This document shows positions 1-64,000 of a stretch of 64,000 nucleotides of DNA, one piece after another. This DNA comes from Saprospiraceae bacterium (GTDB lineage Bacteria; Bacteroidota; Bacteroidia; Chitinophagales; Saprospiraceae). The stretch covers positions 1-64,000 of the forward strand of contig JAHDHQ010000001.1 of assembly GCA_020631235.1 (NCBI GenBank), written 5' to 3'. Both the position numbers and the translations under genes were made by a program. Under the pieces are notes generated by a model. The model had not been told where the DNA came from, made no database searches, and saw only the letters and a program-made list of their open reading frames with translations. Every line of letters starts with the position of its first letter. Position 1 is the stretch's first letter.

Positions 1-486
1 GATGAAGATTGTGACGATACCGACGCCGGAGTGAATCCGGGTGCGGTAGAAATCCCTAACAATGAAATAGATGAGGATTGTGATGGTGTTGCTTTAATTA
101 TAGATGAAGATGGAGATGGGTTTAACTCAGATGAGGATTGTGATGACCTCGATGCCAGTATAAATCCTGGATCGGAGGAGATACCGAATAATGGTATAGA
201 TGAAGATTGTGATGGGGAGGATTTGATTTCTGATTTAGACATTCAAAATCAAAGAACAATAAACGTTTATCCAAATCCTACCACAAATGGCTTGACTATC
301 GATCAAGAGCGTTTAGTCTTCGATTATGTTTATGTTTGGAATATTTATGGTGCATTAATTCTTGAAGAACCTTTAAATAATCCTTTAGAAAATATAGAAC
401 TGGAGAGTATGAGTGCTGGTATTTATTTATTACAGTTGGTAGATAGTCTGGGTGAATCTCATTTGGTTAAGGTTCAAAAGCTTTAG
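1..486 (+). CDS. C-terminal part of a secreted protein with Asp-rich metal-binding repeats and T9SS sorting domain (5' truncated by window)
   Basis: The reading frame is open from base 1, so the true start lies outside the window. Seen: repeated DEDCDD...NPG..EIPNN.IDEDCDG units, the pattern called the putative metal-binding motif (MopII-type), followed by a C-terminal domain opening with [14 protein letters not shown] and ending LVKVQKL. That tail is the usual shape of a type A T9SS sorting domain, which directs export through the outer membrane and is normally cleaved. The Asp-rich units are thought to bind calcium or copper; which one applies here is unknown. The last 20 bases overlap the convergent gene on the other strand. 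A second protein with the same repeats and tail lies at 9752-11923, so the two are probable relatives flanking the molybdoenzyme genes. Confidence 0.85.
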
Positions 487-1084
487 TATTTAGTTTATTC
501 AAATCATCTGGAAGGTCTATATCGATGGCTGCTTCTTTACACGGAATGGATGTAAGCAAAGACTGATTAGTATTTGTCATTATTGCTTTTGCTCCTTTTT
601 CTCCATTTATTTGGCTTAATTCATCAAATAGAGTTTGGTTAAAAACTGCTGGCACACCGATGGTTTGATCATAGCTTGTAGCTACTATTTTGTACTCACC
701 TGATTTAGCTTTATCTAATAATTGCTGGTAGTGTAAATGAGGAATGAAGGGTTGATCCACTAACATAATTAAGACTTGTTCTATAACGGGATGATGTTGC
801 ATTAGGTATTTTATTCCATTGGAAATACTGGTATTCATCCCTTCTGAGTATCGTTTATTTACCAATGTTATGATGTCATAAGAAGATATTTCTTGGCTGA
901 TTAATTCATGTGAATGACCCAGAACGCAAAGCCTTACATCTGCATTAAGCTCTAAGCTTTGTTCGATGGCCATTCTGATCAGTGACTTTCCATTGTGTTC
1001 TACCAGTTGTTTAGCTTGACCTAATCTAGAAGAGCTTCCTGCTGCGAGAATGATGATGCAAGTATTGGGATTCACTAAGCGCAA
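467..1084 (-). CDS. MobA/MocA-like molybdenum cofactor nucleotidyltransferase
   Basis: 205 residues. The N-terminus carries the NTP-transferase signature [17 protein letters not shown] (about residues 11-27), and MLVDQPFIP near residue 110 matches the metal/nucleotide site of this family. Known family role: attaching CMP (MocA) or GMP (MobA) to molybdopterin. The length and LGQAKQ variant fit the MocA-like group that serves xanthine-dehydrogenase/isoquinoline-oxidoreductase type enzymes, and such an enzyme is encoded divergently next door at 1160-3754. CTP preference is therefore an inference from context. The start sits 75 bp from the divergent Fe-S subunit gene, and the 3' end overlaps the convergent secreted-protein gene by 20 bp. 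Confidence 0.85.
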
Positions 1085-1159
1085 AACTTATGTTATTCAA
1101 ATGGTTTGTAGCCATGAATTTAGTTAGTTTATTTATATATTTAGTAAACAAGTAATATT

Positions 1160-1612
1160 ATGGGAAAGTATACTATTCAGGTAAATGGAAAAAGCCAGGA
1201 GATTGAGGTAGATAATGACACACCATTGTTATGGGTTTTGCGAGATGAACTTAAACTTTGTGGGACTAAATTCGGATGTGGTATTGCCCAATGTGGTGCA
1301 TGTACTGTTCACCTTGATGGTCAGGCAGTCCGCTCTTGTTCAATTCCCATTGAAAGTATTAAGAATAAAGAAATTACAACCATTGAGGGTTTAGATCCGA
1401 ATGGAAAACATCCTTTGCAAGAAGCTTGGAGAAAGCATGATGTTCCACAATGTGGCTATTGCCAAGCAGGTCAAATTATGACAGCAGCAACATTGGTCAA
1501 AGAAAATAAAAAACCAACAAGCAAGGAAATAGATAATCACATGAAAGGAAATCTTTGTCGATGTGGTTCTTACCCAAAAATTAAACAAGCCATTTTATCC
1601 ATCAATAAATAA
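1160..1612 (+). CDS. (2Fe-2S)-binding subunit of isoquinoline 1-oxidoreductase-type molybdenum hydroxylase
   Basis: 150 residues, the full length for the small subunit of the xanthine oxidase superfamily. The plant-ferredoxin type cluster is formed by Cys40, Cys45, Cys48 and Cys60 (FGCGIAQCGAC...C). The second, helical-domain cluster uses Cys98, Cys101, Cys133 and Cys135 (CGYC...CRC). It passes electrons from the Mo site of the partner subunit encoded 3 bp downstream. It has no signal peptide; because the partner has a Tat signal, the pair is probably exported together, as known for related enzymes. The electron acceptor is not encoded nearby. Substrate is unknown: the family oxidises N-heterocycles or aldehydes. 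Confidence 0.93.
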   Translation: MGKYTIQVNGKSQEIEVDNDTPLLWVLRDELKLCGTKFGCGIAQCGACTVHLDGQAVRSCSIPIESIKNKEITTIEGLDPNGKHPLQEAWRKHDVPQCGYCQAGQIMTAATLVKENKKPTSKEIDNHMKGNLCRCGSYPKIKQAILSINK

Positions 1613-1615
1613 GCT

Positions 1616-3754
1616 ATGAAATCTAGAAAAGTAAATGATGAACGCAGATCTTTCCTAAAGGTTTCAGCATTAGCGGGTGGAGGATTTATATTAGGTTTTC
1701 CTTGGTTATTAGGTTGTGAAGGGGATGTCGTGGCAGAAGAAACAACCTTGGCCCATCCTACAAACTGGTATGATCTCACAGCCTATTTAAAAATCGGTGA
1801 TACTGGATTGGTGACGATCATGTCTCCTAATCCCGAAATTGGACAAAATGTAAAAACGGCGATGCCGATGATTGTGGCTGAAGAATTAGAAGTAGATTGG
1901 AAAAATGTTAATGTCGAGCAAGCTCCATTTGACGAAACGAAATTTGAGCGACAAGTAGCAGGAGGGAGTCAATCGATTAGAAAATCTTGGACCGCCTTAC
2001 GGACGGCTGGCGCAACAGCCAAGCAAATATTGGTCGAAGCAGCTGCGAAACAATGGGGAGTGCCAGTGGGAGAGTGCTCTGTCGCTAAAGGAATCGTAAG
2101 TCACCCAAGTCATGAGGCGCTACATTATGGTCAATTAGCAGCCAGTTTAGTTGATGTAGAAATTCCAAAAAACATTAAGCTCAAAGATCCTAAAGATTTT
2201 AGCATCATCGGAAAAGGTAAGATGAATGTTGATATGGAGGGTATAGTTACTGGTAAAGCTCTTTTTGGTATAGATCAAGCTATGGATGCATTAGTGGCAA
2301 TGGTTAAACGACCCGACGGTTTTGGGATGAAACTCAAGTCTTTTGATGCTGAAGCAACTAAGGCCGTTTCTGGTGTCGAGGATGTATTCTCGTTTGAAGA
2401 CAAAATAGCTGTGATTGCTAAAAATACATGGGCCGCCATGAAAGGCTTAAAAATGCTCAAAGCTGAGTACTATCCTGAAGTGGAATTGGCCGATAGTACA
2501 TCAATCAACAAACAATTGTTGGCTGCATTAAACACTAAATCTAACGAACCAAAGCGAAATGATGGTGATGTGGATGCAATGTTTAGTCAAGCAGAACAAA
2601 TAGTCGAACGCAGTTATGAAGCTCCATTTCTGCCACATAATCCGCTGGAGCCTATGAATTTTTATGCCCACATAACGGATGAAAAAGTAGAACTTTCTGG
2701 GCCTATTCAAACCCCAGCATGGACAAGAAATAGAGTGGCTGAATTACTAGAAAGACCTAAAGAGCAAATCACTATAGACATGACGCGAATGGGTGGGGGA
2801 TTTGGACGGCGACTCTACGGCAATTATGTGCTGGAGTTGGCTCAAATTGCCGATAAAATACGGAAGCCGGTTAAAATAATGTATTCTCGCGAAGATGAAA
2901 TGATGACCGGTCCATTTAGACCTGCATCTGCCTATACATTTAAAGCAGCATTGAACAAAATTAAAATTACAGCTTATCACTTAACCGGTGCGGGAGTAAA
3001 TATGTCTAACGCCTGTAGGGAAAATAATTTTCCAGCAGGTACATTAAGTCATTATAGAGTGGATAGTCACAATATCGAAAGCAATATTCCCACTGGAGCT
3101 TGGAGAGCACCGATTACTAACTTTCTCGCATATGCAGAGCAAGCTTTCTTTGATGAAATAGCCGAAATATTAGAAAAAGATCCCATTGATGTACGACTTG
3201 ATTTATTGTATGCAGCCAAAGATAATCCGGTAGGTGAGTTAGATTACGAGATCGATAAGATGATCGGCGTTATTCAATTAGCGCGTCTTAAATCTGGCTG
3301 GGATAACGCTATGGGTAAGCATCTAGGATTTAGTGTTTACTACTCGCATAATACCTATGTGGCAGAAGTGGCGGAAGTGGTCATGAGTGAAGGATACCCT
3401 CGAGTTACTCGTGTCTGCTGCGCGGTCGATTGCGGTCTTGTGGTTAATCCATTAGGAGCTATTAATCAAATAGAAGGAGGCATTATCGACGGCATTGGAC
3501 ATGCCATGTATGGTGATTTAGCCTTTGAAAAGGGTAGAGCTATGCAACAAAACTTCCACCAATATAGAATGATTAGGATCGATGAAGTGCCCGAAATCGA
3601 CGTTCATTTTGTAGAGAGCCTTAACGACCCAACAGGCTTAGGCGAGCCAACATTGCCTCCCGCTGGTGGAGCCGTGGCTAACGCTATATTTAAGGCGACA
3701 GGTAAGCGGTTGTATAAACAGCCGTTTGAGAAGGAGTTAGGGATTTTAGGGTAG
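1616..3754 (+). CDS. Molybdopterin-binding subunit of isoquinoline 1-oxidoreductase-type hydroxylase, Tat-exported
   Basis: 712 residues. The N-terminus has a twin-arginine signal (ERRSFLK, residues 9-15) followed by a hydrophobic Gly-rich stretch, so the folded enzyme should go to the periplasm. Features of the xanthine-oxidase-type Mo subunit are visible: GGGFGRRLYGNY around residue 392 and, near the C-terminus, GLGEPTLPPAGGA with Glu677 at the position of the general base of the family. It forms the catalytic half of a hydroxylase with the Fe-S subunit just upstream (3 bp gap, one operon). The Mo cofactor is expected to be the cytosine dinucleotide form, which suits the MocA-like gene next door. 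Substrate cannot be read from the sequence. Confidence 0.92.
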   Translation: MKSRKVNDERRSFLKVSALAGGGFILGFPWLLGCEGDVVAEETTLAHPTNWYDLTAYLKIGDTGLVTIMSPNPEIGQNVKTAMPMIVAEELEVDWKNVNVEQAPFDETKFERQVAGGSQSIRKSWTALRTAGATAKQILVEAAAKQWGVPVGECSVAKGIVSHPSHEALHYGQLAASLVDVEIPKNIKLKDPKDFSIIGKGKMNVDMEGIVTGKALFGIDQAMDALVAMVKRPDGFGMKLKSFDAEATKAVSGVEDVFSFEDKIAVIAKNTWAAMKGLKMLKAEYYPEVELADSTSINKQLLAALNTKSNEPKRNDGDVDAMFSQAEQIVERSYEAPFLPHNPLEPMNFYAHITDEKVELSGPIQTPAWTRNRVAELLERPKEQITIDMTRMGGGFGRRLYGNYVLELAQIADKIRKPVKIMYSREDEMMTGPFRPASAYTFKAALNKIKITAYHLTGAGVNMSNACRENNFPAGTLSHYRVDSHNIESNIPTGAWRAPITNFLAYAEQAFFDEIAEILEKDPIDVRLDLLYAAKDNPVGELDYEIDKMIGVIQLARLKSGWDNAMGKHLGFSVYYSHNTYVAEVAEVVMSEGYPRVTRVCCAVDCGLVVNPLGAINQIEGGIIDGIGHAMYGDLAFEKGRAMQQNFHQYRMIRIDEVPEIDVHFVESLNDPTGLGEPTLPPAGGAVANAIFKATGKRLYKQPFEKELGILG

Positions 3755-3811
3755 TTGTCATGTTGTGAACTATTATTAACCATTTATTGAGTCTGGAATA
3801 ATAAAAACTAA

Positions 3812-4573
3812 ATGAATTCTATGAAATATGTCCTAGCAGTAATTATTGTGCTTTCAATGGTCAGATGTGATAATGATCCTATTTCAGCCGAAGAGCCATT
3901 TGATTTAAACCCTAATGGAACAGAAATAAAGGCTACCAATGTCAATGACCACTTGATAACCTTTGATTGTGAAGAAGACTTTTCTAATACTTGCGGTGAA
4001 GAATTGATTAAAATGGATATGTGCTTTACATGTGATATTTGCAAAACGGATACTGTATTTGCAAATATGAAATATGTTGAAATCTGGTTAGAATCGTTAC
4101 CACTTAGAGCATTAGAATCATTAGGTTTGTTCCAACTTGACGAAAATCTTTCAACTAAAGTATCTTTATGTATTCAAAAAATACCGAATCAAGTAAATCA
4201 TATAATTGCTTTTACTTTAGGCGAAAATGAATCTAGTACTTCTTTGAATTTTGGATTTTTTAATAATCTCTCATTGACCTCTGATAAAATCAAGATTAGT
4301 AGGGAGATTTCGTCAGAAGATTTGCTAAGCGCCGAATTATGTCAAGTGGGTAATAATGTAGTTTATAATCTTAATCCACACTCTGAAGAGGCTAAAAATA
4401 AAAATGTAACAGAGTGTGTAATTGGCAGTTTTGGTGATTGTGTAGGACGTTCTCCTATTAGTATGGGGAATCCGTGGACTGAAGATGATGAAAGTTTCAC
4501 CTGGGCTAATGGAAGCTTTGTAGGGTTCAAATATTCAATACCTTGTAGCGGTGTTTATGTACATATTGAGTAG
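3812..4573 (+). CDS. Hypothetical Cys-rich lipoprotein
   Basis: 253 residues, not recognised. The N-terminus is hydrophobic and ends LSMVRC-DND, which looks like a lipoprotein signal with Cys19 as the lipidated residue; translation may start at the ATG three codons later (MKYVLAV). The mature part is rich in cysteines (for example CFTCDIC near residue 72, and CVIGSFGDC near residue 209), suggesting disulfides in an exported protein. It follows the Mo hydroxylase on the same strand after a 57 bp gap, so co-transcription is possible. It converges with the oxidoreductase gene at 4624 without an obvious terminator between them. No function is proposed. Confidence 0.7.
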   Translation: MNSMKYVLAVIIVLSMVRCDNDPISAEEPFDLNPNGTEIKATNVNDHLITFDCEEDFSNTCGEELIKMDMCFTCDICKTDTVFANMKYVEIWLESLPLRALESLGLFQLDENLSTKVSLCIQKIPNQVNHIIAFTLGENESSTSLNFGFFNNLSLTSDKIKISREISSEDLLSAELCQVGNNVVYNLNPHSEEAKNKNVTECVIGSFGDCVGRSPISMGNPWTEDDESFTWANGSFVGFKYSIPCSGVYVHIE

Positions 4574-4623
4574 GAAATTATTTTTCATGGTAAAACAATA
4601 TATTTAAATAACTGATTAAGTCA

Positions 4624-6927
4624 TTACCCTCTAACCTTCTTAAGCTCAATAATAACAGACTTTGAGGCCGGAGTATTACTCACCTTGGCAACACTACTTA
4701 TTGGAACTAATACATTAGCCTCAGGGAAATAGGTAGCCACACATCTAGATGGGATATCATAACTTACCACTATAAAGTTCTTGGCTACTCTTTTCTGGCC
4801 GTCAGTATAGTTATATAAATCCACAACATCCAAATGTTGCAGACCCTCTAAAGCCATATCCTTCTTGTTCATCATAATCACTCTTCGCTCATTATACACA
4901 CCACGATAACGATCATCTAAACCATAAATGGTGGTGTTAAATTGATCATGCGATCGAATGGTCATCATTAAATATTCTTGAGCTTCGAGTTTTATAGCTT
5001 CAGCTTTGGCAACTGAAAATTGAGCTTTATTTGTACTTGTCTTGTAATTGTTATTTCGTGCTCCATTGGGCAAATAAAAACCTGATGGCTGCCGTACTCG
5101 CTCATTATAATTATCAAAACCAGGAATGGTCGCTTCTATTTTATCTCTGATTAAATCATAATTATTTGTATAATCTTGCCACGGAATATCCGCAGAAAGA
5201 TGACATTGCTGAGCTAAAGAACAAACAATATCTACCTCACTTTTTAAATCTTGAGATATAGGAGGCAAGGAACCTTTGGAAGAATGAACAACGCCCATCG
5301 AATTTTCTACACTCACAAATTGCTCACTGCCATTCTGAATATCTTTATCAGTACGCGCCAAACAAGGAAGAATAATCGCTTCTTTCCCATGTATTAAGTG
5401 ACTTCGATTTAATTTAGTAGACACATGCACCGTTAAATCACAATTAGATAAAGCTTCAGCCGTGTATAAGGTATCAGGAGTAGCTGATAAAAAATTCCCA
5501 CCCATAGCAAAAAACACCTTTGCTTTACGCTCATACATTGCTTTTATTGCATTGACCACATCGAAGCCATGCTTCCGCGGAGGCTTAAAATGGAATACCT
5601 GTTCGATACTATCTAATAACTTCTCAGAAGGAGCTTCGTGGATGCCCATGGTACGGTCACCCTGCACATTACTATGTCCTCTTACTGGGCAAGTGCCCGC
5701 ACCAGCTTTTCCTATACTCCCTTTTAATAACAAGAGATTTACTACTTCTTTTATAGTATCTACCGCATTTTTATGTTGGGTTAATCCCATTGCCCAGCAA
5801 GCAATAATTCTCTTTTTATTACTTAACACCTGAGCAACTGTTTCTATACTGTCTTTAGAAAGTCCAGTTTGTGCAATCAAATCGTCCAATGATAATTGGT
5901 CTAAATGCTGAAGATAAGACTCAAAACCTTCTGTTTTTTCATTGATGAATTTATGGTCAAAAACAGTGTTTGGATTGTTTTTTTCGTGCCGATAGAGTAG
6001 TAGGTTTAATGCCTGGATCAGTGCCATGTCTCCATTGATACGTATTTGCATATAGTGATCAGACAATGAAGTGGACGCCCCGAATACTGTTCCTACTTCT
6101 TGTGGGTTATTATAAGCCATTAGACCTGCTTCTTTGAGCGGGTTTATAGAAATAATGATGGCACCATTTCTTTTAGCTTTTTGTAAGGCATTGAGCATTC
6201 TTGGGTGATTAGTCCCAGGGTTCTGCCCCATGATTAGCACAAGCTCTGCTTTTTCGAAATCTTTTAAGGTGACAGAACCTTTACCTATTCCTAGGGTTTG
6301 TGATAATGCTTTTCCACTGCTTTCATGACACATATTACTGCAGTCAGGAAGGTTGTTTGTTCCATAAGCTCTTACAAATAATTGGTACAAAAAAGCAGCT
6401 TCATTACTTGTACGACCAGATGTGTAAAATATAGCCTCATCCGGAGAATTAAGTTTGTGGAGATTGTCTGCTATTTTTCCTAATGCTTTATCCCAACTAA
6501 TAGGAGAATAATGGCTTGCACTTGGGGCTAAGTACATGGGTTGTGCGATTCTACCTTTTTTCCCTATTTCATAGTCGGTCAATTGGGATAGCTCATAGAC
6601 AGAATGTTCAGCAAAGAAAGCGGCATCTAGCGCATGTTTACCTATTTCTTCGGCAATGGCTTTTACACCATTTTCACAATATTCTCCCAGTTTCGAACGC
6701 TCATCGTCAGGGTCTGGCCATGCGCATCCAGGACAATCAATTCCACCTTTTTGATTTAATTGATTGAGTACCGATATTCCTTTAACTAATCCTACTTCCG
6801 CTGATATTATTTTTAAGGAGTTCTTTACAGCTTTTAATCCCGCAGCCTTGTTTGCTGGTTTTCCAGTAGTTAATCCAGTAAAATGGTCTGGGTTCTCCGC
6901 TAGATTTAGCTTGTTTTTTTTAGACAT
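4624..6927 (-). CDS. FdhF/YdeP family molybdopterin oxidoreductase (formate dehydrogenase alpha-like)
   Basis: 767 residues, the normal length of the YdeP/Fdhalpha-like family. The N-terminus has the family motif GIDCPGCAWPDPDD (Cys65, Cys68), and SNMCHESSG (Cys200) sits where the Mo-ligating Cys/Sec lies in related enzymes. A molybdopterin dinucleotide-binding domain is at the C-terminus (about residues 640-767). There is no signal peptide, so the protein is cytoplasmic. Family members are bis-MGD oxidoreductases related to formate dehydrogenase, but the physiological reaction is not firmly known, and no electron-transfer subunit is encoded beside it. It is preceded by fdhD (32 bp gap, same strand), which supports a formate-dehydrogenase-like maturation route. 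Confidence 0.9.
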   Translation of the reverse strand: MSKKNKLNLAENPDHFTGLTTGKPANKAAGLKAVKNSLKIISAEVGLVKGISVLNQLNQKGGIDCPGCAWPDPDDERSKLGEYCENGVKAIAEEIGKHALDAAFFAEHSVYELSQLTDYEIGKKGRIAQPMYLAPSASHYSPISWDKALGKIADNLHKLNSPDEAIFYTSGRTSNEAAFLYQLFVRAYGTNNLPDCSNMCHESSGKALSQTLGIGKGSVTLKDFEKAELVLIMGQNPGTNHPRMLNALQKAKRNGAIIISINPLKEAGLMAYNNPQEVGTVFGASTSLSDHYMQIRINGDMALIQALNLLLYRHEKNNPNTVFDHKFINEKTEGFESYLQHLDQLSLDDLIAQTGLSKDSIETVAQVLSNKKRIIACWAMGLTQHKNAVDTIKEVVNLLLLKGSIGKAGAGTCPVRGHSNVQGDRTMGIHEAPSEKLLDSIEQVFHFKPPRKHGFDVVNAIKAMYERKAKVFFAMGGNFLSATPDTLYTAEALSNCDLTVHVSTKLNRSHLIHGKEAIILPCLARTDKDIQNGSEQFVSVENSMGVVHSSKGSLPPISQDLKSEVDIVCSLAQQCHLSADIPWQDYTNNYDLIRDKIEATIPGFDNYNERVRQPSGFYLPNGARNNNYKTSTNKAQFSVAKAEAIKLEAQEYLMMTIRSHDQFNTTIYGLDDRYRGVYNERRVIMMNKKDMALEGLQHLDVVDLYNYTDGQKRVAKNFIVVSYDIPSRCVATYFPEANVLVPISSVAKVSNTPASKSVIIELKKVRG

Positions 6928-6959
6928 ATTGTACTTTTTCGATAATGCTATGTTTTGCC

Positions 6960-7814
6960 TTAAGTAAACACGATTCGGCGCTCTCCATGATAAATATTAA
7001 ATCTTTGTTCGCTTAAAAAACCAACTAATGTAATGTCAAATTCTTGCGCTAATTGTACGGCCAGACTTGAAGGTGCACCAACAGCTAAAATAAATGAAAC
7101 ACCTGCCATATAGGCTTTTTGTACCAGTTCGAAAGATATACGGCCACTCAAGAGCAGTAAAGAATTAGACAGAGGCAATCTATCCTGCATAAAAGCACTA
7201 CCGATCAGTTTATCTAGCGCATTGTGTCTGCCCACATCTTCTTGATGATCAATAAGTGAAGCTTCCAAATCAAATAAAGCGGCAGCATGTAATCCACCTG
7301 TTTTTTTGAATACGGCTTGAGCTTTTCGGAGTTTTTCAGGTAACTGGTATAAAAGATCTCTATGGATAGTAAAACTTGTTTTTGTTGGCTTTAATTGACA
7401 GGTGGTTTTTATAGCATCAATGCTGGATTTACCACAAACCCCACAGCTACTCGAGGTATAAAAGTGTCTATCTAATACCGAAAGGTCCGTCGATATGGCT
7501 TTAAGTTCTACATTGATTTCATTCACTAACTGTTGGATGTTAATGACTTGTTCCTTCTCGTAAATAATGCCTTCAGTAAATAGAAATCCTATTCCTAAAG
7601 CACCATCATTGCCAGGAGTGCGCATGGTAATAGATATAGGCTTTTTGTCTATGCTAGTTTTAGAATCGGATAAAGAAATAGTGATTTGTAAAGGCTCTTC
7701 AGCTGCTAAATAATCATCAGTACAAACTATTGAAGACCCATTGACCTTATGTATTGTAGCCTTACTATTGCTTAATTTATTCATCTTGTGTTTTATCGCA
7801 GCTAATGTTGGCAA
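6960..7814 (-). CDS. fdhD: FdhD, formate dehydrogenase accessory sulfurtransferase
   Basis: 284 residues. The signature SSSCGVCGKSSID carries Cys124 and Cys127, the pair that passes sulfur from IscS to the Mo cofactor in this family. PGNDGALGIGFLFTEGII and DVGRHNALDKLIG are also typical. FdhD sulfurates and helps insert the bis-MGD cofactor in formate dehydrogenase-like enzymes. Its only candidate client here is the oxidoreductase encoded 32 bp downstream, so the two form an operon. An internal ATG at codon 11 (MNKLSNSK) is an alternative start. The upstream gene on the same strand ends 5 bp before the first start, so all three may be co-transcribed. Confidence 0.95.
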   Translation of the reverse strand: MPTLAAIKHKMNKLSNSKATIHKVNGSSIVCTDDYLAAEEPLQITISLSDSKTSIDKKPISITMRTPGNDGALGIGFLFTEGIIYEKEQVINIQQLVNEINVELKAISTDLSVLDRHFYTSSSCGVCGKSSIDAIKTTCQLKPTKTSFTIHRDLLYQLPEKLRKAQAVFKKTGGLHAAALFDLEASLIDHQEDVGRHNALDKLIGSAFMQDRLPLSNSLLLLSGRISFELVQKAYMAGVSFILAVGAPSSLAVQLAQEFDITLVGFLSEQRFNIYHGERRIVFT

Positions 7815-7819
7815 GATAA

Positions 7820-8713
7820 CTAGTCTGTAGAAATAAAGTAAATTTTGCGTTCTGAAAGATAGAGGATTTTGAGTTTTGTACTTTGGGTTTGATTTGTTAT
7901 TAGAAGCCCTTCATCACCATCAAACTGTACAGAGTATTTTTCTTTTTTAGCCATTTTTTTTCCTTGCTTAATCTCACTTATACATAATTTTTGTCCTTTA
8001 AACTCATACACAAAACAATTAAGATAAGGTTTTTCACGTCGTTCTCCTATGCCTATTTCGGACATATATTGATTATCCCATTGCGACTTAACAATCCATT
8101 CACCTTGTAACTTTTGGAGAGGTTTTTTATCCGAAGATTCCGCGGACATTTCGTCTATATAACTAGTATGTAATAAAGAATCATCTTGATAGGTCATTTG
8201 AATGGTCGGACCGAAACGATTATGTTGTCTCCACAAACCATCTTTTAGGCCAGAAGCGTTAAAGTTTTCGATGGTTTGAATATTTCCGGCATAAGTCCTA
8301 GTTAACCATTTATAGATCGGAATAAGTATGGTGTCATGATAAAAATAGGTTTCATAAGTTTCTGGACTTGTTGCTTTTTTTTGAGGTCCAATGCTGCGAT
8401 CAGAAATAAGTAAAGTTCCTCTTGTTTTACTTCCATAGAAAGATGGTTTTGTAATAAGTTTAAAATGATCCATTAGGTAATAGGAAGTATATAAAAAGCT
8501 TGAATCAGATGTACGCAAGTATTCCTCGACTAATTGTCCATGCTTATTAAAAACTTGCTGAAACAGAAGTTTGCGATTGTGTGTTTTTTGCTCACAATGC
8601 ATACCTTCTGGACAATCTATGGTTTCTAAGTGATAGAGCTTTTGATGATTCGATATTTGTCCAAATAATGGGAGCTTTAATGCAATGATAATACAGGTAA
8701 TAATGTAGCGCAT
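7820..8713 (-). CDS. Hypothetical exported protein upstream of fdhD
   Basis: 297 residues, not recognised. The N-terminus (MRYIITCIIIALKLPLFGQ) looks like a signal peptide with cleavage after the Gln-containing end usual in this phylum. The middle contains repeated FNASGLKDGLWRQHN-type and NKHGQLVEEY-type strands that resemble the MORN/YwqK-like beta repeats of 'toxin-antitoxin YwqK' style proteins, but the match is weak. The C-terminal half (about residues 195-297) reads like a lipocalin-like or META-like small beta domain (LQGEWIVKSQWD, FKGQKLCISEI). It sits 5 bp upstream of fdhD on the same strand. A role in molybdoenzyme function is not shown. Confidence 0.7.
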   Translation of the reverse strand: MRYIITCIIIALKLPLFGQISNHQKLYHLETIDCPEGMHCEQKTHNRKLLFQQVFNKHGQLVEEYLRTSDSSFLYTSYYLMDHFKLITKPSFYGSKTRGTLLISDRSIGPQKKATSPETYETYFYHDTILIPIYKWLTRTYAGNIQTIENFNASGLKDGLWRQHNRFGPTIQMTYQDDSLLHTSYIDEMSAESSDKKPLQKLQGEWIVKSQWDNQYMSEIGIGERREKPYLNCFVYEFKGQKLCISEIKQGKKMAKKEKYSVQFDGDEGLLITNQTQSTKLKILYLSERKIYFISTD

Positions 8714-8757
8714 AATAAGGTCTTACTTTCAAAACAAATATTTAACTGTCCATATTG

Positions 8758-8790
8758 TTTGGATGCTTACTTTCCACTTATGTATATTTG
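8758..8790 (+). promoter_or_regulatory. Bacteroidota-type promoter of the tRNA-Arg gene
   Basis: TTTG at 8758-8761 and TATATTTG at 8783-8790 are separated by 21 bp, matching the Bacteroidota primary sigma consensus TTTG-N(19-21)-TAnnTTTG. The tRNA begins at 8797, six bases after the -7 element, so transcription would start at or next to the mature 5' end. Confidence 0.75.
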
Positions 8791-8796
8791 CAGCCC

Positions 8797-8870
8797 GGCC
8801 ACGTAGTTCAACTGGATAGAATATCAGATTTCGGCTCTGAGGGTTGAGGGTTCGAATCCTTCCGTGGTCA
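8797..8870 (+). tRNA. tRNA-Arg (anticodon UCG)
   Basis: A complete 74-base cloverleaf can be folded by eye. The acceptor stem GGCCACG/CGTGGTC has one G-U pair, the D stem is GTTC/GAAT, and the anticodon stem TCAGA/TCTGA encloses the loop TTTCGGC with anticodon TCG at 8831-8833. The T stem GAGGG/CCTTC encloses TTCGAAT, and the discriminator is A8870. The 3' CCA is not encoded (the next bases are CAAA), so it must be added by the CCA enzyme. The anticodon reads CGA/CGN arginine codons. Confidence 0.95.
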
Positions 8871-8873
8871 CAA

Positions 8874-8908
8874 AAAGCCTCTCTTAATCATTGATTTTGA
8901 GGGGTTTT
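8874..8908 (+). terminator. Probable intrinsic terminator of the tRNA-Arg gene
   Basis: AAAGCCTCTC (8874-8883) pairs with GAGGGGTTT (from 8899) through about ten pairs including two G-U, around a 15-base loop, and is followed by a T-rich run. A further 8-bp inverted repeat, TTTGTTTA (8910-8917) and TAAACAAA (8929-8936), follows. The remaining bases up to 9065 show no gene. Confidence 0.5.
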
Positions 8909-9065
8909 GTTTGTTTACTAGAATATGATAAACAAATAAGAAATTTAATTAATTATACCTTCTTACCTCATAAATTAAACTATAAAAACTCTATATCGAC
9001 TAATCCATTTTGAAAAAAATAAATGGCTTACCCTAATAATTTTAGATAATGGTATAAACGCCTGA

Positions 9066-9728
9066 TCATTCCAAATAATAATCGAAGGTCACACCTCCTC
9101 CAAGTCCACAGGCGCAGTACCTGTATGAAAAAGTATCAGCAAGCATATCAAAAGACAATCCTGATCCTGGGCCTAAATCTGGTGTAGTTATGTAGGAGTA
9201 AATAGAATTATTCTCACAAGATTTTGGATAAAACCTCAAAAGTTCCTCTCGATCAATTCAAACTTCCAAAACGCGTATTCTTTCATTTTCTAAGCTGATT
9301 TCGATTTGATCATAATACACCGTATCTATACCTGGTGTAGAGCCCGGGCCCCAATAATCCCTTTCCACTCTTACATCATGAATGCCCACAAATTTCTCTG
9401 TGTCACTAGTTACATCAAATGATCCTTCAATACTATTTTCACTATTTACACTAATGGTATAATCATATTTTCCACCAGGCACTAACTGAATATTATGAAC
9501 AAAGTTTTCTTCAGAAATCTTGATTACTTTATCTTGTTCATAAGGAATCTCAGTAGTTAACGTAAAAATTGCGGTGTCTTTTAATTCCTTTATTTGAAAA
9601 CTTAGGCATTCATTATAGGGAATAATGGATTCAGGAGGAATAATTACAGCATCCCTTGTGTAACTAGCAACAAGGAATACTATGCTAATTAATCCAATAG
9701 TCGAAATATTAGTTTTTAGATCAGTCAT
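9066..9728 (-). pseudogene. Hypothetical exported protein interrupted by an in-frame TGA
   Basis: A 156-codon reading frame ends at TGA (9258-9260). The same frame then runs on without interruption for 63 more codons to a TGA at 9066-9068, and the extension reads like normal protein: IDREELLRFYPKSC, then YITTPDLGPGSGLSFD and YRYCACGLGGG. The N-terminus is hydrophobic (TIGLISIVFLVASYTRDA). A Cys in place of the Tyr would give a standard lipobox, hinting at a second lesion. The simplest reading is a lipoprotein gene with a recent nonsense mutation. Alternatives are a sequencing error, or a genuine 156-residue protein followed by chance open sequence. No homologue recognised. It is 23 bp downstream of the large secreted-protein gene in map terms, but the two are transcribed in the same leftward direction, so this gene lies downstream of its own start at 9728, not of the neighbour's terminator. 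Confidence 0.6.
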
Positions 9729-9751
9729 GCTGAGTTTTGATTTTATGCTTA

Positions 9752-11923
9752 TTAAAACAAGACCAACTTGCTCACTCTGATTGTTTTGATTCCGTCATCA
9801 AGTCGTAAGAAATACATACCTCTGGTTATTTCAGTTAAATCTAGATGTAATTTATTGTGAAAATCTCCTGATTTAATTGTTTTCCCTTGATGGTCTATAA
9901 GTTGGTATACACCCAGGAATCCATTACATTCTACAAAAACATTGCCTGCGCTAGGATTAGGGAATATTTTAATACTAGTTAAGTTGATTTCATCAGTACT
10001 AACCATCATATCCAAACCATCACAGTCCTCATCGATTCCGTTATTTAATACTTCTTCTGCATCTGGATTGATAGCAGGATCTGAATCATCACAGTCCAGG
10101 TCATTGGTAACATAACCTGACAAACTATCACAACTCATCATAGAGTTAGACTCATCCCCATAACCATCTCCGTCATTATCTAAAAAATACTCAACCAATA
10201 ATCCTTCATCAATGAAGCCATCGCAATCATTATCTTGCTCATCGCATATTTCTTCTGCATCAGGATTAACATTAGAGTTTGTATCATCACAATCCTGATT
10301 ATTACTTACATATCCTTCTATAGGAATACAACTTGATTCAGGATCTACGTCATCACCAAAACCATCACCATCATTATCTGGATAATATAAAAAGATAGGT
10401 AGACCTTCGTCAATTTCTCCATTGCAATTATTGTCAATGTCATCACAAATTTCATCCACACCTGGATTAATATTTGGATCATTATCATCACAATCATTAT
10501 TGTTTTTTGAATAACCCTCAATAGGTTCACAGGACATAATAAAATCTCCATCATCACCATATCCATCACCATCATTATCTGGATAAAAAGGCACCATTAC
10601 CGTATTGTCATCAATTAAACCATTGCAGTCATTATCTATTCCGTCACAAATTTCAGGTGCACCAAAATAGGAACATGGATCGTTGTCATCGCAATCAGTA
10701 TCCACTGTCTCACCATCACCATCAGCATCTAAGCAAGAGCAATTAATGTTTAAAATAGTGAACTGATTTTCGTCTAGAAGACATTCGCCTACAGGGTCTT
10801 CCCAACATCCAGAGACTCCATCGGAAAAAGTTTGAAAGCCCCAAAATAATTTCTTCTTGGCTAAACATTCTTCATAAGATGTGAAATTGGGAACTTGCAA
10901 TTCCATACAAAAATTTACATAGGCTTGTGACGATCCAATGCCCCAACCTTCAGCTGGTGTACCATCATTTTCACAAGATCCAGCACCAGTTGAAACCCAG
11001 TACCACCCGCCGGGCATAATATCTTGTTCGTACATAGGTGGTGAACAAGGGCAAGCACCACAAAGCACATTGCATAATTGCAAAATACCAAAATCATCCT
11101 CATAAGTACAAAGGGTATTTACTTGCTCTTGGATAGGATTAGAGGCATGCCATTCTGCTGTCATGCCATTACCAGTAACCACGATATTTTGTGGTTGGAA
11201 AGTTGACAAGTCCCAACCTCTCAACATTGGTAAAACACCTTGGAGCCAATCAACACCAGTCTCAGTTGCATCATAAAAAAACTCAGTACAAAAGGTAATG
11301 GAAGACCCCGGACATATAGAATCTAAATCATTGTGTTCACTTGTAATTGCAAACTCTGCATCAGGTGTACAAGTCCCATCACCCAAACATATAATTTGAG
11401 TTATAGTACTTGTTAAACAAACTTCAAAATCAGTACATAATTCAGGCGAATAGTTATTGGCCCCAATAGCTACCCAATAGCTTGTATTGGGCATGATTGG
11501 TTGATTTATTTGTTCGGGATTTATCCAATCTAAATTACAGCTGGGGGTAGATTCCGTACTGACAAGTTCTAGTACATCTGGACAAGTTCCTTGATATATG
11601 GAGAAAACCGGATCCCATCCACATGCTGTGCTCACATTAATGTATAATTGAGCGGCGTCTGGATCTGTCTGAACTTCAATCCATGCCATATGTGTTGTAT
11701 TGAAGAAGCATTCAGCATTAGCCATTTCTGAGCATTCGGAAATGTTTCCCTCATAACATTCAAATTGGTAAAGACCTTGGAGCGATGTATTGGGATTAGC
11801 TATAACTAGAGGATTTTCACAAGAAGTAGAGTCAGCACCCATGATAAGATAGTCCAAAGATTTAGCCAGAAGTGACTGAGTGAATAGCACAGAAAAGATA
11901 ATGAGGAAATTGATTTTGTTCAT
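9752..11923 (-). CDS. Secreted protein with five Asp-rich metal-binding repeats and T9SS sorting domain
   Basis: 723 residues. A signal peptide (MNKINFLIIFSVLFTQSLLA) is followed by about 370 residues of Cys-rich sequence with beta-sandwich character. Then come about five repeats of the form PDNDGDGYGDD...SC....GY..NN.DCDDNDPNINPG..EICD.IDN.CNG.IDE (roughly residues 400-640). The end is a type A T9SS sorting domain (IKIFPNPSAGNVFVE ... MYFLRLDDG). The repeats match the putative metal-binding motif family (MopII-type) and probably bind Ca2+ or another divalent metal. The protein should be secreted or cell-surface bound. The similar repeat/tail protein at 1-486 suggests a duplicated family around the molybdoenzyme block. 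The periodic codons leave long open shadow frames that are not genes. Confidence 0.9.
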   Translation of the reverse strand: MNKINFLIIFSVLFTQSLLAKSLDYLIMGADSTSCENPLVIANPNTSLQGLYQFECYEGNISECSEMANAECFFNTTHMAWIEVQTDPDAAQLYINVSTACGWDPVFSIYQGTCPDVLELVSTESTPSCNLDWINPEQINQPIMPNTSYWVAIGANNYSPELCTDFEVCLTSTITQIICLGDGTCTPDAEFAITSEHNDLDSICPGSSITFCTEFFYDATETGVDWLQGVLPMLRGWDLSTFQPQNIVVTGNGMTAEWHASNPIQEQVNTLCTYEDDFGILQLCNVLCGACPCSPPMYEQDIMPGGWYWVSTGAGSCENDGTPAEGWGIGSSQAYVNFCMELQVPNFTSYEECLAKKKLFWGFQTFSDGVSGCWEDPVGECLLDENQFTILNINCSCLDADGDGETVDTDCDDNDPCSYFGAPEICDGIDNDCNGLIDDNTVMVPFYPDNDGDGYGDDGDFIMSCEPIEGYSKNNNDCDDNDPNINPGVDEICDDIDNNCNGEIDEGLPIFLYYPDNDGDGFGDDVDPESSCIPIEGYVSNNQDCDDTNSNVNPDAEEICDEQDNDCDGFIDEGLLVEYFLDNDGDGYGDESNSMMSCDSLSGYVTNDLDCDDSDPAINPDAEEVLNNGIDEDCDGLDMMVSTDEINLTSIKIFPNPSAGNVFVECNGFLGVYQLIDHQGKTIKSGDFHNKLHLDLTEITRGMYFLRLDDGIKTIRVSKLVLF

Positions 11924-12046
11924 ATAGTTGATTTAGTGTCTTTGCTAAAGTTGTGAGACATTTCTAAAATATCAAAAAATGATGAGAAATTATAACTTAG
12001 ACTAATCTAACCCACACTTAAAAGATGGGAAGAAAGGAAAGTAGTA

Positions 12047-12454
12047 TTATCGCATTAAGAAATAGTAAACATCCGAATTATTCCGCTGGATATTTCTCAC
12101 TTCAAAGGCACCATATTGAGCATTACATTCTTCCACAAAATCAAAAAGAGTACATGATTTGGGTAATCCGCTAAAAAATAAGGAAAAAAATCGTTGCCCC
12201 CCTGCTTCTATATCTTGCCATTCGGGGTACAGGGTGATATTTTCATGGTGTACTAACTCACTCACATGATCTGAGTTTAAGTCATATAAGTAGGAGCTCG
12301 GCCATATCCTGATTTTTGTCCCTTCAGAGTAGATGGGCACATTAAATAAAAAATGTAAAACTACTTGTCCCATTTCTTCAGTTTTGGTAACTAACTGAGA
12401 AAGTAAGCCTGGATCTATCTGAATTTTTGGTTTAGTTATTTCTATGACGCTCAT
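12047..12454 (-). CDS. Hypothetical protein, 135 residues
   Basis: Not recognised. It is a soluble protein with no signal peptide or membrane segment, containing LVHHENITLYPEWQDI and GGQRFFSLFFSGLPKSC. Aromatic and hydrophobic positions alternate as in a compact alpha/beta fold. It stands alone between the large secreted protein (124 bp away) and a 178 bp gap. The ATG start is followed by an open frame with normal local codon use, which favours a real gene. Confidence 0.6.
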   Translation of the reverse strand: MSVIEITKPKIQIDPGLLSQLVTKTEEMGQVVLHFLFNVPIYSEGTKIRIWPSSYLYDLNSDHVSELVHHENITLYPEWQDIEAGGQRFFSLFFSGLPKSCTLFDFVEECNAQYGAFEVRNIQRNNSDVYYFLMR

Positions 12455-12605
12455 GATGCAAAATTTAGTGGATTACCCCTATTTTTTAGTATTTAAGCCT
12501 TTCTATCCTTTTATTGTTGGTACTTGTCGATTTTTACACTGGTTGATTCTACTTAAATCTATATATTCGTGTATCATTTTCTCATATTATAGGGTGTTAG
12601 CTATT
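12455..12605 (+). other. Intergenic stretch that could encode a small RNA
   Basis: No protein gene is seen on the plus strand here, yet a strong plus-strand terminator stands at 12606-12634. A weak promoter-like TATATTCG occurs near 12566-12573. A short transcript ending at the hairpin is therefore possible; this is inference only. Confidence 0.3.
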
Positions 12606-12634
12606 GGCAGCTTTGTTTAAAGCTGCCATTTTTT
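12606..12634 (+). terminator. Orphan intrinsic terminator reading rightward
   Basis: GGCAGCTTT and AAAGCTGCC form a perfect 9-bp stem with a 4-base loop (12606-12627), followed by ATTTTTTATT. The T-run lies only on the plus strand, although the adjacent genes both run leftward. On the minus strand the hairpin follows the glycerophosphodiesterase stop by a few bases but has no U-run. Confidence 0.7.
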
Positions 12635-13535
12635 ATTCCAGCATTTGAGCAATTAGTGACACTAAACGATTCGGGTAATCGGTAATGATTCCATCCACTC
12701 CCATATTAATTAAGCTTTTCATATCATCCATTTTATTAACTGTCCAAGGAACAACCTTTATGTTTTGTTTATGAAGTTTATTTACCAAAATAGCACTTAC
12801 CAGCGAATAATGAGGATTATAGTAGTGGGGACTAAATCCTAATTTACGAATGCATTGGGTACTTGTCTTTAATGAATCATTTAATAATCCAATGGTTAGA
12901 CCCGATGCTTTTTTATGGATAATCTGCAATATTTCGTAATTAAAGGACTGTATAATTACTTTGTCTTTTAAATTATTTTTTTCAATGAATTCTATGAGTT
13001 TATCAGCAAATAATTCCAATGAAAAGAATGGATCATTATATGGGTCGTATTCGATTTTTAATTCTAAATTGAAATTGACAAACAAGCCATTTTCATTTAA
13101 ATAGTTAAGCAATTCTTGACAGCTTGGTTTGTAACTTTTATGGGCTACTTGATCAGGGAACGATGGATGCAATTTAGAACCACAATCATAGGTTTTTATA
13201 GTTTGATAATCTAAATCATATAGATGTATTTTTTCATTCTCCAAAATCGGAGAACCATCAGGTTTTAGACATATTTGAGGATGAAAGTAACCTTCATGAG
13301 ATATAATCAAATTATGGTCTTTGTTCATTACGATATCCAACTCTATGAAAGAACAACCTAATTTAATAGCCTGGGCAAATCCAGCTAGAGTATTCTCAGG
13401 AAGTAAACCTCGACATCCACGATGACCATGTATTTCGAATTGTTTCAAGTTAATGTTGATTTGATGACATTGGACAATCGTACAAAGAATAACTACGAAA
13501 GCAAGTCCAGTAAACTTAGAAAAATACACCTGCAC
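12633..13535 (-). CDS. Glycerophosphodiester phosphodiesterase family protein (exported, possible lipoprotein)
   Basis: 300 residues. The GDPD signature is complete: HGHRGCRGLLPENT (His38-Arg39, Pro46-Thr49), FIELDIVM (Glu65, Asp67) and ISHE (His80). The C-terminal part MGVDGIITDYPNRL also matches the family. The enzyme hydrolyses glycerophosphodiesters to glycerol-3-phosphate and an alcohol and needs a metal such as Ca2+ or Mg2+. The N-terminus is hydrophobic and ends ILCTIVQC (Cys23), which may be a lipobox, placing the protein in the periplasm. The start overlaps the end of the next upstream gene by 20 bp, so the two are probably co-transcribed. Confidence 0.92.
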   Translation of the reverse strand: MQVYFSKFTGLAFVVILCTIVQCHQININLKQFEIHGHRGCRGLLPENTLAGFAQAIKLGCSFIELDIVMNKDHNLIISHEGYFHPQICLKPDGSPILENEKIHLYDLDYQTIKTYDCGSKLHPSFPDQVAHKSYKPSCQELLNYLNENGLFVNFNLELKIEYDPYNDPFFSLELFADKLIEFIEKNNLKDKVIIQSFNYEILQIIHKKASGLTIGLLNDSLKTSTQCIRKLGFSPHYYNPHYSLVSAILVNKLHKQNIKVVPWTVNKMDDMKSLINMGVDGIITDYPNRLVSLIAQMLE

Positions 13536-13944
13536 TCATTGCAAAACTATTGATAGATCCTAGAATTAATTTTGGTTCCAGATACATATCTAATCGATCT
13601 GAAAGAGGAAAATAAGAAAATATACCTAGATTAATACCTATATCTATGTCAGAGTCTGTTGCTTTTAAAAAGTTTAATCCAGCTAATGGATAAAAAAATA
13701 CGGTTTCATTGACATCAAATAACCGCCAGTTTACATCAGCATTAACATCATACCTAAATGCTTTACTCAAGTAATAATTTCCAGATGCATTTAGCATGAT
13801 TTTGTCATTTATACCAATAGCAGTTTTAGCATGGACACCTATCTGATTAGTACGTTCTAAATATTGTAAACCTGCACCCAATTTAAATTGTGCAAACATG
13901 GTACAAGGCACAAGAAATACAAAGAGTACAATGATCTGTTTCAT
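13516..13944 (-). CDS. Small outer-membrane beta-barrel-like protein
   Basis: 142 residues, not recognised by family name. A signal peptide (MKQIIVLFVFLVPCTMFAQ) is followed by alternating beta strands typical of small Bacteroidota outer-membrane barrels (KLGAGLQYLER, GINDKIMLNASGNYYL, LDMYLEPKLILG) and a final aromatic strand ending GVFF. An outer-membrane location is inferred. It overlaps the glycerophosphodiesterase gene and lies 6 bp after the upstream gene, forming a three-gene leftward run. Confidence 0.7.
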   Translation of the reverse strand: MKQIIVLFVFLVPCTMFAQFKLGAGLQYLERTNQIGVHAKTAIGINDKIMLNASGNYYLSKAFRYDVNADVNWRLFDVNETVFFYPLAGLNFLKATDSDIDIGINLGIFSYFPLSDRLDMYLEPKLILGSINSFAMSAGVFF

Positions 13945-13950
13945 AGAATA

Positions 13951-14529
13951 TTAAGCTTTATTGCACAGATAAATGGGACTTATGGCATCAATAAGAATGT
14001 TTCCTTCATGGCCTACTGATTTTACTTCTTCATGATAAACTTCGATTAAGAGATATTGCATTTTCTTTTTCGGCGTAAATTTAAATGTATAAGTTTCCCA
14101 TTCTTCATGTTCTATAAGTGGCGACTCATAAATCAATTGTTCCTTTTTCTTCTTTTTAGATGAGAGATAAATTTTAATTTTTGTCGGATTAGAATAGCCA
14201 GCATATGTATCAGAATGAGCTAAATCTAAACCCATTGTATAGCAAGTACCCTGAGCTAAAGCCGTTGAGAGTTTCTGGCCGATGCATTCCCAGGTTCTAT
14301 TAGGTCTTGTAATTAAGCCTAAATAGGTATTGCCTTCACTAGCTTCATGATATACGCCCCAAAATCCTGGCAAAATATCAGGTGTCGTTTCTTTATCAAT
14401 TTTCCACCAACCAGAAGGAAGTGTAGCATCAGCGGGCTCGTCTTCGAAGGATGCATTTACTAACTCTAACTGACTAAATGCAAAAGTTGTAGAAAATAGA
14501 AATATCAAAGTTATATTTGCAAAATACAT
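13951..14529 (-). CDS. Hypothetical exported protein with carbohydrate-binding-like fold
   Basis: About 192 residues from the ATG at 14527-14529, chosen because it gives a clean signal peptide (MYFANITLIFLFSTTFAFSQ); an upstream in-frame GTG/ATG would add 17 unlikely residues. The mature part begins LELVNASFEDEP, then PSGWW near residue 40, and ends with an ILIDAISPIYLC motif. This is the layout of jellyroll/carbohydrate-binding-like modules found at the N-termini of some Bacteroidota OmpA-type surface proteins. No catalytic motif. Its start is only about 10 bp from the divergently read ftsX start, so the two promoters overlap the coding regions. Confidence 0.7.
   Translation of the reverse strand: MYFANITLIFLFSTTFAFSQLELVNASFEDEPADATLPSGWWKIDKETTPDILPGFWGVYHEASEGNTYLGLITRPNRTWECIGQKLSTALAQGTCYTMGLDLAHSDTYAGYSNPTKIKIYLSSKKKKKEQLIYESPLIEHEEWETYTFKFTPKKKMQYLLIEVYHEEVKSVGHEGNILIDAISPIYLCNKA
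14512..14519 (+). promoter_or_regulatory. Probable -7 element of the ftsX promoter
   Basis: TATATTTG fits TAnnTTTG exactly. A TTG at 14487-14489 lies 22 bp upstream, close to the preferred spacing. The site is inside the first codons of the divergent gene. It supports the TTG start of ftsX at 14540, about 20 bases downstream. Confidence 0.5.
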
Positions 14530-14539
14530 ATATGTTATA

Positions 14540-15397
14540 TTGAGAGAACAAAAGAAAAATACAGGACTTTTTACCAGCATACTGACTTTAAGTATTGTGG
14601 TAAGTATAATATTTTTTTACATCCTTGTCTTATTTCACACGCAAAATATAACGAAATACTTTAAAGAAAAAATCAACTTCACCGTAGAATTAACAAATGA
14701 TTTAAATGATCAATCTAAAACTAAACTGATCAATACTATCAGCAAAAAAGAAGGAGTAATACAAGGTTCCATTCAGTTTATTTCGAAAAAAGAGGCCTTG
14801 TCCTTTATGTCGGAACAAATTGGAGAAATATTGTTAGAGGGTGAGAATCCATTTAGTGATATTATTTTGTTCAATGTTGAGGAATCATATTTCGAAGCCG
14901 ATCATATAAATCTCCTAGAAAGTGAAATAGAAGAGCTGTCAGGAGTTGATACATTCTATAACCAAACTAAAAATTTCGGAGAAATTAAAAGCAAACTAGT
15001 TTACTTGCAAATTGCCATGTTGGTACTAGCACTTATTTTCATTTTTCTCGGAATGATCATTTTACAAAACACCATTAAAGCGCTCATCGACAAAGATAAA
15101 CTTCTCATTAAAAACATGGAGTTTGTAGGTGCAAAAACAAGCTTTATAAAACGCCCATTTTTACGACGTACTCAATGGGTTTTATATAGATCATATGTAT
15201 TGGGTTTATTATTGATTTTATTATCCATTTTCGTTTTATCCCAATGGATGCCTTGGCTATGGAGCCATGTAAAAATAGAATGGTTAATAAGTTCGGCTGC
15301 TATTGCTGTTTTGTTAACAATGATCGTAACTAGATGGTCTACACATATTCAAATGGATAAGTATTTGTCGAAAAACTTATACGAACTGTATTATTGA
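14540..15397 (+). CDS. ftsX: Cell division protein FtsX-like ABC permease
   Basis: 285 residues from a TTG start; no ATG or GTG lies in frame upstream before the -7 element. Four membrane segments are visible: one near residues 14-33, then an extracytoplasmic region of about 120 residues, then three in the C-terminal half (around 154-175, 212-230 and 244-265). This is the FtsX layout. Known role: with the ATPase FtsE, FtsX controls peptidoglycan hydrolases at the division site. No ftsE is present in the window. It heads a rightward block with DUF3098, uppP and truB, a gene order seen in other Bacteroidota. Confidence 0.85.
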   Translation: MREQKKNTGLFTSILTLSIVVSIIFFYILVLFHTQNITKYFKEKINFTVELTNDLNDQSKTKLINTISKKEGVIQGSIQFISKKEALSFMSEQIGEILLEGENPFSDIILFNVEESYFEADHINLLESEIEELSGVDTFYNQTKNFGEIKSKLVYLQIAMLVLALIFIFLGMIILQNTIKALIDKDKLLIKNMEFVGAKTSFIKRPFLRRTQWVLYRSYVLGLLLILLSIFVLSQWMPWLWSHVKIEWLISSAAIAVLLTMIVTRWSTHIQMDKYLSKNLYELYY

Positions 15398-15438
15398 GAA
15401 AAAAAAAGCCCATTTTTGCACTAAACATAGCCTACATT

Positions 15439-15750
15439 ATGAGTAATACTAATAAAAAGAAGGTTGCTAATTTTTCTAAAGACACAAAAGTTAAAGCTAC
15501 AGTACAGAAAAGAAGAGTTTCTGGAAATGTAGCTAATGAACCTTTACTTTTTAATCAAGAATCGTATAAATGGGTTTTACTGGGTGTTGCTTTGATAATC
15601 CTGGGTATGTTTTTGATGATGGGTGGTCATATGCCTAGCAACGATGTATGGGATGATTCACTCATTTATAGTTGGAGAAGGACCTTGTTAGCTCCTATAG
15701 TTATTCTTGCCGGATTGATCGTTGAAGTATACGCCATTCTAAAAAAATAG
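15439..15750 (+). CDS. DUF3098 family small membrane protein
   Basis: About 103 residues from the ATG at 15439. A longer reading from 15394 overlaps ftsX but adds an untypical N-terminus. Two membrane segments are seen (YKWVLLGVALIILGMFLMM and APIVILAGLIVEVYAIL) joined by a short loop with the SNDVWDDSLIYSWRR motif. This matches the DUF3098 family, whose function is unknown and which is regularly found between ftsX and uppP in Bacteroidota. It ends 2 bp before uppP, so co-translation is likely. Confidence 0.88.
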   Translation: MSNTNKKKVANFSKDTKVKATVQKRRVSGNVANEPLLFNQESYKWVLLGVALIILGMFLMMGGHMPSNDVWDDSLIYSWRRTLLAPIVILAGLIVEVYAILKK

Positions 15751-15752
15751 AC

Positions 15753-16544
15753 ATGTATTCTTGGTTAGAACCTTTGATTCTTGGAATTGTCCAAGGGGTT
15801 ACTGAATTTTTACCTGTTAGTAGTTCTGGACATTTAGAGTTAGCCAAATACTTTTTAGGTGAAGATAGAGTATCAGAACAAAGTGTATACATGAGTGTCA
15901 TCTTACACTTTGCAACGGCTTTGAGTACCATTGTATATTTTAGAAAAGAAGTGTGGTCATTATTTAACTTAAGTAAACTAGCCAATAGAAAATACATTGG
16001 GTATATTATCATATCTATGATTCCTGCTGCTTTGGTAGGCTTATTTTTTGACGATCTGATTTCTAGTTTATTTACAAATTCCATTATTCTAGTAGCATGT
16101 ATGCTAATGCTTACGGGATGTTTACTTTGGTTTGCTGACAAAGAAAGAAAGGGTAGTAAGACTGTTGGCATTAAGGAGTCTATTTGGATCGGTTTAGCTC
16201 AAATGATTGCTTTAGTGCCTGGTATTTCTCGATCTGGCTCCACTATATCTGCGTCCATACTTTTAGGTGTGCGCAGAGAAGAAGCAGCTAAATTTTCTTT
16301 TTTGATGGTTGTCCCTTTAATCATAGGTAAAATGCTAAAAGATATCCTCGATGGAACTGGGGAAGCTATGATTGCAAACAATGCAAGCCAATATATTATC
16401 GGTTTTATTGCCGCTTTTATTACCGGTTTACTTGCTTGTGGTTTAATGGTCAATTTTGTGAAACGTGCTAAGCTAAAATATTTCACTATTTACTGTTTTG
16501 CTATTGCTATCTTCACCATAATATATTATTATTTAAAGAGCTGA
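15753..16544 (+). CDS. uppP: Undecaprenyl-diphosphatase UppP (BacA)
   Basis: 263 residues. Both family signatures are present: GIVQGVTEFLPVSSSGHLE (residues about 11-29, with the catalytic Glu and Ser region) and LVPGISRSGSTISASILLG (about 153-171). It is polytopic throughout. UppP removes one phosphate from undecaprenyl diphosphate at the outer face of the inner membrane, renewing the lipid carrier for peptidoglycan and O-antigen synthesis; in other bacteria it confers bacitracin tolerance. The DUF368 gene at 22928, in the same block, belongs to a family that flips the product back. Confidence 0.97.
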   Translation: MYSWLEPLILGIVQGVTEFLPVSSSGHLELAKYFLGEDRVSEQSVYMSVILHFATALSTIVYFRKEVWSLFNLSKLANRKYIGYIIISMIPAALVGLFFDDLISSLFTNSIILVACMLMLTGCLLWFADKERKGSKTVGIKESIWIGLAQMIALVPGISRSGSTISASILLGVRREEAAKFSFLMVVPLIIGKMLKDILDGTGEAMIANNASQYIIGFIAAFITGLLACGLMVNFVKRAKLKYFTIYCFAIAIFTIIYYYLKS

Positions 16545-16551
16545 TTTAAAC

Positions 16552-17310
16552 ATGGATGATATTATATTAATTAAAAATACTTCTGATTACTCGCAGGTGG
16601 ATTTCCATAAGGGGGCGACTATCCTTGTAGATAAACCTAAAAATTGGACTTCCTTTGATGTCGTTAATAAAGTCCGTAATAGACTTAGAAAAATTTATAA
16701 TATTAAGAACTTTAAAGTCGGACATGCTGGAACATTAGATCCATTAGCAACGGGACTTTTGGTTTTATGTACTGGGAAAAATACAAAGTTAATTAGTGAG
16801 TTCCAAAATGATAGTAAGCACTACTCAGCAGTTGTTAAACTAGGCGCAACTACTGAAAGTTTTGACAGAGAGTACCCTGAAGAAAACATAAAAGATGTAA
16901 GTGGCTTAAAGAAAACCGATATCAAAAAAATGGTCAAAGGTTTTGAAGGAGTGCAACAACAAATGCCACCTATGTTTTCGGCCATAAAAAAGAATGGGAC
17001 ACCACTTTATAAACTGGCTAGGAAAGGTCAAAAAGTCAAAATAGAACCTCGGGAAATAAATATAAAATCAATTAAAGTAAGTAAAATTGAAGGCCCGCTT
17101 GTTTATTTAGATATTCATTGTTCTAAAGGCACCTACGTTCGATCCATTGCCAACGATTTAGGACAAAGATTGGGTGTGGGAGCTTATTTATATGACTTAG
17201 TTAGAACTTCTTCAGGACAACTTAGTTTAAATGAAGCAGTATCTCTAGATTCTTTGATAGAAAATTTAGAGATTCGAATGAATCAAAATAATAGTGTCAG
17301 TAATAGTTAA
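16552..17310 (+). CDS. truB: tRNA pseudouridine(55) synthase TruB
   Basis: 252 residues. The catalytic motif GHAGTLDPLATGLLVLC is present, with the nucleophilic Asp in GTLDP, as are the N-terminal KPKNWTSFDVVNKVR and the KGTYVRSIANDLG motif. TruB makes pseudouridine 55 in the T loop of tRNAs. It starts 7 bp after uppP and its 3' end overlaps gldA by 17 bp, so it is tightly placed within the block. Confidence 0.96.
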   Translation: MDDIILIKNTSDYSQVDFHKGATILVDKPKNWTSFDVVNKVRNRLRKIYNIKNFKVGHAGTLDPLATGLLVLCTGKNTKLISEFQNDSKHYSAVVKLGATTESFDREYPEENIKDVSGLKKTDIKKMVKGFEGVQQQMPPMFSAIKKNGTPLYKLARKGQKVKIEPREINIKSIKVSKIEGPLVYLDIHCSKGTYVRSIANDLGQRLGVGAYLYDLVRTSSGQLSLNEAVSLDSLIENLEIRMNQNNSVSNS

Positions 17311-18214
17311 TAATATCACGAAAATATACGGCTCTCAAAAAGCTGTGGATGCATTATCCTTTGAAGTAAATTCAGGAGAAGTCTTAGGATTTCTAGGCCC
17401 TAATGGAGCTGGAAAGACTACAACTATGAAAATCTTGGCTTGCTTTTTACCTCAATCAGAAGGAGAAGCCATTGTCCAAGGGTTTGATGTTAGTAAAGAT
17501 CCATTAGCCGTACGTAAGATTCTGGGTTACTTACCCGAACATAATCCATTGTATCTAGATATGTATGTAGTGGAATACTTGCGCATGGTAGCCAGTATTC
17601 ACAGAATAAAAAATCCACTTGGACGTATTGATGAATTATTAGAAATAACTGGCTTAAACAAAGAATCCAAAAAGAAAATTGGTAGCCTATCTAAAGGCTA
17701 CAGACAACGTGTTGGTTTAGCTCAAGCTATCATTCATGATCCTAAAGTGCTTATTTTAGATGAACCTACTTCTGGATTAGATCCTAATCAATTAGTGGAA
17801 ATACGATCTCTGATAAAAACTTTAGGTCAAGATAAAACCGTCATCTTTTCTTCGCACATTATGCAAGAAGTAGAAGCTTTATGTGATAGAGTCATTATAT
17901 TAAACGAAGGTAAATTAGTAGCTGATGACCCCATAGCTTCTTTAAGTAGCCGCATAAAGGGTCATTCAATATTACAAGTAGCTTTTGAGAAAAACATGGA
18001 TATTGCCCGCTTAAGAGGTCTTCCTGGTGTTGAAAATGTAAGTATTGACCAAGGGGTTTTCATTATCACTTCAGCTGCTGATACTGATGTGCGTTCGAGC
18101 GTTTTTGATCTGGCTGTTGGCACCCAAAATCGCATTCAGCATATGCAATTAGAAGAAGCAAGTGTTGAAAAAGTATTCCAGACATTGACCCAAAAAACTA
18201 ACAAGGATGCTTAG
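17294..18214 (+). CDS. gldA: Gliding motility ABC transporter ATP-binding protein GldA
   Basis: 306 residues. It has Walker A GPNGAGKTT (about residues 36-44), signature LSKGYRQRVGLAQA, Walker B VLILDEPTSGLDPN and the switch His in SSHIMQE. The C-terminal extension of about 90 residues is typical of GldA. In Flavobacterium, GldA works with GldF and GldG in a transporter once linked to gliding; in many Bacteroidota the three are kept with T9SS genes. GldF and GldG follow directly, each overlapping the previous gene by a few bases, so this is one operon. Confidence 0.93.
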   Translation: MSVIVNNITKIYGSQKAVDALSFEVNSGEVLGFLGPNGAGKTTTMKILACFLPQSEGEAIVQGFDVSKDPLAVRKILGYLPEHNPLYLDMYVVEYLRMVASIHRIKNPLGRIDELLEITGLNKESKKKIGSLSKGYRQRVGLAQAIIHDPKVLILDEPTSGLDPNQLVEIRSLIKTLGQDKTVIFSSHIMQEVEALCDRVIILNEGKLVADDPIASLSSRIKGHSILQVAFEKNMDIARLRGLPGVENVSIDQGVFIITSAADTDVRSSVFDLAVGTQNRIQHMQLEEASVEKVFQTLTQKTNKDA

Positions 18215-18941
18215 TATATACCTGAAAGAATTGCGTTCTTTTTTTAGTTCACTCATAGGTTATCTAGTGATAGGAGTGTTCTTATTGTTTGTCGGACTCT
18301 TTATGTGGGTGTTCAATGATACGAGTATTTTAGAATACAGGTACGCAAGTATGGACTCACTTTTTAGTATTGCGCCATTGTTGTTTATGTTGATTATCCC
18401 AGCACTCACGATGAGAACTTTCGCTGAAGAGAAACAAAAAGGTACTTTAGAATTTCTTTTTACTAAACCATTAAAGGATTATCAGATTGTTTTAGCTAAG
18501 TATTTTGCGTCTTTTAGTTTAGTCATCTTAGCCTTGCTACCGACTATTATATACTATTACAGTATTCATCAGCTTGGATTTCCTAAAGGCAATATTGATG
18601 GAGGGGCAGTGATTGGGTCCTATTTGGGTTTGTGTTGTTTAGCTTTGGTATTCATTGCCATAGGAATTTTTGCTTCATGCATCACAAGCAATCAAATTTC
18701 AGCTTTCATTTTAGGGGCATTTTTGTGTTTTATGTTTTTTCTGAGTTTTAGCTATTTGAGTAGCTTATCTATATTTTTCGGTCGTCTTGATCATTTAGTA
18801 GAAAAAATAGGCCTCGAATATCATTATCAGTCAATTTCCAGAGGGAAGATAGAGTTTAGAGATATTTTCTATTTCTTAAGCCTAGCCAGTTTTTTCATAT
18901 GGCTAAGCTTAGTAGCTATTTCAAAACGTAAATGGTCATGA
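18207..18941 (+). CDS. gldF: Gliding motility ABC transporter permease GldF
   Basis: 244 residues with about six membrane segments. The motif MRTFAEEKQKGTLEFLFTKPL after the second segment is typical of ABC-2 type permeases of the GldF/NosY kind. It overlaps gldA by 8 bp and the gldG start by 4 bp (ATGA), pointing to translational coupling. It is the membrane partner of GldA. Confidence 0.92.
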   Translation: MLSIYLKELRSFFSSLIGYLVIGVFLLFVGLFMWVFNDTSILEYRYASMDSLFSIAPLLFMLIIPALTMRTFAEEKQKGTLEFLFTKPLKDYQIVLAKYFASFSLVILALLPTIIYYYSIHQLGFPKGNIDGGAVIGSYLGLCCLALVFIAIGIFASCITSNQISAFILGAFLCFMFFLSFSYLSSLSIFFGRLDHLVEKIGLEYHYQSISRGKIEFRDIFYFLSLASFFIWLSLVAISKRKWS

Positions 18942-20629
18942 AAAAGCGAATAGAAGCCATAATAAATACCTGTATACTTGCAGGCCTACTGATTATCAGT
19001 AATGCATTAATAGATAAATGGACAGGTTATGTAGACCTTACTGATGATAAACGCTTTACATTGAGTGAATCTACCAGAGATTTAATCGCCAGTGTCGATG
19101 AAACTATTTATATCAAAGTTTTGCTGGGAGGAGAACTTCCTTCGGGTTTCCAACGACTTGAAGAGTCCACAATAGACGTACTGAGGCAATTTAGATCGAT
19201 CAATTCTAATATTGAGTTTTTATTTGAAAATCCTACAGAAGGCTCTGTAAAAGAAGTTAATGACAGGGTAGAGTACTTAAGAAAACAAGGAATATTGCCG
19301 ACTAATTTAATGGTCATGGATCAAGGTCAAAGGAGTGAAAAGCTCATTTACCCATATGCATTGTTTTCTTATGGCACAAGACAGACAGCTGCTAATTTAT
19401 TAGAAGAGCAAAATATTAAGTTAGGCGAAGAAGAAGTGCTTAATCGATCGATTAATTTATTAGAGTATAAACTTGCAAACGCAATACAAAAGTTAGTTCA
19501 GAAAGATAGAAAAACCATCCTTTTCTTAGAAGGTCATAATGAACTGTTACCACAACAAACCGCTAGATTAGAAAGAGAACTTGCACTTAATTATGAAATA
19601 GCAAGAGTCTCTTTAGATTCAGCCTATCAGATAAAGCAAGATGTCGATTTGCTTATCGTGTCAAAACCTAAAAGTGCTTTCTCGGAAAAGGATCTATTCA
19701 AGATCGATCAATATGTAATGAACGGTGGCAAAATCATATGGATGGTAGAGAAATATGACGTTGCCTTAGATAGCATAGCAAAATATGGAGAATATGTTCC
19801 CAGAGAGTTACAACATGGTTTAGAGAATCTTTTCTTTGATTACGGAATAAGATTTAAGTCTAATTTAGTGTTGGATGCTGAAGCTAGTAAAATACCGCAG
19901 GTGATAGGATACTCAGGTGATAAGCCACAAACATCTCTGTTTAAATGGTATTATCATCCGATAATAAAAGGAAATGAAAACCACCCAATATCTAAAAATA
20001 TCGGTTTAGTTAATGTTACATTTCCTACCACTATAGACACCTTAAAGACTGCAAGTAACATAAAACGAACGATCCTTGCGTCCAGTTCCGATTATTCCAG
20101 GTTTCAAGTGTATCCTATGCGGATAGGCTTTGATATACTAAAGTTGGATGAAGATTTATCAAAGTTTAATAAAGGACCTCAATCCATTGCTGTTTTAGCC
20201 GAAGGGCAATTTAAATCTCATTTTAGTAATAGAGTGTCCCAAACTATGCTTGATGGTTTACGAAGTATAGATATGGAGTTTAAAGAATCAAGTATTCCAA
20301 CAAAACAGATTTTTATCTCAGATGCAGATTTTGTGAAAAATCTATATGATCCTAATAATAATCAAATCAGTGAAATAGGCTATAATAAATGGGAAAATTA
20401 TGCTTATCCCGGCAATAAACAGCTTATTAAAAATTCAATAGAATTTTTACTGGATGACTATGGTTTACTTGAGTCTAGATCTAAAGATGTAAAACTACGA
20501 CTATTAGACCAATCAAAAATTCAGGAAGAAAGAACTAAATGGCAACTATTAAATGTAGCATTACCGATTATTATTCTTGTCATATTCGGTTTTGTTTTTC
20601 AATTTTTTAGACGCAGAAAATACGAATGA
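18938..20629 (+). CDS. gldG: Gliding motility ABC transporter component GldG
   Basis: About 563 residues from the ATG at 18938, which overlaps the gldF stop as ATGA; an ATG two codons earlier is also possible. An N-terminal membrane anchor (about residues 8-26) is followed by a large extracytoplasmic region of the ABC-type uncharacterised/GldG family (DDKRFTLSESTRDLI, KTILFLEGHNELLPQ, VDLLIVSKPKSAFSEKD). A C-terminal anchor (about 538-556) ends in a basic tail (RRRKYE). It acts with GldA and GldF. Confidence 0.92.
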   Translation: MKKRIEAIINTCILAGLLIISNALIDKWTGYVDLTDDKRFTLSESTRDLIASVDETIYIKVLLGGELPSGFQRLEESTIDVLRQFRSINSNIEFLFENPTEGSVKEVNDRVEYLRKQGILPTNLMVMDQGQRSEKLIYPYALFSYGTRQTAANLLEEQNIKLGEEEVLNRSINLLEYKLANAIQKLVQKDRKTILFLEGHNELLPQQTARLERELALNYEIARVSLDSAYQIKQDVDLLIVSKPKSAFSEKDLFKIDQYVMNGGKIIWMVEKYDVALDSIAKYGEYVPRELQHGLENLFFDYGIRFKSNLVLDAEASKIPQVIGYSGDKPQTSLFKWYYHPIIKGNENHPISKNIGLVNVTFPTTIDTLKTASNIKRTILASSSDYSRFQVYPMRIGFDILKLDEDLSKFNKGPQSIAVLAEGQFKSHFSNRVSQTMLDGLRSIDMEFKESSIPTKQIFISDADFVKNLYDPNNNQISEIGYNKWENYAYPGNKQLIKNSIEFLLDDYGLLESRSKDVKLRLLDQSKIQEERTKWQLLNVALPIIILVIFGFVFQFFRRRKYE

Positions 20630-20694
20630 TCAAGTTTGAATATTTTCTAGTTACCTGACAAGAGGAACTATCAAGGTTTAAACTAAGTACAATT

Positions 20695-21717
20695 ATGAAG
20701 AAAATTTTATTGCTTTTAGGTCTTTTACTTGTTTTAGGACTGGCTTATCTATATTTAGGAAAAGCAGAATCCAAAAAACTGCAAGAAGTGAGTGGTATCG
20801 ACTTAAGTGATCGAGCTTTTGCTGTAGAAAAAGAAAAAGATATCCACAAGATCGTTATTACTACGAAAACGCACCCTAAGTATACCATCATCAAACAAGA
20901 TGACGACAGCTGGATGTTTAATGAGTATTTTAAAGCAGATAGACATGTCATGATGCGTCTTCTTGAAGCCTTAACCAAAATAGATATAAAATATATTCCT
21001 CCAGAACCTAGCCAAAAGACCATCGCTAAAAATATGGCTCGAACTGGAATCGAGGTTCAAGTTTATGATAAAACAGGAAACAAATTAAGAGACTTTATTG
21101 TGGGGTCTAATGCTAATGACGAACGATCCACATTTTTTAAAGTGAAAGGAAAAGATAAAGCTTATGCCATGTATTTTCCATACTCAGAAGGTTCATTGAG
21201 AACCAGGTTTGTGTATGACCTGATGGATCTTCGAGACAAATACATTTTAGAAGAAGATATTAGTGCTATCCAGTCAGTGGAGGTTATTTATCCTAAGCAA
21301 GCAAAACACTCCTTTTTATTAGAAAAGAAAGAAAAAGATTGGAGTGTACAACCTTTACACGCCGACATTGAACCATCTAAAAAGCAACTTAATAATCAGT
21401 CTATAGAAGATTTTTTAAGTGTTTTTAAGCTTATACCTTCAGAAAATATAGAAACACATAACCCACGGATTGATTCTATAAATTCGGTGACTCCATTTAT
21501 GTCAATCAAAATTACTAATACTGAAGGTGTTGTAAAATCGCTCAAACTAAGACCTATGAATGACTTTTTAGATGAAGACCAAAATACAACGAGTGTAGAT
21601 GAGGTGCACATCGTTGAGCGATTTTTTGTAGAGACTAATTGGAGAGATAGCTATTTGTTACAAAAAAGACATATTTTAGGAGCATTAAGACCTTATAACT
21701 ATTTTTATAGAGATTAG
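20695..21717 (+). CDS. DUF4340 domain-containing membrane-anchored protein
   Basis: 340 residues with a single N-terminal hydrophobic anchor (KKILLLLGLLLVLGLAYLYL). The rest is an exported domain with the DUF4340 pattern (VEKEKDIHKIVITTK, DDSWMFNEYFKADRHVMMRLLEAL, FIVGSNANDERSTFFK). The family has no fixed function but commonly follows gldG-type genes, so a role with the GldAFG transporter is likely. It lies 65 bp after gldG; no terminator is visible in the gap. Confidence 0.85.
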   Translation: MKKILLLLGLLLVLGLAYLYLGKAESKKLQEVSGIDLSDRAFAVEKEKDIHKIVITTKTHPKYTIIKQDDDSWMFNEYFKADRHVMMRLLEALTKIDIKYIPPEPSQKTIAKNMARTGIEVQVYDKTGNKLRDFIVGSNANDERSTFFKVKGKDKAYAMYFPYSEGSLRTRFVYDLMDLRDKYILEEDISAIQSVEVIYPKQAKHSFLLEKKEKDWSVQPLHADIEPSKKQLNNQSIEDFLSVFKLIPSENIETHNPRIDSINSVTPFMSIKITNTEGVVKSLKLRPMNDFLDEDQNTTSVDEVHIVERFFVETNWRDSYLLQKRHILGALRPYNYFYRD

Positions 21718-21723
21718 CATTTT

Positions 21724-22926
21724 ATGTTCCGTTTTATATTGTTTTTAATTTTGGTGTTTGTCAGCACTTCTTTTAGTGCACCTGATTGGGGTTTTTATGG
21801 TCACCGCACCATCAATAGGAAAGCAGTATTTACATTACCACCTCCATTAATCTCTTTTTACAAAAACAATATAGAATTCATCACAGAACACGCTGTAGAT
21901 CCTGATAAGCGACGGTATGCAACAAAACATGAAGCAGTCAGGCATTACATCGATGTTGATCACTGGGGAACATTCCCATTTGATAATGTTCCAAGATTAT
22001 GGCATGAGGTAATTCTTAAATATGCTAGATTTATCCATGCAGGTACTGAAAACGATACCTTTCAAATAAATTGTTGGGATGCAATGCCTTATGAACACCC
22101 ATCAATGATCGTGGATTGTGATACTTTATACCAATTATTTTATGAGGTCATACAGCCAATATATTATGAAGACGAAAAAATAATTGACTTAAATCTATTA
22201 AATCAATTCCTAGATCGTCCCATTGAACAAAAAGGCAATGCTGAGATACAATTCGATGATACTTTTAGTGAATATGGAATACTGCCTTATCATTTAGAAC
22301 AGTATTATCAAAAATTAGTCAATGCTTTTTCGTCCAAAGACATCAACGTTATTTTACGACTTTCAGCAGAAATTGGGCATTATATAGGAGATGCACATGT
22401 ACCCCTGCATACGACAGAAAATTACAATGGTCAATTAAGTGATCAAGTAGGAATCCATGGATTTTGGGAAAGTCGGTTGCCAGAGTTGTTTGCCGAAGAG
22501 AGCTATGATTTTTTTGTGGGTAAGGCATTATATATAGAAGACACAAAAAGCTATTTTTGGGATGTTGTATTAACTAGTCATAGTCATCTAGAAGAAGTGT
22601 TAGCTTTCGAAAAATCATTAAGTAAATCTTTTCCCCAGGATCAGCAATACTGTTTTGAAGAGCGCTTAGAACGAACCATCCAGACCCAATGTGAACCTTA
22701 TGCGATAGAATACCATAAAATGTTAGATGGGATGGTGGAAACAAGGATGAGAGATGCAGTGTTGAGTATTGGTAGCATTTGGCATTCGGCTTGGGTGGAT
22801 GCAGGTCAGCCTGATTTAGATATTGATGGAAGAATCAGCTTTAGCGAAGAAGATAAAGAGGCTCAAAAGAAACTGAATCTAAAGTTTAAATCAGGAGATA
22901 TAAAAGGAAGAAGTCACGATCAATAA
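21724..22926 (+). CDS. Exported zinc enzyme of the S1/P1 nuclease / phospholipase C superfamily
   Basis: 400 residues. The signal peptide ends at FSTSFSA and the mature protein begins PDWGFYGHRTINR, which fits the N-terminal Trp/His zinc ligands of this superfamily. Further ligands are in HYIDVDHWG, GHYIGDAHVPLHTTENYNGQ and HGFWESR. The GD.H.PLH motif is shared with S1/P1 nucleases and zinc-dependent phospholipase C, so the substrate (nucleic acid or phospholipid) is undecided. It lies 6 bp after DUF4340 and 1 bp before the DUF368 gene. A conserved place next to gld genes would suggest an envelope role. Confidence 0.85.
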   Translation: MFRFILFLILVFVSTSFSAPDWGFYGHRTINRKAVFTLPPPLISFYKNNIEFITEHAVDPDKRRYATKHEAVRHYIDVDHWGTFPFDNVPRLWHEVILKYARFIHAGTENDTFQINCWDAMPYEHPSMIVDCDTLYQLFYEVIQPIYYEDEKIIDLNLLNQFLDRPIEQKGNAEIQFDDTFSEYGILPYHLEQYYQKLVNAFSSKDINVILRLSAEIGHYIGDAHVPLHTTENYNGQLSDQVGIHGFWESRLPELFAEESYDFFVGKALYIEDTKSYFWDVVLTSHSHLEEVLAFEKSLSKSFPQDQQYCFEERLERTIQTQCEPYAIEYHKMLDGMVETRMRDAVLSIGSIWHSAWVDAGQPDLDIDGRISFSEEDKEAQKKLNLKFKSGDIKGRSHDQ

Positions 22927-22927
22927 A

Positions 22928-23908
22928 ATGAATAAAATTTCACTAATATTTAAAGGGATGGCCATGGGAATGGCTGAGGTAATACCTGGAGTGTCAGGAG
23001 GTACCATCGCTTTCATTACTGGAATTTATGAGAAGTTATTACAAAATGTTCGAAATGTAGATGGGACTTTTTTTAAACATTTGTTTAAGGGTAGACTAAA
23101 GGACGCTTTTGCATTACTTGATGTTTCTTTTTTGCTTTTCCTTTTAATGGGCATGTTTGGAGGAATAGTCCTTGGTGTTTTAGGAGTTAGTTATTTGCTA
23201 GAAACGTTCCCTACTGTACTATGGTCTTTTTTCTTTGGATTGATTTTAATGTCTATATTTTATATTTTGTCCAAGGTCGAACATCTTGATATCTACAAGC
23301 TACTTATCTTTCTGGCGGGTGCTATGATAGCTTTTGGAATATGTTTAATAAACCCAATGCAAGGCAATGATCATCCATTGTATTTAATCATTGCTGGATC
23401 AATAGCTATTTCTGCTTTAATCCTACCGGGAATTTCAGGCAGTTTTATGCTCTTAATCATGGGAATGTATAGCATAGTTATTCCTGCATTGAAAAATATA
23501 CTTACCAATTTCTCAATGGATGCAGTAAAAATCGTAGTGTTTTTTGGTATCGGCTGTCTGATAGGTTTAGCATTATTTAGTCGTGTATTGACTTGGACTT
23601 TTAAAAAGTACCACGACCAAACATTAGCGATCCTGAGTGGGTTTATGTTGGGTTCGTTATATAAAATATGGCCTTGGCGTCATCCGGAAAAGGTTTTAAA
23701 TAAAGAGACCAACACAATATCCACTCTACAAGGAGATCAAGTTGATTTGACATTAGTAAATAACGAACAATATAAAATATTAAGTGAACAATTAGTGAGT
23801 CCGAGTGCTTATCTCAGTGATGCTTACTTATGGGCTTGCATAGCTGCTTCAGTAGTAGGTTTGTCTATCGTGTATTTTCTGTGGAAACACGATAGAAGTG
23901 AACAATAG
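22928..23908 (+). CDS. DUF368 family membrane protein, probable undecaprenyl-phosphate translocase (PopT-like)
   Basis: 326 residues, about eight membrane segments with an internal repeat. Each half has a Gly/Pro-rich re-entrant motif: AEVIPGVSGGTIAFITGIYE (near residue 17) and LPGISGSFMLLIMGMY (near residue 166). These are the marks of DUF368, a family shown in other bacteria to return undecaprenyl phosphate to the cytoplasmic face. With uppP in the same gene block, two successive steps of carrier recycling are encoded together. It ends the rightward block. Confidence 0.88.
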   Translation: MNKISLIFKGMAMGMAEVIPGVSGGTIAFITGIYEKLLQNVRNVDGTFFKHLFKGRLKDAFALLDVSFLLFLLMGMFGGIVLGVLGVSYLLETFPTVLWSFFFGLILMSIFYILSKVEHLDIYKLLIFLAGAMIAFGICLINPMQGNDHPLYLIIAGSIAISALILPGISGSFMLLIMGMYSIVIPALKNILTNFSMDAVKIVVFFGIGCLIGLALFSRVLTWTFKKYHDQTLAILSGFMLGSLYKIWPWRHPEKVLNKETNTISTLQGDQVDLTLVNNEQYKILSEQLVSPSAYLSDAYLWACIAASVVGLSIVYFLWKHDRSEQ

Positions 23909-23965
23909 AATAAATAAATTCATATTTTTTATATTAGATATTATTTATATATAAAAATTTATATA

Positions 23966-23973
23966 TATATTTG
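23966..23973 (+). promoter_or_regulatory. Probable -7 promoter element for the TPR-PD40 gene
   Basis: TATATTTG matches TAnnTTTG in a 127 bp very AT-rich gap. The upstream TTTG element is not clear. The downstream gene starts 63 bases later at 24036. Confidence 0.4.
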
Positions 23974-24035
23974 TTTAATATTACCAACGAGATTGATATT
24001 AGAATAATTTATTATATAAAGTAAAATTATTCAAA

Positions 24036-26261
24036 ATGAATTTAAGGCTGTTACGAATTACCATCTTTGCACTAGTTATATGTGCTATACATACGCCCAT
24101 TCAAAGCCAGACTTTGTATACGAAGGCTCAAAAGCAATTTGACTTAAAAGCTTATGACCTTTCTATAGAAAACTTCAAAAAAGAGTTAGAAATTAACCCA
24201 GATTGCAATGAATGTAAATACATGATTGCAGAGGCTTACCGTCATCAGAACAACAGCATAGATGCAGCAATATGGTTTAGTCAATTAGAACAGGCTGAAA
24301 ATGTTCCCCAAGAGTACTACTATAATTACGGTCAAGTACTGAAGAAGATGGGGCAATATGAAAAAGCTCAAGAGAATTTTGCTATGTATCAGCAATTTAA
24401 TCCTGAATTAGGTGAGCATTATAGTTTGAGTTGTGACTATGCTAAAGTATTATTAGCTGAAGACGAAAAATTTAGACTTTCCCTTTACAAGCCAAGCTCT
24501 GATCAGGCAGATTATGGTGTTGGATTTTTCAATGACGAGATAATATTTGCTTCTTTCAGAAATGATTTTGTTCGTGATTATAGCAGAAATGAACAAAGCA
24601 AAATAAATAAAAATGGTAGTCAGTTGTTTAAAGCTAAAAAAGGTAGGCTTGGTAAAACCGCTAACACCGATTATTTGCTTCCAGACAGCGCTGAGAAATA
24701 TAATATAGGAGCCATATCGTATGCAAAATCAGGTAAGATTTGTGCCTATACAAAAAATAACTACTCACATGCAGGAATGGAGATATTCGCTGATGATCAA
24801 GACATGCACATATATATTGCTGAAGTTGATCAAACAGGACGAATGATTTTTGAACAAGCATTTGAATACAATGAAATAGGCTATTCTACAGGTTTTCCAA
24901 GTTTAAATTACGAAGGTAAAGCCATGTATTTTGCAAGTAATAGACCTGGTGGTTTTGGAGGTTACGATTTATATGTTAGTTATCTTAAAGATGGAGTATG
25001 GACCTACCCTGAAAACTTAGGGGACAGAATTAATACATCAGGAAACGAAATCACTCCGTTTTTGCAAGAAAGCACTTTGTACTTTGCTACTGATTATCAT
25101 CACGGTATGGGAGGATTTGATATTTTTTCTTCACAAGTTATAGATGGAGAGTGGGATTATCCCTCAAACATGGGAAATGGAGTAAATTCTCCTGAAGATG
25201 ATTTCTATCCTGCATTTGATGAAGAAGCAAATACCTTGTATTTAACTTCGAACAGACTAGGTGGGAGAGGAGAGCATGATATATATATGGCCATAAAAGT
25301 TGTAGAACACGAAGTGGTAATCTTAACTCCTAACTTTGATACTCAGGATAATAGTGAGAATTTAAGCGATTCTGAAATTGTAAATGCAGAAATTCCTGCT
25401 GCTATAAGTTTAGATGATTTTATGTCGGCTCCAGCCCCTGAACCCATTGTCGAAGAATCAAATGTTACTTTAGTTAACAATACAACTAGTACAGTCATTA
25501 AAACTGAAGTAAAAGAAACTGAATCGATACTGGAAAATACTCAAGAGATAAAAGTTGATGCTGAAGAATTATCCAGTGTTCCTCCGCCAGCAATTTCTTT
25601 AGAGGAAATGAATAGAACAAACAAGGCTTTTGGAACATCGGTTAATACAGCTTTAGAGTCAATGGCTGGTGTACGAAAAGTAGCTTATGGTGAAGTAATT
25701 ACAAACCCTACAAAAGTATATTTTATTCAGTTAGCTGCCTTATATAAAACACAAGGAAACATATTACCTTTTAAACGTTTAGTTCAGTATGGCAATATTT
25801 ATAAAACGAATGAATCAAGCGTTACTAAAATAAAACTAGGATATTTTGCTGATGCAGGACAAGCTTCACAAATTCTCTCTCAAGTTAAAGGTATGGGTTT
25901 TACTGATGCATTCATTACTCACGAGGCCATGAGCAGTTCTGAATTAGAACTGATGGTGTCAAATGGTCAGAACAATGTGGATTTTGGATCAAATTATTCT
26001 GGTGGGTATACTACTGGTAATCAATATAAAGTAAGGTTAGCTGCCTACGAAGACCCTATATGGTTTGATGTTAATAAGGTAAAAGATTTGGGGATGATAG
26101 AACAGTGGTCAAAACGAGATTGGACGATATTTGTATTGAGTGGATTTAATTCATTCGAAGATGCAAATAATGCTAAGATAAGAGCGCTCAACAGAGGTTT
26201 TTCTGATGCTGAGGTTGTGCTCGATAGAAATGGTATTTTAGAGACTATTAATGCTCATTAA
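24036..26261 (+). CDS. Envelope protein with TPR, PD40 beta-propeller and two SPOR-like domains
   Basis: 741 residues. Order: signal peptide (residues 1-24), TPR repeats (about 25-130: FDLKAYDLSIENFKKELEINPD, YYYNYGQVLKKMGQYEKAQENF), then PD40/WD40-like propeller repeats (about 280-420: MYFASNRPGGFGGYDLYVS, LYLTSNRLGGRGEHDIYMA). An acidic, low-complexity linker (about 425-550) leads to two C-terminal segments reading like SPOR domains (about 560-640 and 663-740: KVYFIQLAALY, YKVRLAAYEDP). The TPR-PD40 front resembles the T9SS protein PorE/OmpA-family, but the OmpA peptidoglycan-binding domain is replaced by SPOR-like ones, which in other proteins bind denuded glycan. A periplasmic or outer-membrane scaffold linked to the cell wall is the best guess. 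Confidence 0.8.
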   Translation: MNLRLLRITIFALVICAIHTPIQSQTLYTKAQKQFDLKAYDLSIENFKKELEINPDCNECKYMIAEAYRHQNNSIDAAIWFSQLEQAENVPQEYYYNYGQVLKKMGQYEKAQENFAMYQQFNPELGEHYSLSCDYAKVLLAEDEKFRLSLYKPSSDQADYGVGFFNDEIIFASFRNDFVRDYSRNEQSKINKNGSQLFKAKKGRLGKTANTDYLLPDSAEKYNIGAISYAKSGKICAYTKNNYSHAGMEIFADDQDMHIYIAEVDQTGRMIFEQAFEYNEIGYSTGFPSLNYEGKAMYFASNRPGGFGGYDLYVSYLKDGVWTYPENLGDRINTSGNEITPFLQESTLYFATDYHHGMGGFDIFSSQVIDGEWDYPSNMGNGVNSPEDDFYPAFDEEANTLYLTSNRLGGRGEHDIYMAIKVVEHEVVILTPNFDTQDNSENLSDSEIVNAEIPAAISLDDFMSAPAPEPIVEESNVTLVNNTTSTVIKTEVKETESILENTQEIKVDAEELSSVPPPAISLEEMNRTNKAFGTSVNTALESMAGVRKVAYGEVITNPTKVYFIQLAALYKTQGNILPFKRLVQYGNIYKTNESSVTKIKLGYFADAGQASQILSQVKGMGFTDAFITHEAMSSSELELMVSNGQNNVDFGSNYSGGYTTGNQYKVRLAAYEDPIWFDVNKVKDLGMIEQWSKRDWTIFVLSGFNSFEDANNAKIRALNRGFSDAEVVLDRNGILETINAH

Positions 26262-26291
26262 TAGCAAAAGAGTCATGAGATTGGTTTATAT

Positions 26292-26322
26292 GGGGTGCCT
26301 TTGAGACGGGCCCCCTTTTTTT
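26292..26322 (+). terminator. Intrinsic terminator after the TPR-PD40 gene
   Basis: GGGGTGCC pairs with GGCCCCC with one bulged T around a short loop, followed by a run of seven T. It lies 31 bp past the stop codon. Confidence 0.8.
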
Positions 26323-26325
26323 ATT

Positions 26326-27339
26326 TTAATAACTAGTATTTCCCACTTTATAAGCTACAAACTCTAATTGGATAGTTTCTCCAGGTTGTGGATCTATTTC
26401 TTGTAGAGAGGGCACAAATTTATATGATGGACTACTCGGGAACTCATCAATAATACCAAGTATCATTTGACGTGTTTGTACTAAATCAAAAGCTGTAACC
26501 AAATTATCACTATTTACATCTGCTGCCAATTCATTATATATGGAATCAAAGGGCTTAATCCCTAAAATATGCCATAAGGTCAAGGTAATATCTTGTGTAG
26601 AAATCCCACTAGAAGGATTATCCAATTTTTCTGGGACTATCATTGGATTGTTTAAATTACCATATTGAGACTCAAAATCTTCAAACATTATCTGATTGTT
26701 TTCATCTAGCTGGATAGGTATTAATGGTGCGCCAATAGCATCAGAAGTCAAATGGAGATCCACATTATCTATTGGGTTGCCATATTTATCTACAAAATTT
26801 ATTTCCAAAACTGACGGCTCTGGATCAGTAGTGGTGTTAGATGCAGCTAATATAGCTGCATTTATATTAGCGGGATTTGTACCTACATTATAATTTACTG
26901 TGCCATCGGGAGCAATAACAGCCACTGAAGGGGTTCCCCAAAATTGGCCAAAATCTCCATTAACATAAGGTCTGGTGGCATCATATCCTCCACCATCATT
27001 ACCTGCAGAAGGAAAAGTAATACCAAAATTATTATCAAAGGAAGCAACTGAAGCGTTTGAATCAGTTTCTCGAACACTTAAACTAAAAAATTGAACATTT
27101 TCGTCTCCGGCGCCCCATTCCTCGTATAGTGATTGTAGGGTAGGAGCAAATGATTGACACGGTGGACAATTAACAAAGAAGAAGTCTATGAGCACTGTTT
27201 TACCTTGATCTAGATAATCTTCATACAAATTATGTTGTTGATTGTGCGTATCTGTTATGATAAAGTTAGGAGCTATTTGGCCAAAGACTTGTTGGCTAAA
27301 GAATAGTGTTAAAGTAAAAAGAAAAGTAATCCTTTTCAT
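26326..27339 (-). CDS. Exported thioredoxin-like protein with dockerin-like repeats
   Basis: 337 residues. Signal peptide (MKRITFLFTLTLFFSQQVFG), then a TlpA/AhpC-TSA type redoxin domain with FFFVNCPPCQS (Cys58, Cys61), then an Ig-like strand region. Two dockerin-like segments follow: STQDITLTLWHILG and ADVNSDNLVTAFDLVQTRQMILG, the latter with the Asp/Asn calcium-loop pattern. The C-terminus stops at AYKVGNTSY, where related surface proteins usually continue KxGDVNxS and then a T9SS sorting domain; none is present, so the protein may stay in the periplasm or be shortened. Thiol-disulfide exchange is the expected activity. Confidence 0.82.
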   Translation of the reverse strand: MKRITFLFTLTLFFSQQVFGQIAPNFIITDTHNQQHNLYEDYLDQGKTVLIDFFFVNCPPCQSFAPTLQSLYEEWGAGDENVQFFSLSVRETDSNASVASFDNNFGITFPSAGNDGGGYDATRPYVNGDFGQFWGTPSVAVIAPDGTVNYNVGTNPANINAAILAASNTTTDPEPSVLEINFVDKYGNPIDNVDLHLTSDAIGAPLIPIQLDENNQIMFEDFESQYGNLNNPMIVPEKLDNPSSGISTQDITLTLWHILGIKPFDSIYNELAADVNSDNLVTAFDLVQTRQMILGIIDEFPSSPSYKFVPSLQEIDPQPGETIQLEFVAYKVGNTSY

Positions 27340-27413
27340 TGTGTGTTGGTTTTAGTTATATTAAGCAATTTTGTGCTTAATTATAAAGATGAACGAAAAT
27401 TACAACCATTCTG

Positions 27414-28109
27414 ATGCAAGACACTACTAATTTCGTGCAAATTCATAGCATTCGCAAGGCTGACTATCAGGATGTTTGGGATTTTCAAGGACATTTATTG
27501 CAAAAATTAGTCCATTCAAAAAGAAAGTTAAATGAATTTCCCTTTGTGCATCATTTAATATTTTGCGAGCATACACCTGTATACACTATTGGTAAAAGTG
27601 GTGATATTAATCATTTATTATATGATAAAACAACATTGGACTACAAAGGAATCGATGTTTACCATATAAACAGAGGAGGAGATATAACCTATCATGGACC
27701 TGGTCAATTGACGGTTTATCCTATTTTCAATTTGGAACTATTATTTAGAGATTTACACAAATACATTCGCTTATTGGAAGAATGTATCATTGAGCTTTTG
27801 AGTGAATATCATATTGATGGTAAAAGAATAGAGGAATATACAGGTGTGTGGGTTGATAATGGTTCGTTAAATCAAAAAATTTGTGCAATAGGTGTACATA
27901 TGTCAAGATGGGTAAGTATGCATGGTTTGGCCTTTAATGTTAATACAAATTTGGAATATTTTAAAGGAATAATCCCTTGCGGAATTAATGACGAAGACAA
28001 AGATGTATGTTCTTTAGCAAGCCTTCATGGTAAGCCCATTTCTATGGACGAAGTAGAAGATAAATTAAAGTATATTATTTGTAATACTTTTAAAATGAAA
28101 GAAATATAA
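27414..28109 (+). CDS. lipB: Octanoyl-[acyl-carrier-protein]:protein N-octanoyltransferase LipB
   Basis: 231 residues. Family motifs: RGGDITYHGPGQLTVYPI, KICAIGVHMSRWVSMHG (with the catalytic Lys) and IIPCGINDEDKDVCSL (with the catalytic Cys of PCGI). LipB moves octanoate from ACP to the lipoyl domains of 2-oxoacid dehydrogenases and GcvH, the first step of protein lipoylation. It is read divergently from the thioredoxin gene, and its stop overlaps the next start as TAATG, so the two are one operon. Confidence 0.96.
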   Translation: MQDTTNFVQIHSIRKADYQDVWDFQGHLLQKLVHSKRKLNEFPFVHHLIFCEHTPVYTIGKSGDINHLLYDKTTLDYKGIDVYHINRGGDITYHGPGQLTVYPIFNLELLFRDLHKYIRLLEECIIELLSEYHIDGKRIEEYTGVWVDNGSLNQKICAIGVHMSRWVSMHGLAFNVNTNLEYFKGIIPCGINDEDKDVCSLASLHGKPISMDEVEDKLKYIICNTFKMKEI

Positions 28110-28633
28110 TGAACTTAAGAGAAAAAGAAGTAAGTGATTCTATATCCGTAAGTTCTGAATTAATCATGCCTAATGACACCAATCCTTTGGGTAATCTTAT
28201 GGGTGGAAATTTAATGCGTTGGATGGATATAATAGGTGGTATTTGTGCGGGTAAGCATTGTGAAGCTAATGTAGTAACCGCCAGCGTAGATCATGTAACT
28301 TTTAGTAGTCCCATATTTTTGGGTGATGTGATTACATTGGAAGCTAAAGTGACTCGAGCTTTTAATACATCTGTGGAAGTATATGTAGAAGTAAATGCTT
28401 GTGGAACTGATGGGTTTAATCATAGAAAAACAAATCATGCTTATTTAACTTTTGTTGCTTTGCATAAAGAAACTATGAAACCTAAACAAGTACCTAAACT
28501 AAAACCTATTAGTGAACAAGAACTGGCAATGTATGAATCTGCTCCTCGTAGAAGAGAGTTGAGATTAATACTAGCTGGCAGAATGGAAGCAAAGAATGCT
28601 ACTTTAATAAAAGACTACTTTAAGCGTTTGTAA
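28109..28633 (+). CDS. Acyl-CoA thioesterase (hotdog fold)
   Basis: 174 residues. The N-terminus MPNDTNPLGNLMGGNLMRWMD with an aspartate in the hotdog helix, followed by ASVDHVTFSSPIFLGDVI, is typical of the YciA/Acot acyl-CoA thioesterase family, which hydrolyses acyl-CoA esters in the cytoplasm. The start ATG overlaps the lipB stop by one base, so it is translationally coupled to lipoate synthesis. The acyl specificity is unknown. Confidence 0.9.
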   Translation: MNLREKEVSDSISVSSELIMPNDTNPLGNLMGGNLMRWMDIIGGICAGKHCEANVVTASVDHVTFSSPIFLGDVITLEAKVTRAFNTSVEVYVEVNACGTDGFNHRKTNHAYLTFVALHKETMKPKQVPKLKPISEQELAMYESAPRRRELRLILAGRMEAKNATLIKDYFKRL

Positions 28634-28640
28634 TAAAAAA

Positions 28641-28667
28641 GCCTGCCTGAACAAATTTCAGACAGGC
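28641..28667 (-). terminator. Intrinsic terminator for the leftward lipoprotein operon, possibly bidirectional
   Basis: GCCTG-C-CTGA and TCAG-A-CAGGC form a hairpin with one internal mismatch. Read on the minus strand it is followed by TTTTTT. It lies between two convergent genes (stop at 28633 and stop at 28697). Confidence 0.8.
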
Positions 28668-28696
28668 GACTCCCGTTTACGAATAAAAATACTTCT

Positions 28697-29671
28697 TTAT
28701 AACATTCCTAGAATGTCTAATATTTCTTCTTTACTTCTTTTTGTAGGTGAAATAGCGATTATTTCTTGTTCACCTGCGATTATATTTTTCATGCCAAGGT
28801 AATAATTATCATTTTCTAATGCACTAATTGTTACCACAGTTACTTCTTCATTTGCTGGTGTTAATCCTAATGATTCGCAAAATAGTGAATTCTCGCTATC
28901 CAGTTTTAACTCTTGGACAGAATTTAAATTATTAAATATCACATAAGCCTTAGTTAATGAACCACCTAATTGTTGGGGAACGTCGATACAAATACTTGTA
29001 TTTTCCAAGGCATCATTTCCGTAGTAACTTGAAATCCCCATCCAACCTACATTGTCAACAGTAAATTGGTAACCAAAATCACTCCAATTTTGACCGCTTA
29101 TATCATCATATTCCCAGTCTGTGTAATTTATTACTTCAGCGTTTATATTGCCTCCATTATAGTCTCCATCCAGATTCCATTCAATCAAATCAGAATCAGT
29201 CTCACCATAAAAGCGATAATAATCAATTGCAGCCTCTTCATAAGGAACTCTAAATATAACTTTAGAGCCAGGCTCAATAAAAACTTCCTGTCCATTTTGA
29301 GTAAATCTCAAATAATAATTAAAATTGGTCTCTAGCAATTTATTATCGGATTCAGTCTCTAAACCATAGATTGCCATAAGAGACTTATCTAATATTTCGA
29401 TATATTCTACATCTACTAAGCCAGTTATTTGTGATCCATTTTCGTCAGCGAGTATACCTCCAGGAATTGAGATGATCGTCCTGTTTTCAGTAACTATATC
29501 AAATGCTTGATCAGAATCAAATGATACTGTTTCGCCAAAATCCTGAATTTCAGCGAATAAGTTCGCCAAACTGGATTCATTGATATTCGGTTCGAAATCA
29601 TCTTGATCTTTGTTACAAGATGCGAAGATTAAGAGTGCAAAAAATAAGGTTGAATATAATAGTTTACTCAT
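28697..29671 (-). CDS. Hypothetical lipoprotein downstream of the sigma factor operon
   Basis: 324 residues, not recognised. A lipoprotein signal (MSKLLYSTLFFALLIFASC, lipidated Cys19) is followed by an acidic linker and beta-rich sequence including ISIPGGILADENGSQITGLVDVEYIE, the pattern of the carboxypeptidase-regulatory-like or ZU5-like domains that turn up in Bacteroidota surface lipoproteins. It is the third gene of a leftward set with the ECF sigma factor and the membrane-barrel protein, 24 bp after the latter. An envelope-sensing or surface role is inferred from that setting only. Confidence 0.7.
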   Translation of the reverse strand: MSKLLYSTLFFALLIFASCNKDQDDFEPNINESSLANLFAEIQDFGETVSFDSDQAFDIVTENRTIISIPGGILADENGSQITGLVDVEYIEILDKSLMAIYGLETESDNKLLETNFNYYLRFTQNGQEVFIEPGSKVIFRVPYEEAAIDYYRFYGETDSDLIEWNLDGDYNGGNINAEVINYTDWEYDDISGQNWSDFGYQFTVDNVGWMGISSYYGNDALENTSICIDVPQQLGGSLTKAYVIFNNLNSVQELKLDSENSLFCESLGLTPANEEVTVVTISALENDNYYLGMKNIIAGEQEIIAISPTKRSKEEILDILGML

Positions 29672-29695
29672 TATGCTTTATTTGGGTATAGGGAT

Positions 29696-31150
29696 TTACA
29701 AGATTGAATATTTGATGCCTATGGTTAGGGCAGGGTTCAAATAAGTTTGTTTTATTTGGTAACTATCGGTTGTTATTGTTTTAGGAATAAATTTAATTTG
29801 TGGAGAAGCATAAAAACTCATGACATCACCCAAGTGGTAGGTCGCTTGAATACCTGTCATAAAACTCATGCTAATTTTATCTGTGAATGCTTCGATACGA
29901 TCTGGTGCACTGGACGAAAACCAAACTGGTGTATTATCTTCATCAACAAAACGACCTTTTTGTCTAAAGCTAAAATTTAAAATAGCTCCAGCTTTTACTC
30001 CAATACTAAAATTAGGGTTTATGCCATAATCGTATCCTAACATCATAGGAAAGTTAAAGAATTTGTATTTGTTGTGTGTCACTATAGTTACAGCGCCTGG
30101 AATATCAATATAAGAAGTATCAGAATTTGCGATAATTTGTCCATCCATAAATAAAGTATCTATGGTGATAATCTGCGTTTTCTTTATGGTTTCAGGGTCC
30201 GTAAATGAGAATTTCTCTTGGATTTGAGAATATTGAAGACCCAATTCACCAAATATACCATAAGGTGTTTTTAAGCCAAAACCTGCTGCAAAATCAAAAG
30301 AATACTGTGTTTCTTCATATTGATTCCTTAGGTCTAAGTAATCCTCATAACCAGCTTCAGCCTCTAAAGACCTTTGAGGAAAAACATTGCCATACTCTGT
30401 CCACATATATGGAACCCAGACATCTTTATAAAAACTTGGACATTCTTGAGCTTTTCTTTTTATCACAAAAGGTTCTAATGCAATAAGTGAAGGTTCGGTT
30501 GGTTTAATATTGGTTTTTTTAGTGATGTGGTTTCTAGTTCCCAAGGATACATATGAATTCTTGTTTTGTTTATTTAGTATTAAATTTCCAAATAAGTTGA
30601 TTGAGTTTGTTTTTGTATTACTAAAGAATTCTTCATTTTCTTGAGTGAAATTTTTGGTGCTTCTATTCTCTGTTTTGTCTTTTGTATTGTCTACTACTGG
30701 ATTAGAATAAGCTTGATCTTTAATGTTTGCTTGCTGTTTAAACGTTTTAGTTTGATTATCAAAACGGTCTGTAATTACATGATCAACAGTATTGTTTTTT
30801 GTTTCTTTTTGAACAGAAGTTGTAGTTTGCTTTTGTTGGTTTTTTTTGTTGATTAAATTTTGGGCTACGGACTGATCTTTGCCGCTTACTTCTATTTCAT
30901 TGACTTGATCCATCAATTGCTCCGGTAAATTTGATGAGTCGGTTTTATTAGGTGGCACTAATGTCCAAAAGCAAAGGGCGGAAACGATTAATATGCCGAT
31001 ACCAGCGAGTAGAATCTTTGAGAATCCAATACTCCAGACAGGGGATTTATCTACTTGGTTAATTTCTCCACTTATATGTTCCCAGATCTTTGGGTTAACA
31101 TCTGACTCGTGATTTTCGAGTGATTCTTTAAATATATCATCAATATTCAT
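29696..31150 (-). CDS. Inner-membrane anchored protein with C-terminal outer-membrane beta-barrel-like domain; possible anti-sigma factor
   Basis: 484 residues. The first 40 are a cytoplasmic-looking segment (DDIFKESLENHESDVNPKIWEHI), then one membrane helix (about residues 46-66), then a long polar, Gln/Asn/Lys-rich linker (about 70-240). The C-terminal half resembles a PorT-type/outer-membrane barrel domain (FDFAAGFGLKTPYGIFGELGLQYS ... PALTIGIKYSIL). The gene overlaps the sigma-factor gene by 4 bp, the usual place of an anti-sigma factor. The layout would let one chain reach from cytoplasm to outer membrane. Barrel identity is from strand pattern only. Confidence 0.75.
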   Translation of the reverse strand: MNIDDIFKESLENHESDVNPKIWEHISGEINQVDKSPVWSIGFSKILLAGIGILIVSALCFWTLVPPNKTDSSNLPEQLMDQVNEIEVSGKDQSVAQNLINKKNQQKQTTTSVQKETKNNTVDHVITDRFDNQTKTFKQQANIKDQAYSNPVVDNTKDKTENRSTKNFTQENEEFFSNTKTNSINLFGNLILNKQNKNSYVSLGTRNHITKKTNIKPTEPSLIALEPFVIKRKAQECPSFYKDVWVPYMWTEYGNVFPQRSLEAEAGYEDYLDLRNQYEETQYSFDFAAGFGLKTPYGIFGELGLQYSQIQEKFSFTDPETIKKTQIITIDTLFMDGQIIANSDTSYIDIPGAVTIVTHNKYKFFNFPMMLGYDYGINPNFSIGVKAGAILNFSFRQKGRFVDEDNTPVWFSSSAPDRIEAFTDKISMSFMTGIQATYHLGDVMSFYASPQIKFIPKTITTDSYQIKQTYLNPALTIGIKYSIL

Positions 31151-31692
31151 CCAACCAACTTTTGTAGTTTTGCTAAATTCTTTTGAAGCATTTTTCGTGC
31201 TTTGACCAACTGAGATCTTGAAGTACTGGGTTTAATTCCGAGCAATTTTGAAATTTCATCATGGCTATATCCTTCTATGGCATACATATTAAATACAGTA
31301 CGATAACCTATAGGTAGGGATTGGATGAGTTTCATTAAATCTTCTGCTGATAAGTTTGAAAAGGCTATTGCCTTTTCTACGAGCTCGTTTTCTTGAGTAA
31401 ACTCAACCAATTCGTGTCGGTTAATTTTTTTTGTTACGTATTTGATACAAGAATGTACCATAATCCGTCTTATCCAACCTTCTAAGGATCCTTGAAATTT
31501 AAATTGGTGTAAATTCTTAAAAACTCTTATGAAACCTTCTTGCAGTAAATCTTCAGCTTCTATCATTTTCCCAGTGTACCTTTTACAAACAGAAAGCATT
31601 TTCATAGAAAATCTATCAAATAGCTGTTTCTGAGCAAAATGATCTTTCTCAAGACATTGCTTTATTAGCTCTTTTTCTGATAAACCATGCAT
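31147..31692 (-). CDS. ECF-type RNA polymerase sigma factor (sigma-70 family)
   Basis: About 181 residues from the ATG at 31692; a GTG five codons upstream is an alternative. Region 2 is seen in QLFDRFSMKMLSVCKRYTGKMIEAEDLLQEGFIRVFKNL, and region 4 in LPIGYRTVFNMYAIEGYSHDEISKLLGIKPSTSRSQLVKARK, with the helix-turn-helix. It redirects RNA polymerase to a small regulon. The next gene, overlapping by 4 bp, encodes a membrane-anchored protein that may hold it inactive. Confidence 0.93.
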   Translation of the reverse strand: MHGLSEKELIKQCLEKDHFAQKQLFDRFSMKMLSVCKRYTGKMIEAEDLLQEGFIRVFKNLHQFKFQGSLEGWIRRIMVHSCIKYVTKKINRHELVEFTQENELVEKAIAFSNLSAEDLMKLIQSLPIGYRTVFNMYAIEGYSHDEISKLLGIKPSTSRSQLVKARKMLQKNLAKLQKLVG

Positions 31693-31776
31693 ATGCAAAG
31701 GAGACACAGGAATAAATTTGTTTTCAGTTATATAGATACAGGAACTTAAAAAAAAGCTGCCTATTTGTTTATTTTT

Positions 31777-32634
31777 TTATTCTTCTTCAGAAATTATTGC
31801 ATCATCAATAAGTTCATTGCCATCTCCATCATGGTCTTCAAAACCAGCAGCAGGGCTCACATCTTTTTGAGGAATAGCTTTCGATGGTTCGTCAATAATA
31901 ACTTTCCCCTCAGACATCGCGTCATAATCCCCTTCAGCATATTTTGAAGCTTTGCTAAAGAAGTCGTCTGTCCCTTCTAATAAACTACCTGATGCATCTA
32001 ATGTATCATCAGCAAATTCTTTTTTAGGGTTTAATTTTTCTTCTGCTGCCAAGGCTTCGGCCTTCTCCATAGTTTCGTCAAATTTCTGTTTCATTTGACC
32101 ACCAACTTCCTGAGCTTTATCAACCATCAATTCTTTTGCGTCCATAACTTTCGAACCGATTTTCTCGCTTAAATCTCCACCTTTATCTAATATCTGCGAA
32201 CCTACTTTTTCTGACAGGTCACCAAACTTATCCAATGTTTCGCTTCCTTTTTCTTTAATTAAGCCACCTACATCTTCTGCAACATCCGAAAGTTTAGACA
32301 GGCCTTCACTTCCTTTATCCATGATAGTTTTGCCAATGTCTTCCATCGAATTTAAGCCTTTGTTCAATGTTTCATTATTGGTCACAGTATTTACACCTTT
32401 ATCAATTATTTGTTTTCCGCTTTCTAAGATGCTATCTGAACCATCCAGTATTGCATCTTTTAGCCCAGATGTTTTGTCCATTACGGTTCCTCCAATTGAC
32501 TCACTAAGGTCTTTACCTTTATTTAATAGTTCTGAACCTTGATCAACAATAATATCACCTGCTTTTTCTGATGCTGACTTCACAACAGATTCTCCAGCAA
32601 AAAATAATTTTTTTAATCCGCTTAAAAACCCCAT
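31777..32634 (-). CDS. Amphipathic repeat protein (LEA/apolipoprotein-like), function unknown
   Basis: 285 residues, with no signal peptide. Residues about 10-190 consist of repeated units near 22 residues long, of the form DKGSE.L.K..DLSE.VG..I.DKG, with hydrophobic residues in a heptad or 11-mer spacing, so long amphipathic helices are expected. The C-terminus is acidic (HDGDGNELIDDAIISEEE). Such proteins can coat membranes or protect proteins under stress; no family could be named. It is read divergently from the coiled-coil protein at 32706, only 71 bp away. Confidence 0.7.
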   Translation of the reverse strand: MGFLSGLKKLFFAGESVVKSASEKAGDIIVDQGSELLNKGKDLSESIGGTVMDKTSGLKDAILDGSDSILESGKQIIDKGVNTVTNNETLNKGLNSMEDIGKTIMDKGSEGLSKLSDVAEDVGGLIKEKGSETLDKFGDLSEKVGSQILDKGGDLSEKIGSKVMDAKELMVDKAQEVGGQMKQKFDETMEKAEALAAEEKLNPKKEFADDTLDASGSLLEGTDDFFSKASKYAEGDYDAMSEGKVIIDEPSKAIPQKDVSPAAGFEDHDGDGNELIDDAIISEEE

Positions 32635-32705
32635 TTATATATAATTTTAAATTTATTCTAAGATAGATATATTTTTAAGGACTTGCATAGTCATAAATAG
32701 TGTAT

Positions 32706-33659
32706 ATGAAAAAACTATCTCCCGTATTGGACAGATTAAAGGAAGTCACACTTTTAATTGATAATTTAAAGCATGTAAAATCTCATTTAAAGGTGGTTAA
32801 CCAAACCTTGAGTGAACACTATCAAGTTTTATCAAATTTGAGTGATTTAGTAAAACAAGGTGAGAAAGGAATTGATCAACTTGAAAACAGGACCTTAACC
32901 TCTATGTTTCGAAACATACTTGGTGATAAAGAAAAACAATTAGATATAAAGCGACAAGAATATTTAGAAGCAAGTCTAAAGTATAATGAAAGCCGTAATG
33001 CCACAGAGTTACTGGAATATGAAAAGGACATCCTGGAAAAGAAACTACTAGAACTGCCAGCTTTAAATAAAGAATTAAATAAACTAAAACGAGATAGAGA
33101 GAAGGAAATCATGCGATTAGGCTCTTCTACGTTGAAAAACCAAATGAATGGGGTTATTAAATCATTAGAGAATAACATTCTGCATAGAAACGAATATTCA
33201 CAAGCTTTAGATGCGGCAAAAAAATCTTTAAGTGAATTAAACTATATTTTACATCATTTAAAGAAGGCGCAAGATTGGGGGCAGTGGGATATGATGCAAA
33301 ATAGAGGAAGCAGTGGTAAATATGCAAAATATCAAGCAATTGATAGAGCTAAAAGCCATGTCCCTACAGCTCAACACAGAATTAATATATTCAGACAAGA
33401 GATTATGGATGTGGGTATTTCAGGTGATCAAATGACCATTAATTTAGACCAATTAAAATCATTTTCAAATGTCTTTTTTGATAATATAATCTCAGATTGG
33501 TTAGTTCAGCAAAAGATTGTCAATTCACTTAAGTCCGTCCATGTTATTAGAAATAGCATTCAAGATATCAAGGGGTATCTAACTAAGAAGTATAATGAAC
33601 TACAATTAGAATATGATTCGTTAATCATACACAAAGACGAGTTACTTTACGCGGAATAA
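32706..33659 (+). CDS. Coiled-coil protein, function unknown
   Basis: About 317 residues from the ATG at 32706; a GTG two codons earlier is also possible. Nearly all of it is Leu/Lys/Glu-rich with long heptad stretches (residues about 10-180 and 225-315), separated by a region with GQWDMMQNRGSSGKYAKYQ. No signal peptide. No named family recognised. Its divergent partner is the amphipathic repeat protein, and a shared control region is likely. It ends at a perfect palindromic terminator. Confidence 0.7.
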   Translation: MKKLSPVLDRLKEVTLLIDNLKHVKSHLKVVNQTLSEHYQVLSNLSDLVKQGEKGIDQLENRTLTSMFRNILGDKEKQLDIKRQEYLEASLKYNESRNATELLEYEKDILEKKLLELPALNKELNKLKRDREKEIMRLGSSTLKNQMNGVIKSLENNILHRNEYSQALDAAKKSLSELNYILHHLKKAQDWGQWDMMQNRGSSGKYAKYQAIDRAKSHVPTAQHRINIFRQEIMDVGISGDQMTINLDQLKSFSNVFFDNIISDWLVQQKIVNSLKSVHVIRNSIQDIKGYLTKKYNELQLEYDSLIIHKDELLYAE

Positions 33660-33662
33660 AAA

Positions 33663-33686
33663 AGGAGATGCAAATTTGCATCTCCT
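33663..33686. terminator. Bidirectional intrinsic terminator
   Basis: A perfect 24-bp palindrome (two 12-bp arms, AGGAGATGCAAA and its complement) lies 4 bp after the coiled-coil gene's stop and 23 bp before the stop of the convergent gene. It has A-rich sequence to its left and T-rich sequence to its right, as needed in both directions. Confidence 0.85.
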
Positions 33687-33708
33687 CTAAAATTTTGTTT
33701 TTCAACAT

Positions 33709-35637
33709 TTATTGAATAATAATTCTTTTGGATATTGTCCCTTCTGATGTTGAAATGTTTGCGAAGTATACACCTGCATTTAAGTTTTGAACATCAAGTT
33801 TGATTACACCGTTTTGTAAGTTTTGACGATCAGTCGTAGTAACTACTTTACCTTCTAAATTCACTATAGATACATTAACTATATCAGAAACTTCTGCTAA
33901 ATCTAATTCTACAGACACATAATCATCTGCAGGGTTTGGATATACACTAACATTTAAGTTATTATTTATATCATCTGCATCAGAATATATAGCTATTTCT
34001 AAAGGAATATACCAAGTTGCTTGAGTAGTTATTCCAGATGTCAATGTTCTGTTCAAATTATCAGAAGGCGTACCATCTACACCATCTGGTGCCCACATGG
34101 ATCCATATCTTCTTACTTGAGTGCCTGAGTTTTCAAAGGCAAACTGCATTGGACCGTAAGAAAAATCTCTGTTAGAATCTACAAACAAACCTAATTGTCT
34201 GATAGGATCTGTAAAATCTTCTGGTGTTAAAGGATTAACATGGACTGTCGCTATATATTGCGAATTTGGCGCTAATTCTAGAGTTTCTGCGCCGTCAGGT
34301 GTTAATTCTATATCTATATTTCTCAATTCGAAAAAATTAACCTCATCCGGATCAATAAAATATTCTCCGCTGGCAACAAGGAATTTCTCATTCGTAGCCG
34401 CTGCAATTCCATCTCCATCATCAATCCATAAATACAAGTGAGCAACAACAGTAGCTGGTTGGATTTCAGCATTACTTGTGAACTCAAAACCTGTACTAAT
34501 AGTAGTTGCTTGATATCCTTCACCATTCGGAATATAATATGCATTTGCATAAGAGTTGTAAACATTTCCACCCCCTGGTGCAAGACCTACTAAATAATTT
34601 GAACCAGCTTCTGATTCCGGAATTACCTTATTGAATGTGTTACCGCCAACCATGAAATTTGCTGAAACACTATTATTAGAAGGGTCAGCATCTTCACTAT
34701 CTGAAACTAGCTCGTAACTGATGGTGTACATTCCTTCCTCATCTGACATCGTATAGAACTCATCCCAAACTACATTCCAATAGTTGGTGGTTGGCTCCAA
34801 ATTTCCATACTCCAAACTACCTTCATATTCTAAACCTGAAGGGCCATCTATTCTCGCATTTAACACTGCATTTTCAACTCCCACATTTCCAACACTTTCA
34901 ACATCAGCCATCAAAGGTACAAGATCTACTTGAGAAGCAGGTGTTCTCCAATTGGGCGCAGTAGTAAACCATCCTTCTGGAACAACACCATCAGAAATAG
35001 TTTCATTGACTACCTGAACATCATCAATCATCCAAGAGTAAAAATCCGCTAAGACTACACTAAAACCAATAGTAGCATTAGGTTTATTCGCTAAAAAATC
35101 TATTGGAAAAGATAACTCTTCAGTATTTTGAACGCTTCCATTCGTTTCATTTACAATGGCTAGACGAATTGTATCACCCCAGGTTGCTCCTGCATCATCA
35201 CTAAGAAGAATGAAAAATCCTCCATTTGCATCACCATTTAAATCGTCAAGTAATTGAGTATATTTTAAAACTGGCGTCATTGAACCAGTTAAGTCCATCA
35301 CTGGAGATGCAAGTATTGCAGTATGCTGTGGATACGGTGGGGGGCCTGCATTTGCACAATCAATAATTGCACACGTTAATCCAGATAAATCCATATGCGC
35401 AACACCATTAGATGCTGATGCTGATTGAATCATAGCCTGTCTAATAACGTTTGATGTTGCATCAGCTTCATAAGTCCACACGTCAGCGCTGTCAGCAGCT
35501 ATGGTGTACCAGTCACCAAGACCGCCATCAAATTCTCCTTCTCCATTGGCTCCCCACACGACTTGTGCGTTGGCTCCTGATATGGCAAAACATACCAATA
35601 AAGAAAGACTTAATAAAGTGGTAAATATTCTTTTCAT
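33709..35637 (-). CDS. Secreted protein with T9SS sorting domain
   Basis: About 642 residues from the ATG at 35637, which gives a clear signal peptide (MKRIFTTLLSLSLLVCFAISGANA); a longer frame upstream adds 12 unlikely residues. The N-terminal part (about 30-210) resembles a MAM-like or concanavalin-like beta-sandwich (ILASPVMDLTGSMTPVLKYTQ, SWMIDDVQVVN). A CARDB-like strand region follows, and the end is a type A T9SS domain (NVSVYPNPADDYVSVELDL ... GVYFANISTSEGTISKRIIIQ). It is a surface or secreted protein of unknown target. It stands alone between terminators and the LPS genes. Confidence 0.88.
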   Translation of the reverse strand: MKRIFTTLLSLSLLVCFAISGANAQVVWGANGEGEFDGGLGDWYTIAADSADVWTYEADATSNVIRQAMIQSASASNGVAHMDLSGLTCAIIDCANAGPPPYPQHTAILASPVMDLTGSMTPVLKYTQLLDDLNGDANGGFFILLSDDAGATWGDTIRLAIVNETNGSVQNTEELSFPIDFLANKPNATIGFSVVLADFYSWMIDDVQVVNETISDGVVPEGWFTTAPNWRTPASQVDLVPLMADVESVGNVGVENAVLNARIDGPSGLEYEGSLEYGNLEPTTNYWNVVWDEFYTMSDEEGMYTISYELVSDSEDADPSNNSVSANFMVGGNTFNKVIPESEAGSNYLVGLAPGGGNVYNSYANAYYIPNGEGYQATTISTGFEFTSNAEIQPATVVAHLYLWIDDGDGIAAATNEKFLVASGEYFIDPDEVNFFELRNIDIELTPDGAETLELAPNSQYIATVHVNPLTPEDFTDPIRQLGLFVDSNRDFSYGPMQFAFENSGTQVRRYGSMWAPDGVDGTPSDNLNRTLTSGITTQATWYIPLEIAIYSDADDINNNLNVSVYPNPADDYVSVELDLAEVSDIVNVSIVNLEGKVVTTTDRQNLQNGVIKLDVQNLNAGVYFANISTSEGTISKRIIIQ

Positions 35638-35729
35638 AGTCAAATTAATTATAAGTGATTTTGATAATTTCAATAATGAACTTCTAAATTAATAAAGTTT
35701 TAGTTCCGAATTCGAACTTAGATGACATT

Positions 35730-36722
35730 CTAAGTTAAAATTTGTTGATTCTTATTGATTTCCTGTTTCAAGGCTTCAATGGATATACTAAAAACGCCTA
35801 CATTCTTGCAAACCAGACCCCCAGCAATATTAGCAATTTTTCCTAGAACTTCCGGCGGGATTTTATGAGCATATCCCAATGAGAGTAAAGCGATGACTGC
35901 ATCTCCAGCTCCACACACATCCGAAACTTGAATATCTTCACTTTCAAAATGAAGAGAATGATGATTTTTACCATTAAATACCATTCCATTACTTCCTAAA
36001 GTAACCCACATTTGATCAAAATTATTGAATTCAATAATTTGTTTACTTGCGTCAATAATCTTGGATATTTCGTCTTTTTTGTGATTTGAGTTTAGAGCTT
36101 TATTAAGTTCTCTCAAATTGGGTTTAAAAATAGTTGCTCCCTTGTATACAGAGATAGGTTTAAATTTTGGATCTACACATACAGCAATATTTAAACTTTT
36201 TGCGTAACAGATAATACCTGAAATGAGTGATTCAGTTAAAAAGCCTTTGTCATAATCCTCCAACACAATTAATTGTATTTTCTCAGATATTATAACGCTT
36301 TTTATTACTTCAAAAAACTCAGCAGACTGCGTTTGAGTGATGGGAGTAGTGTTTTCTTTATCTAATCGTAATAAATGATTTGCTTCAGCAATAAACCTTG
36401 TTTTCACAGTTGTAAATCGGTTTTCATCTTTTAACAATTGATGGCTAGATATTGCATGGTTATCTTTAACTAAATCCTCTAACTCCTTAGCTTCAAGGTC
36501 CTTTCCAGTCAGACCGATTAAATGGACATTGCTCCCTAATGCTGCAAGATTTAAGGCTACATTAGCCGCACCTCCTAATTTAGTATGAGCTTGAGTATAG
36601 TCAAGAATAGAAATTGGCGCTTCAGGTGATGTCCTTGTGCAAGTGCCGTACACGTATTTATCAAGCATTACATCTCCTATAACTAAAGCACTTATTTTAC
36701 TAAAATCTAGATTAAACTTCAA
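35730..36722 (-). CDS. D-glycero-beta-D-manno-heptose-7-phosphate kinase (RfaE1/HldE kinase domain)
   Basis: 330 residues, the length of the kinase domain alone. PfkB/ribokinase signatures: VIGDVMLDKYVYG, KLGGAANVALNLAALG and DVCGAGDAVIALLSLGYA (with the catalytic Asp in GAGD). The SPEAPISILDY stretch is typical of RfaE1. It phosphorylates heptose-7-phosphate at C1 in ADP-heptose synthesis for LPS core. The partner adenylyltransferase domain (RfaE2) is not fused here and was not found in the window. It overlaps the Kdo transferase gene by 11 bp. Confidence 0.9.
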   Translation of the reverse strand: MKFNLDFSKISALVIGDVMLDKYVYGTCTRTSPEAPISILDYTQAHTKLGGAANVALNLAALGSNVHLIGLTGKDLEAKELEDLVKDNHAISSHQLLKDENRFTTVKTRFIAEANHLLRLDKENTTPITQTQSAEFFEVIKSVIISEKIQLIVLEDYDKGFLTESLISGIICYAKSLNIAVCVDPKFKPISVYKGATIFKPNLRELNKALNSNHKKDEISKIIDASKQIIEFNNFDQMWVTLGSNGMVFNGKNHHSLHFESEDIQVSDVCGAGDAVIALLSLGYAHKIPPEVLGKIANIAGGLVCKNVGVFSISIEALKQEINKNQQILT

Positions 36723-37914
36723 CTATTATAGATTCAATTTTATTTGCTAATATCTTTACGTCCTCCAAATTTCCCAGCTTAAATTTATTTGGGAATATTT
36801 TGAAATTATTTTCTTTTAATACATTAAAAGTATATTCAAATTCATCATAATTAGAAATTGTATAGACAATTTTTTCTTGAATAAACATGTTTGCTTCAGG
36901 ATAGCTCGAAAAATTAGGGCCAATAATGACATTTTTCTTAAAAGCAATGGGTTCAATAATATTATGTAAGGCGTTAGAAAAACCTCCCCCTACATAACAT
37001 AGATCTCCATATTGATAAAGATATTTTAAATGCCCAATGCTGTCAATAATGAGTACATCACAGTCATCCTTAGGATTATAAGTACTGTACTTAACAATGT
37101 GTTTAACTTTCAAGCTTTTAATTAAACGTTCAAGGTTTTTATTGGATACATCATGTGGAGCTATCACATGAAGTATTTCTGGATGGTGATGAATAAATCT
37201 GAGTAATATTGCTTCGTCCTTAGGCCAAGTGGATCCGTAAATAATACATTTTTTCTGTCCTATAATGGGCACTCCTGCAAAAGGTTTTTGAGCATTTAAA
37301 TTAGCTTTTGCATACCTGAGGTCCCTCATATATATTACGTCAGAATAGCCTCGTTGTTTTAAAAACGCTACATCATCTACACTCCTGCTAGAAATAAAAG
37401 CACTGGAACGAAAAAGTCTTTCAAAATAGGGTATATAATCATTAATAAACCAAGGTTTATTTTTAAATATTGTATTTAAAAAGATGTAGGGGATTTGGTT
37501 CTTTTGTAAATACTTAAGTGAATTGAACCAATATTCATAGGCCACATAAATGACCAACTTTGGTTTCAATTCTTGGAAAAAGGGCTCAATTTGTTTATTA
37601 AAATCTAAAGGATAGTATACTTTCTTTACTTTGGGCAGGTGATGTAAATCAACATTATTATATCCTGAATCAGAATAGAAACTAATAACTAATCTAGATC
37701 TTAGTTTAGATAATTCTGAAATCAATGGTTCTACCATTTCATATTCTCCCAAAGAAGCACAATGAATAAGAATACAGTTTTCAAAGTCCAGGTTTTTAGG
37801 AATCTGCTTCTTCCTTTCATCAAAAAATAAAGAAGTTCTTTTGTGAAAAGGTACAGTGAGTTTTAAAAAACCATAGTAAATGAAAAGACCAGCTGTGTAT
37901 GCCCATTGTAGCAT
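36712..37914 (-). CDS. waaA: 3-deoxy-D-manno-octulosonic acid transferase (WaaA/KdtA)
   Basis: 400 residues. N-terminal membrane-proximal helix (AYTAGLFIYYGFLKL), then the GT30 glycosyltransferase layout: ILIHCASLGEYEMVEPLI with the catalytic Glu, a middle IYGSTWPKDEAILL, and CYVGGGFSNALHNIIEPIAFKKNVIIGPNF in the donor-binding half. It adds Kdo from CMP-Kdo to lipid A precursor at the inner membrane. It overlaps the heptose kinase gene downstream, so LPS inner-core functions are co-expressed. Confidence 0.93.
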   Translation of the reverse strand: MLQWAYTAGLFIYYGFLKLTVPFHKRTSLFFDERKKQIPKNLDFENCILIHCASLGEYEMVEPLISELSKLRSRLVISFYSDSGYNNVDLHHLPKVKKVYYPLDFNKQIEPFFQELKPKLVIYVAYEYWFNSLKYLQKNQIPYIFLNTIFKNKPWFINDYIPYFERLFRSSAFISSRSVDDVAFLKQRGYSDVIYMRDLRYAKANLNAQKPFAGVPIIGQKKCIIYGSTWPKDEAILLRFIHHHPEILHVIAPHDVSNKNLERLIKSLKVKHIVKYSTYNPKDDCDVLIIDSIGHLKYLYQYGDLCYVGGGFSNALHNIIEPIAFKKNVIIGPNFSSYPEANMFIQEKIVYTISNYDEFEYTFNVLKENNFKIFPNKFKLGNLEDVKILANKIESIIVEV

Positions 37915-37929
37915 GATGAGGATAAGCTT

Positions 37930-38688
37930 TTAGTAATAAACCTCTTCTAAATTCACTTTAGACTTTAAGGGTAAATAATACGCAAGTTTAAGTGCATATT
38001 CCACATCAAAGCGCCGATCTTCATTAATCTCCAGCGTATTAAAATCAAGAGCTTGAGTTGGTTTAGTAAAGCCTTCTGTAATTTCAAATAACAATGAAAC
38101 ATTGGCATTGGTATTAATTGATCTCCATTTAAAACCCATAATCTGCTTTAGTGAGGGGCCGACAGAGTTTTTATCGTAACCTTTAACTGCTTCTCCAAGC
38201 AATAGCGGAACATTATTAGTTTCTACTTGTATTCTAATTTTATGCTGCATGAGTCCCACACCAAGACCTAATTCTAGGCCACTGGATTTATTTTTTTTAA
38301 ATAAGCCGAAAGTTTTAGTGCAAACTGCATCGATTAAAAAACCTCTTTGTCTTAACAATATATTCCCATAATTATTATCCACTCCCAGAAAAACTTGATT
38401 ATCATTTCGTAATGAAGAAATCACATCTTCTTTAATATTGACACCAAAAAGATAATTTGCGTTAAGCCCATATCTAATATTTGTAGGAGCATGATACCAG
38501 TATAGCCCAGTACCCGCCATTTGGTGATTACCAAATCTCTGTGCTAAGTCTTTTCCTGGAAATGCTTGTCCAAACTCTAAACTAATGGATATATTACTTT
38601 TGGTTTTGTTATCATCTTGTGCATTTAACCTTCCAGTGAAACAAAAGCAAAATATAAGGACCCAAAAAGAATTATTAATAATTTTCAT
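37930..38688 (-). CDS. Hypothetical outer-membrane beta-barrel-like protein
   Basis: 252 residues. Signal peptide (about residues 1-23, ending GRLNAQ) followed by alternating beta strands (NIRYGLNANYLFGVN, SGLELGLGVGLMQHKIRIQVE, VEYALKLAYYLPL), suggesting a small barrel. No family recognised. It lies 15 bp upstream of the Kdo transferase on the same strand, so it may be part of the LPS operon, though its role is unknown. Confidence 0.65.
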   Translation of the reverse strand: MKIINNSFWVLIFCFCFTGRLNAQDDNKTKSNISISLEFGQAFPGKDLAQRFGNHQMAGTGLYWYHAPTNIRYGLNANYLFGVNIKEDVISSLRNDNQVFLGVDNNYGNILLRQRGFLIDAVCTKTFGLFKKNKSSGLELGLGVGLMQHKIRIQVETNNVPLLLGEAVKGYDKNSVGPSLKQIMGFKWRSINTNANVSLLFEITEGFTKPTQALDFNTLEINEDRRFDVEYALKLAYYLPLKSKVNLEEVYY

Positions 38689-38768
38689 GCTACTAAAATA
38701 AAGAATAAAAATTTGCAGTTCTTTGCATGCAAGACAAACATATGAGAAAAATCGAGAAGGAGATACGA

Positions 38769-39878
38769 ATGGTAGATTTGAAGGCTCAATATTTATCTGC
38801 TAAGATAGAGATTGATGCAGCTATCGCTGAAGTTATAGAATCTACTCAGTTTATTAACGGACCTATAGTTAAAGCTTTTTCTAAAGAATTAGCAGATTTT
38901 CTTGGAGCCAAACATGTCATCCCATGTGGTAATGGAACAGATGCCTTGATGATTGCATTGATGGCACTTGAGTTAAAGGAAGGAGATGAAATTATAACCA
39001 CTCCCTTCACCTTTGTAGCAACAGCAGAAACCATTGCCATTCTAGGTTTAAGACCTGTTTTTGTTGATGTGGAAGAAGATTCTTTCAACATGGATATTAA
39101 TGATTTAAAGAAAAAAATCACGCATCGAACCAAAGTAATTTTGCCTGTCCATTTATTTGGGCAATGCAGTAATATGATTGAAATATCTAAACTTGCAAAA
39201 GAACATTCGCTGTATGTTATTGAAGATAATGCACAATCCATTGGAGCTACATTGAACAATGAAAATAATCAAATGCAGTTTACTGGGACATTTGGGGATA
39301 TTGGCACTTTATCTTTTTTTCCGTCAAAAAACCTTGGATGTTATGGTGATGGTGGAGCTTTAATCTGCAATGATGATCGATTAGCTGAAAGGATAGCCAT
39401 GATTTGCAAGCATGGATCAAAAGTGAAATATTATCATGAAATTGTGGGTGTCAACAGTCGATTAGATGCCATTCAAGCGGCTGTACTAAGAGTAAAACTT
39501 ACAAAATTAGTTCAATACAATACACATCGAGCAAAGGCTGCAGATATTTATGACGCTGCCTTAGGAATCATCGATGAGATAGTCATACCCAAAAGAAAAT
39601 ACGGGAAACATGTTTTTCATCAATATACCTTGAAGTGTCAAAGAAGGGATGAATTAAAAGAGTTTTTGAAAAAAAATGATATCCCTTCAATGATCTATTA
39701 TCCTGTACCTTTACACATACAAGGAGCATTCTCTTATCTAGGGTACTCAGAAAAAGACTTCCCTGTCAGTGAAAGCCTATCTACGCAAGTTTTATCATTG
39801 CCAATGCATTCCGAAATTACAAAAGATGAGCAATTATATATCTGTTCTAAAATAAAGGAATTTTACTTAAGTCGTTGA
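38769..39878 (+). CDS. DegT/DnrJ/EryC1/StrS family sugar aminotransferase
   Basis: About 369 residues from ATG 38769, chosen because AAGGAG stands 6 bases before it and MVDLKAQY is the usual family N-terminus; ATGs at 38742 and 38727 are alternatives. Motifs: HVIPCGNGTDALMIAL (PLP phosphate site), YVIEDNAQSIGA (PLP ring Asp) and LSFFPSKNLGCYGDGGAL with Lys187 as the Schiff-base lysine. The family transfers amino groups to nucleotide-linked keto-sugars for LPS or capsule. Its neighbours, Kdo/heptose genes and an SLBB export protein, fit this use. The exact sugar is unknown. Confidence 0.92.
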   Translation: MVDLKAQYLSAKIEIDAAIAEVIESTQFINGPIVKAFSKELADFLGAKHVIPCGNGTDALMIALMALELKEGDEIITTPFTFVATAETIAILGLRPVFVDVEEDSFNMDINDLKKKITHRTKVILPVHLFGQCSNMIEISKLAKEHSLYVIEDNAQSIGATLNNENNQMQFTGTFGDIGTLSFFPSKNLGCYGDGGALICNDDRLAERIAMICKHGSKVKYYHEIVGVNSRLDAIQAAVLRVKLTKLVQYNTHRAKAADIYDAALGIIDEIVIPKRKYGKHVFHQYTLKCQRRDELKEFLKKNDIPSMIYYPVPLHIQGAFSYLGYSEKDFPVSESLSTQVLSLPMHSEITKDEQLYICSKIKEFYLSR

Positions 39879-39937
39879 TATTCTGTTAAATACACCTAGA
39901 TTTTCTTATAATTCTCCTACAATTGAAAATATGGTTT

Positions 39938-39945
39938 TAAATTTG
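39938..39945 (+). promoter_or_regulatory. Probable -7 promoter element upstream of the SLBB export gene
   Basis: TAAATTTG matches TAnnTTTG, 28 bases before the ATG at 39974. The upstream TTTG element is not clear, so this is tentative. Confidence 0.4.
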
Positions 39946-39973
39946 ATGTTCATTATCTTAAATAAGGCATTAA

Positions 39974-42715
39974 ATGCATCTTAAAAAACAGTCCAATATT
40001 GCATCTACTAGACAACTAGGTCAAGTTATTCGGACTACTCTTACATTGATCTCTTTAATTTTAATTTTTGTTTGCAGTTCGCAAAACTTATCAGCTCAAA
40101 ACACCTCAGGTATCACCAGGTCTGATGTAACGAGAGAATTGCAAATAAGAGGCATCAGCGAATCAGATTTTGAAGAGTTGTTGATCGCGAACAACTTAAA
40201 TCTTGATAGCATTGAATATTATTCGCCAAACGAAATCAATAAGTTTCAATCTATAATATTAGAATTAGAAAGGGAGCAAAAAGAAACGACAAGAGATACC
40301 ATACCTGATACTTTTGAAACCAATGATGATGAAGTGGATGTGGCAGAAGAATTGGTGGTAGATTCTTTAGATGTAGAAGTGACAGAGCTAGAAGAAAATT
40401 ATGATAGATATGGTAGAATGATTCTGAATGGAGGGAGTATTTCTGCTTCAAATGATCCTTTCAAAGTTAAAGCACCACCTAATTATATTTTGGGGGTGGG
40501 AGATGAGCTAGCTATATCTGTATGGGGAGCTTCCAAAGTAGATGATCTACATGAAATTAACAATGACGGTTTTATACAAATCCTTAATGGATCAATCAGA
40601 GTTTTTTTAAAAGGCCTAACAATTGCAGAAGCAAAAAATAAGTTACGTGACGCATATTCTAAGTTCTACAGATTTAATGCAGGTCAGTTTGATGTAACGC
40701 TGAGTTATGCTCGAACAGTTCGTGTAAATGTTTATGGTGAGGTAGTCAATCCAGGCATTCAAAGTGTGCCTGCTTTGAATGATGTATTTTCTATCATTGC
40801 GTTGGCAGGGGGTCCTACAAAGATCGGTACAGTAAGAAGTATTGAAATTCTGCGTGCAGATGGATCTAGGAATATAGTCGATCTATTTAAATATATAAAA
40901 AACCCGGCATCCAGCGGAGATATCTACCTTCAAGATAATGATGTCATATTTGTAGGTCCAATGAAGTCTCTAGTAGAAATCGAAGGTGGCGTTAATAGGC
41001 CATTTAAATACGAAATGCTGGTTAATGAAACTATCCAAGACTTAATCGAATATGCAGGTGGCTTTGATGTTAATGCTCAAGTAAATATTTTGAAAATAGC
41101 AAGAAACACTATTGATAGTAAAAATATAGTGGACGTGCGTTGGCCACAAGAAAAAACATTCAAACTAAAGAATGGCGATGTGGTTACTGTAACCAGCATT
41201 GAAAGAAACCTTGAAAAATATGTTTCCATAAATGGTGCTGTGAGCCAAGAAGGTTTTTATGAACTTACAAGTAAATTAAAAGTTGCAGATTTAATAAAAA
41301 AATCAGGATTAAAAGATGGTGCTAGATTGGATGTAGCTTTCATCAAGAGGGTAGGTCTGGATAGTAGTATATCCTATGTACCTATTAATCTTAAGCAAGT
41401 TTTATCAAACCCCAATGATGCTGATAATATTTTCTTGCAAAACCAAGATGAGCTAACCGTGTGGTATTTAAATAGATTTGCTGATAAATCTAGCTTTAAA
41501 ATAGATGGAGCCATACGCGAAGCTGGAGATTTTGAGTTTGGCACTGTTGATAATCTTCGAGTTACCGATGCCATCACTTTAGGTGGTGGTTTAAGGAGAG
41601 ATGCTTCGTCAGTATTAATCATACACAGACAAGACCCTCTCAATGAAAAACTTAAAAGCTATCTGACCATTAGTAATCTTGAAGAATTAATCCGAGAACC
41701 AGAATCACCAAAGAATGTTTTTGTAGAACCATTTGATTCAATTTTTATTTATTCGCAAAATGAATTTCTTGAAGATGCATTCGTAACCATACGAGGAGCA
41801 GTAAATAATCCTGGAAAGTTCCAATTTGGCTTAGACATGAAACTGGAAGATATTTTTACACTGGCTGGTGGATTTAAGATTAGTGCAGCAACAGATCGTA
41901 TAGAAATTTCACGCGTTATTATTACCAATAATAAGCCTACAACTGTAGTTGTTTCGAATTTAGAAATGGATCGTGAATTTAATATTTTGAAAGGTGAAAA
42001 GGATTTTACTCTAGAACCTAACGATGTAATTACAGTTAGATATGTTCCTGAATTTGAAGTGCAAAAAACTGTTTATGTTTTAGGGGAAGTTAAATACCCC
42101 GGCCCATACACTATCCTAAATGACAATGAAAAAATATCGAATATTATAAAGAGAACGGGTAATCTTACTTCTGAGGCCTTTCCTGCTGGAGCGACATTGA
42201 ACAGAAAAGACGAAAACCTAGGCGCTGTAGTGATCAAACTCGATGAAATATTTGCCAACGAAAATTCTGAATTTAATTTCGTGGTTAAAGATGGTGATCG
42301 TATAGAAATACCTAAACAACAAGAATTTGTTACTATAGAAGGTGCTACGCGCGCAAAAACTATGCTTTCGGACGAAGCTATCAATCTAAATAATCGCATC
42401 CATGTGCCTTTCCAATCTAATAAAAGGGCTATGTATTACATAAATGCATATGCTGGTGGTTTAGGAGAAAATGCGGATCGAAGAAGTATTTTTGTAGAGT
42501 ATCCAAATGGAGAAATAAAGAAATCAAAGGCATTTTTATTTTTTACAACTACACCTAAAATACGAAAAGGTTCCAGTATTAAGGTTAGAAAAAAGACCAC
42601 TGAAAACGAGGAGGATAAAGAATTGACTACCGATTGGAGTAAAGTCCTCCAAGACACCGTCTCTCAAGCTGTGACTGTCATAACTCTCATTCTCGCCATA
42701 CAAAGCCTAAATTAA
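39974..42715 (+). CDS. SLBB-domain polysaccharide export protein (Wza-like, enlarged)
   Basis: 913 residues, more than twice the length of E. coli Wza. Order: basic N-terminus with one hydrophobic segment (about residues 22-38) likely serving as signal or anchor, an acidic low-complexity linker (about 95-140), a polysaccharide export domain (NYILGVGDELAISVWGA, about residue 170), then about six SLBB-type units marked by GEVVNPGIQSVPAL, GAVSQEGFYELTS, GAIREAGDFEFG, GAVNNPGKFQFG, GEVKYPGPYTIL and a later one. A final hydrophobic segment (VTVITLILAIQSL) closes the protein. This is a periplasm-spanning outer-membrane export channel component for capsule or exopolysaccharide. No Wzc-type partner lies within the window. 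Confidence 0.9.
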   Translation: MHLKKQSNIASTRQLGQVIRTTLTLISLILIFVCSSQNLSAQNTSGITRSDVTRELQIRGISESDFEELLIANNLNLDSIEYYSPNEINKFQSIILELEREQKETTRDTIPDTFETNDDEVDVAEELVVDSLDVEVTELEENYDRYGRMILNGGSISASNDPFKVKAPPNYILGVGDELAISVWGASKVDDLHEINNDGFIQILNGSIRVFLKGLTIAEAKNKLRDAYSKFYRFNAGQFDVTLSYARTVRVNVYGEVVNPGIQSVPALNDVFSIIALAGGPTKIGTVRSIEILRADGSRNIVDLFKYIKNPASSGDIYLQDNDVIFVGPMKSLVEIEGGVNRPFKYEMLVNETIQDLIEYAGGFDVNAQVNILKIARNTIDSKNIVDVRWPQEKTFKLKNGDVVTVTSIERNLEKYVSINGAVSQEGFYELTSKLKVADLIKKSGLKDGARLDVAFIKRVGLDSSISYVPINLKQVLSNPNDADNIFLQNQDELTVWYLNRFADKSSFKIDGAIREAGDFEFGTVDNLRVTDAITLGGGLRRDASSVLIIHRQDPLNEKLKSYLTISNLEELIREPESPKNVFVEPFDSIFIYSQNEFLEDAFVTIRGAVNNPGKFQFGLDMKLEDIFTLAGGFKISAATDRIEISRVIITNNKPTTVVVSNLEMDREFNILKGEKDFTLEPNDVITVRYVPEFEVQKTVYVLGEVKYPGPYTILNDNEKISNIIKRTGNLTSEAFPAGATLNRKDENLGAVVIKLDEIFANENSEFNFVVKDGDRIEIPKQQEFVTIEGATRAKTMLSDEAINLNNRIHVPFQSNKRAMYYINAYAGGLGENADRRSIFVEYPNGEIKKSKAFLFFTTTPKIRKGSSIKVRKKTTENEEDKELTTDWSKVLQDTVSQAVTVITLILAIQSLN

Positions 42716-42832
42716 ACTACTGATAATCAATATAGTACAAATTAACAATAGTGGTGTGGTATTAATTTGGTGTCTTTATTGTAGTATTTAGATTGAAATC
42801 AATACATACATTTAAAGCCCAAAAAACCAATA

Positions 42833-45715
42833 TTGAGATCTATATTTCCTATAATATACTTTCTACTATTTGCGCATGGCGCATCTACGCAATCCTATTT
42901 TATTGATCTTATTTATCCTAATCAATGTAACAATAGCTCTGAGGTCCAGACAGTCTTTGAAGATGGACGCAATATATGGTTCTTTACTCCTGATGAATTG
43001 TACAAACTCGAAGAGTCTAGTCCTATATCACAAGGATTAAATATTAACGAACAGATCAATCAATATTCAATATCCAATAAAGCTAGTAATTTTCATTGGT
43101 ATAAAACTGTAAACAAACAAGCTAAATTTATAAAAGACGGTAAGATCTATGAAGAACGAGATGTTAGAATACAACCTGATGTCGAATACTCATTTATTTT
43201 TAATGACATAAACAACAACACTTTATTAGCTGTAGAAGAAGGTATCCTCAATCTTAAAAGTGGTGCGATATTACCAGTAAATTGGAAAAGTTACTCGAAA
43301 AACGATAAATGGTCATACGATATTGAAAGCAATGGTAGAATTTGGTTGATCAATAGCAGTGGTGGTATTTACATTATAGACAAAGCTCTTAGCAATGTCA
43401 GATATAGATCCATATACGAAAATAAATATGCTCATTCCTTATTTATAGATGAAGAGGATGTCATTTGGATAAGTTTTGATGAATTAATTCTGGGGGTTAA
43501 AAATGACTCAATAAAACATCGTGTTCCTGCAAAAAACATGTCCAAAGTCACAAAAATACTGAAGGATAAAAACAATGTACTTTGGCTAAAAAATAACACA
43601 TTAAGTTTTGTACATCCAAGCACGTTCGAAATAGTCTCCATATTCAATGAAAAAGATTTTAAAGGGATCAAAGTCAATGACTTTACTATAGCTAATGATG
43701 GGAAAATATGGATTGCATCAAATCAAGGCCTTTACTCCCATCCAGGACCTGCTATTTCATTTTATAACTTTAATGGCATTCCTAATAATAAATTCAGAAA
43801 ACAATTCTTTTGCCTAAGTGGAGATAAATTTCTTTCCCAAAATAAAGAAGTTTATAAATTTGATATCAGTGATAACATAAAATTAGAAAAGCAATCCGTT
43901 ATCAATTCCCCTTACTTAAAAAAGTACAATTACAATCAGGAAGAATTTAAGATATATTCCAAAGGAAAGGAAACAAGTCATGATTTAGAGTCACACAAAT
44001 TAGCGAAACATCAATCTATTGTTGAATCATACGTCGTCGACTATTTAAACATTCCAAACTCAAACCATGCAGTAGTTCTTGATCATGAAAAAATAAAAAT
44101 TAGTGGTAAAAATGATGCTTATTTATTGTATAAAGATATAGCATTAACGGATGACGCAATTGTAACACAATTACAACCATACGGATTAAGCCTACTAAAT
44201 AATCAAATTATTCTACACAGTAATGCTGGTATTTATAGGCTAAATTACGATACTAGCCAAAAAATTGAATTGAGCTTAATAGAAGGCACAGAGAAATATT
44301 TAGCTTCAATACCCACACAGGCGATAGCGTATTATGAATGCCTTATCATTCCATATGACGAAGGAATACAAATTGTGAATAATCATCCAAAAAATGGCAT
44401 TCAAGTGAAGCCAATGAAAGTGCTAAAAGGTATCCATAAAGTATTGGATATCTCTCAAAATGGTGATCAACTATGGGTAGGTACAAATAAAAACTTAGCT
44501 GGATACAACTTAGATTCACTTTGTTTTATGGACAAACTTGAATCTAACTATGTTATAGATTTTCCTGAGTTTCAAAAAGACTTAAGAATAGATCATGATA
44601 AAGATGGCTTATTATGGTTGTATAATGGACGTAAAATTTTGAAGTTTGATAATAACTTATTGAGTACTCAGAGTAAAATAGAGAATGTTTCTGTTTTATC
44701 TTCTTTCTCTATTTTAGATGGAAATGATGATGACTCTACTTCCAATAGGGCCTATAAAACACTGAGTAAAACCAGTAAGGATGTCACAATAGAATTAGAT
44801 CCATTAAAATTTGAAAAAGGACTTGGAATAACTTATCAATATAGGGTTGAAAGCATATCAAATGAGTGGATAACTGTTCCTGAAGACGGTAAAATCGTGA
44901 TCGATAGAATGCCTTTTGGTAGCAATAAATTTGAAATCAGAGTCTGTAATATAGACGGAAATTGCAGTATTACAGATGTAAATGAAATTAAGGTTAAGCG
45001 ACCTTTATTATACAATCCTTGGTTTTATTTGCTGTTAGTGTGTGCTGTAGGTCTTTTACTTCATTTTCTCTTTAAAAAATATCGCAAAGATGTCCAAAAT
45101 AAACTGGATAGAGAATCTGAATTAATTAGCACAGCAATGACTGCCGAAGAGGAAGAAAAAAAGAGAATAAGCAGTGAAATTCATGATGGTTTGGGGCAAA
45201 GCCTAATTTTGCTTAAGAACAAGGCACTGTTAAAAAATGACAAAGAATATGTAAACATGGTAGATCAAGCCATTGTGGAAATGCGAAGCCTTCTTAATGA
45301 TTTAAGACCAGCCGACATTGATAAAATTGGGATTAAGAAAGCACTTGAACGGCTTACAGAAAAATTAGACCTAAACACCAACATCCTATTTTCTCATGAT
45401 ATAGCTGAACTTGATCATTTATTTAACAATGCAGAAAAACACCACATATACAGGATGATTCAAGAATGTTATAATAACATCCTCAAACATTCTAAAGCTA
45501 AATCTGGAAGATTAACTGCCATGAATTACGGCAATGAAATTGTATTCACAATACAAGATAATGGTCAGGGAATTAACCAAGACACGCTGAACTCTTCAAA
45601 TGGAAACGGATTAAACTCTATTAAAAATCGAGCAAACCACTTAGAAGGAGATGTCAAACTTTTATCTCGATATCCTAAAGGCACTAAAATCGAGATAAGT
45701 ATTCCTATACAATAA
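42833..45715 (+). CDS. Sensor histidine kinase with two-component-regulator beta-propeller
   Basis: 960 residues from a TTG start. Order: signal peptide (IYFLLFAHGASTQS), a large periplasmic region with reg_prop-like propeller repeats (GRIWLINSSGGIYIID, GKIWIASNQGLYSHP, DQLWVGTNKNLAGYN), a Y_Y_Y-type domain (about 650-720), one membrane segment (about 725-745), a HisKA_3 dimerisation region with the phospho-accepting His784 (SSEIHDGLGQSL), and a HATPase_c domain (NDLRPADIDKIG, QDNGQGINQDTLNSSNGNGLNSIKNR). HisKA_3 kinases usually act with a NarL/LuxR-type regulator, but none is adjacent. The ligand is unknown; it may monitor the envelope or polysaccharide. Confidence 0.92.
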   Translation: MRSIFPIIYFLLFAHGASTQSYFIDLIYPNQCNNSSEVQTVFEDGRNIWFFTPDELYKLEESSPISQGLNINEQINQYSISNKASNFHWYKTVNKQAKFIKDGKIYEERDVRIQPDVEYSFIFNDINNNTLLAVEEGILNLKSGAILPVNWKSYSKNDKWSYDIESNGRIWLINSSGGIYIIDKALSNVRYRSIYENKYAHSLFIDEEDVIWISFDELILGVKNDSIKHRVPAKNMSKVTKILKDKNNVLWLKNNTLSFVHPSTFEIVSIFNEKDFKGIKVNDFTIANDGKIWIASNQGLYSHPGPAISFYNFNGIPNNKFRKQFFCLSGDKFLSQNKEVYKFDISDNIKLEKQSVINSPYLKKYNYNQEEFKIYSKGKETSHDLESHKLAKHQSIVESYVVDYLNIPNSNHAVVLDHEKIKISGKNDAYLLYKDIALTDDAIVTQLQPYGLSLLNNQIILHSNAGIYRLNYDTSQKIELSLIEGTEKYLASIPTQAIAYYECLIIPYDEGIQIVNNHPKNGIQVKPMKVLKGIHKVLDISQNGDQLWVGTNKNLAGYNLDSLCFMDKLESNYVIDFPEFQKDLRIDHDKDGLLWLYNGRKILKFDNNLLSTQSKIENVSVLSSFSILDGNDDDSTSNRAYKTLSKTSKDVTIELDPLKFEKGLGITYQYRVESISNEWITVPEDGKIVIDRMPFGSNKFEIRVCNIDGNCSITDVNEIKVKRPLLYNPWFYLLLVCAVGLLLHFLFKKYRKDVQNKLDRESELISTAMTAEEEEKKRISSEIHDGLGQSLILLKNKALLKNDKEYVNMVDQAIVEMRSLLNDLRPADIDKIGIKKALERLTEKLDLNTNILFSHDIAELDHLFNNAEKHHIYRMIQECYNNILKHSKAKSGRLTAMNYGNEIVFTIQDNGQGINQDTLNSSNGNGLNSIKNRANHLEGDVKLLSRYPKGTKIEISIPIQ

Positions 45716-45729
45716 GTATTATTTAAAGA

Positions 45730-45761
45730 TTTGTTAATCTATTCGTCGCCATAATTATTTG
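45730..45761 (+). promoter_or_regulatory. Possible promoter for the small gene at 45798
   Basis: TTTG (45730-45733) and ATTATTTG (45754-45761) have the preferred 20-bp spacing, although the second differs from TAnnTTTG at its first two bases. It is placed 37 bp before the ATG. Confidence 0.4.
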
Positions 45762-45797
45762 GTGGTGGCATTTCGTTTTCCTTTTAAAGAAATATCC

Positions 45798-46028
45798 ATG
45801 GCATTACATCAGCATGCATATGTTACCATTAATGGTTTACACATTGACAAAATAAACATTATTGAAAAAAATCAGGTTTTCAAATACTGCATCAATCATT
45901 TGATGAATTTGTTAAATCTACATCAAGAGGATATCCATATTAAATTTATGGATGATCTATATTTAGAAACAAGCACTTTTGAGGTAATCGATTATCGAGG
46001 AAAACCTTATGCTATTGAATTTTCGTAG
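45798..46028 (+). CDS. Small hypothetical protein (76 residues)
   Basis: Starts at ATG 45798; an in-frame start at 45759 adds 13 residues but sits on the promoter-like site. The sequence (MALHQHAYVTINGLHIDKI ... RGKPYAIEFS) is not recognised. It has a plausible alpha/beta pattern, and codon use is like its neighbours. It follows the histidine kinase and converges on the subtilase gene with only 18 bp between stops. Reality as a gene is moderately supported. Confidence 0.5.
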   Translation: MALHQHAYVTINGLHIDKINIIEKNQVFKYCINHLMNLLNLHQEDIHIKFMDDLYLETSTFEVIDYRGKPYAIEFS

Positions 46029-46046
46029 GCTGAAACACCTAAATAT

Positions 46047-47669
46047 TTATGGATATAAGAAAAATTTATACGATAATTTCTCCTCACTGTTAGCCACACT
46101 TACGAAATATATACCTGCTGGAAGGGTTGCATATTGAGTATTTATTTCTATGTTATTAACTGTAAAGATACTTGGATCATCCACGTAAGTATAAATAACT
46201 CGTCCTAGAGCATCACTAAAAATAACTCGATGTTTTTCTGACTTATTTGTAGTATAAGTAAACATTAAACCATCACTAGAGGTTAGATTTCCTTTTTCAT
46301 TTACAATTTCAAGATCAGTAATGGTATTGTTACACAAAGAGCTTTCTTGAGGATCAGCGCTTTCTGAAGCTAAAGCGTTCATGGCATTGAAAATATTTAA
46401 GCGACCTCCTGAAACGGTAATTGAAGCAAGATTATTCACTGGATCTACACTATTCATGATTAGATCTTTAATGGCCAATGCAGTTTCTCTTGGATTGGCT
46501 GTAAAATTTAGTGCCATTTCTTCACAATTCATACTACAAATTAATCCAATCGCTGAAGCTACATAAGGGCAAGATGCCGAAGTTCCACTAAAATATCGAT
46601 AGCCATCATTAGGCTTTAATGTGTAAATATCTTCACCTGGTGCACCCAAATCCACTACATTAGAACCATAGGCCGCTTGGGTTACCTTGAAATCCGCACT
46701 GTTTGTATTTGTGGCCATTATTGTAAAAGGACTCGGACAATCACTGGGCATATCAAGCGAAATTTCTAAATCTACATTAGCATTAGGAACTGCACCAGCA
46801 CTTAAAACACCTACATCGCCTAAAGCATCATACACATCACACCATGCTGGAAAGTCATTGGGTCCAACATCTGGAATACCTCCAGAAAAATTGGTAGCAA
46901 CGACTAATGCTCCTTCAGCACCTTCTGTATCATTAAATAATTTTCGTTGATCGTATGCATATTCGTATCCTTTGATAATTTTACTTACTTGGGTCCCTTC
47001 ACTTAAAAACATTAACTTGATATTCCAATTAGCACCTGCTATGCCTACACTGTTATCTGCTTTTGCACCTATAACACCAGCTACTGCTGTACCATGAGTG
47101 GGGCTAGATGGATGGTTGTCTGTATTAGTGGCCAGATTTAAACCATAATAATCATCAATATAACCATTGCCATCATCATCTATTCCATTATCAGGAATTT
47201 CTGCATTATTTGTCCAAGCTTGGCCTTCGAAATCTTCATGATCAATTTGAAAACCATCATCTATTACAGCTATAACAATTTCTCTACCCAATGCGTCAAA
47301 ACCACCTTTTGTTTCATCCCAGACCTTATAAAGTCCCAGTTTTTCTAAAGCCCATTGAAATCCTATTTCTGGATCGTTAGGAACGGTTTCTCTTTTGTGA
47401 ATTTCTTTGTCTTCATAAAAATCTAAGGAAGTACTAAAAAAGTCTAATTCGTTTATAGTAATGGCTTTATCAAATTTAATAGCATATAGATGTACACGGC
47501 GTGAAATGGATTCGACATTTAAAAGCTTTGCTTCCATTTGTGTTTCAAGCTCTTGCCAGGTTCTATTTGTCAATTCATAAGGAGAATTGATTATCCAATC
47601 CGTTTGCTGAGCCAACAAATTCTGCGAGATAAAAAAAATACTTGCCAAGATGAAAAACACATGCTTCAT
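46047..47669 (-). CDS. Secreted subtilisin-family serine protease (S8) with T9SS sorting domain
   Basis: 540 residues. Signal peptide (MKHVFFILASIFFISQNLLA), propeptide-like region (about 21-110), then the S8 catalytic domain with Asp137 (IVIAVIDDG), His192 (THGTAVAGVIGA), oxyanion Asn260 and Ser364 (SGTSASCPYVAS). The C-terminal 90 residues form a T9SS domain (ITDLEIVNEKGN ... LPAGIYFVSVANSEEKLSYKFFLYP). It is expected to be an extracellular endopeptidase. An insertion with NGIDDDGNGYIDDYYG (about 161-176) probably binds calcium, as in other members. Confidence 0.94.
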   Translation of the reverse strand: MKHVFFILASIFFISQNLLAQQTDWIINSPYELTNRTWQELETQMEAKLLNVESISRRVHLYAIKFDKAITINELDFFSTSLDFYEDKEIHKRETVPNDPEIGFQWALEKLGLYKVWDETKGGFDALGREIVIAVIDDGFQIDHEDFEGQAWTNNAEIPDNGIDDDGNGYIDDYYGLNLATNTDNHPSSPTHGTAVAGVIGAKADNSVGIAGANWNIKLMFLSEGTQVSKIIKGYEYAYDQRKLFNDTEGAEGALVVATNFSGGIPDVGPNDFPAWCDVYDALGDVGVLSAGAVPNANVDLEISLDMPSDCPSPFTIMATNTNSADFKVTQAAYGSNVVDLGAPGEDIYTLKPNDGYRYFSGTSASCPYVASAIGLICSMNCEEMALNFTANPRETALAIKDLIMNSVDPVNNLASITVSGGRLNIFNAMNALASESADPQESSLCNNTITDLEIVNEKGNLTSSDGLMFTYTTNKSEKHRVIFSDALGRVIYTYVDDPSIFTVNNIEINTQYATLPAGIYFVSVANSEEKLSYKFFLYP

Positions 47670-47708
47670 AAATAAAAGTTATTCCAAATAAACGAAAATA
47701 TCAGCAGA

Positions 47709-48584
47709 TTAAATGTCTTGTTCTACAACTAAAAGCTTATTTTTTCTAATGACAATTCTGGTTATGTTTTTTAATCCGTACTCACTTAAATCGACGTATT
47801 CTCTCCATCCAATATTATTACTAATGTTCAGCTTATAAAGCTTGCCATTATCAGACATAACCATTTCATTGGATGATAGATATTCAAAGTCTTCTCCATT
47901 AGCCAAAGCTGGATGCACCACCGTTGCTTTTTGGGTATTCGGGTTAAAATTTTTAATGATTGATTTCCCATTTACCTTATGTACGAAAAGCAAGCTATTG
48001 TATTTATCCGTTTTTAAAGTTCTCCCAATATTGTCAAATAAAACTTTAGATTTTTTAGTGTCTTTATCAATAAAAGAAAGTTTATGTGGTTCATCAACTA
48101 AAAATGCGTACATATTTCCAAAGTGATCTACACAATGGTATCCCACATTTTTGATATCCGGAAATAATGTTTTACCCTTGTCAGATAAATCCATAGGGTA
48201 TCTATGTACATTTTGATCAATTCCATTTTTACCAACTCGTACAACAGTAAAGTAATCTTGATCACTTGAAAGGGTAGGAGAGTATTCTTTTTCTAGTGTT
48301 TTTGTAATCCGGTAAACAATGTTTTCATAGAAATCTAATTTTATGATCTCATTGTTCCCATCGTAATAGTCACTGGAAATTAATATAGAATTGTCATCGA
48401 CAAAGCATGGTTGATTATTATATCCTTCTTTATTGAATCCTGTCAGTAACTTACCTTCTTTAATCTTTAACCGTTCACTATCTTTTATAAATGTAAATAA
48501 ATACACATTGGTTTTAGGTAGATTTTGTCCAATGCAAAGATTACTTATAAAGAGGGCAATAAATAACAACTTCCAATTTAGCAT
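47709..48584 (-). CDS. Hypothetical exported beta-propeller-like protein
   Basis: 291 residues. Signal peptide (MLNWKLLFIALFISNLCIGQ) followed by repeats of the type YNNQPCFVDDNSILISSDYYDGNNEIIKLDF and TLSSDQDYFTVVRVG, which fit the PD40/TolB-like propeller pattern. It may act as a periplasmic or surface protein. It lies 15 bp downstream of the signal peptidase gene on the same strand, and so may be co-transcribed with it. Function unknown. Confidence 0.7.
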   Translation of the reverse strand: MLNWKLLFIALFISNLCIGQNLPKTNVYLFTFIKDSERLKIKEGKLLTGFNKEGYNNQPCFVDDNSILISSDYYDGNNEIIKLDFYENIVYRITKTLEKEYSPTLSSDQDYFTVVRVGKNGIDQNVHRYPMDLSDKGKTLFPDIKNVGYHCVDHFGNMYAFLVDEPHKLSFIDKDTKKSKVLFDNIGRTLKTDKYNSLLFVHKVNGKSIIKNFNPNTQKATVVHPALANGEDFEYLSSNEMVMSDNGKLYKLNISNNIGWREYVDLSEYGLKNITRIVIRKNKLLVVEQDI

Positions 48585-48598
48585 ACTTGATCGTTTTT

Positions 48599-50236
48599 TT
48601 ACATCTTGTTTGGATTCCTAAATATTCTATTCCAATTGATGCCATTAGCTATACTTGCATTTTTTGTAGAGAACCAAATGATTTTAGGTTTACCCACTAT
48701 ATGGTCATGTGGCACAAAACCCCAGGCACGTGAGTCTTCACTGTTGTGTCTATTATCTCCCATTGCCCAATAATAATCTTGCTTAAAGGTATAACTATTG
48801 GCTTTTTCTCCATTGATTAAAAAACTTCCATTTTGCCACGAGATATCATTTCCTTCATATACTGAAATTACCCGTTTGTAGGTTTGGATATTTTCTTTGC
48901 TTAATTCTATGGTCGCACCTTTTTTGGGCACCCAAATAGGTCCATAATTATCAACAGACCAATCACCAGCAATAGATTCAGAATGAGGAAATAACTTTAT
49001 TCCTTCGCCTTCAAAAGGATAAGGTTTTAGGCTGATTCCTGGGTAAAATTCCTTTAATTTATTGACTTGTTCTTCATCAATATAAAACAGTATATTTCGT
49101 TGTTGATCGGCGATACCTAAGTCTGTTTCCAAAATGCCTATTTTATCTAACCTTTTCAGGTTTAAATCTTGATATTTAAGATTTGAAACGTAAGAAAACT
49201 GTAAATGCTCTGGATTTTTTGCGGGTTCACCATTTACAAAAAGTTGGCGATTTTTGATTTGTAAACTATCGCCACCAATAGCTACACATCGTTTAATGTA
49301 ATGGTCTTTTTTATCAATGGGTCTTACAATATAATCCTTAGAATCAACCATCTTCTTTAGAGCTAATCGGTTGCTTCTTCTTTGCCTATCTTCAGTAGGC
49401 CTTCCTTTTAGCATGTCAGGATTACGCCGTATTTGTCCAACTGCCCAAGTTCTATCTGGTGCTACGTAAATACTATCGCCCACTGGCCAGTTAAATACAA
49501 TTAAATCGTTACGATCTATTTTTTCGAATCCAGGTAATCTATGATATTCTAAACTTGGTTTTTTCAAATAAGATTCGCCTCCTACTATCGGGATTCTATT
49601 ATGGAGCAAAGGGATCATGGCTACTGTCATAGGTGTTCGGATACCATAAGAAGCTTTAGATACGAAAAGATAATCACCTACTAATAAAGATCCTTCCATG
49701 GAAGGTGTTGGAATCACATATGCTTCTACTAAAAACATTCTGATAAAGGCGGCCGCAAAAACTGCAAAAATGATGGATTCAGACCATTCTCGCAAAACTG
49801 ATTTTTTGTATGGATTTTCTTTTACTAAACGTTTGTATAAACGATCATTCTTGCTATCCGAAGCTTCTTTTAGTTTCTCTTTATACTCGGCTTCTAAAAT
49901 AAAATTTTTACCAATGTACTTGTCCTTTGGGTTTTTGGCTATTTGATAAAGAATTATAGGTGGCAACACCACGGCTAGAAAGCTGTCAAACCAAGAATAT
50001 CTACCAAAAGACCTAACTAAATTAATCATTAAACCTGCATAGACAAATATACCCACAATAGGAATCAACAACAACCATGCTCGCCACTTTGGACGACCAA
50101 TAATATCATTTACTTCAGCAAAGTTAATACCTGGAATCAGTCCTAACTTAGCTTCTTTATTGACTTTGGGAAATAATAGATACAAACCTACTGAAATACC
50201 CAATAACATGAGTAAAAAGAAGAATAATACAATCAC
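48599..50236 (-). CDS. lepB: Signal peptidase I (LepB), long Bacteroidota type
   Basis: 545 residues, against about 320 in E. coli. Membrane segments lie near residues 1-23, 51-72, 80-97 and 152-172. The catalytic Ser179 is in VIPTPSMEGSLLVGDYLFV and the Lys315 in DHYIKRCVAIGGDSLQI. The later box GDNRHNSEDSRAWGFVP completes the S26 family signatures. A long insertion between Ser and Lys boxes is usual for this phylum. It cleaves signal peptides from exported proteins, of which this window has many. Confidence 0.96.
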   Translation of the reverse strand: MIVLFFFLLMLLGISVGLYLLFPKVNKEAKLGLIPGINFAEVNDIIGRPKWRAWLLLIPIVGIFVYAGLMINLVRSFGRYSWFDSFLAVVLPPIILYQIAKNPKDKYIGKNFILEAEYKEKLKEASDSKNDRLYKRLVKENPYKKSVLREWSESIIFAVFAAAFIRMFLVEAYVIPTPSMEGSLLVGDYLFVSKASYGIRTPMTVAMIPLLHNRIPIVGGESYLKKPSLEYHRLPGFEKIDRNDLIVFNWPVGDSIYVAPDRTWAVGQIRRNPDMLKGRPTEDRQRRSNRLALKKMVDSKDYIVRPIDKKDHYIKRCVAIGGDSLQIKNRQLFVNGEPAKNPEHLQFSYVSNLKYQDLNLKRLDKIGILETDLGIADQQRNILFYIDEEQVNKLKEFYPGISLKPYPFEGEGIKLFPHSESIAGDWSVDNYGPIWVPKKGATIELSKENIQTYKRVISVYEGNDISWQNGSFLINGEKANSYTFKQDYYWAMGDNRHNSEDSRAWGFVPHDHIVGKPKIIWFSTKNASIANGINWNRIFRNPNKM

Positions 50237-50254
50237 TAGTTACAATTATTTTTA

Positions 50255-50262
50255 ACAAATAT
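50255..50262 (-). promoter_or_regulatory. Probable -7 promoter element of lepB
   Basis: On the minus strand this reads TATATTTG, an exact TAnnTTTG, 18 bases before the lepB start. The upstream element is only partly matched. Confidence 0.45.
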
Positions 50263-50338
50263 ACAAAGCCCTCAGCTTAGTAAAGACTAAATAAGATAGC
50301 GGCACTAAATAGCTAGATAAAATAAGCCCCAAATGGTA

Positions 50339-51277
50339 CTAATAGCTTAAATCTGTATGATAAGTTAATATCAATTCAAATCCTGGGCCGGCATTGACTA
50401 ACTCTTGAGTTACGTTCAGGTTCCCTGCAACGCCTACCTTCATGTAAGAATATTTACTTCCAATGTCTCGAATGTAAAAACCTGATTGGAAAAAGATATC
50501 ATTGACGGTAGAGTAGGAAAGACCTACCCAAAAGGAATCATTATAGTCGTAATTTGCCGTAAGTATAATGTCTAATAATTGTGGTGACGTATAATTCACA
50601 GCAGCTGATAACTCCCAAAAACTTATTCTATTGTAAAGCTTAGTACCAATGTGTCCAAACAAATGTACCTGGCGCTTAAAATCATTATTTTGAATTAACA
50701 AATTTGTACTCACAGCCTGCATAAAGGCTAAACCCACAAAGAATGAATTTCCTTGATATTCTCTTTGGTTGGATATATAAGAAAAGCCAGCTCCTGCTGC
50801 TGGATAGAATTTGGAATTCCTATTGATTAATAAAAGTGGATCTCCTCCTTCTCGATAAATCTCTTCAGTTGCATTAAAACTAAACTGGGTGCCACGAGCC
50901 TTTATACCTAAACTTACTTGATCATACCGGAAGAGTAATGAATTAATTTTATAATTATAATTTATGACAATACTATTATTAGTAATAGGCCCAGCCTTAT
51001 CAGAATAAATTGCTCCTCCCAAAGCCATATTTTGTTTCCTAAATGGGTATTGTATGCTTGCATACATTAACCTTGGTGCTTTCTTAGTGCCTATGCCTAA
51101 CCATTGCTGCCTAAAGTAAACGCTACCTATCATTTCATCTCCGGTGGCATTAAATGCTGGATTCCAAATGTGCTTAGTATCAGTGAATGCACTGGCATAT
51201 GGAAATTGCTGGGCGCTTATATTGCTTGCTATCATTATGAAAAAGCAGACATGAATAAGTGTTTTAATCGTTTTCAT
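50339..51277 (-). CDS. PorP/SprF family type IX secretion system outer-membrane protein
   Basis: 312 residues. Signal peptide (ending ASNISAQ), then the family opening FPYASAFTDTKHIWNPAFNATGDE and a series of beta strands (QNMALGGAIYSDKAGPITNN, NYDYNDSFWVGLSYSTVND), fitting an outer-membrane barrel. In Flavobacterium, SprF is needed for secretion of the adhesin SprB, and PorP/SprF genes commonly lie next to genes for proteins with a type B sorting domain. Here that partner is the 2150-residue protein immediately upstream (22 bp gap), so this protein probably assists its export or anchoring. Confidence 0.93.
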   Translation of the reverse strand: MKTIKTLIHVCFFIMIASNISAQQFPYASAFTDTKHIWNPAFNATGDEMIGSVYFRQQWLGIGTKKAPRLMYASIQYPFRKQNMALGGAIYSDKAGPITNNSIVINYNYKINSLLFRYDQVSLGIKARGTQFSFNATEEIYREGGDPLLLINRNSKFYPAAGAGFSYISNQREYQGNSFFVGLAFMQAVSTNLLIQNNDFKRQVHLFGHIGTKLYNRISFWELSAAVNYTSPQLLDIILTANYDYNDSFWVGLSYSTVNDIFFQSGFYIRDIGSKYSYMKVGVAGNLNVTQELVNAGPGFELILTYHTDLSY

Positions 51278-51299
51278 ATTATATACTTTAATGATAGTT

Positions 51300-54200
51300 C
51301 TAATTATCTCTGGTTATCGTTATGGTGTTTTTAATGGAGTATTCACCAAATTTTAATATGTAATAATAAACATCAGCTGGTAAGACTATTCCTCCGTTAG
51401 CACCATCCCATAATTCACCATCTAACTGGTATCCATCTTGTTGATAAACTATATTTCCCCATCGATTAAAAATAACCAATTGACTATCGGAAAAAGCTTC
51501 TAATCCATCGAAAATAAGTTCATCATTTATTCCATCTCCATTAGGTGTTATTATAGAAATTGCCTCCACAAGATCCTCTGGATTGATAAACACATTAACC
51601 CTAACAGAATCTGTGTAGACACAGCCATTTTCATCTATTATTTGAACTCCAAATGTGGTAGAGTCAGAGACTATTGCGGTTGGTTGTGCTATTTCATTTG
51701 AGCCTTGTATTAAAGCTATATGATCCCAATAGTATTCTTCTCCGCCGAAAGCTCGAAGTGTAAAAGGCGCTCCAGATATAACCGTTGTGTCAGGCATAAC
51801 ACCTACTTCCACTGGTTGAAAAACAGTTATGGTTACATCAGTACTAGCTTGATTATTAGGACATTCATCAGAAACAGTCACGCTGTAAGTCGTAGTTTCT
51901 GTAGGATAAGCTATAACGTTAGCTATAGAGTCTGAACTTAGTGTACTGGCATTATCCCAACTAAAATCGGGCCCACCTATGGCTTGAAGCAATAAAGAAT
52001 CTCCAAAGCATATTTCAGTTTGACTCGGGAATATTTCTGCTTCTGTAATAGGTGTCGAGAAAAACACGCCAATAGTGTCTCTCGTGATACAACCATCATT
52101 TTTTACTTGTAATATAAAATCAACAGCACCTTCATATGGGCCTCCAGCTTCTAATGTAATGATCGGATCCAGTGAACTATTAGGAAACCACAAATACTCT
52201 TCATAATTACCTGTTGCATCGATCACCACTTGTTCTCCTGGACACACTAAAAGATCTTCTCCTAAATCTAGTGGATCCACCATACCTTCATCCACAAAGG
52301 CATTTAATGTATCCGCACATATATCATTGGTAACAATAACCGTATAATCACCACCCATTTCAGCCACATAGGAATCTTCGTTTGCATTATCAATGAGCAT
52401 ATCGTTTAAAAACCACTGATAAGAATAAGATTGGAATTCATCAAAAACAAACATTTCTACTGACTCGCCAGAACAAATAGCTAAGGAGTCTAACCATCCA
52501 AGAGTTTCTGGAGTGTTTGCAATGAAGATTGTCTTAGTATCAAATGTAAAACAGTCAGGGTCATCTTTAAAAATCTTTACTGTAATATCTATAAAACTAA
52601 GGCTCTCATCAGTTTCATAATAAATAGTATTATCATTTTCACCCACTAAAACTTCAGAACCAATGGTCCATTCATGGGTAAAGCCCTCTATTCCTGTGGT
52701 TATTTCGACTATATTACCACCACAGACGGTAGTATCTATTCCTAAATCGACCATTGGTGGATCTTCGAAAACAACTGTAATACTATCAGAATAAAAACAA
52801 TTAGCTACGGGTTCGTAGCCTTCCATATAATACACTCCATCTGTTGTCACGTTAACACTCACCGCATCTACCTCAAAAGGATCTTCTTCTCCCACTTTAT
52901 ACCAAGCAATATTATTAGGGAATGCCTCACCGTCGCATTGGGTATAAATGATAGTCAAACCATTACCACTCGATAAGCAACCAAATAAAGTATCGATTCC
53001 ATCGTTTAAGCAGAACTTAAAATCAACAAAGTCTAGCGAAACTTCCGCACTCACTTCGCAATTACCGTCATTGGCAATGATCCCATAATTTCCATCTTCT
53101 GTGACAGTAATTTCATTGGTCTCTTCTCCGGCTATTGGATTGGTGGGATCCGTTAAATACCACGAATAGGTGACTCCATCTTCTGGATCTTCTCCAGTAG
53201 TCAAAACAAAATCTTCACCCTCACATGCTCTTTGGAAATCTTCTCCAATATCCACGTTGGGTGCTGGAACAATGATTACCTCAATTGTATCTCTGAAAAA
53301 ACAATTATTAATATTTGGATGAGCAGTCTCACCAATATAAAAACCACCTTCTGTAACCTCTAAGTCTTTGAGGTCCGAATATGCACCTACTTCAATCGGT
53401 CCATTTGAACAAGGTAAAGTTTCGCAATAAAACCAAGCAATATTACTTGCCGAAATTGAGGTAGTGAATATAGTTCCTGTAGTACCTTCACAAACTTCTA
53501 AAACTTGATCAGTTTCAAACGAAGGTGTTATCATAAAATTTAAAGAAACAGAATCAGTAGATGTACATCCTGTGTTTGGACTAGTAACGTCCACAACATA
53601 AGTACCCGTTTCTTCAGCTGTAATCACACTGGTTTCTTCGAATAAGTTAGGACCTATCCATTGATATTCCGCGCCTATTTCGGCTGTGTTTGCTGTCAAT
53701 ATAACCGCGTCACCTTCACACAATTCTTGATTGGGATCTGTGCTCGTTTGTAACAAAAAATTAGGCGGATCAACCTCTGAAATACAAATAGTATCTCGAC
53801 CTACACATCCATTACTCTCAATCATTGCAATTAACTTACCCGATTCTGTAACATCGTAAGCTCCTAAAATATCACTGGTATCTAACTCTAAACCATTATC
53901 AAATACCCAACCCACATTTATAGAAACATCCGTAAATGCTTCAATCAACAAACTTGAGCCTCTGCATAAAGTAGTGTCACTACCACCATCTATCACAACT
54001 TCAATAGATTCTTCGAAAGTGACATCAATGGTTTCCTGTGCTGAACATTGATTTTGATCAATAACTGTTAAAGTGTATGTATCATTACTAAAGAAGGAAG
54101 CTTCAAAACCTGAAGAAACTTCATCACCATTGCTATCTGTCCAGCTTATATTATCTAAATCTAGAGCTGTGTTTGCAATTCCTGTTATATTTATAAAGTC

Positions 54201-57200
54201 TATACCACACACCGTTGTATCTGTTGTAGGCAAAATTAATTCTGGTGATGGTGTTACGATTACTTCTATAGTATCAGAAGCTGTACAAGCAAGGTTACCG
54301 ACTGTAACAATATAGGTACCTGAAATTTCAATATCCACAGAAGTGTTTATGGTACTTGATTCAATAAAAGTAGTATCACTTTGATCAAAATTAATGATTT
54401 GCCACTCATAAAATAGAGCGCCGGTTTGATTAGGAGTTAACTCGTATACAGGTGAAGAACAAATGGTAAATGGGTCTTCTTCTACAAATGAAACCGTTGG
54501 CGCAGGTGTTAAATTCACTTCTGCTGCTGCCATATCTGAACAACCTACATCATCAAAAACAGTCAAAAAATAGGTCCCACTTTCAGTTGGAATTATAGGG
54601 TTGCCAGAGTATGTAGTACTACTTCCTAATACAGACCATTCAAAACTAGTGGCTAACTCACTGGTAGCCATAATTGATTCTCCTTCACATACATTAAAAA
54701 CACCTGGCATACTTACTTCAATTCCAGTACTCATACTTGCATTGGTGTAGCTAAATGTATTCATACATTCGGGTACGTTTTCTACAGACACGTCTATATT
54801 CATGGTCGAGCCATCAGCAGGTAAATTGAGCAAAGTGATAAACGTTTGTGTTCCTGACGCCGGAAAAGTCATACCATTTACTATGATATTTGATTGATCA
54901 CTCGGAAAATCTGAATAATAAACAATGAAATTTTGATTGTATGTTTCGGTATCTAAACAAGAAGATTCGGGAAATGGTACAATGGAATCAATAGAACAAG
55001 CCATAAGCTCATTTACAATAAGTAATTTAAAATCCTCTGAAGCCAAAACACAATTTCCTGCATCCAATAGGCTTTGTAGATCGCTGCCTACGAGTGTGCT
55101 AAGATCAACATTACTTGGTGGTTCAGGTCCAGAAACTTTATAAGTTATAGCATGTGTATTGTATTCTCCTGGTGGTAAAGTGGTAAAGTCTGCGTCTGTG
55201 TTTGCAGCTTCAATCAATCCAGTTACATTATTAACCGCAATATACCCTGTGGCATAATCAGGTTCATGATTTGAAAGCGTATAAAAACTTCCTCCATCAT
55301 TGGGAAAAATATTCATAGTGAAATTGGTTCCTTGCTGAGCACCTGCTGTAGTCATCACATATGTTTCACATCGCTGTAAATTTACACTCAAGTCACCAGA
55401 CAAAAAGTATCCTCCCGAAGTTAAATAGCTTAGATTAGTACCGATTAAATTTGGACATGCATTATCAAAATCTAAACCATTCAAAGTGTATATACTAATA
55501 AATTCATCCGATTGCGAACGGCTGAAAGTATAATTTCCATCTTGACTTACTTGGAAAGTATCCAGTTCAGTCCTTCTTGTGATCCAAACTCCACAATCGT
55601 CATTTTCATTGATCCCATAAAAATTAAGGATGGGATCACTAGTGGTTATATCTATGTCTAATTCGAAACTAATATCGGCTACGATTCCAAAGGGATCTAA
55701 CGCAAAAACTGGATCTCCAACATCACCTGTCACTGTTTCAGTATCACATACAACCATATCTGTTGCAACACAAGAAGAATTAATAGTAAAAAAACCATCA
55801 CTAACATTATAAAACTGAATGCAGTCATTATCGGAGCACTTAACCATAATCTTTGCCTTGTCAGTCGGCGGTATGGATAAGGGTAATGGTCCAAAATAGG
55901 TTTGGTTGATGTAATTTACCCCTGTGGCGATAACATAATCAAAACTAAAACCTCCATTAGTCGACAAAAGTATATCGACTTCATCACAAAGCATGGAAGA
56001 TCCATTCATATCCCAATTTGCTTTTGCTTCTCCTCCTACATCCCATACTTCAACACCTGTAGGATAGGTTACCAATAATGGACCATCATCATCGATAGTT
56101 ACATCAATACTGTCAGTGTTTATAGCTGCGCCATCCCTAACTGTATAATGAAAATCCAATTCTCTCGGTACATTGGATAAAATATCAAAGTCATTAGGTA
56201 TGTTATTTACAACTTCATACAATCTTGGGAAATACCTTGATGGACTGCTACTGGGAGGATAACTTCTAAATATGGGCGAAAAGAAATTGTTAGCTGCATT
56301 TGTTGATATAAAGCCTTGTGGACCTCCATTATCAAATTGCTCCCAGCAGTGTCTCAAGATATCTCCATCAGCATCTGCTGCCTCTCCAGTTAAAATAAAG
56401 GGAGTAGATCTTGGAATAACAATATTGTTTATTCCACATGGATTTGCATCAATTTCTGGAATATTATTTCCACTTAATTGGTTATTAGCACAATCAGGAA
56501 TAGCGGTCTCTATAAAATCGATCATTTGCAGTAGACTGGCTGAATGAAAATAATCATCCGCTTCACCTCCTGGAGTTATGTTTTGTGAGGTTTCACAAAT
56601 GCCTCTATAGGACATTATAGTTGTTCCACTCCCAATCTCATAAGCCGTTTCAGCAGTGTAAGCTCCATCACAAGAACCACCTGAGCCTTTGAAGGTGTGA
56701 GTTGCACCAAACTGATGTCCGAACTCATGACAAGCTAATCTTATAAAACGATTCAAAGAATTAGATTCAAAATTACCACTCCAACCAGCAGCCTTATTTA
56801 TGCCTACCATTCCATCATCAGGTGATTCGTCAGAGGCGTACGTTTGCTCACTACACACAGAACGCAATAAGGCTACACCGCCACTTGACCATCCTTCTGC
56901 CTCTGGGTCTGAATATAAATGAAAAACGTGTCCAATATCAAATGTACTATTATCAAATAAAGACGCTACCACCTCTGATGCTTGGTTGGTTCTACTATCG
57001 CCTCCAAAATTATTTGGTGTAAATGGATCATTGGGATTTGTATAGACAAAAGGCATAGCAGCTGGTACTAAATTTATCGACATCTCCATATTATATATCA
57101 ATGAAATCCCATCTAATATTGCAAGAGCGTAGGCCTCAGATTGTGCTCCTTGAAAACTAAAAAATTCATAGGTACAAGCCACCGCAACTCGGTAAGTCCT

Positions 57201-57752
57201 TAATATTTCTCCATTTTCAGTGCGTGTCGATTTCTTGCTTGACAAATCGGCACCAGCTAATTTTAAAACTTCAAGATCTTGCTCATGCGAATTTCCACAA
57301 GCTGTATGATTGTGCCCTTCATGGTGATCGTTTCCATTTGCAAATAGATATTGACCTTTATTAGTAGGGCTAGGAGAGAAGCTTATTAAGCCATTTTCTG
57401 TGTATATAGAATAAAAAACACCATAAGGTGTTAACAAACATCTTCCATTCGTTATTTGACCATTTACTTGAGCGATGGAATATGATTTATAAGCAGATTT
57501 TTCAAATTCTTTCGTTAAAAACTCGTTTTCAATTAATAGAAGATCCATTGGTTTTTGGTCAATATCAGGAACCGTAATACTAACTTGTTCGCCAAATGAT
57601 GCACGGTTAATCAGGTCATTATGATCAAAACTGATTTCTTGATTGTATTCGTGAAATCCCTCATGCGATAAATATCGTTGCGCATCAATGGTAATCGGAG
57701 CAAAGAAATACCAAATACTAATGGCGAATATTGATTGTATGCTTAACTTCAT
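51300..57752 (-). CDS. Giant secreted protein: reprolysin-like metalloprotease domain, Ig-like repeats, type B T9SS C-terminal domain
   Basis: 2150 residues. Order: signal peptide (ending ITIDAQ), propeptide-like N-terminus (about 26-190), a metzincin/reprolysin-like domain (about 190-430) with the zinc motif HEFGHQFGATH at residues 342-352. A PKD/Ig-like and immunoglobulin-type repeat region of about 1600 residues follows, with many recurring phrases such as DTTVCGGNIVEITTG, ICSGESVEMFVF and EVCEGTTGTIF. The end is a gliding-motility type (type B) domain starting SIITPNGDGINDELIF, with FNRWGNIVYQQDGY and WDG.N. near the terminus. The protein should be exported by T9SS and kept on the surface; it may be an adhesin, a protease or both. 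The neighbouring PorP/SprF supports this. Confidence 0.93.
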   Translation of the reverse strand: MKLSIQSIFAISIWYFFAPITIDAQRYLSHEGFHEYNQEISFDHNDLINRASFGEQVSITVPDIDQKPMDLLLIENEFLTKEFEKSAYKSYSIAQVNGQITNGRCLLTPYGVFYSIYTENGLISFSPSPTNKGQYLFANGNDHHEGHNHTACGNSHEQDLEVLKLAGADLSSKKSTRTENGEILRTYRVAVACTYEFFSFQGAQSEAYALAILDGISLIYNMEMSINLVPAAMPFVYTNPNDPFTPNNFGGDSRTNQASEVVASLFDNSTFDIGHVFHLYSDPEAEGWSSGGVALLRSVCSEQTYASDESPDDGMVGINKAAGWSGNFESNSLNRFIRLACHEFGHQFGATHTFKGSGGSCDGAYTAETAYEIGSGTTIMSYRGICETSQNITPGGEADDYFHSASLLQMIDFIETAIPDCANNQLSGNNIPEIDANPCGINNIVIPRSTPFILTGEAADADGDILRHCWEQFDNGGPQGFISTNAANNFFSPIFRSYPPSSSPSRYFPRLYEVVNNIPNDFDILSNVPRELDFHYTVRDGAAINTDSIDVTIDDDGPLLVTYPTGVEVWDVGGEAKANWDMNGSSMLCDEVDILLSTNGGFSFDYVIATGVNYINQTYFGPLPLSIPPTDKAKIMVKCSDNDCIQFYNVSDGFFTINSSCVATDMVVCDTETVTGDVGDPVFALDPFGIVADISFELDIDITTSDPILNFYGINENDDCGVWITRRTELDTFQVSQDGNYTFSRSQSDEFISIYTLNGLDFDNACPNLIGTNLSYLTSGGYFLSGDLSVNLQRCETYVMTTAGAQQGTNFTMNIFPNDGGSFYTLSNHEPDYATGYIAVNNVTGLIEAANTDADFTTLPPGEYNTHAITYKVSGPEPPSNVDLSTLVGSDLQSLLDAGNCVLASEDFKLLIVNELMACSIDSIVPFPESSCLDTETYNQNFIVYYSDFPSDQSNIIVNGMTFPASGTQTFITLLNLPADGSTMNIDVSVENVPECMNTFSYTNASMSTGIEVSMPGVFNVCEGESIMATSELATSFEWSVLGSSTTYSGNPIIPTESGTYFLTVFDDVGCSDMAAAEVNLTPAPTVSFVEEDPFTICSSPVYELTPNQTGALFYEWQIINFDQSDTTFIESSTINTSVDIEISGTYIVTVGNLACTASDTIEVIVTPSPELILPTTDTTVCGIDFINITGIANTALDLDNISWTDSNGDEVSSGFEASFFSNDTYTLTVIDQNQCSAQETIDVTFEESIEVVIDGGSDTTLCRGSSLLIEAFTDVSINVGWVFDNGLELDTSDILGAYDVTESGKLIAMIESNGCVGRDTICISEVDPPNFLLQTSTDPNQELCEGDAVILTANTAEIGAEYQWIGPNLFEETSVITAEETGTYVVDVTSPNTGCTSTDSVSLNFMITPSFETDQVLEVCEGTTGTIFTTSISASNIAWFYCETLPCSNGPIEVGAYSDLKDLEVTEGGFYIGETAHPNINNCFFRDTIEVIIVPAPNVDIGEDFQRACEGEDFVLTTGEDPEDGVTYSWYLTDPTNPIAGEETNEITVTEDGNYGIIANDGNCEVSAEVSLDFVDFKFCLNDGIDTLFGCLSSGNGLTIIYTQCDGEAFPNNIAWYKVGEEDPFEVDAVSVNVTTDGVYYMEGYEPVANCFYSDSITVVFEDPPMVDLGIDTTVCGGNIVEITTGIEGFTHEWTIGSEVLVGENDNTIYYETDESLSFIDITVKIFKDDPDCFTFDTKTIFIANTPETLGWLDSLAICSGESVEMFVFDEFQSYSYQWFLNDMLIDNANEDSYVAEMGGDYTVIVTNDICADTLNAFVDEGMVDPLDLGEDLLVCPGEQVVIDATGNYEEYLWFPNSSLDPIITLEAGGPYEGAVDFILQVKNDGCITRDTIGVFFSTPITEAEIFPSQTEICFGDSLLLQAIGGPDFSWDNASTLSSDSIANVIAYPTETTTYSVTVSDECPNNQASTDVTITVFQPVEVGVMPDTTVISGAPFTLRAFGGEEYYWDHIALIQGSNEIAQPTAIVSDSTTFGVQIIDENGCVYTDSVRVNVFINPEDLVEAISIITPNGDGINDELIFDGLEAFSDSQLVIFNRWGNIVYQQDGYQLDGELWDGANGGIVLPADVYYYILKFGEYSIKNTITITRDN

Positions 57753-57798
57753 TAAAGTTTAATTACCTAGGTATAAAATAAAAACAAATATTAAAAAA

Positions 57799-58470
57799 TT
57801 ATATATCTAAAGCACTAAGAAAACCATATTTTAATTGAGAAATAGCGGCTTCAATAGCCCAGTTTTCTCTATTTCTTGGTTCCACATAGTTAGAGATCGC
57901 TCTTAATTGAATGCACGGAATGTGCATCATGTTGCAAAAGTATAGTACAGAAAAACCCTCCATAGATTCTATTTCTGCTTCTTTGAAAGCTTTTTTAGTT
58001 TTTTCAATGCTGCTCAAACTTCCTGAAACTTTATTGACAGTAAGTCCGACACACTTCTTAAACGGGAGTTTAAAATCATCCTTATTATGCACCCAACCAA
58101 TTTGATAAGGGAACATATTGCCATCACTTAATTCTAAATCAAAAACACTTGTAAAAGAACCATCAGCTTCTTCTACACCTAAGTCAGCATTCCTATCCTT
58201 TATTACTTCCACGACAGTTCCAAGTTCTATATTTGTATCATAGCTTCCAGCAATTCCTACTTGAATAATACGGTCTATATTCTCTATATGCGGATATCTG
58301 CACAGAGCAAACATACAAGCAACCATCCCAACACCTGTGATTAGTACATCTATTTCGTCACTTCCTAATTTGAAACGACGGTAAGACAATTTCTGTCCAT
58401 TCTCTTCTAAATGTTTTATTATAGGGGCAATCTCATATGGTGTGGCCGCAACCAGTAAAATCCTTTTCAT
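57799..58470 (-). CDS. mqnB: Futalosine hydrolase (MqnB)
   Basis: 223 residues of the nucleoside phosphorylase fold. ILLVAATPYEIAPI at the start, VLITGVGMVACMFALCRY, RIIQVGIAGSYDTNIELGTVVEV and the active-site end IESMEGFSVLYFCNMMHIPCIQLRAISNYVEPRNR are all typical. The Glu-Gly-Phe and Asn-Tyr-Val pattern is closer to futalosine hydrolase than to MTA/SAH nucleosidase. It releases hypoxanthine from futalosine in the alternative menaquinone pathway. Other mqn genes are outside the window. Confidence 0.9.
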   Translation of the reverse strand: MKRILLVAATPYEIAPIIKHLEENGQKLSYRRFKLGSDEIDVLITGVGMVACMFALCRYPHIENIDRIIQVGIAGSYDTNIELGTVVEVIKDRNADLGVEEADGSFTSVFDLELSDGNMFPYQIGWVHNKDDFKLPFKKCVGLTVNKVSGSLSSIEKTKKAFKEAEIESMEGFSVLYFCNMMHIPCIQLRAISNYVEPRNRENWAIEAAISQLKYGFLSALDI

Positions 58471-58565
58471 CTGTGTGTTTTGATCTAAATGCTCAAAATA
58501 TAAGTGAGCTACATTGGGGAAGCTAATACAATAACCAATTTAACTATTTATTATTGTTTTAACAC

Positions 58566-59411
58566 TTAATTTGCATCCGAAGATTGTTTTTTAGGGCGCT
58601 TATATATTATACTTATACCTGGCGTGATGCCTAATGATTCATGAACAACGAAAGCCATATCTATATTGAAAATATCCTTCCAAATATAGCCTGCTCCAAA
58701 ACTGTAAGAACCTTCGTTTACTGAAGTATTATAACCCACCCGCAACATCAGATTGTCTAAGATTGCATAAGAAACTCCTCCTCTAAAACTGGGTCTCTGA
58801 TCGATAAATTGATCAACTTCAGCGGCCAAAATGACCTTCATAGATGGCGTATACCTAAGGCCTAATCGAAATCTTGTTAAAACATTTTCGTCCTGAGTAA
58901 TCGATATTTGGGCAGGTGAAAAAACATGAAACCCGAGCTGTACATTTTTAATAATCCCAGAGGTCAGACCGGCTTCAAAAGTGGCGACAGCAGCATTGCC
59001 AAAGGAAGTGATACTATGATTCAATACATCTATTTGGGCTCCAATATTCGTCTTTTTAGCCAATTTTCTTCCATAAGCTAAGCCCACTTTTTGTTCGCTA
59101 TACACATCATTCCCATAATTTGACAAAACAATCCCAAATGATCCCGAGCGCTTTAAAGGCAAACCAATACCTACAGATACACCTGTTAAATCCGCTAAGT
59201 TAAATTTTCGTTCGGTTGCCAAAATAAATGAAGTCTGTTCTAAATCAGCTAAACTGGCTTGATTGTATAAAATACCATCAATCGAATTGTCTGCTACTCC
59301 AGTACCACCCATTCCTAAGCTTTTAGCACCAAGACTGTGTGATGATCCTTTTTGAGCAAATAGATGAACGCATGCGCCCATAAACAACAAGAAAAAAAAA
59401 GTTTTATACAT
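58566..59411 (-). CDS. PorV/PorQ-like outer-membrane beta-barrel protein
   Basis: About 281 residues from the internal ATG at 59411; an in-frame ATG two codons earlier would give MRMYKT. Signal peptide (FFFLLFMGACVHLFAQ), then GAKSLGMGGTGVADNSIDGILYNQASLADLEQTSF, the N-terminal pattern of the FadL/PorV/UPF0164-type barrels. Strands follow through to the C-terminal SFGAGYIWKDIFNIDMAFVVHESLGITPGISIIYKR. Such proteins are outer-membrane barrels, some of which are T9SS components, but its own role is not known. It is divergent from the endonuclease gene, with a 16-bp palindrome between them. Confidence 0.8.
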   Translation of the reverse strand: MYKTFFFLLFMGACVHLFAQKGSSHSLGAKSLGMGGTGVADNSIDGILYNQASLADLEQTSFILATERKFNLADLTGVSVGIGLPLKRSGSFGIVLSNYGNDVYSEQKVGLAYGRKLAKKTNIGAQIDVLNHSITSFGNAAVATFEAGLTSGIIKNVQLGFHVFSPAQISITQDENVLTRFRLGLRYTPSMKVILAAEVDQFIDQRPSFRGGVSYAILDNLMLRVGYNTSVNEGSYSFGAGYIWKDIFNIDMAFVVHESLGITPGISIIYKRPKKQSSDAN

Positions 59412-59430
59412 TCTCATATATTGAAGCTTA

Positions 59431-59446
59431 TTAAGTTTAAACTTAA
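59431..59446. promoter_or_regulatory. 16-bp palindrome in a divergent promoter region
   Basis: TTAAGTTTAAACTTAA is a perfect palindrome located between the divergently read outer-membrane barrel gene (start 59411) and the endonuclease gene (start 59514). It could be an operator, but in AT-rich DNA chance is not excluded. Confidence 0.35.
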
Positions 59447-59513
59447 GGATTTTTGTTTAAAGTGCTATTACTTATCTATCTTTCAATTTTATAATGAATA
59501 AATAAATTAACCC

Positions 59514-60410
59514 TTGGCAAAACTCAGACAAAATCACAATCGAACGAAAGGATTTGGGAGTGGTGCAGTTAGAATAATTATCATACTTGTGGTTTTGGTG
59601 GCACTTTTGATATTGTTACCATTTTACCTATCAAACGATCGTCTTTCCAGTGAGGGCGCGCAAAGCAACTCACAAGATCCCCAAGAGCGATTTTATCTTC
59701 CCGAGGGTTCCAGTGGCCAAGTTATACATCATGCTCACTATTCTTTAGCTTATAATGAGGATAGAGAACAAGCTGACTGGGTGGCTTATCCTTTGACTAG
59801 AAGAGAACTTCAAATTAAAAATGTAAAACGTACTGATTGGTTTGAGCAGGACAAAAAAGTGATTGGTTCTTCGGCACATCATGGGGATTATAAAGGTAGT
59901 GGTTATACAAGAGGACATATGGCTCCAGCCGGAGATATGGCTTTTAGTAAACTCGCCATGGAGGAATCTTTTCTCATGAGTAATATGTCACCCCAAATTA
60001 GAACGTTTAACAATGGAATCTGGAGAGAATTAGAAGAAAATGTTAGAGATTGGGCTTATAAGATCGGCGAATTGTATGTTGTAAGCGGACCTGTTTTCGA
60101 TGGAAAATCTAAAGAAATTGGACGTTCTAAAGTAGATGTTCCCAGTCAGTTTTATAAAATATTACTTGATCTTGAATCCAAACAACCTAAAGCTATATCC
60201 TTTTTAATTCCACACAAAAAGACAGAAAAGCCTTTGAGTGATTTTGTAGTTAGCATTGATGAACTAGAAGCTTTAACAGGTTTCGATTTTTTTGCCACTT
60301 TACTGAGCGAAGAAGAAGAACATCAGATAGAAGGAATGACCGAGCTCAATGGTTGGCCCATTAATGAATCAAAATTTAAACAACGCGTCAAACATTGGAA
60401 TAATCAATAA
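59514..60410 (+). CDS. DNA/RNA non-specific endonuclease, membrane-anchored
   Basis: 298 residues from a TTG start. A basic N-terminus and one membrane helix (about residues 19-39) precede the catalytic domain (about 60-298). The active site reads GSGYTRGHMAPAGD, with His135 the general base and the nearby Asn of NNGIWRELEENVRD completing the beta-beta-alpha-metal site. This is the NUC/endonuclease G family, which cuts single- and double-stranded DNA and RNA with Mg2+. The single anchor suggests a periplasm-facing enzyme that breaks down extracellular or incoming DNA. No cognate inhibitor is visible next door. Confidence 0.93.
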   Translation: MAKLRQNHNRTKGFGSGAVRIIIILVVLVALLILLPFYLSNDRLSSEGAQSNSQDPQERFYLPEGSSGQVIHHAHYSLAYNEDREQADWVAYPLTRRELQIKNVKRTDWFEQDKKVIGSSAHHGDYKGSGYTRGHMAPAGDMAFSKLAMEESFLMSNMSPQIRTFNNGIWRELEENVRDWAYKIGELYVVSGPVFDGKSKEIGRSKVDVPSQFYKILLDLESKQPKAISFLIPHKKTEKPLSDFVVSIDELEALTGFDFFATLLSEEEEHQIEGMTELNGWPINESKFKQRVKHWNNQ

Positions 60411-60620
60411 TTATTTTCGTGCAGCAATGGTTTCTTCCACTTGACCTATGGTGTAACCTACTTTTTCTACTACTTTACCAGTAGCCGACTTTACTCCTTC
60501 CAGAGCTTTAAAGATATATTCTTTCTCGATTAAAGCGTCCGTTGCTTTAGAACTCTTTTCCAAAGTTTTTGCTAATATATTTGTTGCCTTGGAGATGGCA
60601 TATAAAGTTTTTATAATCAT
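60411..60620 (-). CDS. Small hypothetical protein, helical
   Basis: 69 residues, no signal peptide, not recognised. The sequence is strongly amphipathic-helical with Ala/Lys/Glu repeats (KATNILAKTLEKSSKATDALIEKEY), similar in style to the repeat protein at 31777-32634 though not obviously homologous. It is convergent with the endonuclease gene, with a direct abutment of the stops (60410/60411). Confidence 0.55.
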   Translation of the reverse strand: MIIKTLYAISKATNILAKTLEKSSKATDALIEKEYIFKALEGVKSATGKVVEKVGYTIGQVEETIAARK

Positions 60621-60670
60621 AATACCTTTTTGCTAATCAACATATAAGACGTCTACAAAGTTTCATCTTA

Positions 60671-61246
60671 TTATTTGAGAAAAACCACATCAGCCGGATT
60701 AAATACATTTTCTCCTCGTCTAGATCTTTTTGTATTCCACATTTTTACAACATCTTGATGGCTAAGTTCGGGGTAGTGAGCTTTGCAATCCTTCATATAC
60801 TTGTTGTACTCAAATTGAGGAGCAATGTTTTTTTCACCATGGTGCTTTTTTATTTGATGATAAGCACTAATAGCATCCCTAAGAGTACTCCCAATATGTT
60901 CTTTGAGCCAATTCATCCAAACCACATTAAATTTAAAGGATGGGCCAATTTGCTCTTTAAAGAAAGATCTGACGTTTTCTGTATTTCTATAAGAATCAGT
61001 AATGATTGTATCCAAGGATAGACTGGCTGTTTTCCAATCAAATGATGAGCTTATTTTATTTCTTTTGATTTTAGTGTAGGTCCCCGTTTTTAAATATTGT
61101 TCTATACGGGCTGCGACATCGATTTTCCCTCCGCTAGATGGAATATTGACTTCTTTGCAGAAGCTTTGCAATTCTGATTTTAACCAATAAAATTCTTTGA
61201 AATCTTTGATCGAAATCGATGGATCTAAAGCTGGTCTTTTGTCCAT
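60671..61246 (-). CDS. SAP-like / DUF6434 domain protein
   Basis: 191 residues, with no signal peptide. The N-terminal 60 residues (IKDFKEFYWLKSELQSFCKEVNIPSSGGKIDVAARIEQYL) have a SAP-like helix-extended-loop-helix shape, a fold often used to bind DNA. The rest (KISSSFDWKTASLSLDTIITDSYRNTENVRSFFKEQIG ... MWNTKRSRRGENVF) matches my memory of the DUF6434 family, whose function is unknown. It is one base from the next upstream gene's stop, so the two are probably co-transcribed. Confidence 0.7.
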   Translation of the reverse strand: MDKRPALDPSISIKDFKEFYWLKSELQSFCKEVNIPSSGGKIDVAARIEQYLKTGTYTKIKRNKISSSFDWKTASLSLDTIITDSYRNTENVRSFFKEQIGPSFKFNVVWMNWLKEHIGSTLRDAISAYHQIKKHHGEKNIAPQFEYNKYMKDCKAHYPELSHQDVVKMWNTKRSRRGENVFNPADVVFLK

Positions 61247-61247
61247 T

Positions 61248-61562
61248 TTATGCTAATATTGATTTTAAGTAAGCATAGGACTTTGTAGTGTATTTTTCCC
61301 AATGCTGAGCATGTGAGTATGGCACTTGTACCCATGATTTCATAGCTCTTCCTTTTTTAGATGGATCAAAAAGCGTCGCACCTTTATATAAAAGCGCCTC
61401 TTGAAGAGCCTCTTCACTCAGTTTAAAGACCATGCAATCTTCAAAGAAACAGCAAAATGCCTTTTTATTGTATTTAAAACATGGTTTGCCAAACATTTGT
61501 GACAAACTTGCATCTGGCATTTGCTTCGCCAAGGATTCGAATAATTGATAAGCTTCAGACAT
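61248..61562 (-). CDS. TfoX N-terminal / MmcQ-like small protein
   Basis: 104 residues. LSQMFGKPCFKYNKKAFCCFFEDCMVFKLSE followed by GATLFDPSKKGRAMKSWVQVP resembles the TfoX/Sxy N-terminal domain group and related small hypothetical proteins, which share the fold but whose functions are mostly unknown. Assignment is by pattern and tentative. The gene is upstream of and directly adjacent to the SAP-like gene. Confidence 0.65.
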   Translation of the reverse strand: MSEAYQLFESLAKQMPDASLSQMFGKPCFKYNKKAFCCFFEDCMVFKLSEEALQEALLYKGATLFDPSKKGRAMKSWVQVPYSHAQHWEKYTTKSYAYLKSILA

Positions 61563-61581
61563 GATTTTTAGGGCATAAAAA

Positions 61582-61602
61582 AAGCCTCCAAAATGGAGGC
61601 TT
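61582..61602 (-). terminator. Intrinsic terminator of the cytochrome c peroxidase gene
   Basis: AAGCCTCCA and TGGAGGCTT form a perfect 9-bp stem with a 3-base loop. On the minus strand it is followed by a run of T, and it lies 11 bp after the stop at 61614. Confidence 0.85.
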
Positions 61603-61613
61603 GAATATTTTCT

Positions 61614-62735
61614 TTAGTATTTAAATGGATCACTGAATTTAGGATCCACCAATATTGTTTCATCTGTTAAAGTAAGTAGGAATGCTTCTAAGGCCACTTT
61701 CTCAATTGGGTCTAAATTGAGTCGTTTAGGTGCTCCTGAATTTACATCTTTTAATCTAAAATCTAAATGCTCGTGAGCCACAACGCCAGAATTATAATGC
61801 TCTATTACTTCTTGAAGAGAATTAAATCTTCCATCATGCATGTAAGGCCCAGTAAAAGCTAAATTACGTAAAGAAGGTATTTTGAACATACCATTTGCAA
61901 TCCCTGGATCATCATAAACAAGTTGTAAGCCTATATTAGAGCCTTCAAGACCTGTACCTCCATACCCTGTATCGTCGTCCTCAAAAAATACTTCTCCATC
62001 TTGCTCACTTACTCGCATCACAGTATGGCAGTTGTTACACCCCGAGCTTAAGAAGACATCTAATCCTTGTTTTTCAAGAGGATCGAATCCCACAAAATCA
62101 TTGGATTTCTCCCTATCGAAACTAGAGTCAAAGCTATTGATAGATCTTACAAATTGTGCTAAAGCTTTAGATATCTTGCTAGGTGTTACTTCTTTATTGC
62201 CGAATGCATTTTCAAACAAAGCTGGATAATAATCGACATTAGCTAATTTATCAGCAAGGTAATCTAGATCTTCCATTCCCATTTCAATGTGATTTTGAAT
62301 AGGTAGAATAACTTGTTCTTCTAAACTACTGGATGACATATCCCAGAAGAACTTGTTCGAAAATCTCATATTTAGAACTGCTGGTGAATTTCTCGTAGTG
62401 ATGGATTCTTCGAAACCTAAACTTTTATCAAACTCATCAGCAAAGCTTAAGGATTGTTTGTGACAAGTCCCACAAGAAATTTGGTTGTTAATCGAAAGGT
62501 TAGGGTCATAAAATAAAACGCGTCCTAGTGTAGCCCCATGATCTGATATTTGATTATCAAATGGTGTATTGTCGAAAGGAAGTTCGACTTGGACATTATC
62601 AAGTACTTTGCTGTATTCGTATGGTGTTGTAGGTAACTCTAGGTTTTTTGAAGTCGCGTTTTCTTGTTCTTTAATGCAAGAATTTAGAATGAGCATAATC
62701 CCCAACAAGAATGAACAAAGGATAATTTTCTTCAT
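61614..62735 (-). CDS. Di-haem cytochrome c peroxidase / MauG-family lipoprotein
   Basis: About 373 residues from ATG 62735, chosen because it gives a signal ending LGIMLILNSC (lipidated Cys20); the frame extends 26 codons further upstream without signal character. The two haem-binding motifs are CGTCH and CNNCH, about 150 residues apart. Downstream MFKIPSLRNLAFTGPYMHDGRF and HYNSG are also characteristic (the Met of the high-potential haem). This family reduces hydrogen peroxide with cytochrome c in the periplasm, or, as MauG, oxidises protein side chains. Confidence 0.92.
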   Translation of the reverse strand: MKKIILCSFLLGIMLILNSCIKEQENATSKNLELPTTPYEYSKVLDNVQVELPFDNTPFDNQISDHGATLGRVLFYDPNLSINNQISCGTCHKQSLSFADEFDKSLGFEESITTRNSPAVLNMRFSNKFFWDMSSSSLEEQVILPIQNHIEMGMEDLDYLADKLANVDYYPALFENAFGNKEVTPSKISKALAQFVRSINSFDSSFDREKSNDFVGFDPLEKQGLDVFLSSGCNNCHTVMRVSEQDGEVFFEDDDTGYGGTGLEGSNIGLQLVYDDPGIANGMFKIPSLRNLAFTGPYMHDGRFNSLQEVIEHYNSGVVAHEHLDFRLKDVNSGAPKRLNLDPIEKVALEAFLLTLTDETILVDPKFSDPFKY

Positions 62736-62763
62736 GATTTTATATTTTTTAGAAGTTGAATGA

Positions 62764-62793
62764 TTGCAACATACCTTTAAATTATAATATTTG
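62764..62793 (+). promoter_or_regulatory. Probable xseA promoter
   Basis: TTG (62764-62766) and AATATTTG (62786-62793) are spaced 19 bp, as in TTTG-N(19-21)-TAnnTTTG, with one mismatch in the second box. The site lies 64 bp before the proposed TTG start. Confidence 0.45.
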
Positions 62794-62856
62794 CAGATAT
62801 TTTTCAAACGCAATATTTATTTTCATATTTTCTTAACGCTTTAATTCTTTTGCTTT

Positions 62857-64000
62857 TTGGAAGCATATTCACTTTTCGAACTAAATCAATACATTAAACG
62901 TGTGATGGCACTCAATTTTGAGGATGCCATTTGGATAGAATGTGAAATAAGTCAAATTAATGAAGTACGGGGTAATGTCTACATTGAACTAATAGAAAAA
63001 TCAGAAGACACTGAAGAAATAATCGCTAAGTCTTCGGCGAGTATTTGGATGCGCAACAAACTATTTATCAAAAATAAACTAGGCGCCATCTATGATTCGA
63101 TTTTAAGCCAAGGCATTAAAATAAAATGTAAAGTACTCGTCGAATTTTCAGAACGCTACGGTTTCAATTTAAACGTACAGGATGTAGATCCTACGTATAC
63201 ATTAGGTCAATTAGAAATTGATAAACAAAAAATAATAGAAAGGCTAAAAATGGATGGTCTATTTGGAACCAATAAATCTAAGCCTTTCCCACCCGTAATA
63301 CAAAATGTAGCCGTTATCAGTTCTGAAACTGCTGCAGGCTTAGCGGATTTTTCGAAGCAACTTCTGGATAATGCTTATGGCTATGACATTCGGTACACAT
63401 TATTTAATGCAGCCATGCAAGGCGCTAATACAGAACGGGATGTTGTTTCTGCTTTTAAAGCAATAGGAGAAGGTGATAAAGTTTTTGATGCCATTGTTTT
63501 AATCAGAGGAGGAGGATCCAAAATAGATTTATCTTTTTTCGACAATTATAATATTGCGGCACAAATAGCTAAATGTGCATTACCTGTCATTATCGGAATA
63601 GGTCATGAAATAGATCAAACCATTGTGGATTTAGTTTCGAAACTAAGTGTGAGAACACCTACAGCAGCAGCAGAATACCTAATTAATCAAAGTTTACAGT
63701 ACGAAACACAAATATTAACTGTTCATGATACTATACTTCAAATTGCTAAACAATCAATAGCAGAACATAAAGTAAATTTAGCTGAAGCTGGACCAAAATT
63801 GCATGGTTTTTATAGCGAAAAGATTCAAGCGCAGCAAAACTTATTAGAGCGATTTATGGATCGATTAAGCGACTTAGTGAGTTATCAGTTTAAAGAGCAG
63901 TATAAAGTATTAGAACAACAAGAAAAGATATTAGATCTAATGAACCCCAAAAACTTGTTGAGTAAGGGGTACACCATGATACATCAGAATGATACACTAA
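62857..64000 (+). CDS. xseA: Exodeoxyribonuclease VII large subunit XseA (3' end beyond window)
   Basis: Open frame of 381 codons to the window edge. Translation from TTG 62857 gives EAYSLFELNQYIKRVMALNF, the normal XseA opening, with an OB-fold N-terminal domain (IWIECEISQINEVRGNVYIEL). The catalytic region follows: NVAVISSETAAGLADFS, LIRGGGSKIDLSFFDN and VIIGIGHEIDQTIVDLVS. Near the edge LLSKGYTMIHQNDT matches the C-terminal part, so little is missing. With XseB it degrades single-stranded DNA from both ends in mismatch repair and DNA damage processing. A stop codon lies five codons upstream in frame, so this start or one very near is used. Confidence 0.93.
   Translation, partial: MEAYSLFELNQYIKRVMALNFEDAIWIECEISQINEVRGNVYIELIEKSEDTEEIIAKSSASIWMRNKLFIKNKLGAIYDSILSQGIKIKCKVLVEFSERYGFNLNVQDVDPTYTLGQLEIDKQKIIERLKMDGLFGTNKSKPFPPVIQNVAVISSETAAGLADFSKQLLDNAYGYDIRYTLFNAAMQGANTERDVVSAFKAIGEGDKVFDAIVLIRGGGSKIDLSFFDNYNIAAQIAKCALPVIIGIGHEIDQTIVDLVSKLSVRTPTAAAEYLINQSLQYETQILTVHDTILQIAKQSIAEHKVNLAEAGPKLHGFYSEKIQAQQNLLERFMDRLSDLVSYQFKEQYKVLEQQEKILDLMNPKNLLSKGYTMIHQNDTL

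Follow-up and report, generated by a model that had tools for sequence, protein, structure and literature searches.

A TPR-PD40 protein with two predicted C-terminal SPOR domains, a recurrent paralogue in Saprospiraceae

In TPR-PD40 scaffolds of this type, attachment to the cell wall is usually made by an OmpA domain, and SPOR domains elsewhere recognise stripped glycan at division sites. The gene at 24036-26261 of the window (the whole stretch of 64,000 nucleotides analysed here, from a Saprospiraceae bacterium) raises the question of which anchor its product uses and to which scaffold family it belongs. In the original prediction, the front half was assigned to the PorE type linked to T9SS, the anchor was thought to be replaced by two SPOR-like segments after a long acidic linker, and the product was expected to prefer denuded glycan at division or repair sites.

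Architecture of the protein and its C-terminal domains

The features of the locus are listed in Table 1. The gene was an open reading frame with an ATG start encoding 741 aa, and the reverse strand across the same interval carried stops throughout. In the Pfam search, TPR_2 matched aa 93-116 with 27.4 bits, just above the cut-off of 27, and PD40 reached 16.5 bits, below its cut-off of 20.9. OmpA was not found among the Pfam matches of the protein at E ≤ 1, and the CRD (CarboxypepD_reg) was not found by Pfam, a low-confidence linker standing in that place. The full-length AlphaFold model (mean pLDDT of 80.2) showed helices at 27-141 and a propeller extending to 421. Confidence was low for the greater part of 425-541, after which two alpha/beta domains were modelled. 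The linker of 120 aa contained 23 D/E and 5 K/R, in agreement with the long acidic linker that had been predicted, and its pLDDT was below 50 in the stretches 425-459, 461-522, and 524-541. In many relatives, a CarboxypepD_reg-like domain occupied the position of the linker. For the N-terminus, Gln25 was invariant in alignment A4, and a lipobox pattern near the cleavage site was found in 0/47 proteins, the window protein included. Judging from the sequence, the protein is probably exported as a secreted scaffold.

The best structural matches of the predicted propeller were glycoside hydrolases, e.g., of GH43 and GH62, and the top match was BT_0996 (Z of 20.4, rmsd of 3.5, 248 aligned, 7% identity). 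TolB was not among the 50 entries listed by the full-length structural search, which excludes nothing, and the rows of that search mainly covered the propeller.

Table 1. Positions of the gene, its predicted parts, and its upstream neighbours in the window
Feature	Position	Strand	Basis and remarks
TPR-PD40-SPOR-SPOR protein	24036..26261	+	741 aa; ORF, Pfam, AlphaFold model
Signal peptide, aa 1-24	24036..24107	+	Cleavage before Gln25 predicted from sequence; no lipobox pattern
TPR region, aa 25-143	24108..24464	+	Pfam; helical in model
PD40 beta-propeller, aa 145-425	24468..25310	+	Pfam, AlphaFold model, structural search
Linker, aa 426-545, acidic, predicted disordered	25311..25670	+	Composition, pLDDT
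SPOR1, aa 559-631	25710..25928	+	Sequence profiles, Pfam in relatives, model; canonical glycan-site residues retained
Gln565 (SPOR1), taken as RlpA Q270 equivalent	25728..25730	+	Alignment; aligned with DamX Gln
Lys598-Ile599-Lys600, SPOR1 beta3 basic patch	25827..25835	+	Alignment
SPOR2, aa 663-736	26022..26243	+	Fold, profile match to SPOR1; glycan site altered
Polyprenyl-phosphate transporter-like gene (DUF368/PopT)	22928..23908	+	Pfam above, NCBIfam below cut-off
DUF4340 protein and Zn-dependent phospholipase C-like protein	20695..22926	+	26.7 bits, cut-off 26.8 (phospholipase C-like)
gldA, gldF, gldG	17294..20629	+	gldA just below cut-off; gldF, gldG above

Pfam SPOR matched SPOR1 of the window protein at aa 560-627 with 17.4 bits (E of 0.0055) and up to 18.7 bits in a second search, below the cut-off of 21, and gave no match for SPOR2. 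Forty-eight two-SPOR proteins, the window protein among them, were aligned, and a subset of 27 was checked with Pfam. At the permissive limit of E ≤ 1, Pfam SPOR matched the SPOR1 segments in 27/27 proteins (best 7.6e-12) and the SPOR2 segments in 20/27 (best 2.1e-7), that of the window protein being among the seven misses. Relatives such as L081, from the cultured Phaeodactylibacter xiamenensis (40.8 bits), exceeded the Pfam cut-off. The SPOR1 and SPOR2 profiles matched each other with a probability of 98.7%, which fits the expectation for an internal duplication. In the PDB search, CwlC (1x60) was matched by the paired profile with an E of 1.4e-7 and by the SPOR1-only profile with 1.7e-9. 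The match of the SPOR2-only profile was weak, with CwlC at 0.0033 and ranked below BurrH repeats.

The C-terminal AlphaFold model (194 residues, mean pLDDT of 83.8, 124 residues ≥ 90) consisted of two strand-helix-strand-strand-helix-strand units, and the first helix of SPOR2 was very short. A failure of these segments to fold as SPOR had been named as the result that would speak against the prediction; the units in the model were of SPOR type. After structural re-alignment, the best four entries were all SPOR. The modelled SPOR2 stood clear of other families (next 5.6), with matches to CwlC 1x60 (Z of 9.0, rmsd of 2.2, 76 aligned), RlpA 6i09 (Z of 8.8, rmsd of 1.7, 69 aligned), and RlpA 6i05 (Z of 8.7). 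For SPOR1, the match to DedD 6ztg (Z of 6.1, rmsd of 3.4, 76 aligned) counts as tied, because other families followed within 1, from 5.6. In the Foldseek ranking by E-value, the leading entries were designed ferredoxin-like proteins, and CwlC followed at rank 21 (E of 0.012, probability of 1.00, target TM-score of 0.71); with ferredoxin-like folds at its head, this ranking is uninformative. Chance SPOR calls were rejected, since the profiles, Pfam in relatives, and the structural matches agreed. Both domains are taken as SPOR here, SPOR1 mainly on its sequence and SPOR2 mainly on its modelled fold and its match to SPOR1. The predicted pair of SPOR-like segments in place of OmpA was thus borne out by the profiles of relatives, the AlphaFold models, and the structural matches.

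Glycan-contact residues of SPOR1 and SPOR2

RlpA contacts denuded glycan with its Q270, R302, and R309 side chains, and a basic patch is made complete by R311 (PMC6895207). The same source gives FtsN R285 as the counterpart of RlpA R309 and counts FtsN W283 and DamX W416 among the residues important for septal localisation. The alignment of FtsN to the SPOR1 profile paired Lys598 with the FtsN Arg (taken as R285) and Val596 with the FtsN Trp (taken as W283). From its position in the strand, Lys600 may be the counterpart of RlpA R311. Gln565 was conserved in 48/48 proteins, Lys/Arg at residue 598 in 47/48, and Lys/Arg at residue 600 in 48/48; these conservation counts are conditional, as the rows of alignments A3 and A4 were picked for having two SPOR domains, from 48 such loci among the best 80 of 575 relatives. 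L097, truncated at the edge of its contig, is missing from A3, and A4 contains neither L097 nor L114. In these residues, SPOR1 looks like a functional denuded-glycan binder.

SPOR2 of the window protein carried Arg667 at the Gln site, Ile698 and Val700 at the beta3 basic positions, and Trp696 at the position of FtsN W283. Across the 48 proteins, the Gln site was occupied by Arg in 27, Gln in 14, and Lys in 7 (non-Gln in 34/48), and Lys/Arg was found at the two beta3 positions in 0/48. Trp was present at the W283 position in 21/48 and in all 18 of the proteins without CRD. SPOR2 thus looks like a domain of unchanged fold whose surface differs. The loss of the Gln in 34 proteins and of the basic residues in all of them would also suit a SPOR pair that had turned into a protein-protein module and lost glycan binding, which is very improbable given that the site residues of SPOR1 are invariant or nearly so. 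Accordingly, the claim of two domains preferring denuded glycan was only half backed: SPOR1 keeps the RlpA-type residues, but SPOR2 is without the canonical contact residues.

Relation to PorE and CHU_0125, spread, and origin

PorE, an outer-membrane lipoprotein, consists of TPR, propeller, CRD, and OmpA domains (PMC7192894); it has an N-terminal lipid, its OmpA_C binds a peptidoglycan fragment, and it binds PorP (PMC7192894, PMC9143113). The best NCBIfam match of the front half was CHU_0125_OmpA, with 207.4 bits over residues 8-446 (cut-off of 620), and T9SS_PorE gave 134.0 bits (cut-off of 600). The front half is homologous to PorE and closer to CHU_0125_OmpA, and both scores were far below the cut-off. 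Deletion of CHU_0125 in Cytophaga hutchinsonii is reported to have raised the release of outer-membrane vesicles sixfold (PMC5891637). The best match could accordingly point to a general tether for outer-membrane integrity, CHU_0125- or Pal-like, around the whole cell. This role is distinctly unlikely, as the OmpA anchor is absent and, according to PMC6895207, a stem peptide would block SPOR binding in RlpA.

Besides the gene at 24036-26261, the window's genome contained seven or more PD40 paralogues (L002-L008). OmpA ends were clear in L002, L004, L005, and L007, weak in L003, and not found in L006 and L008 by a purpose-built profile, for which three of the four clear paralogues had themselves served as building material. 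L007 was the only one of the seven to favour PorE (308.5) over CHU_0125 (293.6), below the 600-bit cut-off; it had an OmpA domain in Pfam, its start looked lipobox-like by eye, and by sequence it is regarded as a better PorE candidate than the window protein. Four paralogues, L002, L005, L006, and L008, adjoined a porP/sprF-like gene according to their coordinates, and 11 such genes were found in the genome. No porP/sprF-like gene adjoined the window gene, the sole one in the window lying at 50339-51277. For Flavobacterium johnsoniae, PMC9143113 reports 10 PorP-like proteins, the genes of six being beside porE-like genes. In the last 130 aa of L003, a weak OmpA-like region was followed by a degenerate-SPOR-like stretch seen by eye, and Pfam gave neither OmpA nor SPOR at E ≤ 0.01.

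The window protein was rejected as the genome's PorE on its low score, its lack of a lipobox pattern and of an adjacent porP-like gene, and the better candidate L007. Together with the missing CRD and OmpA, these features place it on a parallel branch of the family, and the idea of a PorE with its anchor swapped was not sustained. The occurrence of the SPOR form in most genomes of the family, which marks an old paralogue, also argues against the swap. On these sequence features, the protein is classed as a SPOR-ended paralogue that recurs across the family.

A search for the same architecture in other genomes had been proposed and was fruitful. By the rows listed, 37 of the 198 genomes of the order belonged to the window's family (f1), and the SPOR pair was found in 33 of these 37 sampled genomes, the window's own included, at E ≤ 5e-36, a limit chosen after the values were known. 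At the same limit, it was found in 0/161 other genomes of the order, with the best match there at 6.0e-28. The exceptions within the family were G219 and G493 (one genus), with no match, and G035 and G499, with weak matches only. Among the family loci fetched, 27/31 had, by purpose-built profiles, the TPR-PD40 half in frame with two SPOR domains, and this half was not found in the fetched stretch of L153, L155, L164, and L167. The SPOR pairs of L153, L155, and L167 lay in frames of 274 to 329 aa, possibly split genes or separate proteins. Among 296 genomes of the phylum, the pair was present in five at E ≤ 7.7e-40, all from the family, and the next best match anywhere was 9.8e-16. The only match outside the order with a frame above 700 aa (L132/L147) had no TPR-PD40 half. 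Most named relatives among the best 80 of 575 were Saprospiraceae or near kin, such as Phaeodactylibacter xiamenensis. This recurrence indicates an established variant rather than an isolated case. Searches of an open-access library gave no description of the TPR-PD40-SPOR-SPOR architecture (subscription papers were outside the scope), and a term search of PMC12635249 gave nothing on point.

Domain classes were assigned by purpose-built profiles to the ends of 128 TPR-PD40 ORFs from L001-L123. Two SPOR domains were found in 72, three in 8, and one in 6; 29 had OmpA ends (five with three OmpA domains), and 13 had neither, some of them cut by contig or locus ends. These counts are of ORFs and are redundant, since L014 duplicates L001 and some genomes occur in two collections, and the OmpA profile was built from four proteins including the three paralogues from the window's genome. 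By a local profile, CarboxypepD_reg was present in 47/72 two-SPOR ORFs and absent from the window's subclade, which has the acidic linker instead.

Several other SPOR proteins were noted. L079, a three-SPOR relative labelled Thermoanaerobaculia (Acidobacteriota), was placed among Saprospiraceae rows in the tree, which might reflect transfer or a mis-binned contig. With the SPOR-pair profile, as many as 12 matches were obtained in some genomes of f12, a family of the same order. In this family, the stretches L179-L183 encoded proteins that look redoxin-like by eye and that carry between one and three SPOR domains by purpose-built profiles. Some of these adjoined a three-SPOR protein whose start is membrane-like. 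The window's genome likewise has a thioredoxin-SPOR protein, L010.

The origin of the SPOR-ended form was followed in two quick trees of the TPR-PD40 half. After nine rows with a long branch or doubtful class were dropped (L003, L004, L005, L006, L008, L105_230, L113, L119, and L120), one branch parted 82 SPOR rows from 21 OmpA rows with a support of 72.7, which is not firm. In the same tree, the SPOR and triple-OmpA rows together were separated from 16 OmpA rows with a support of 99.6. In the tree of all 118 rows, the SPOR/OmpA states took two changes, the second being L105_230. It was rejected as a second SPOR form, with a weak 21-bit local match and no Pfam support at E ≤ 0.01. A single exchange of OmpA for SPOR within this family is the simplest reading.

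L146 (f12) carried TPR, PD40, CRD, and OmpA followed by a single C-terminal SPOR (27.2 bits, cut-off of 21). Like the window protein, it combines TPR-PD40 with a C-terminal SPOR; unlike it, L146 has kept OmpA and has a CRD and only one SPOR. It was rejected as an evolutionary intermediate because its row, L040, grouped with the OmpA forms, which points to a parallel gain of SPOR in L146. In addition, TPR-PD40 proteins with three consecutive OmpA domains (L042, L100, L102, L107, and L112) were neighbours of the SPOR clade in the tree; the triple OmpA had a Pfam basis in L042 and a local-profile basis in the others, and L042 and L100 had the same front half. These proteins would represent another route to multiple wall anchors.

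Genomic context, proposed role, and comparison with known systems

The transporter-like gene directly upstream was common to many relatives, the DUF4340 and phospholipase C-like genes were also present in relatives, and the arrangement with gldA, gldF, and gldG occurred in a few. Also upstream, the best matches were FtsX-like and UppP; among the upstream PopT-type, UppP, FtsX-like, and gldAFG matches, only GldF and GldG passed the NCBIfam cut-offs. Among the best 80 of 575 relatives, the transporter family was located no more than three ORFs upstream in 12/18 CRD-less SPOR loci, and several of the other six loci were cut by contig ends. The neighbour set comprised 61 loci, with L148 duplicating L058, many short contigs, and neighbours taken as plain ORFs.

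The gene was divergent from a subtilase in 12/60 distinct loci, six with CRD and six without. Pfam gave Peptidase_S8, GEVED, and Por_Secre_tail in two of those subtilases, the last of these domains passing its cut-off in one and missing it in the other, and a subtilase homologue in the window, at 46047-47669, had a Por_Secre_tail match below the cut-off. At least 150 T9SS sorting-domain matches were found in the genome (150 scored of 302 candidates), and this bacterium thus probably relies heavily on T9SS export. On the reverse strand at 50339-57752, the PorP/SprF-like gene adjoined a gene for a 2150-aa secreted-type repeat protein, with no PorE-like gene beside it; this pair may correspond to SprF-SprB.

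The sorting-domain matches, the subtilases, and the homology of the front half to PorE would be expected if the protein were a T9SS component, that is, a PorE-like bridge from the secretion machine or cargo anchors to the wall in which SPOR had no division role. Such a bridge is considered unlikely here, because the gene lacks the porP/sprF neighbour seen in L002, L005, L006, and L008, the lipobox pattern is missing, L007 is the better PorE, and the front half is nearer to CHU_0125. The link of the window protein to T9SS is circumstantial.

The genome also encodes an Amidase_3-SPOR protein, L011, which in principle would be able to produce denuded glycan. The probable role, which we favour with some reserve, is that of a soluble periplasmic scaffold tethering a partner to amidase-stripped glycan through SPOR1. 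The signal peptide would export the protein and be cleaved by signal peptidase I. By analogy with PorE, the TPR and propeller parts would have a binding partner, most probably a protein of the outer membrane or one associated with T9SS, and the flexible acidic linker would bridge the gap to the cell wall. SPOR1 would hold glycan strands from which amidases had removed the stem peptides. Such glycan would be most plentiful at the septum or where the wall is being turned over, and it would enrich the protein there. SPOR2, with the same fold and a changed surface, probably raises avidity or has a different ligand. A single origin of the SPOR-ended form in the family is probable, with OmpA-ended TPR-PD40 proteins as its source, and paralogues with an OmpA end occur alongside it.

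This soluble tether is supported by the SPOR identity of the domains, the residues of SPOR1, the one-origin tree, the occurrence in 33/37 genomes of the family, the presence of L011, the lack of a lipobox pattern, and the upstream PopT-type, UppP, FtsX-like, and gldAFG matches. The points against it are the missing Gln, basic patch, and Pfam match of SPOR2, the tied structural match of SPOR1, the Foldseek order, the rank of the SPOR2-only profile below BurrH, the exceptions within the family, and the two changes in the full tree.

A broader proposal, offered tentatively as one that may well prove wrong, is that Saprospiraceae re-aimed a PorE/CHU_0125-type scaffold, with OmpA and the stem peptide of bulk peptidoglycan giving way to SPOR1 and amidase-stripped septal glycan. 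The product would be a soluble, division-coupled link between outer-membrane or T9SS complexes and the closing septum, with SPOR2 as a second site for a different ligand. If this is true, the wall anchor of a T9SS-type scaffold would be exchangeable for an anchor that recognises the wall's chemical state, and outer-membrane machinery could be placed by division or wall turnover. The OmpA-ended and SPOR-ended paralogues in one genome offer a testable contrast, and SPOR2 represents a SPOR domain whose ligand may differ from denuded glycan.

Compared with known systems, the window protein has the N-terminal scaffold of TPR and beta-propeller in common with PorE of Porphyromonas gingivalis. Unlike PorE, it has an acidic linker and two SPOR domains, with no lipobox pattern and no neighbouring porP-like gene. 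CHU_0125 is its best NCBIfam match, and the OmpA end of that protein is absent in it. With RlpA, FtsN, DamX, DedD, and CwlC, it shares the SPOR fold and, in SPOR1, the glycan residues. Unlike all five, it carries SPOR domains that are fused to a TPR-propeller half, the second of them with an altered site.

Follow-up and report, generated by a model that had tools for sequence, protein, structure and literature searches.

A probable Dma-type sigma/anti-sigma operon encoding a predicted envelope-spanning protein and a lipoprotein in a Saprospiraceae bacterium

Related signaling systems and genomic context

A single protein that joins the outer membrane to the cytoplasm is a rare answer to the problem of signaling across two membranes. 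One such arrangement, Dma/Das, is known phylum-wide (PMC13088901). Dma proteins have an N-terminal anti-sigma domain, a membrane helix, a disordered tether, and a C-terminal barrel, and the gene for an ECF21 sigma factor adjoins (PMC13088901). As cited by later work, Dma was originally described in 2024 (Pardue 2024 PNAS e2321910121). So far, Dma-type chains have been studied in one gut species. Dma2 of Bacteroides thetaiotaomicron is encoded in a three-gene operon, and knock-outs of Dma1 and Dma2 turn on a sigma-dependent response. The delta-dma2 phenotype requires das2, and the most strongly induced genes of delta-dma2 include some within and next to the dma2 operon (PMC13088901).

We analyzed an operon in a 64,000-nucleotide stretch (the window) of the 4.19-Mb genome of a Saprospiraceae bacterium (Bacteroidota). 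The ORF list places three genes on the minus strand, encoding an ECF sigma factor, a 484-aa protein, and a lipoprotein, in that order. The start of the 484-aa ORF (31150) lies inside the sigma ORF, whose last position is 31147, giving a 4-bp overlap; the lipoprotein gene starts 24 bp beyond the end of the 484-aa ORF. No protease gene occurs in the operon. Upstream lies a gene for a YtxH-like repetitive helical protein (31777-32634, minus strand). In another genome, a similar protein (MGMLNDLKKLLFG..., L126 ORF 3050-3951, plus strand) is encoded beside an orphan member of the lipoprotein family.

The operon most probably encodes a sigma factor and its anti-sigma factor of the Dma/Das kind, a classification based on its architecture and on the same barrel in Bacteroidales loci. 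Of the seven features that define Dma, four were confirmed here: a membrane helix, a disordered tether, a C-terminal barrel, and an adjacent ECF sigma gene. Compared by architecture, the domain order is that of Dma1/Das1 and Dma2/Das2 of B. thetaiotaomicron (Pardue 2026, PMC13088901), which also have the adjacent ECF sigma gene. Sigma, stub, and barrel occur together in two Bacteroidales loci (L088 and L101), and in a third (L100) with a weak stub. Two differences from the Bacteroides systems were identified. In the dma2 operon, the third gene (BT_1557) carries the annotation DUF4943, whereas the third gene here encodes a lipoprotein of a family without a Pfam match, and several loci in our samples carry repeated stubs (up to seven). 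The lipoprotein link, a cysteine preceding the barrel, and the repeated stubs appear to be undescribed in the literature searched, which excluded most subscription journals.

The host genome encodes at least five sigma/Dma-type pairs: that of the window and those at L002/L153, L003, L004, and L148. The operon had been singled out in a preliminary description as the most unusual regulatory layout of the window; this holds only in relative terms, given that the arrangement is known across the phylum (PMC13088901) and recurs within this genome. With five pairs in one genome, our data indicate that Dma-type pairs are common in environmental Bacteroidota. The fifth pair (L148:1417-3497), also with a 4-bp overlap, was missed by the search with the 484-aa protein and recovered through a search for the family OMP_b-brl_2.

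The operon also resembles the FecI/FecR/FecA system, in which an inner-membrane protein relays the signal of an outer-membrane barrel to an ECF sigma factor. There, however, receptor and anti-sigma are separate and STN-joined, whereas the window encodes one chain with a small OmpA-type barrel, and none of the three proteins has a family match to FecR, STN, or a TonB-dependent receptor. Similarities to RpoE/RseA/RseB/DegS would include an envelope-state input, a single-helix anti-sigma, and a possible accessory sensor, but RseA, unlike the 484-aa protein, has no outer-membrane part. Family searches matched neither RseA nor RseB, and none of them identified the lipoprotein as RseB.

The ECF sigma factor

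The Das-like sigma factor (186 aa; 31147..31707, minus strand) contains Pfam domains Sigma70_r2 (2e-14) and Sigma70_r4_2 (5e-16). Its start was previously placed at the ATG at 31692. A more likely start is the GTG at 31707, as it adds a leader that is kept within the genus, and homologues have an ATG at the same site (MSPL/MAPL). Specifically, the proteins of two congeners are 94% and 81% identical to it with a conserved start region, and both keep the leader MSPLHMHG and the GTG.

In the sigma tree, genomes of the same family are intermixed with records named as Saprospiraceae and Chitinophagales, and one of them (G020) has a sigma factor identical to that of a Chitinophagales MAG; this makes Saprospiraceae, as GTDB defines it, the probable family. 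In that tree a record labeled Sphingomonadales (L059) clusters closely with L061, a Bacteroidetes record; L059 is probably a mislabeled MAG.

Anatomy of the 484-aa protein

The second gene (29696..31150, minus strand) encodes a predicted envelope-spanning protein of the Dma type, a prediction based on AlphaFold with 35 homologues (set A3), VIA-align/Foldseek comparison, and sigma adjacency. The model from the single sequence was uninformative (pLDDT 35). The preliminary description had proposed a cytoplasmic stub, one membrane helix, a long polar linker, and what looked like an outer-membrane barrel. The model agrees with each of these parts, and the check for a barrel in residues 240-484 returned an OmpA-type fold.

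The stub comprises residues 1-36 (31043..31150) and is predicted to form two helices (H3-12 and H20-32), with pLDDT of only about 50-75. The stub HMM also marks this region, and its motif is (D/E)-x-x-F/h-x-x-x-L...P...h-W-x-x-I. The zinc-binding His/Cys motif of ZAS anti-sigma proteins was not found in the 36-residue stub, which has no cysteine. Residues 37-64 (30959..31042) are modeled as the membrane helix, predicted to be N-in by the positive-inside rule. Across 70 homologues the K+R count is 4.2 before the helix versus 1.1 after it, with more before than after in 66/70 and the reverse in none.

Residues 65-243 (30422..30958) form a predicted disordered periplasmic tether. The segment from 66 to 241 is rich in N, Q, S, T, and K and mostly has pLDDT below 50, specifically at residues 66-215 and 220-241. 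The sequence of the tether is poorly conserved among the 70 homologues, in which its length has a median of 176 aa and a minimum of 118. The minimum is as expected for a chain that has to span a periplasm. At about 0.36 nm per residue the contour would be roughly 60 nm, which should suffice to cross it. Matches to T2SSM and HpsJ were discarded, as they are weak, cover the helix and tether, and are composition-driven.

The remainder (residues 244-484; 29699..30421) is predicted to be an OmpA/OmpW-like outer-membrane beta-barrel, with strands within residues 246-482 modeled at pLDDT of about 95. The closest solved structures to residues 240-484 are OmpA, NspA, and OmpW (Z 15-18; about 17 for OmpA). 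No significant PDB match was obtained by sequence, and the Pfam family OMP_b-brl (1.2e-5) falls just under the cut-off. The C-terminus carries a beta-signal-like motif, present in 64/70 homologues versus 27% of shuffled tails.

Sigma, stub, and barrel across genomes

Searching with the 484-aa protein recovered 33 loci, three of which are broken by contig ends and were set aside. An ECF sigma gene lies directly upstream in 30/30 of the others, mostly with a 4-bp overlap at the junction. A second scan of named genomes, seeded by the sigma factor alone, yielded 75 loci with a readable neighbor. The same barrel was identified in 40 of these neighbors, with one further marginal case. The stub, called at 10 bits or more, is present in 70/75 neighbors and in 0/696 other ORFs. 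Of the 35 A3 proteins used to train the stub HMM, 34 are among the stub-positive neighbors and one is the window's own, so about 36 of the positives are independent. As a control, we considered 12 OMP_b-brl_2 loci in the host genome: ten have no upstream sigma gene, and the two exceptions, L153 and L148, are both further Dma-type pairs. The sigma/Dma layout is not due to chance. The previously suggested association of the stub with sigma genes thus extends to homologues, and the original reading of one chain running from stub to barrel beside a sigma factor was largely right.

In about half of the sigma neighbors the stub is present and this barrel is absent, so the barrel is dispensable for the basic role of the stub. 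Our data indicate that the stub is a module also found without this barrel.

The lipoprotein and the cysteine before the barrel

The third gene (28697..29671, minus strand) encodes a 324-aa protein of an unnamed family. Its lipobox (FASC19) confirms the predicted lipoprotein, with mature N-terminus CNKDQDDFEP and two conserved cysteines, C228 and C265. No match to the family was found in Pfam, NCBIfam, or PDB. Homology to NigD was considered and dropped, given the lack of a family match and the location of nigD1 (bt_4005) outside the dma2 operon.

Sampling at the family and order levels gave 29 full-length lipoproteins encoded downstream of a Dma barrel, all on its strand. Measured between profile matches rather than gene ends, 26 are within 400 bp of the barrel and three are at 450-525 bp. 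The other lipoproteins are orphans; the genomes of three of these, L126-L128, encode a Dma elsewhere. On the sigma tree, lipoprotein presence requires about ten changes, at least five of which are forced, so the trait is clustered but repeatedly gained or lost. The three-gene order is thus conserved in a subset of loci, and not throughout. Overall, the lipoprotein family recurs with one subset of Dma proteins.

Most Dma-linked lipoproteins have a mature N-terminus like C-x-K-D-x-D-x-F-x-P, which is seldom found in unlinked ones; these counts are rough, because the lipid cysteine of a few proteins was assigned to the wrong position. The N-terminus is similar to the signal C-X-K-(D/E)2-X for surface export in Capnocytophaga (PMC5080379), and this likeness suggests that the lipoprotein may be surface-exposed. 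Its N-terminal half also occurs in proteins whose C-terminal domains belong to the OmpA family or to TonB. Two proteins of about 600 aa (L142:1195-2985 and L143:1219-2937) have a short charged N-terminus and an apparent membrane helix, followed by the first domain of the lipoprotein. Perhaps these are another type of regulator that uses this domain.

The 484-aa protein has a single cysteine, C237 (30440-30442), in the tether just before the barrel. A pre-barrel cysteine was identified in 36/36 Dma proteins with a downstream lipoprotein (19/19 in the first sets and 17/17 in new loci) versus 13/50 without one (Fisher's p about 1e-13, phylogenetically confounded). As related loci are not independent, we treat this association as a lead and not as a test. 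Cysteines C228 and C265 of the lipoprotein are retained or lost jointly in nearly all loci and therefore probably pair with each other. A general disulfide between the lipoprotein and the Dma cysteine was considered and is unlikely, given this covariation and a lipoprotein (L045) with no cysteine apart from the lipidated one.

Proposed mechanism and alternatives

Building on the gene order, the conservation of the stub, and the modeled helix, tether, and barrel fold, we infer the topology in vivo, sigma binding, and release as follows. The chain would be anchored in the inner membrane by one uncleaved helix, and its cytoplasmic stub would keep the ECF sigma factor bound there. The disordered tether, of about 176 residues, would span the periplasm to the OmpA-like barrel in the outer membrane. 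The signal would be an event there, such as binding of a ligand or partner, displacement of the barrel, or its failed assembly. Tension, cleavage, or anchor loss could pass the change along the chain, and the freed sigma factor would transcribe its own operon and envelope genes. By analogy with the described systems, it is plausible that the 484-aa protein senses outer-membrane state. The stub is cast as an inhibitor because of the Bacteroides precedent. We consider this model as a whole, in which the stub restrains the sigma factor until a signal is relayed along a single chain from the barrel, very probable.

For the lipoprotein we infer that the most likely role is that of a co-regulated target or a barrel partner. 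Tentatively, and with doubts that outweigh our confidence, we propose a three-part Dma, in which the lipoprotein would be a dedicated co-sensor, in the outer membrane or at the surface, that docks on the barrel via its short, acidic N-terminal stretch (K-D-x-D-x-F-x-P) and gates the release of sigma, with the pre-barrel cysteine participating in the switch. The stub module, the tether minimum, and the recurring lipoprotein provide concrete candidates for the input signal of Dma systems.

A variant of the restraint model is that the barrel monitors assembly: the signal would be its failure to fold and not a ligand, and the unassembled barrel would expose its C-terminal motif, leading to regulated proteolysis of the chain and release of sigma. 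RseA/DegS follows this logic, there not in one chain. A barrel tethered to an anti-sigma would by design report its own assembly, and the beta-signal-like C-terminus in 64/70 homologues fits. However, the operon encodes no protease, and the variant leaves the lipoprotein unexplained; we regard it as possible but rather unlikely.

The sign of regulation is not readable from sequence alone, and some FecR-type regulators activate their sigma factors, so the stub could be an activator, or a chaperone required for sigma activity, and not an inhibitor. This is very improbable, given the absence of a FecR or STN family match and the activation of a sigma-dependent response in Dma1 and Dma2 knock-outs of B. 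thetaiotaomicron (PMC13088901). Also very improbable is that the 484-aa protein is a usual outer-membrane protein whose N-terminal signal region is merely long, with a cleaved helix, no cytoplasmic link, and an overlap that only reflects co-expression. The barrel itself has a usual OmpA-like fold, and the window's helix contains the tripeptide VSA. However, conservation of the stub is confined to genes next to sigma, even in barrel-less proteins; the helix has an uncharged run of about 20 residues, with an [AV]xA site near its end in only 11/70 homologues; and no homologue has a tether below 118 residues.

Returning to restraint of sigma by the stub, one anti-sigma chain with repeated stubs may be able to hold several sigma molecules. 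Tandem copies were identified in several loci: seven in L040:5545-7572, four in L034:5531-7294, and two each in L057, L071, L093, L103, and L104.
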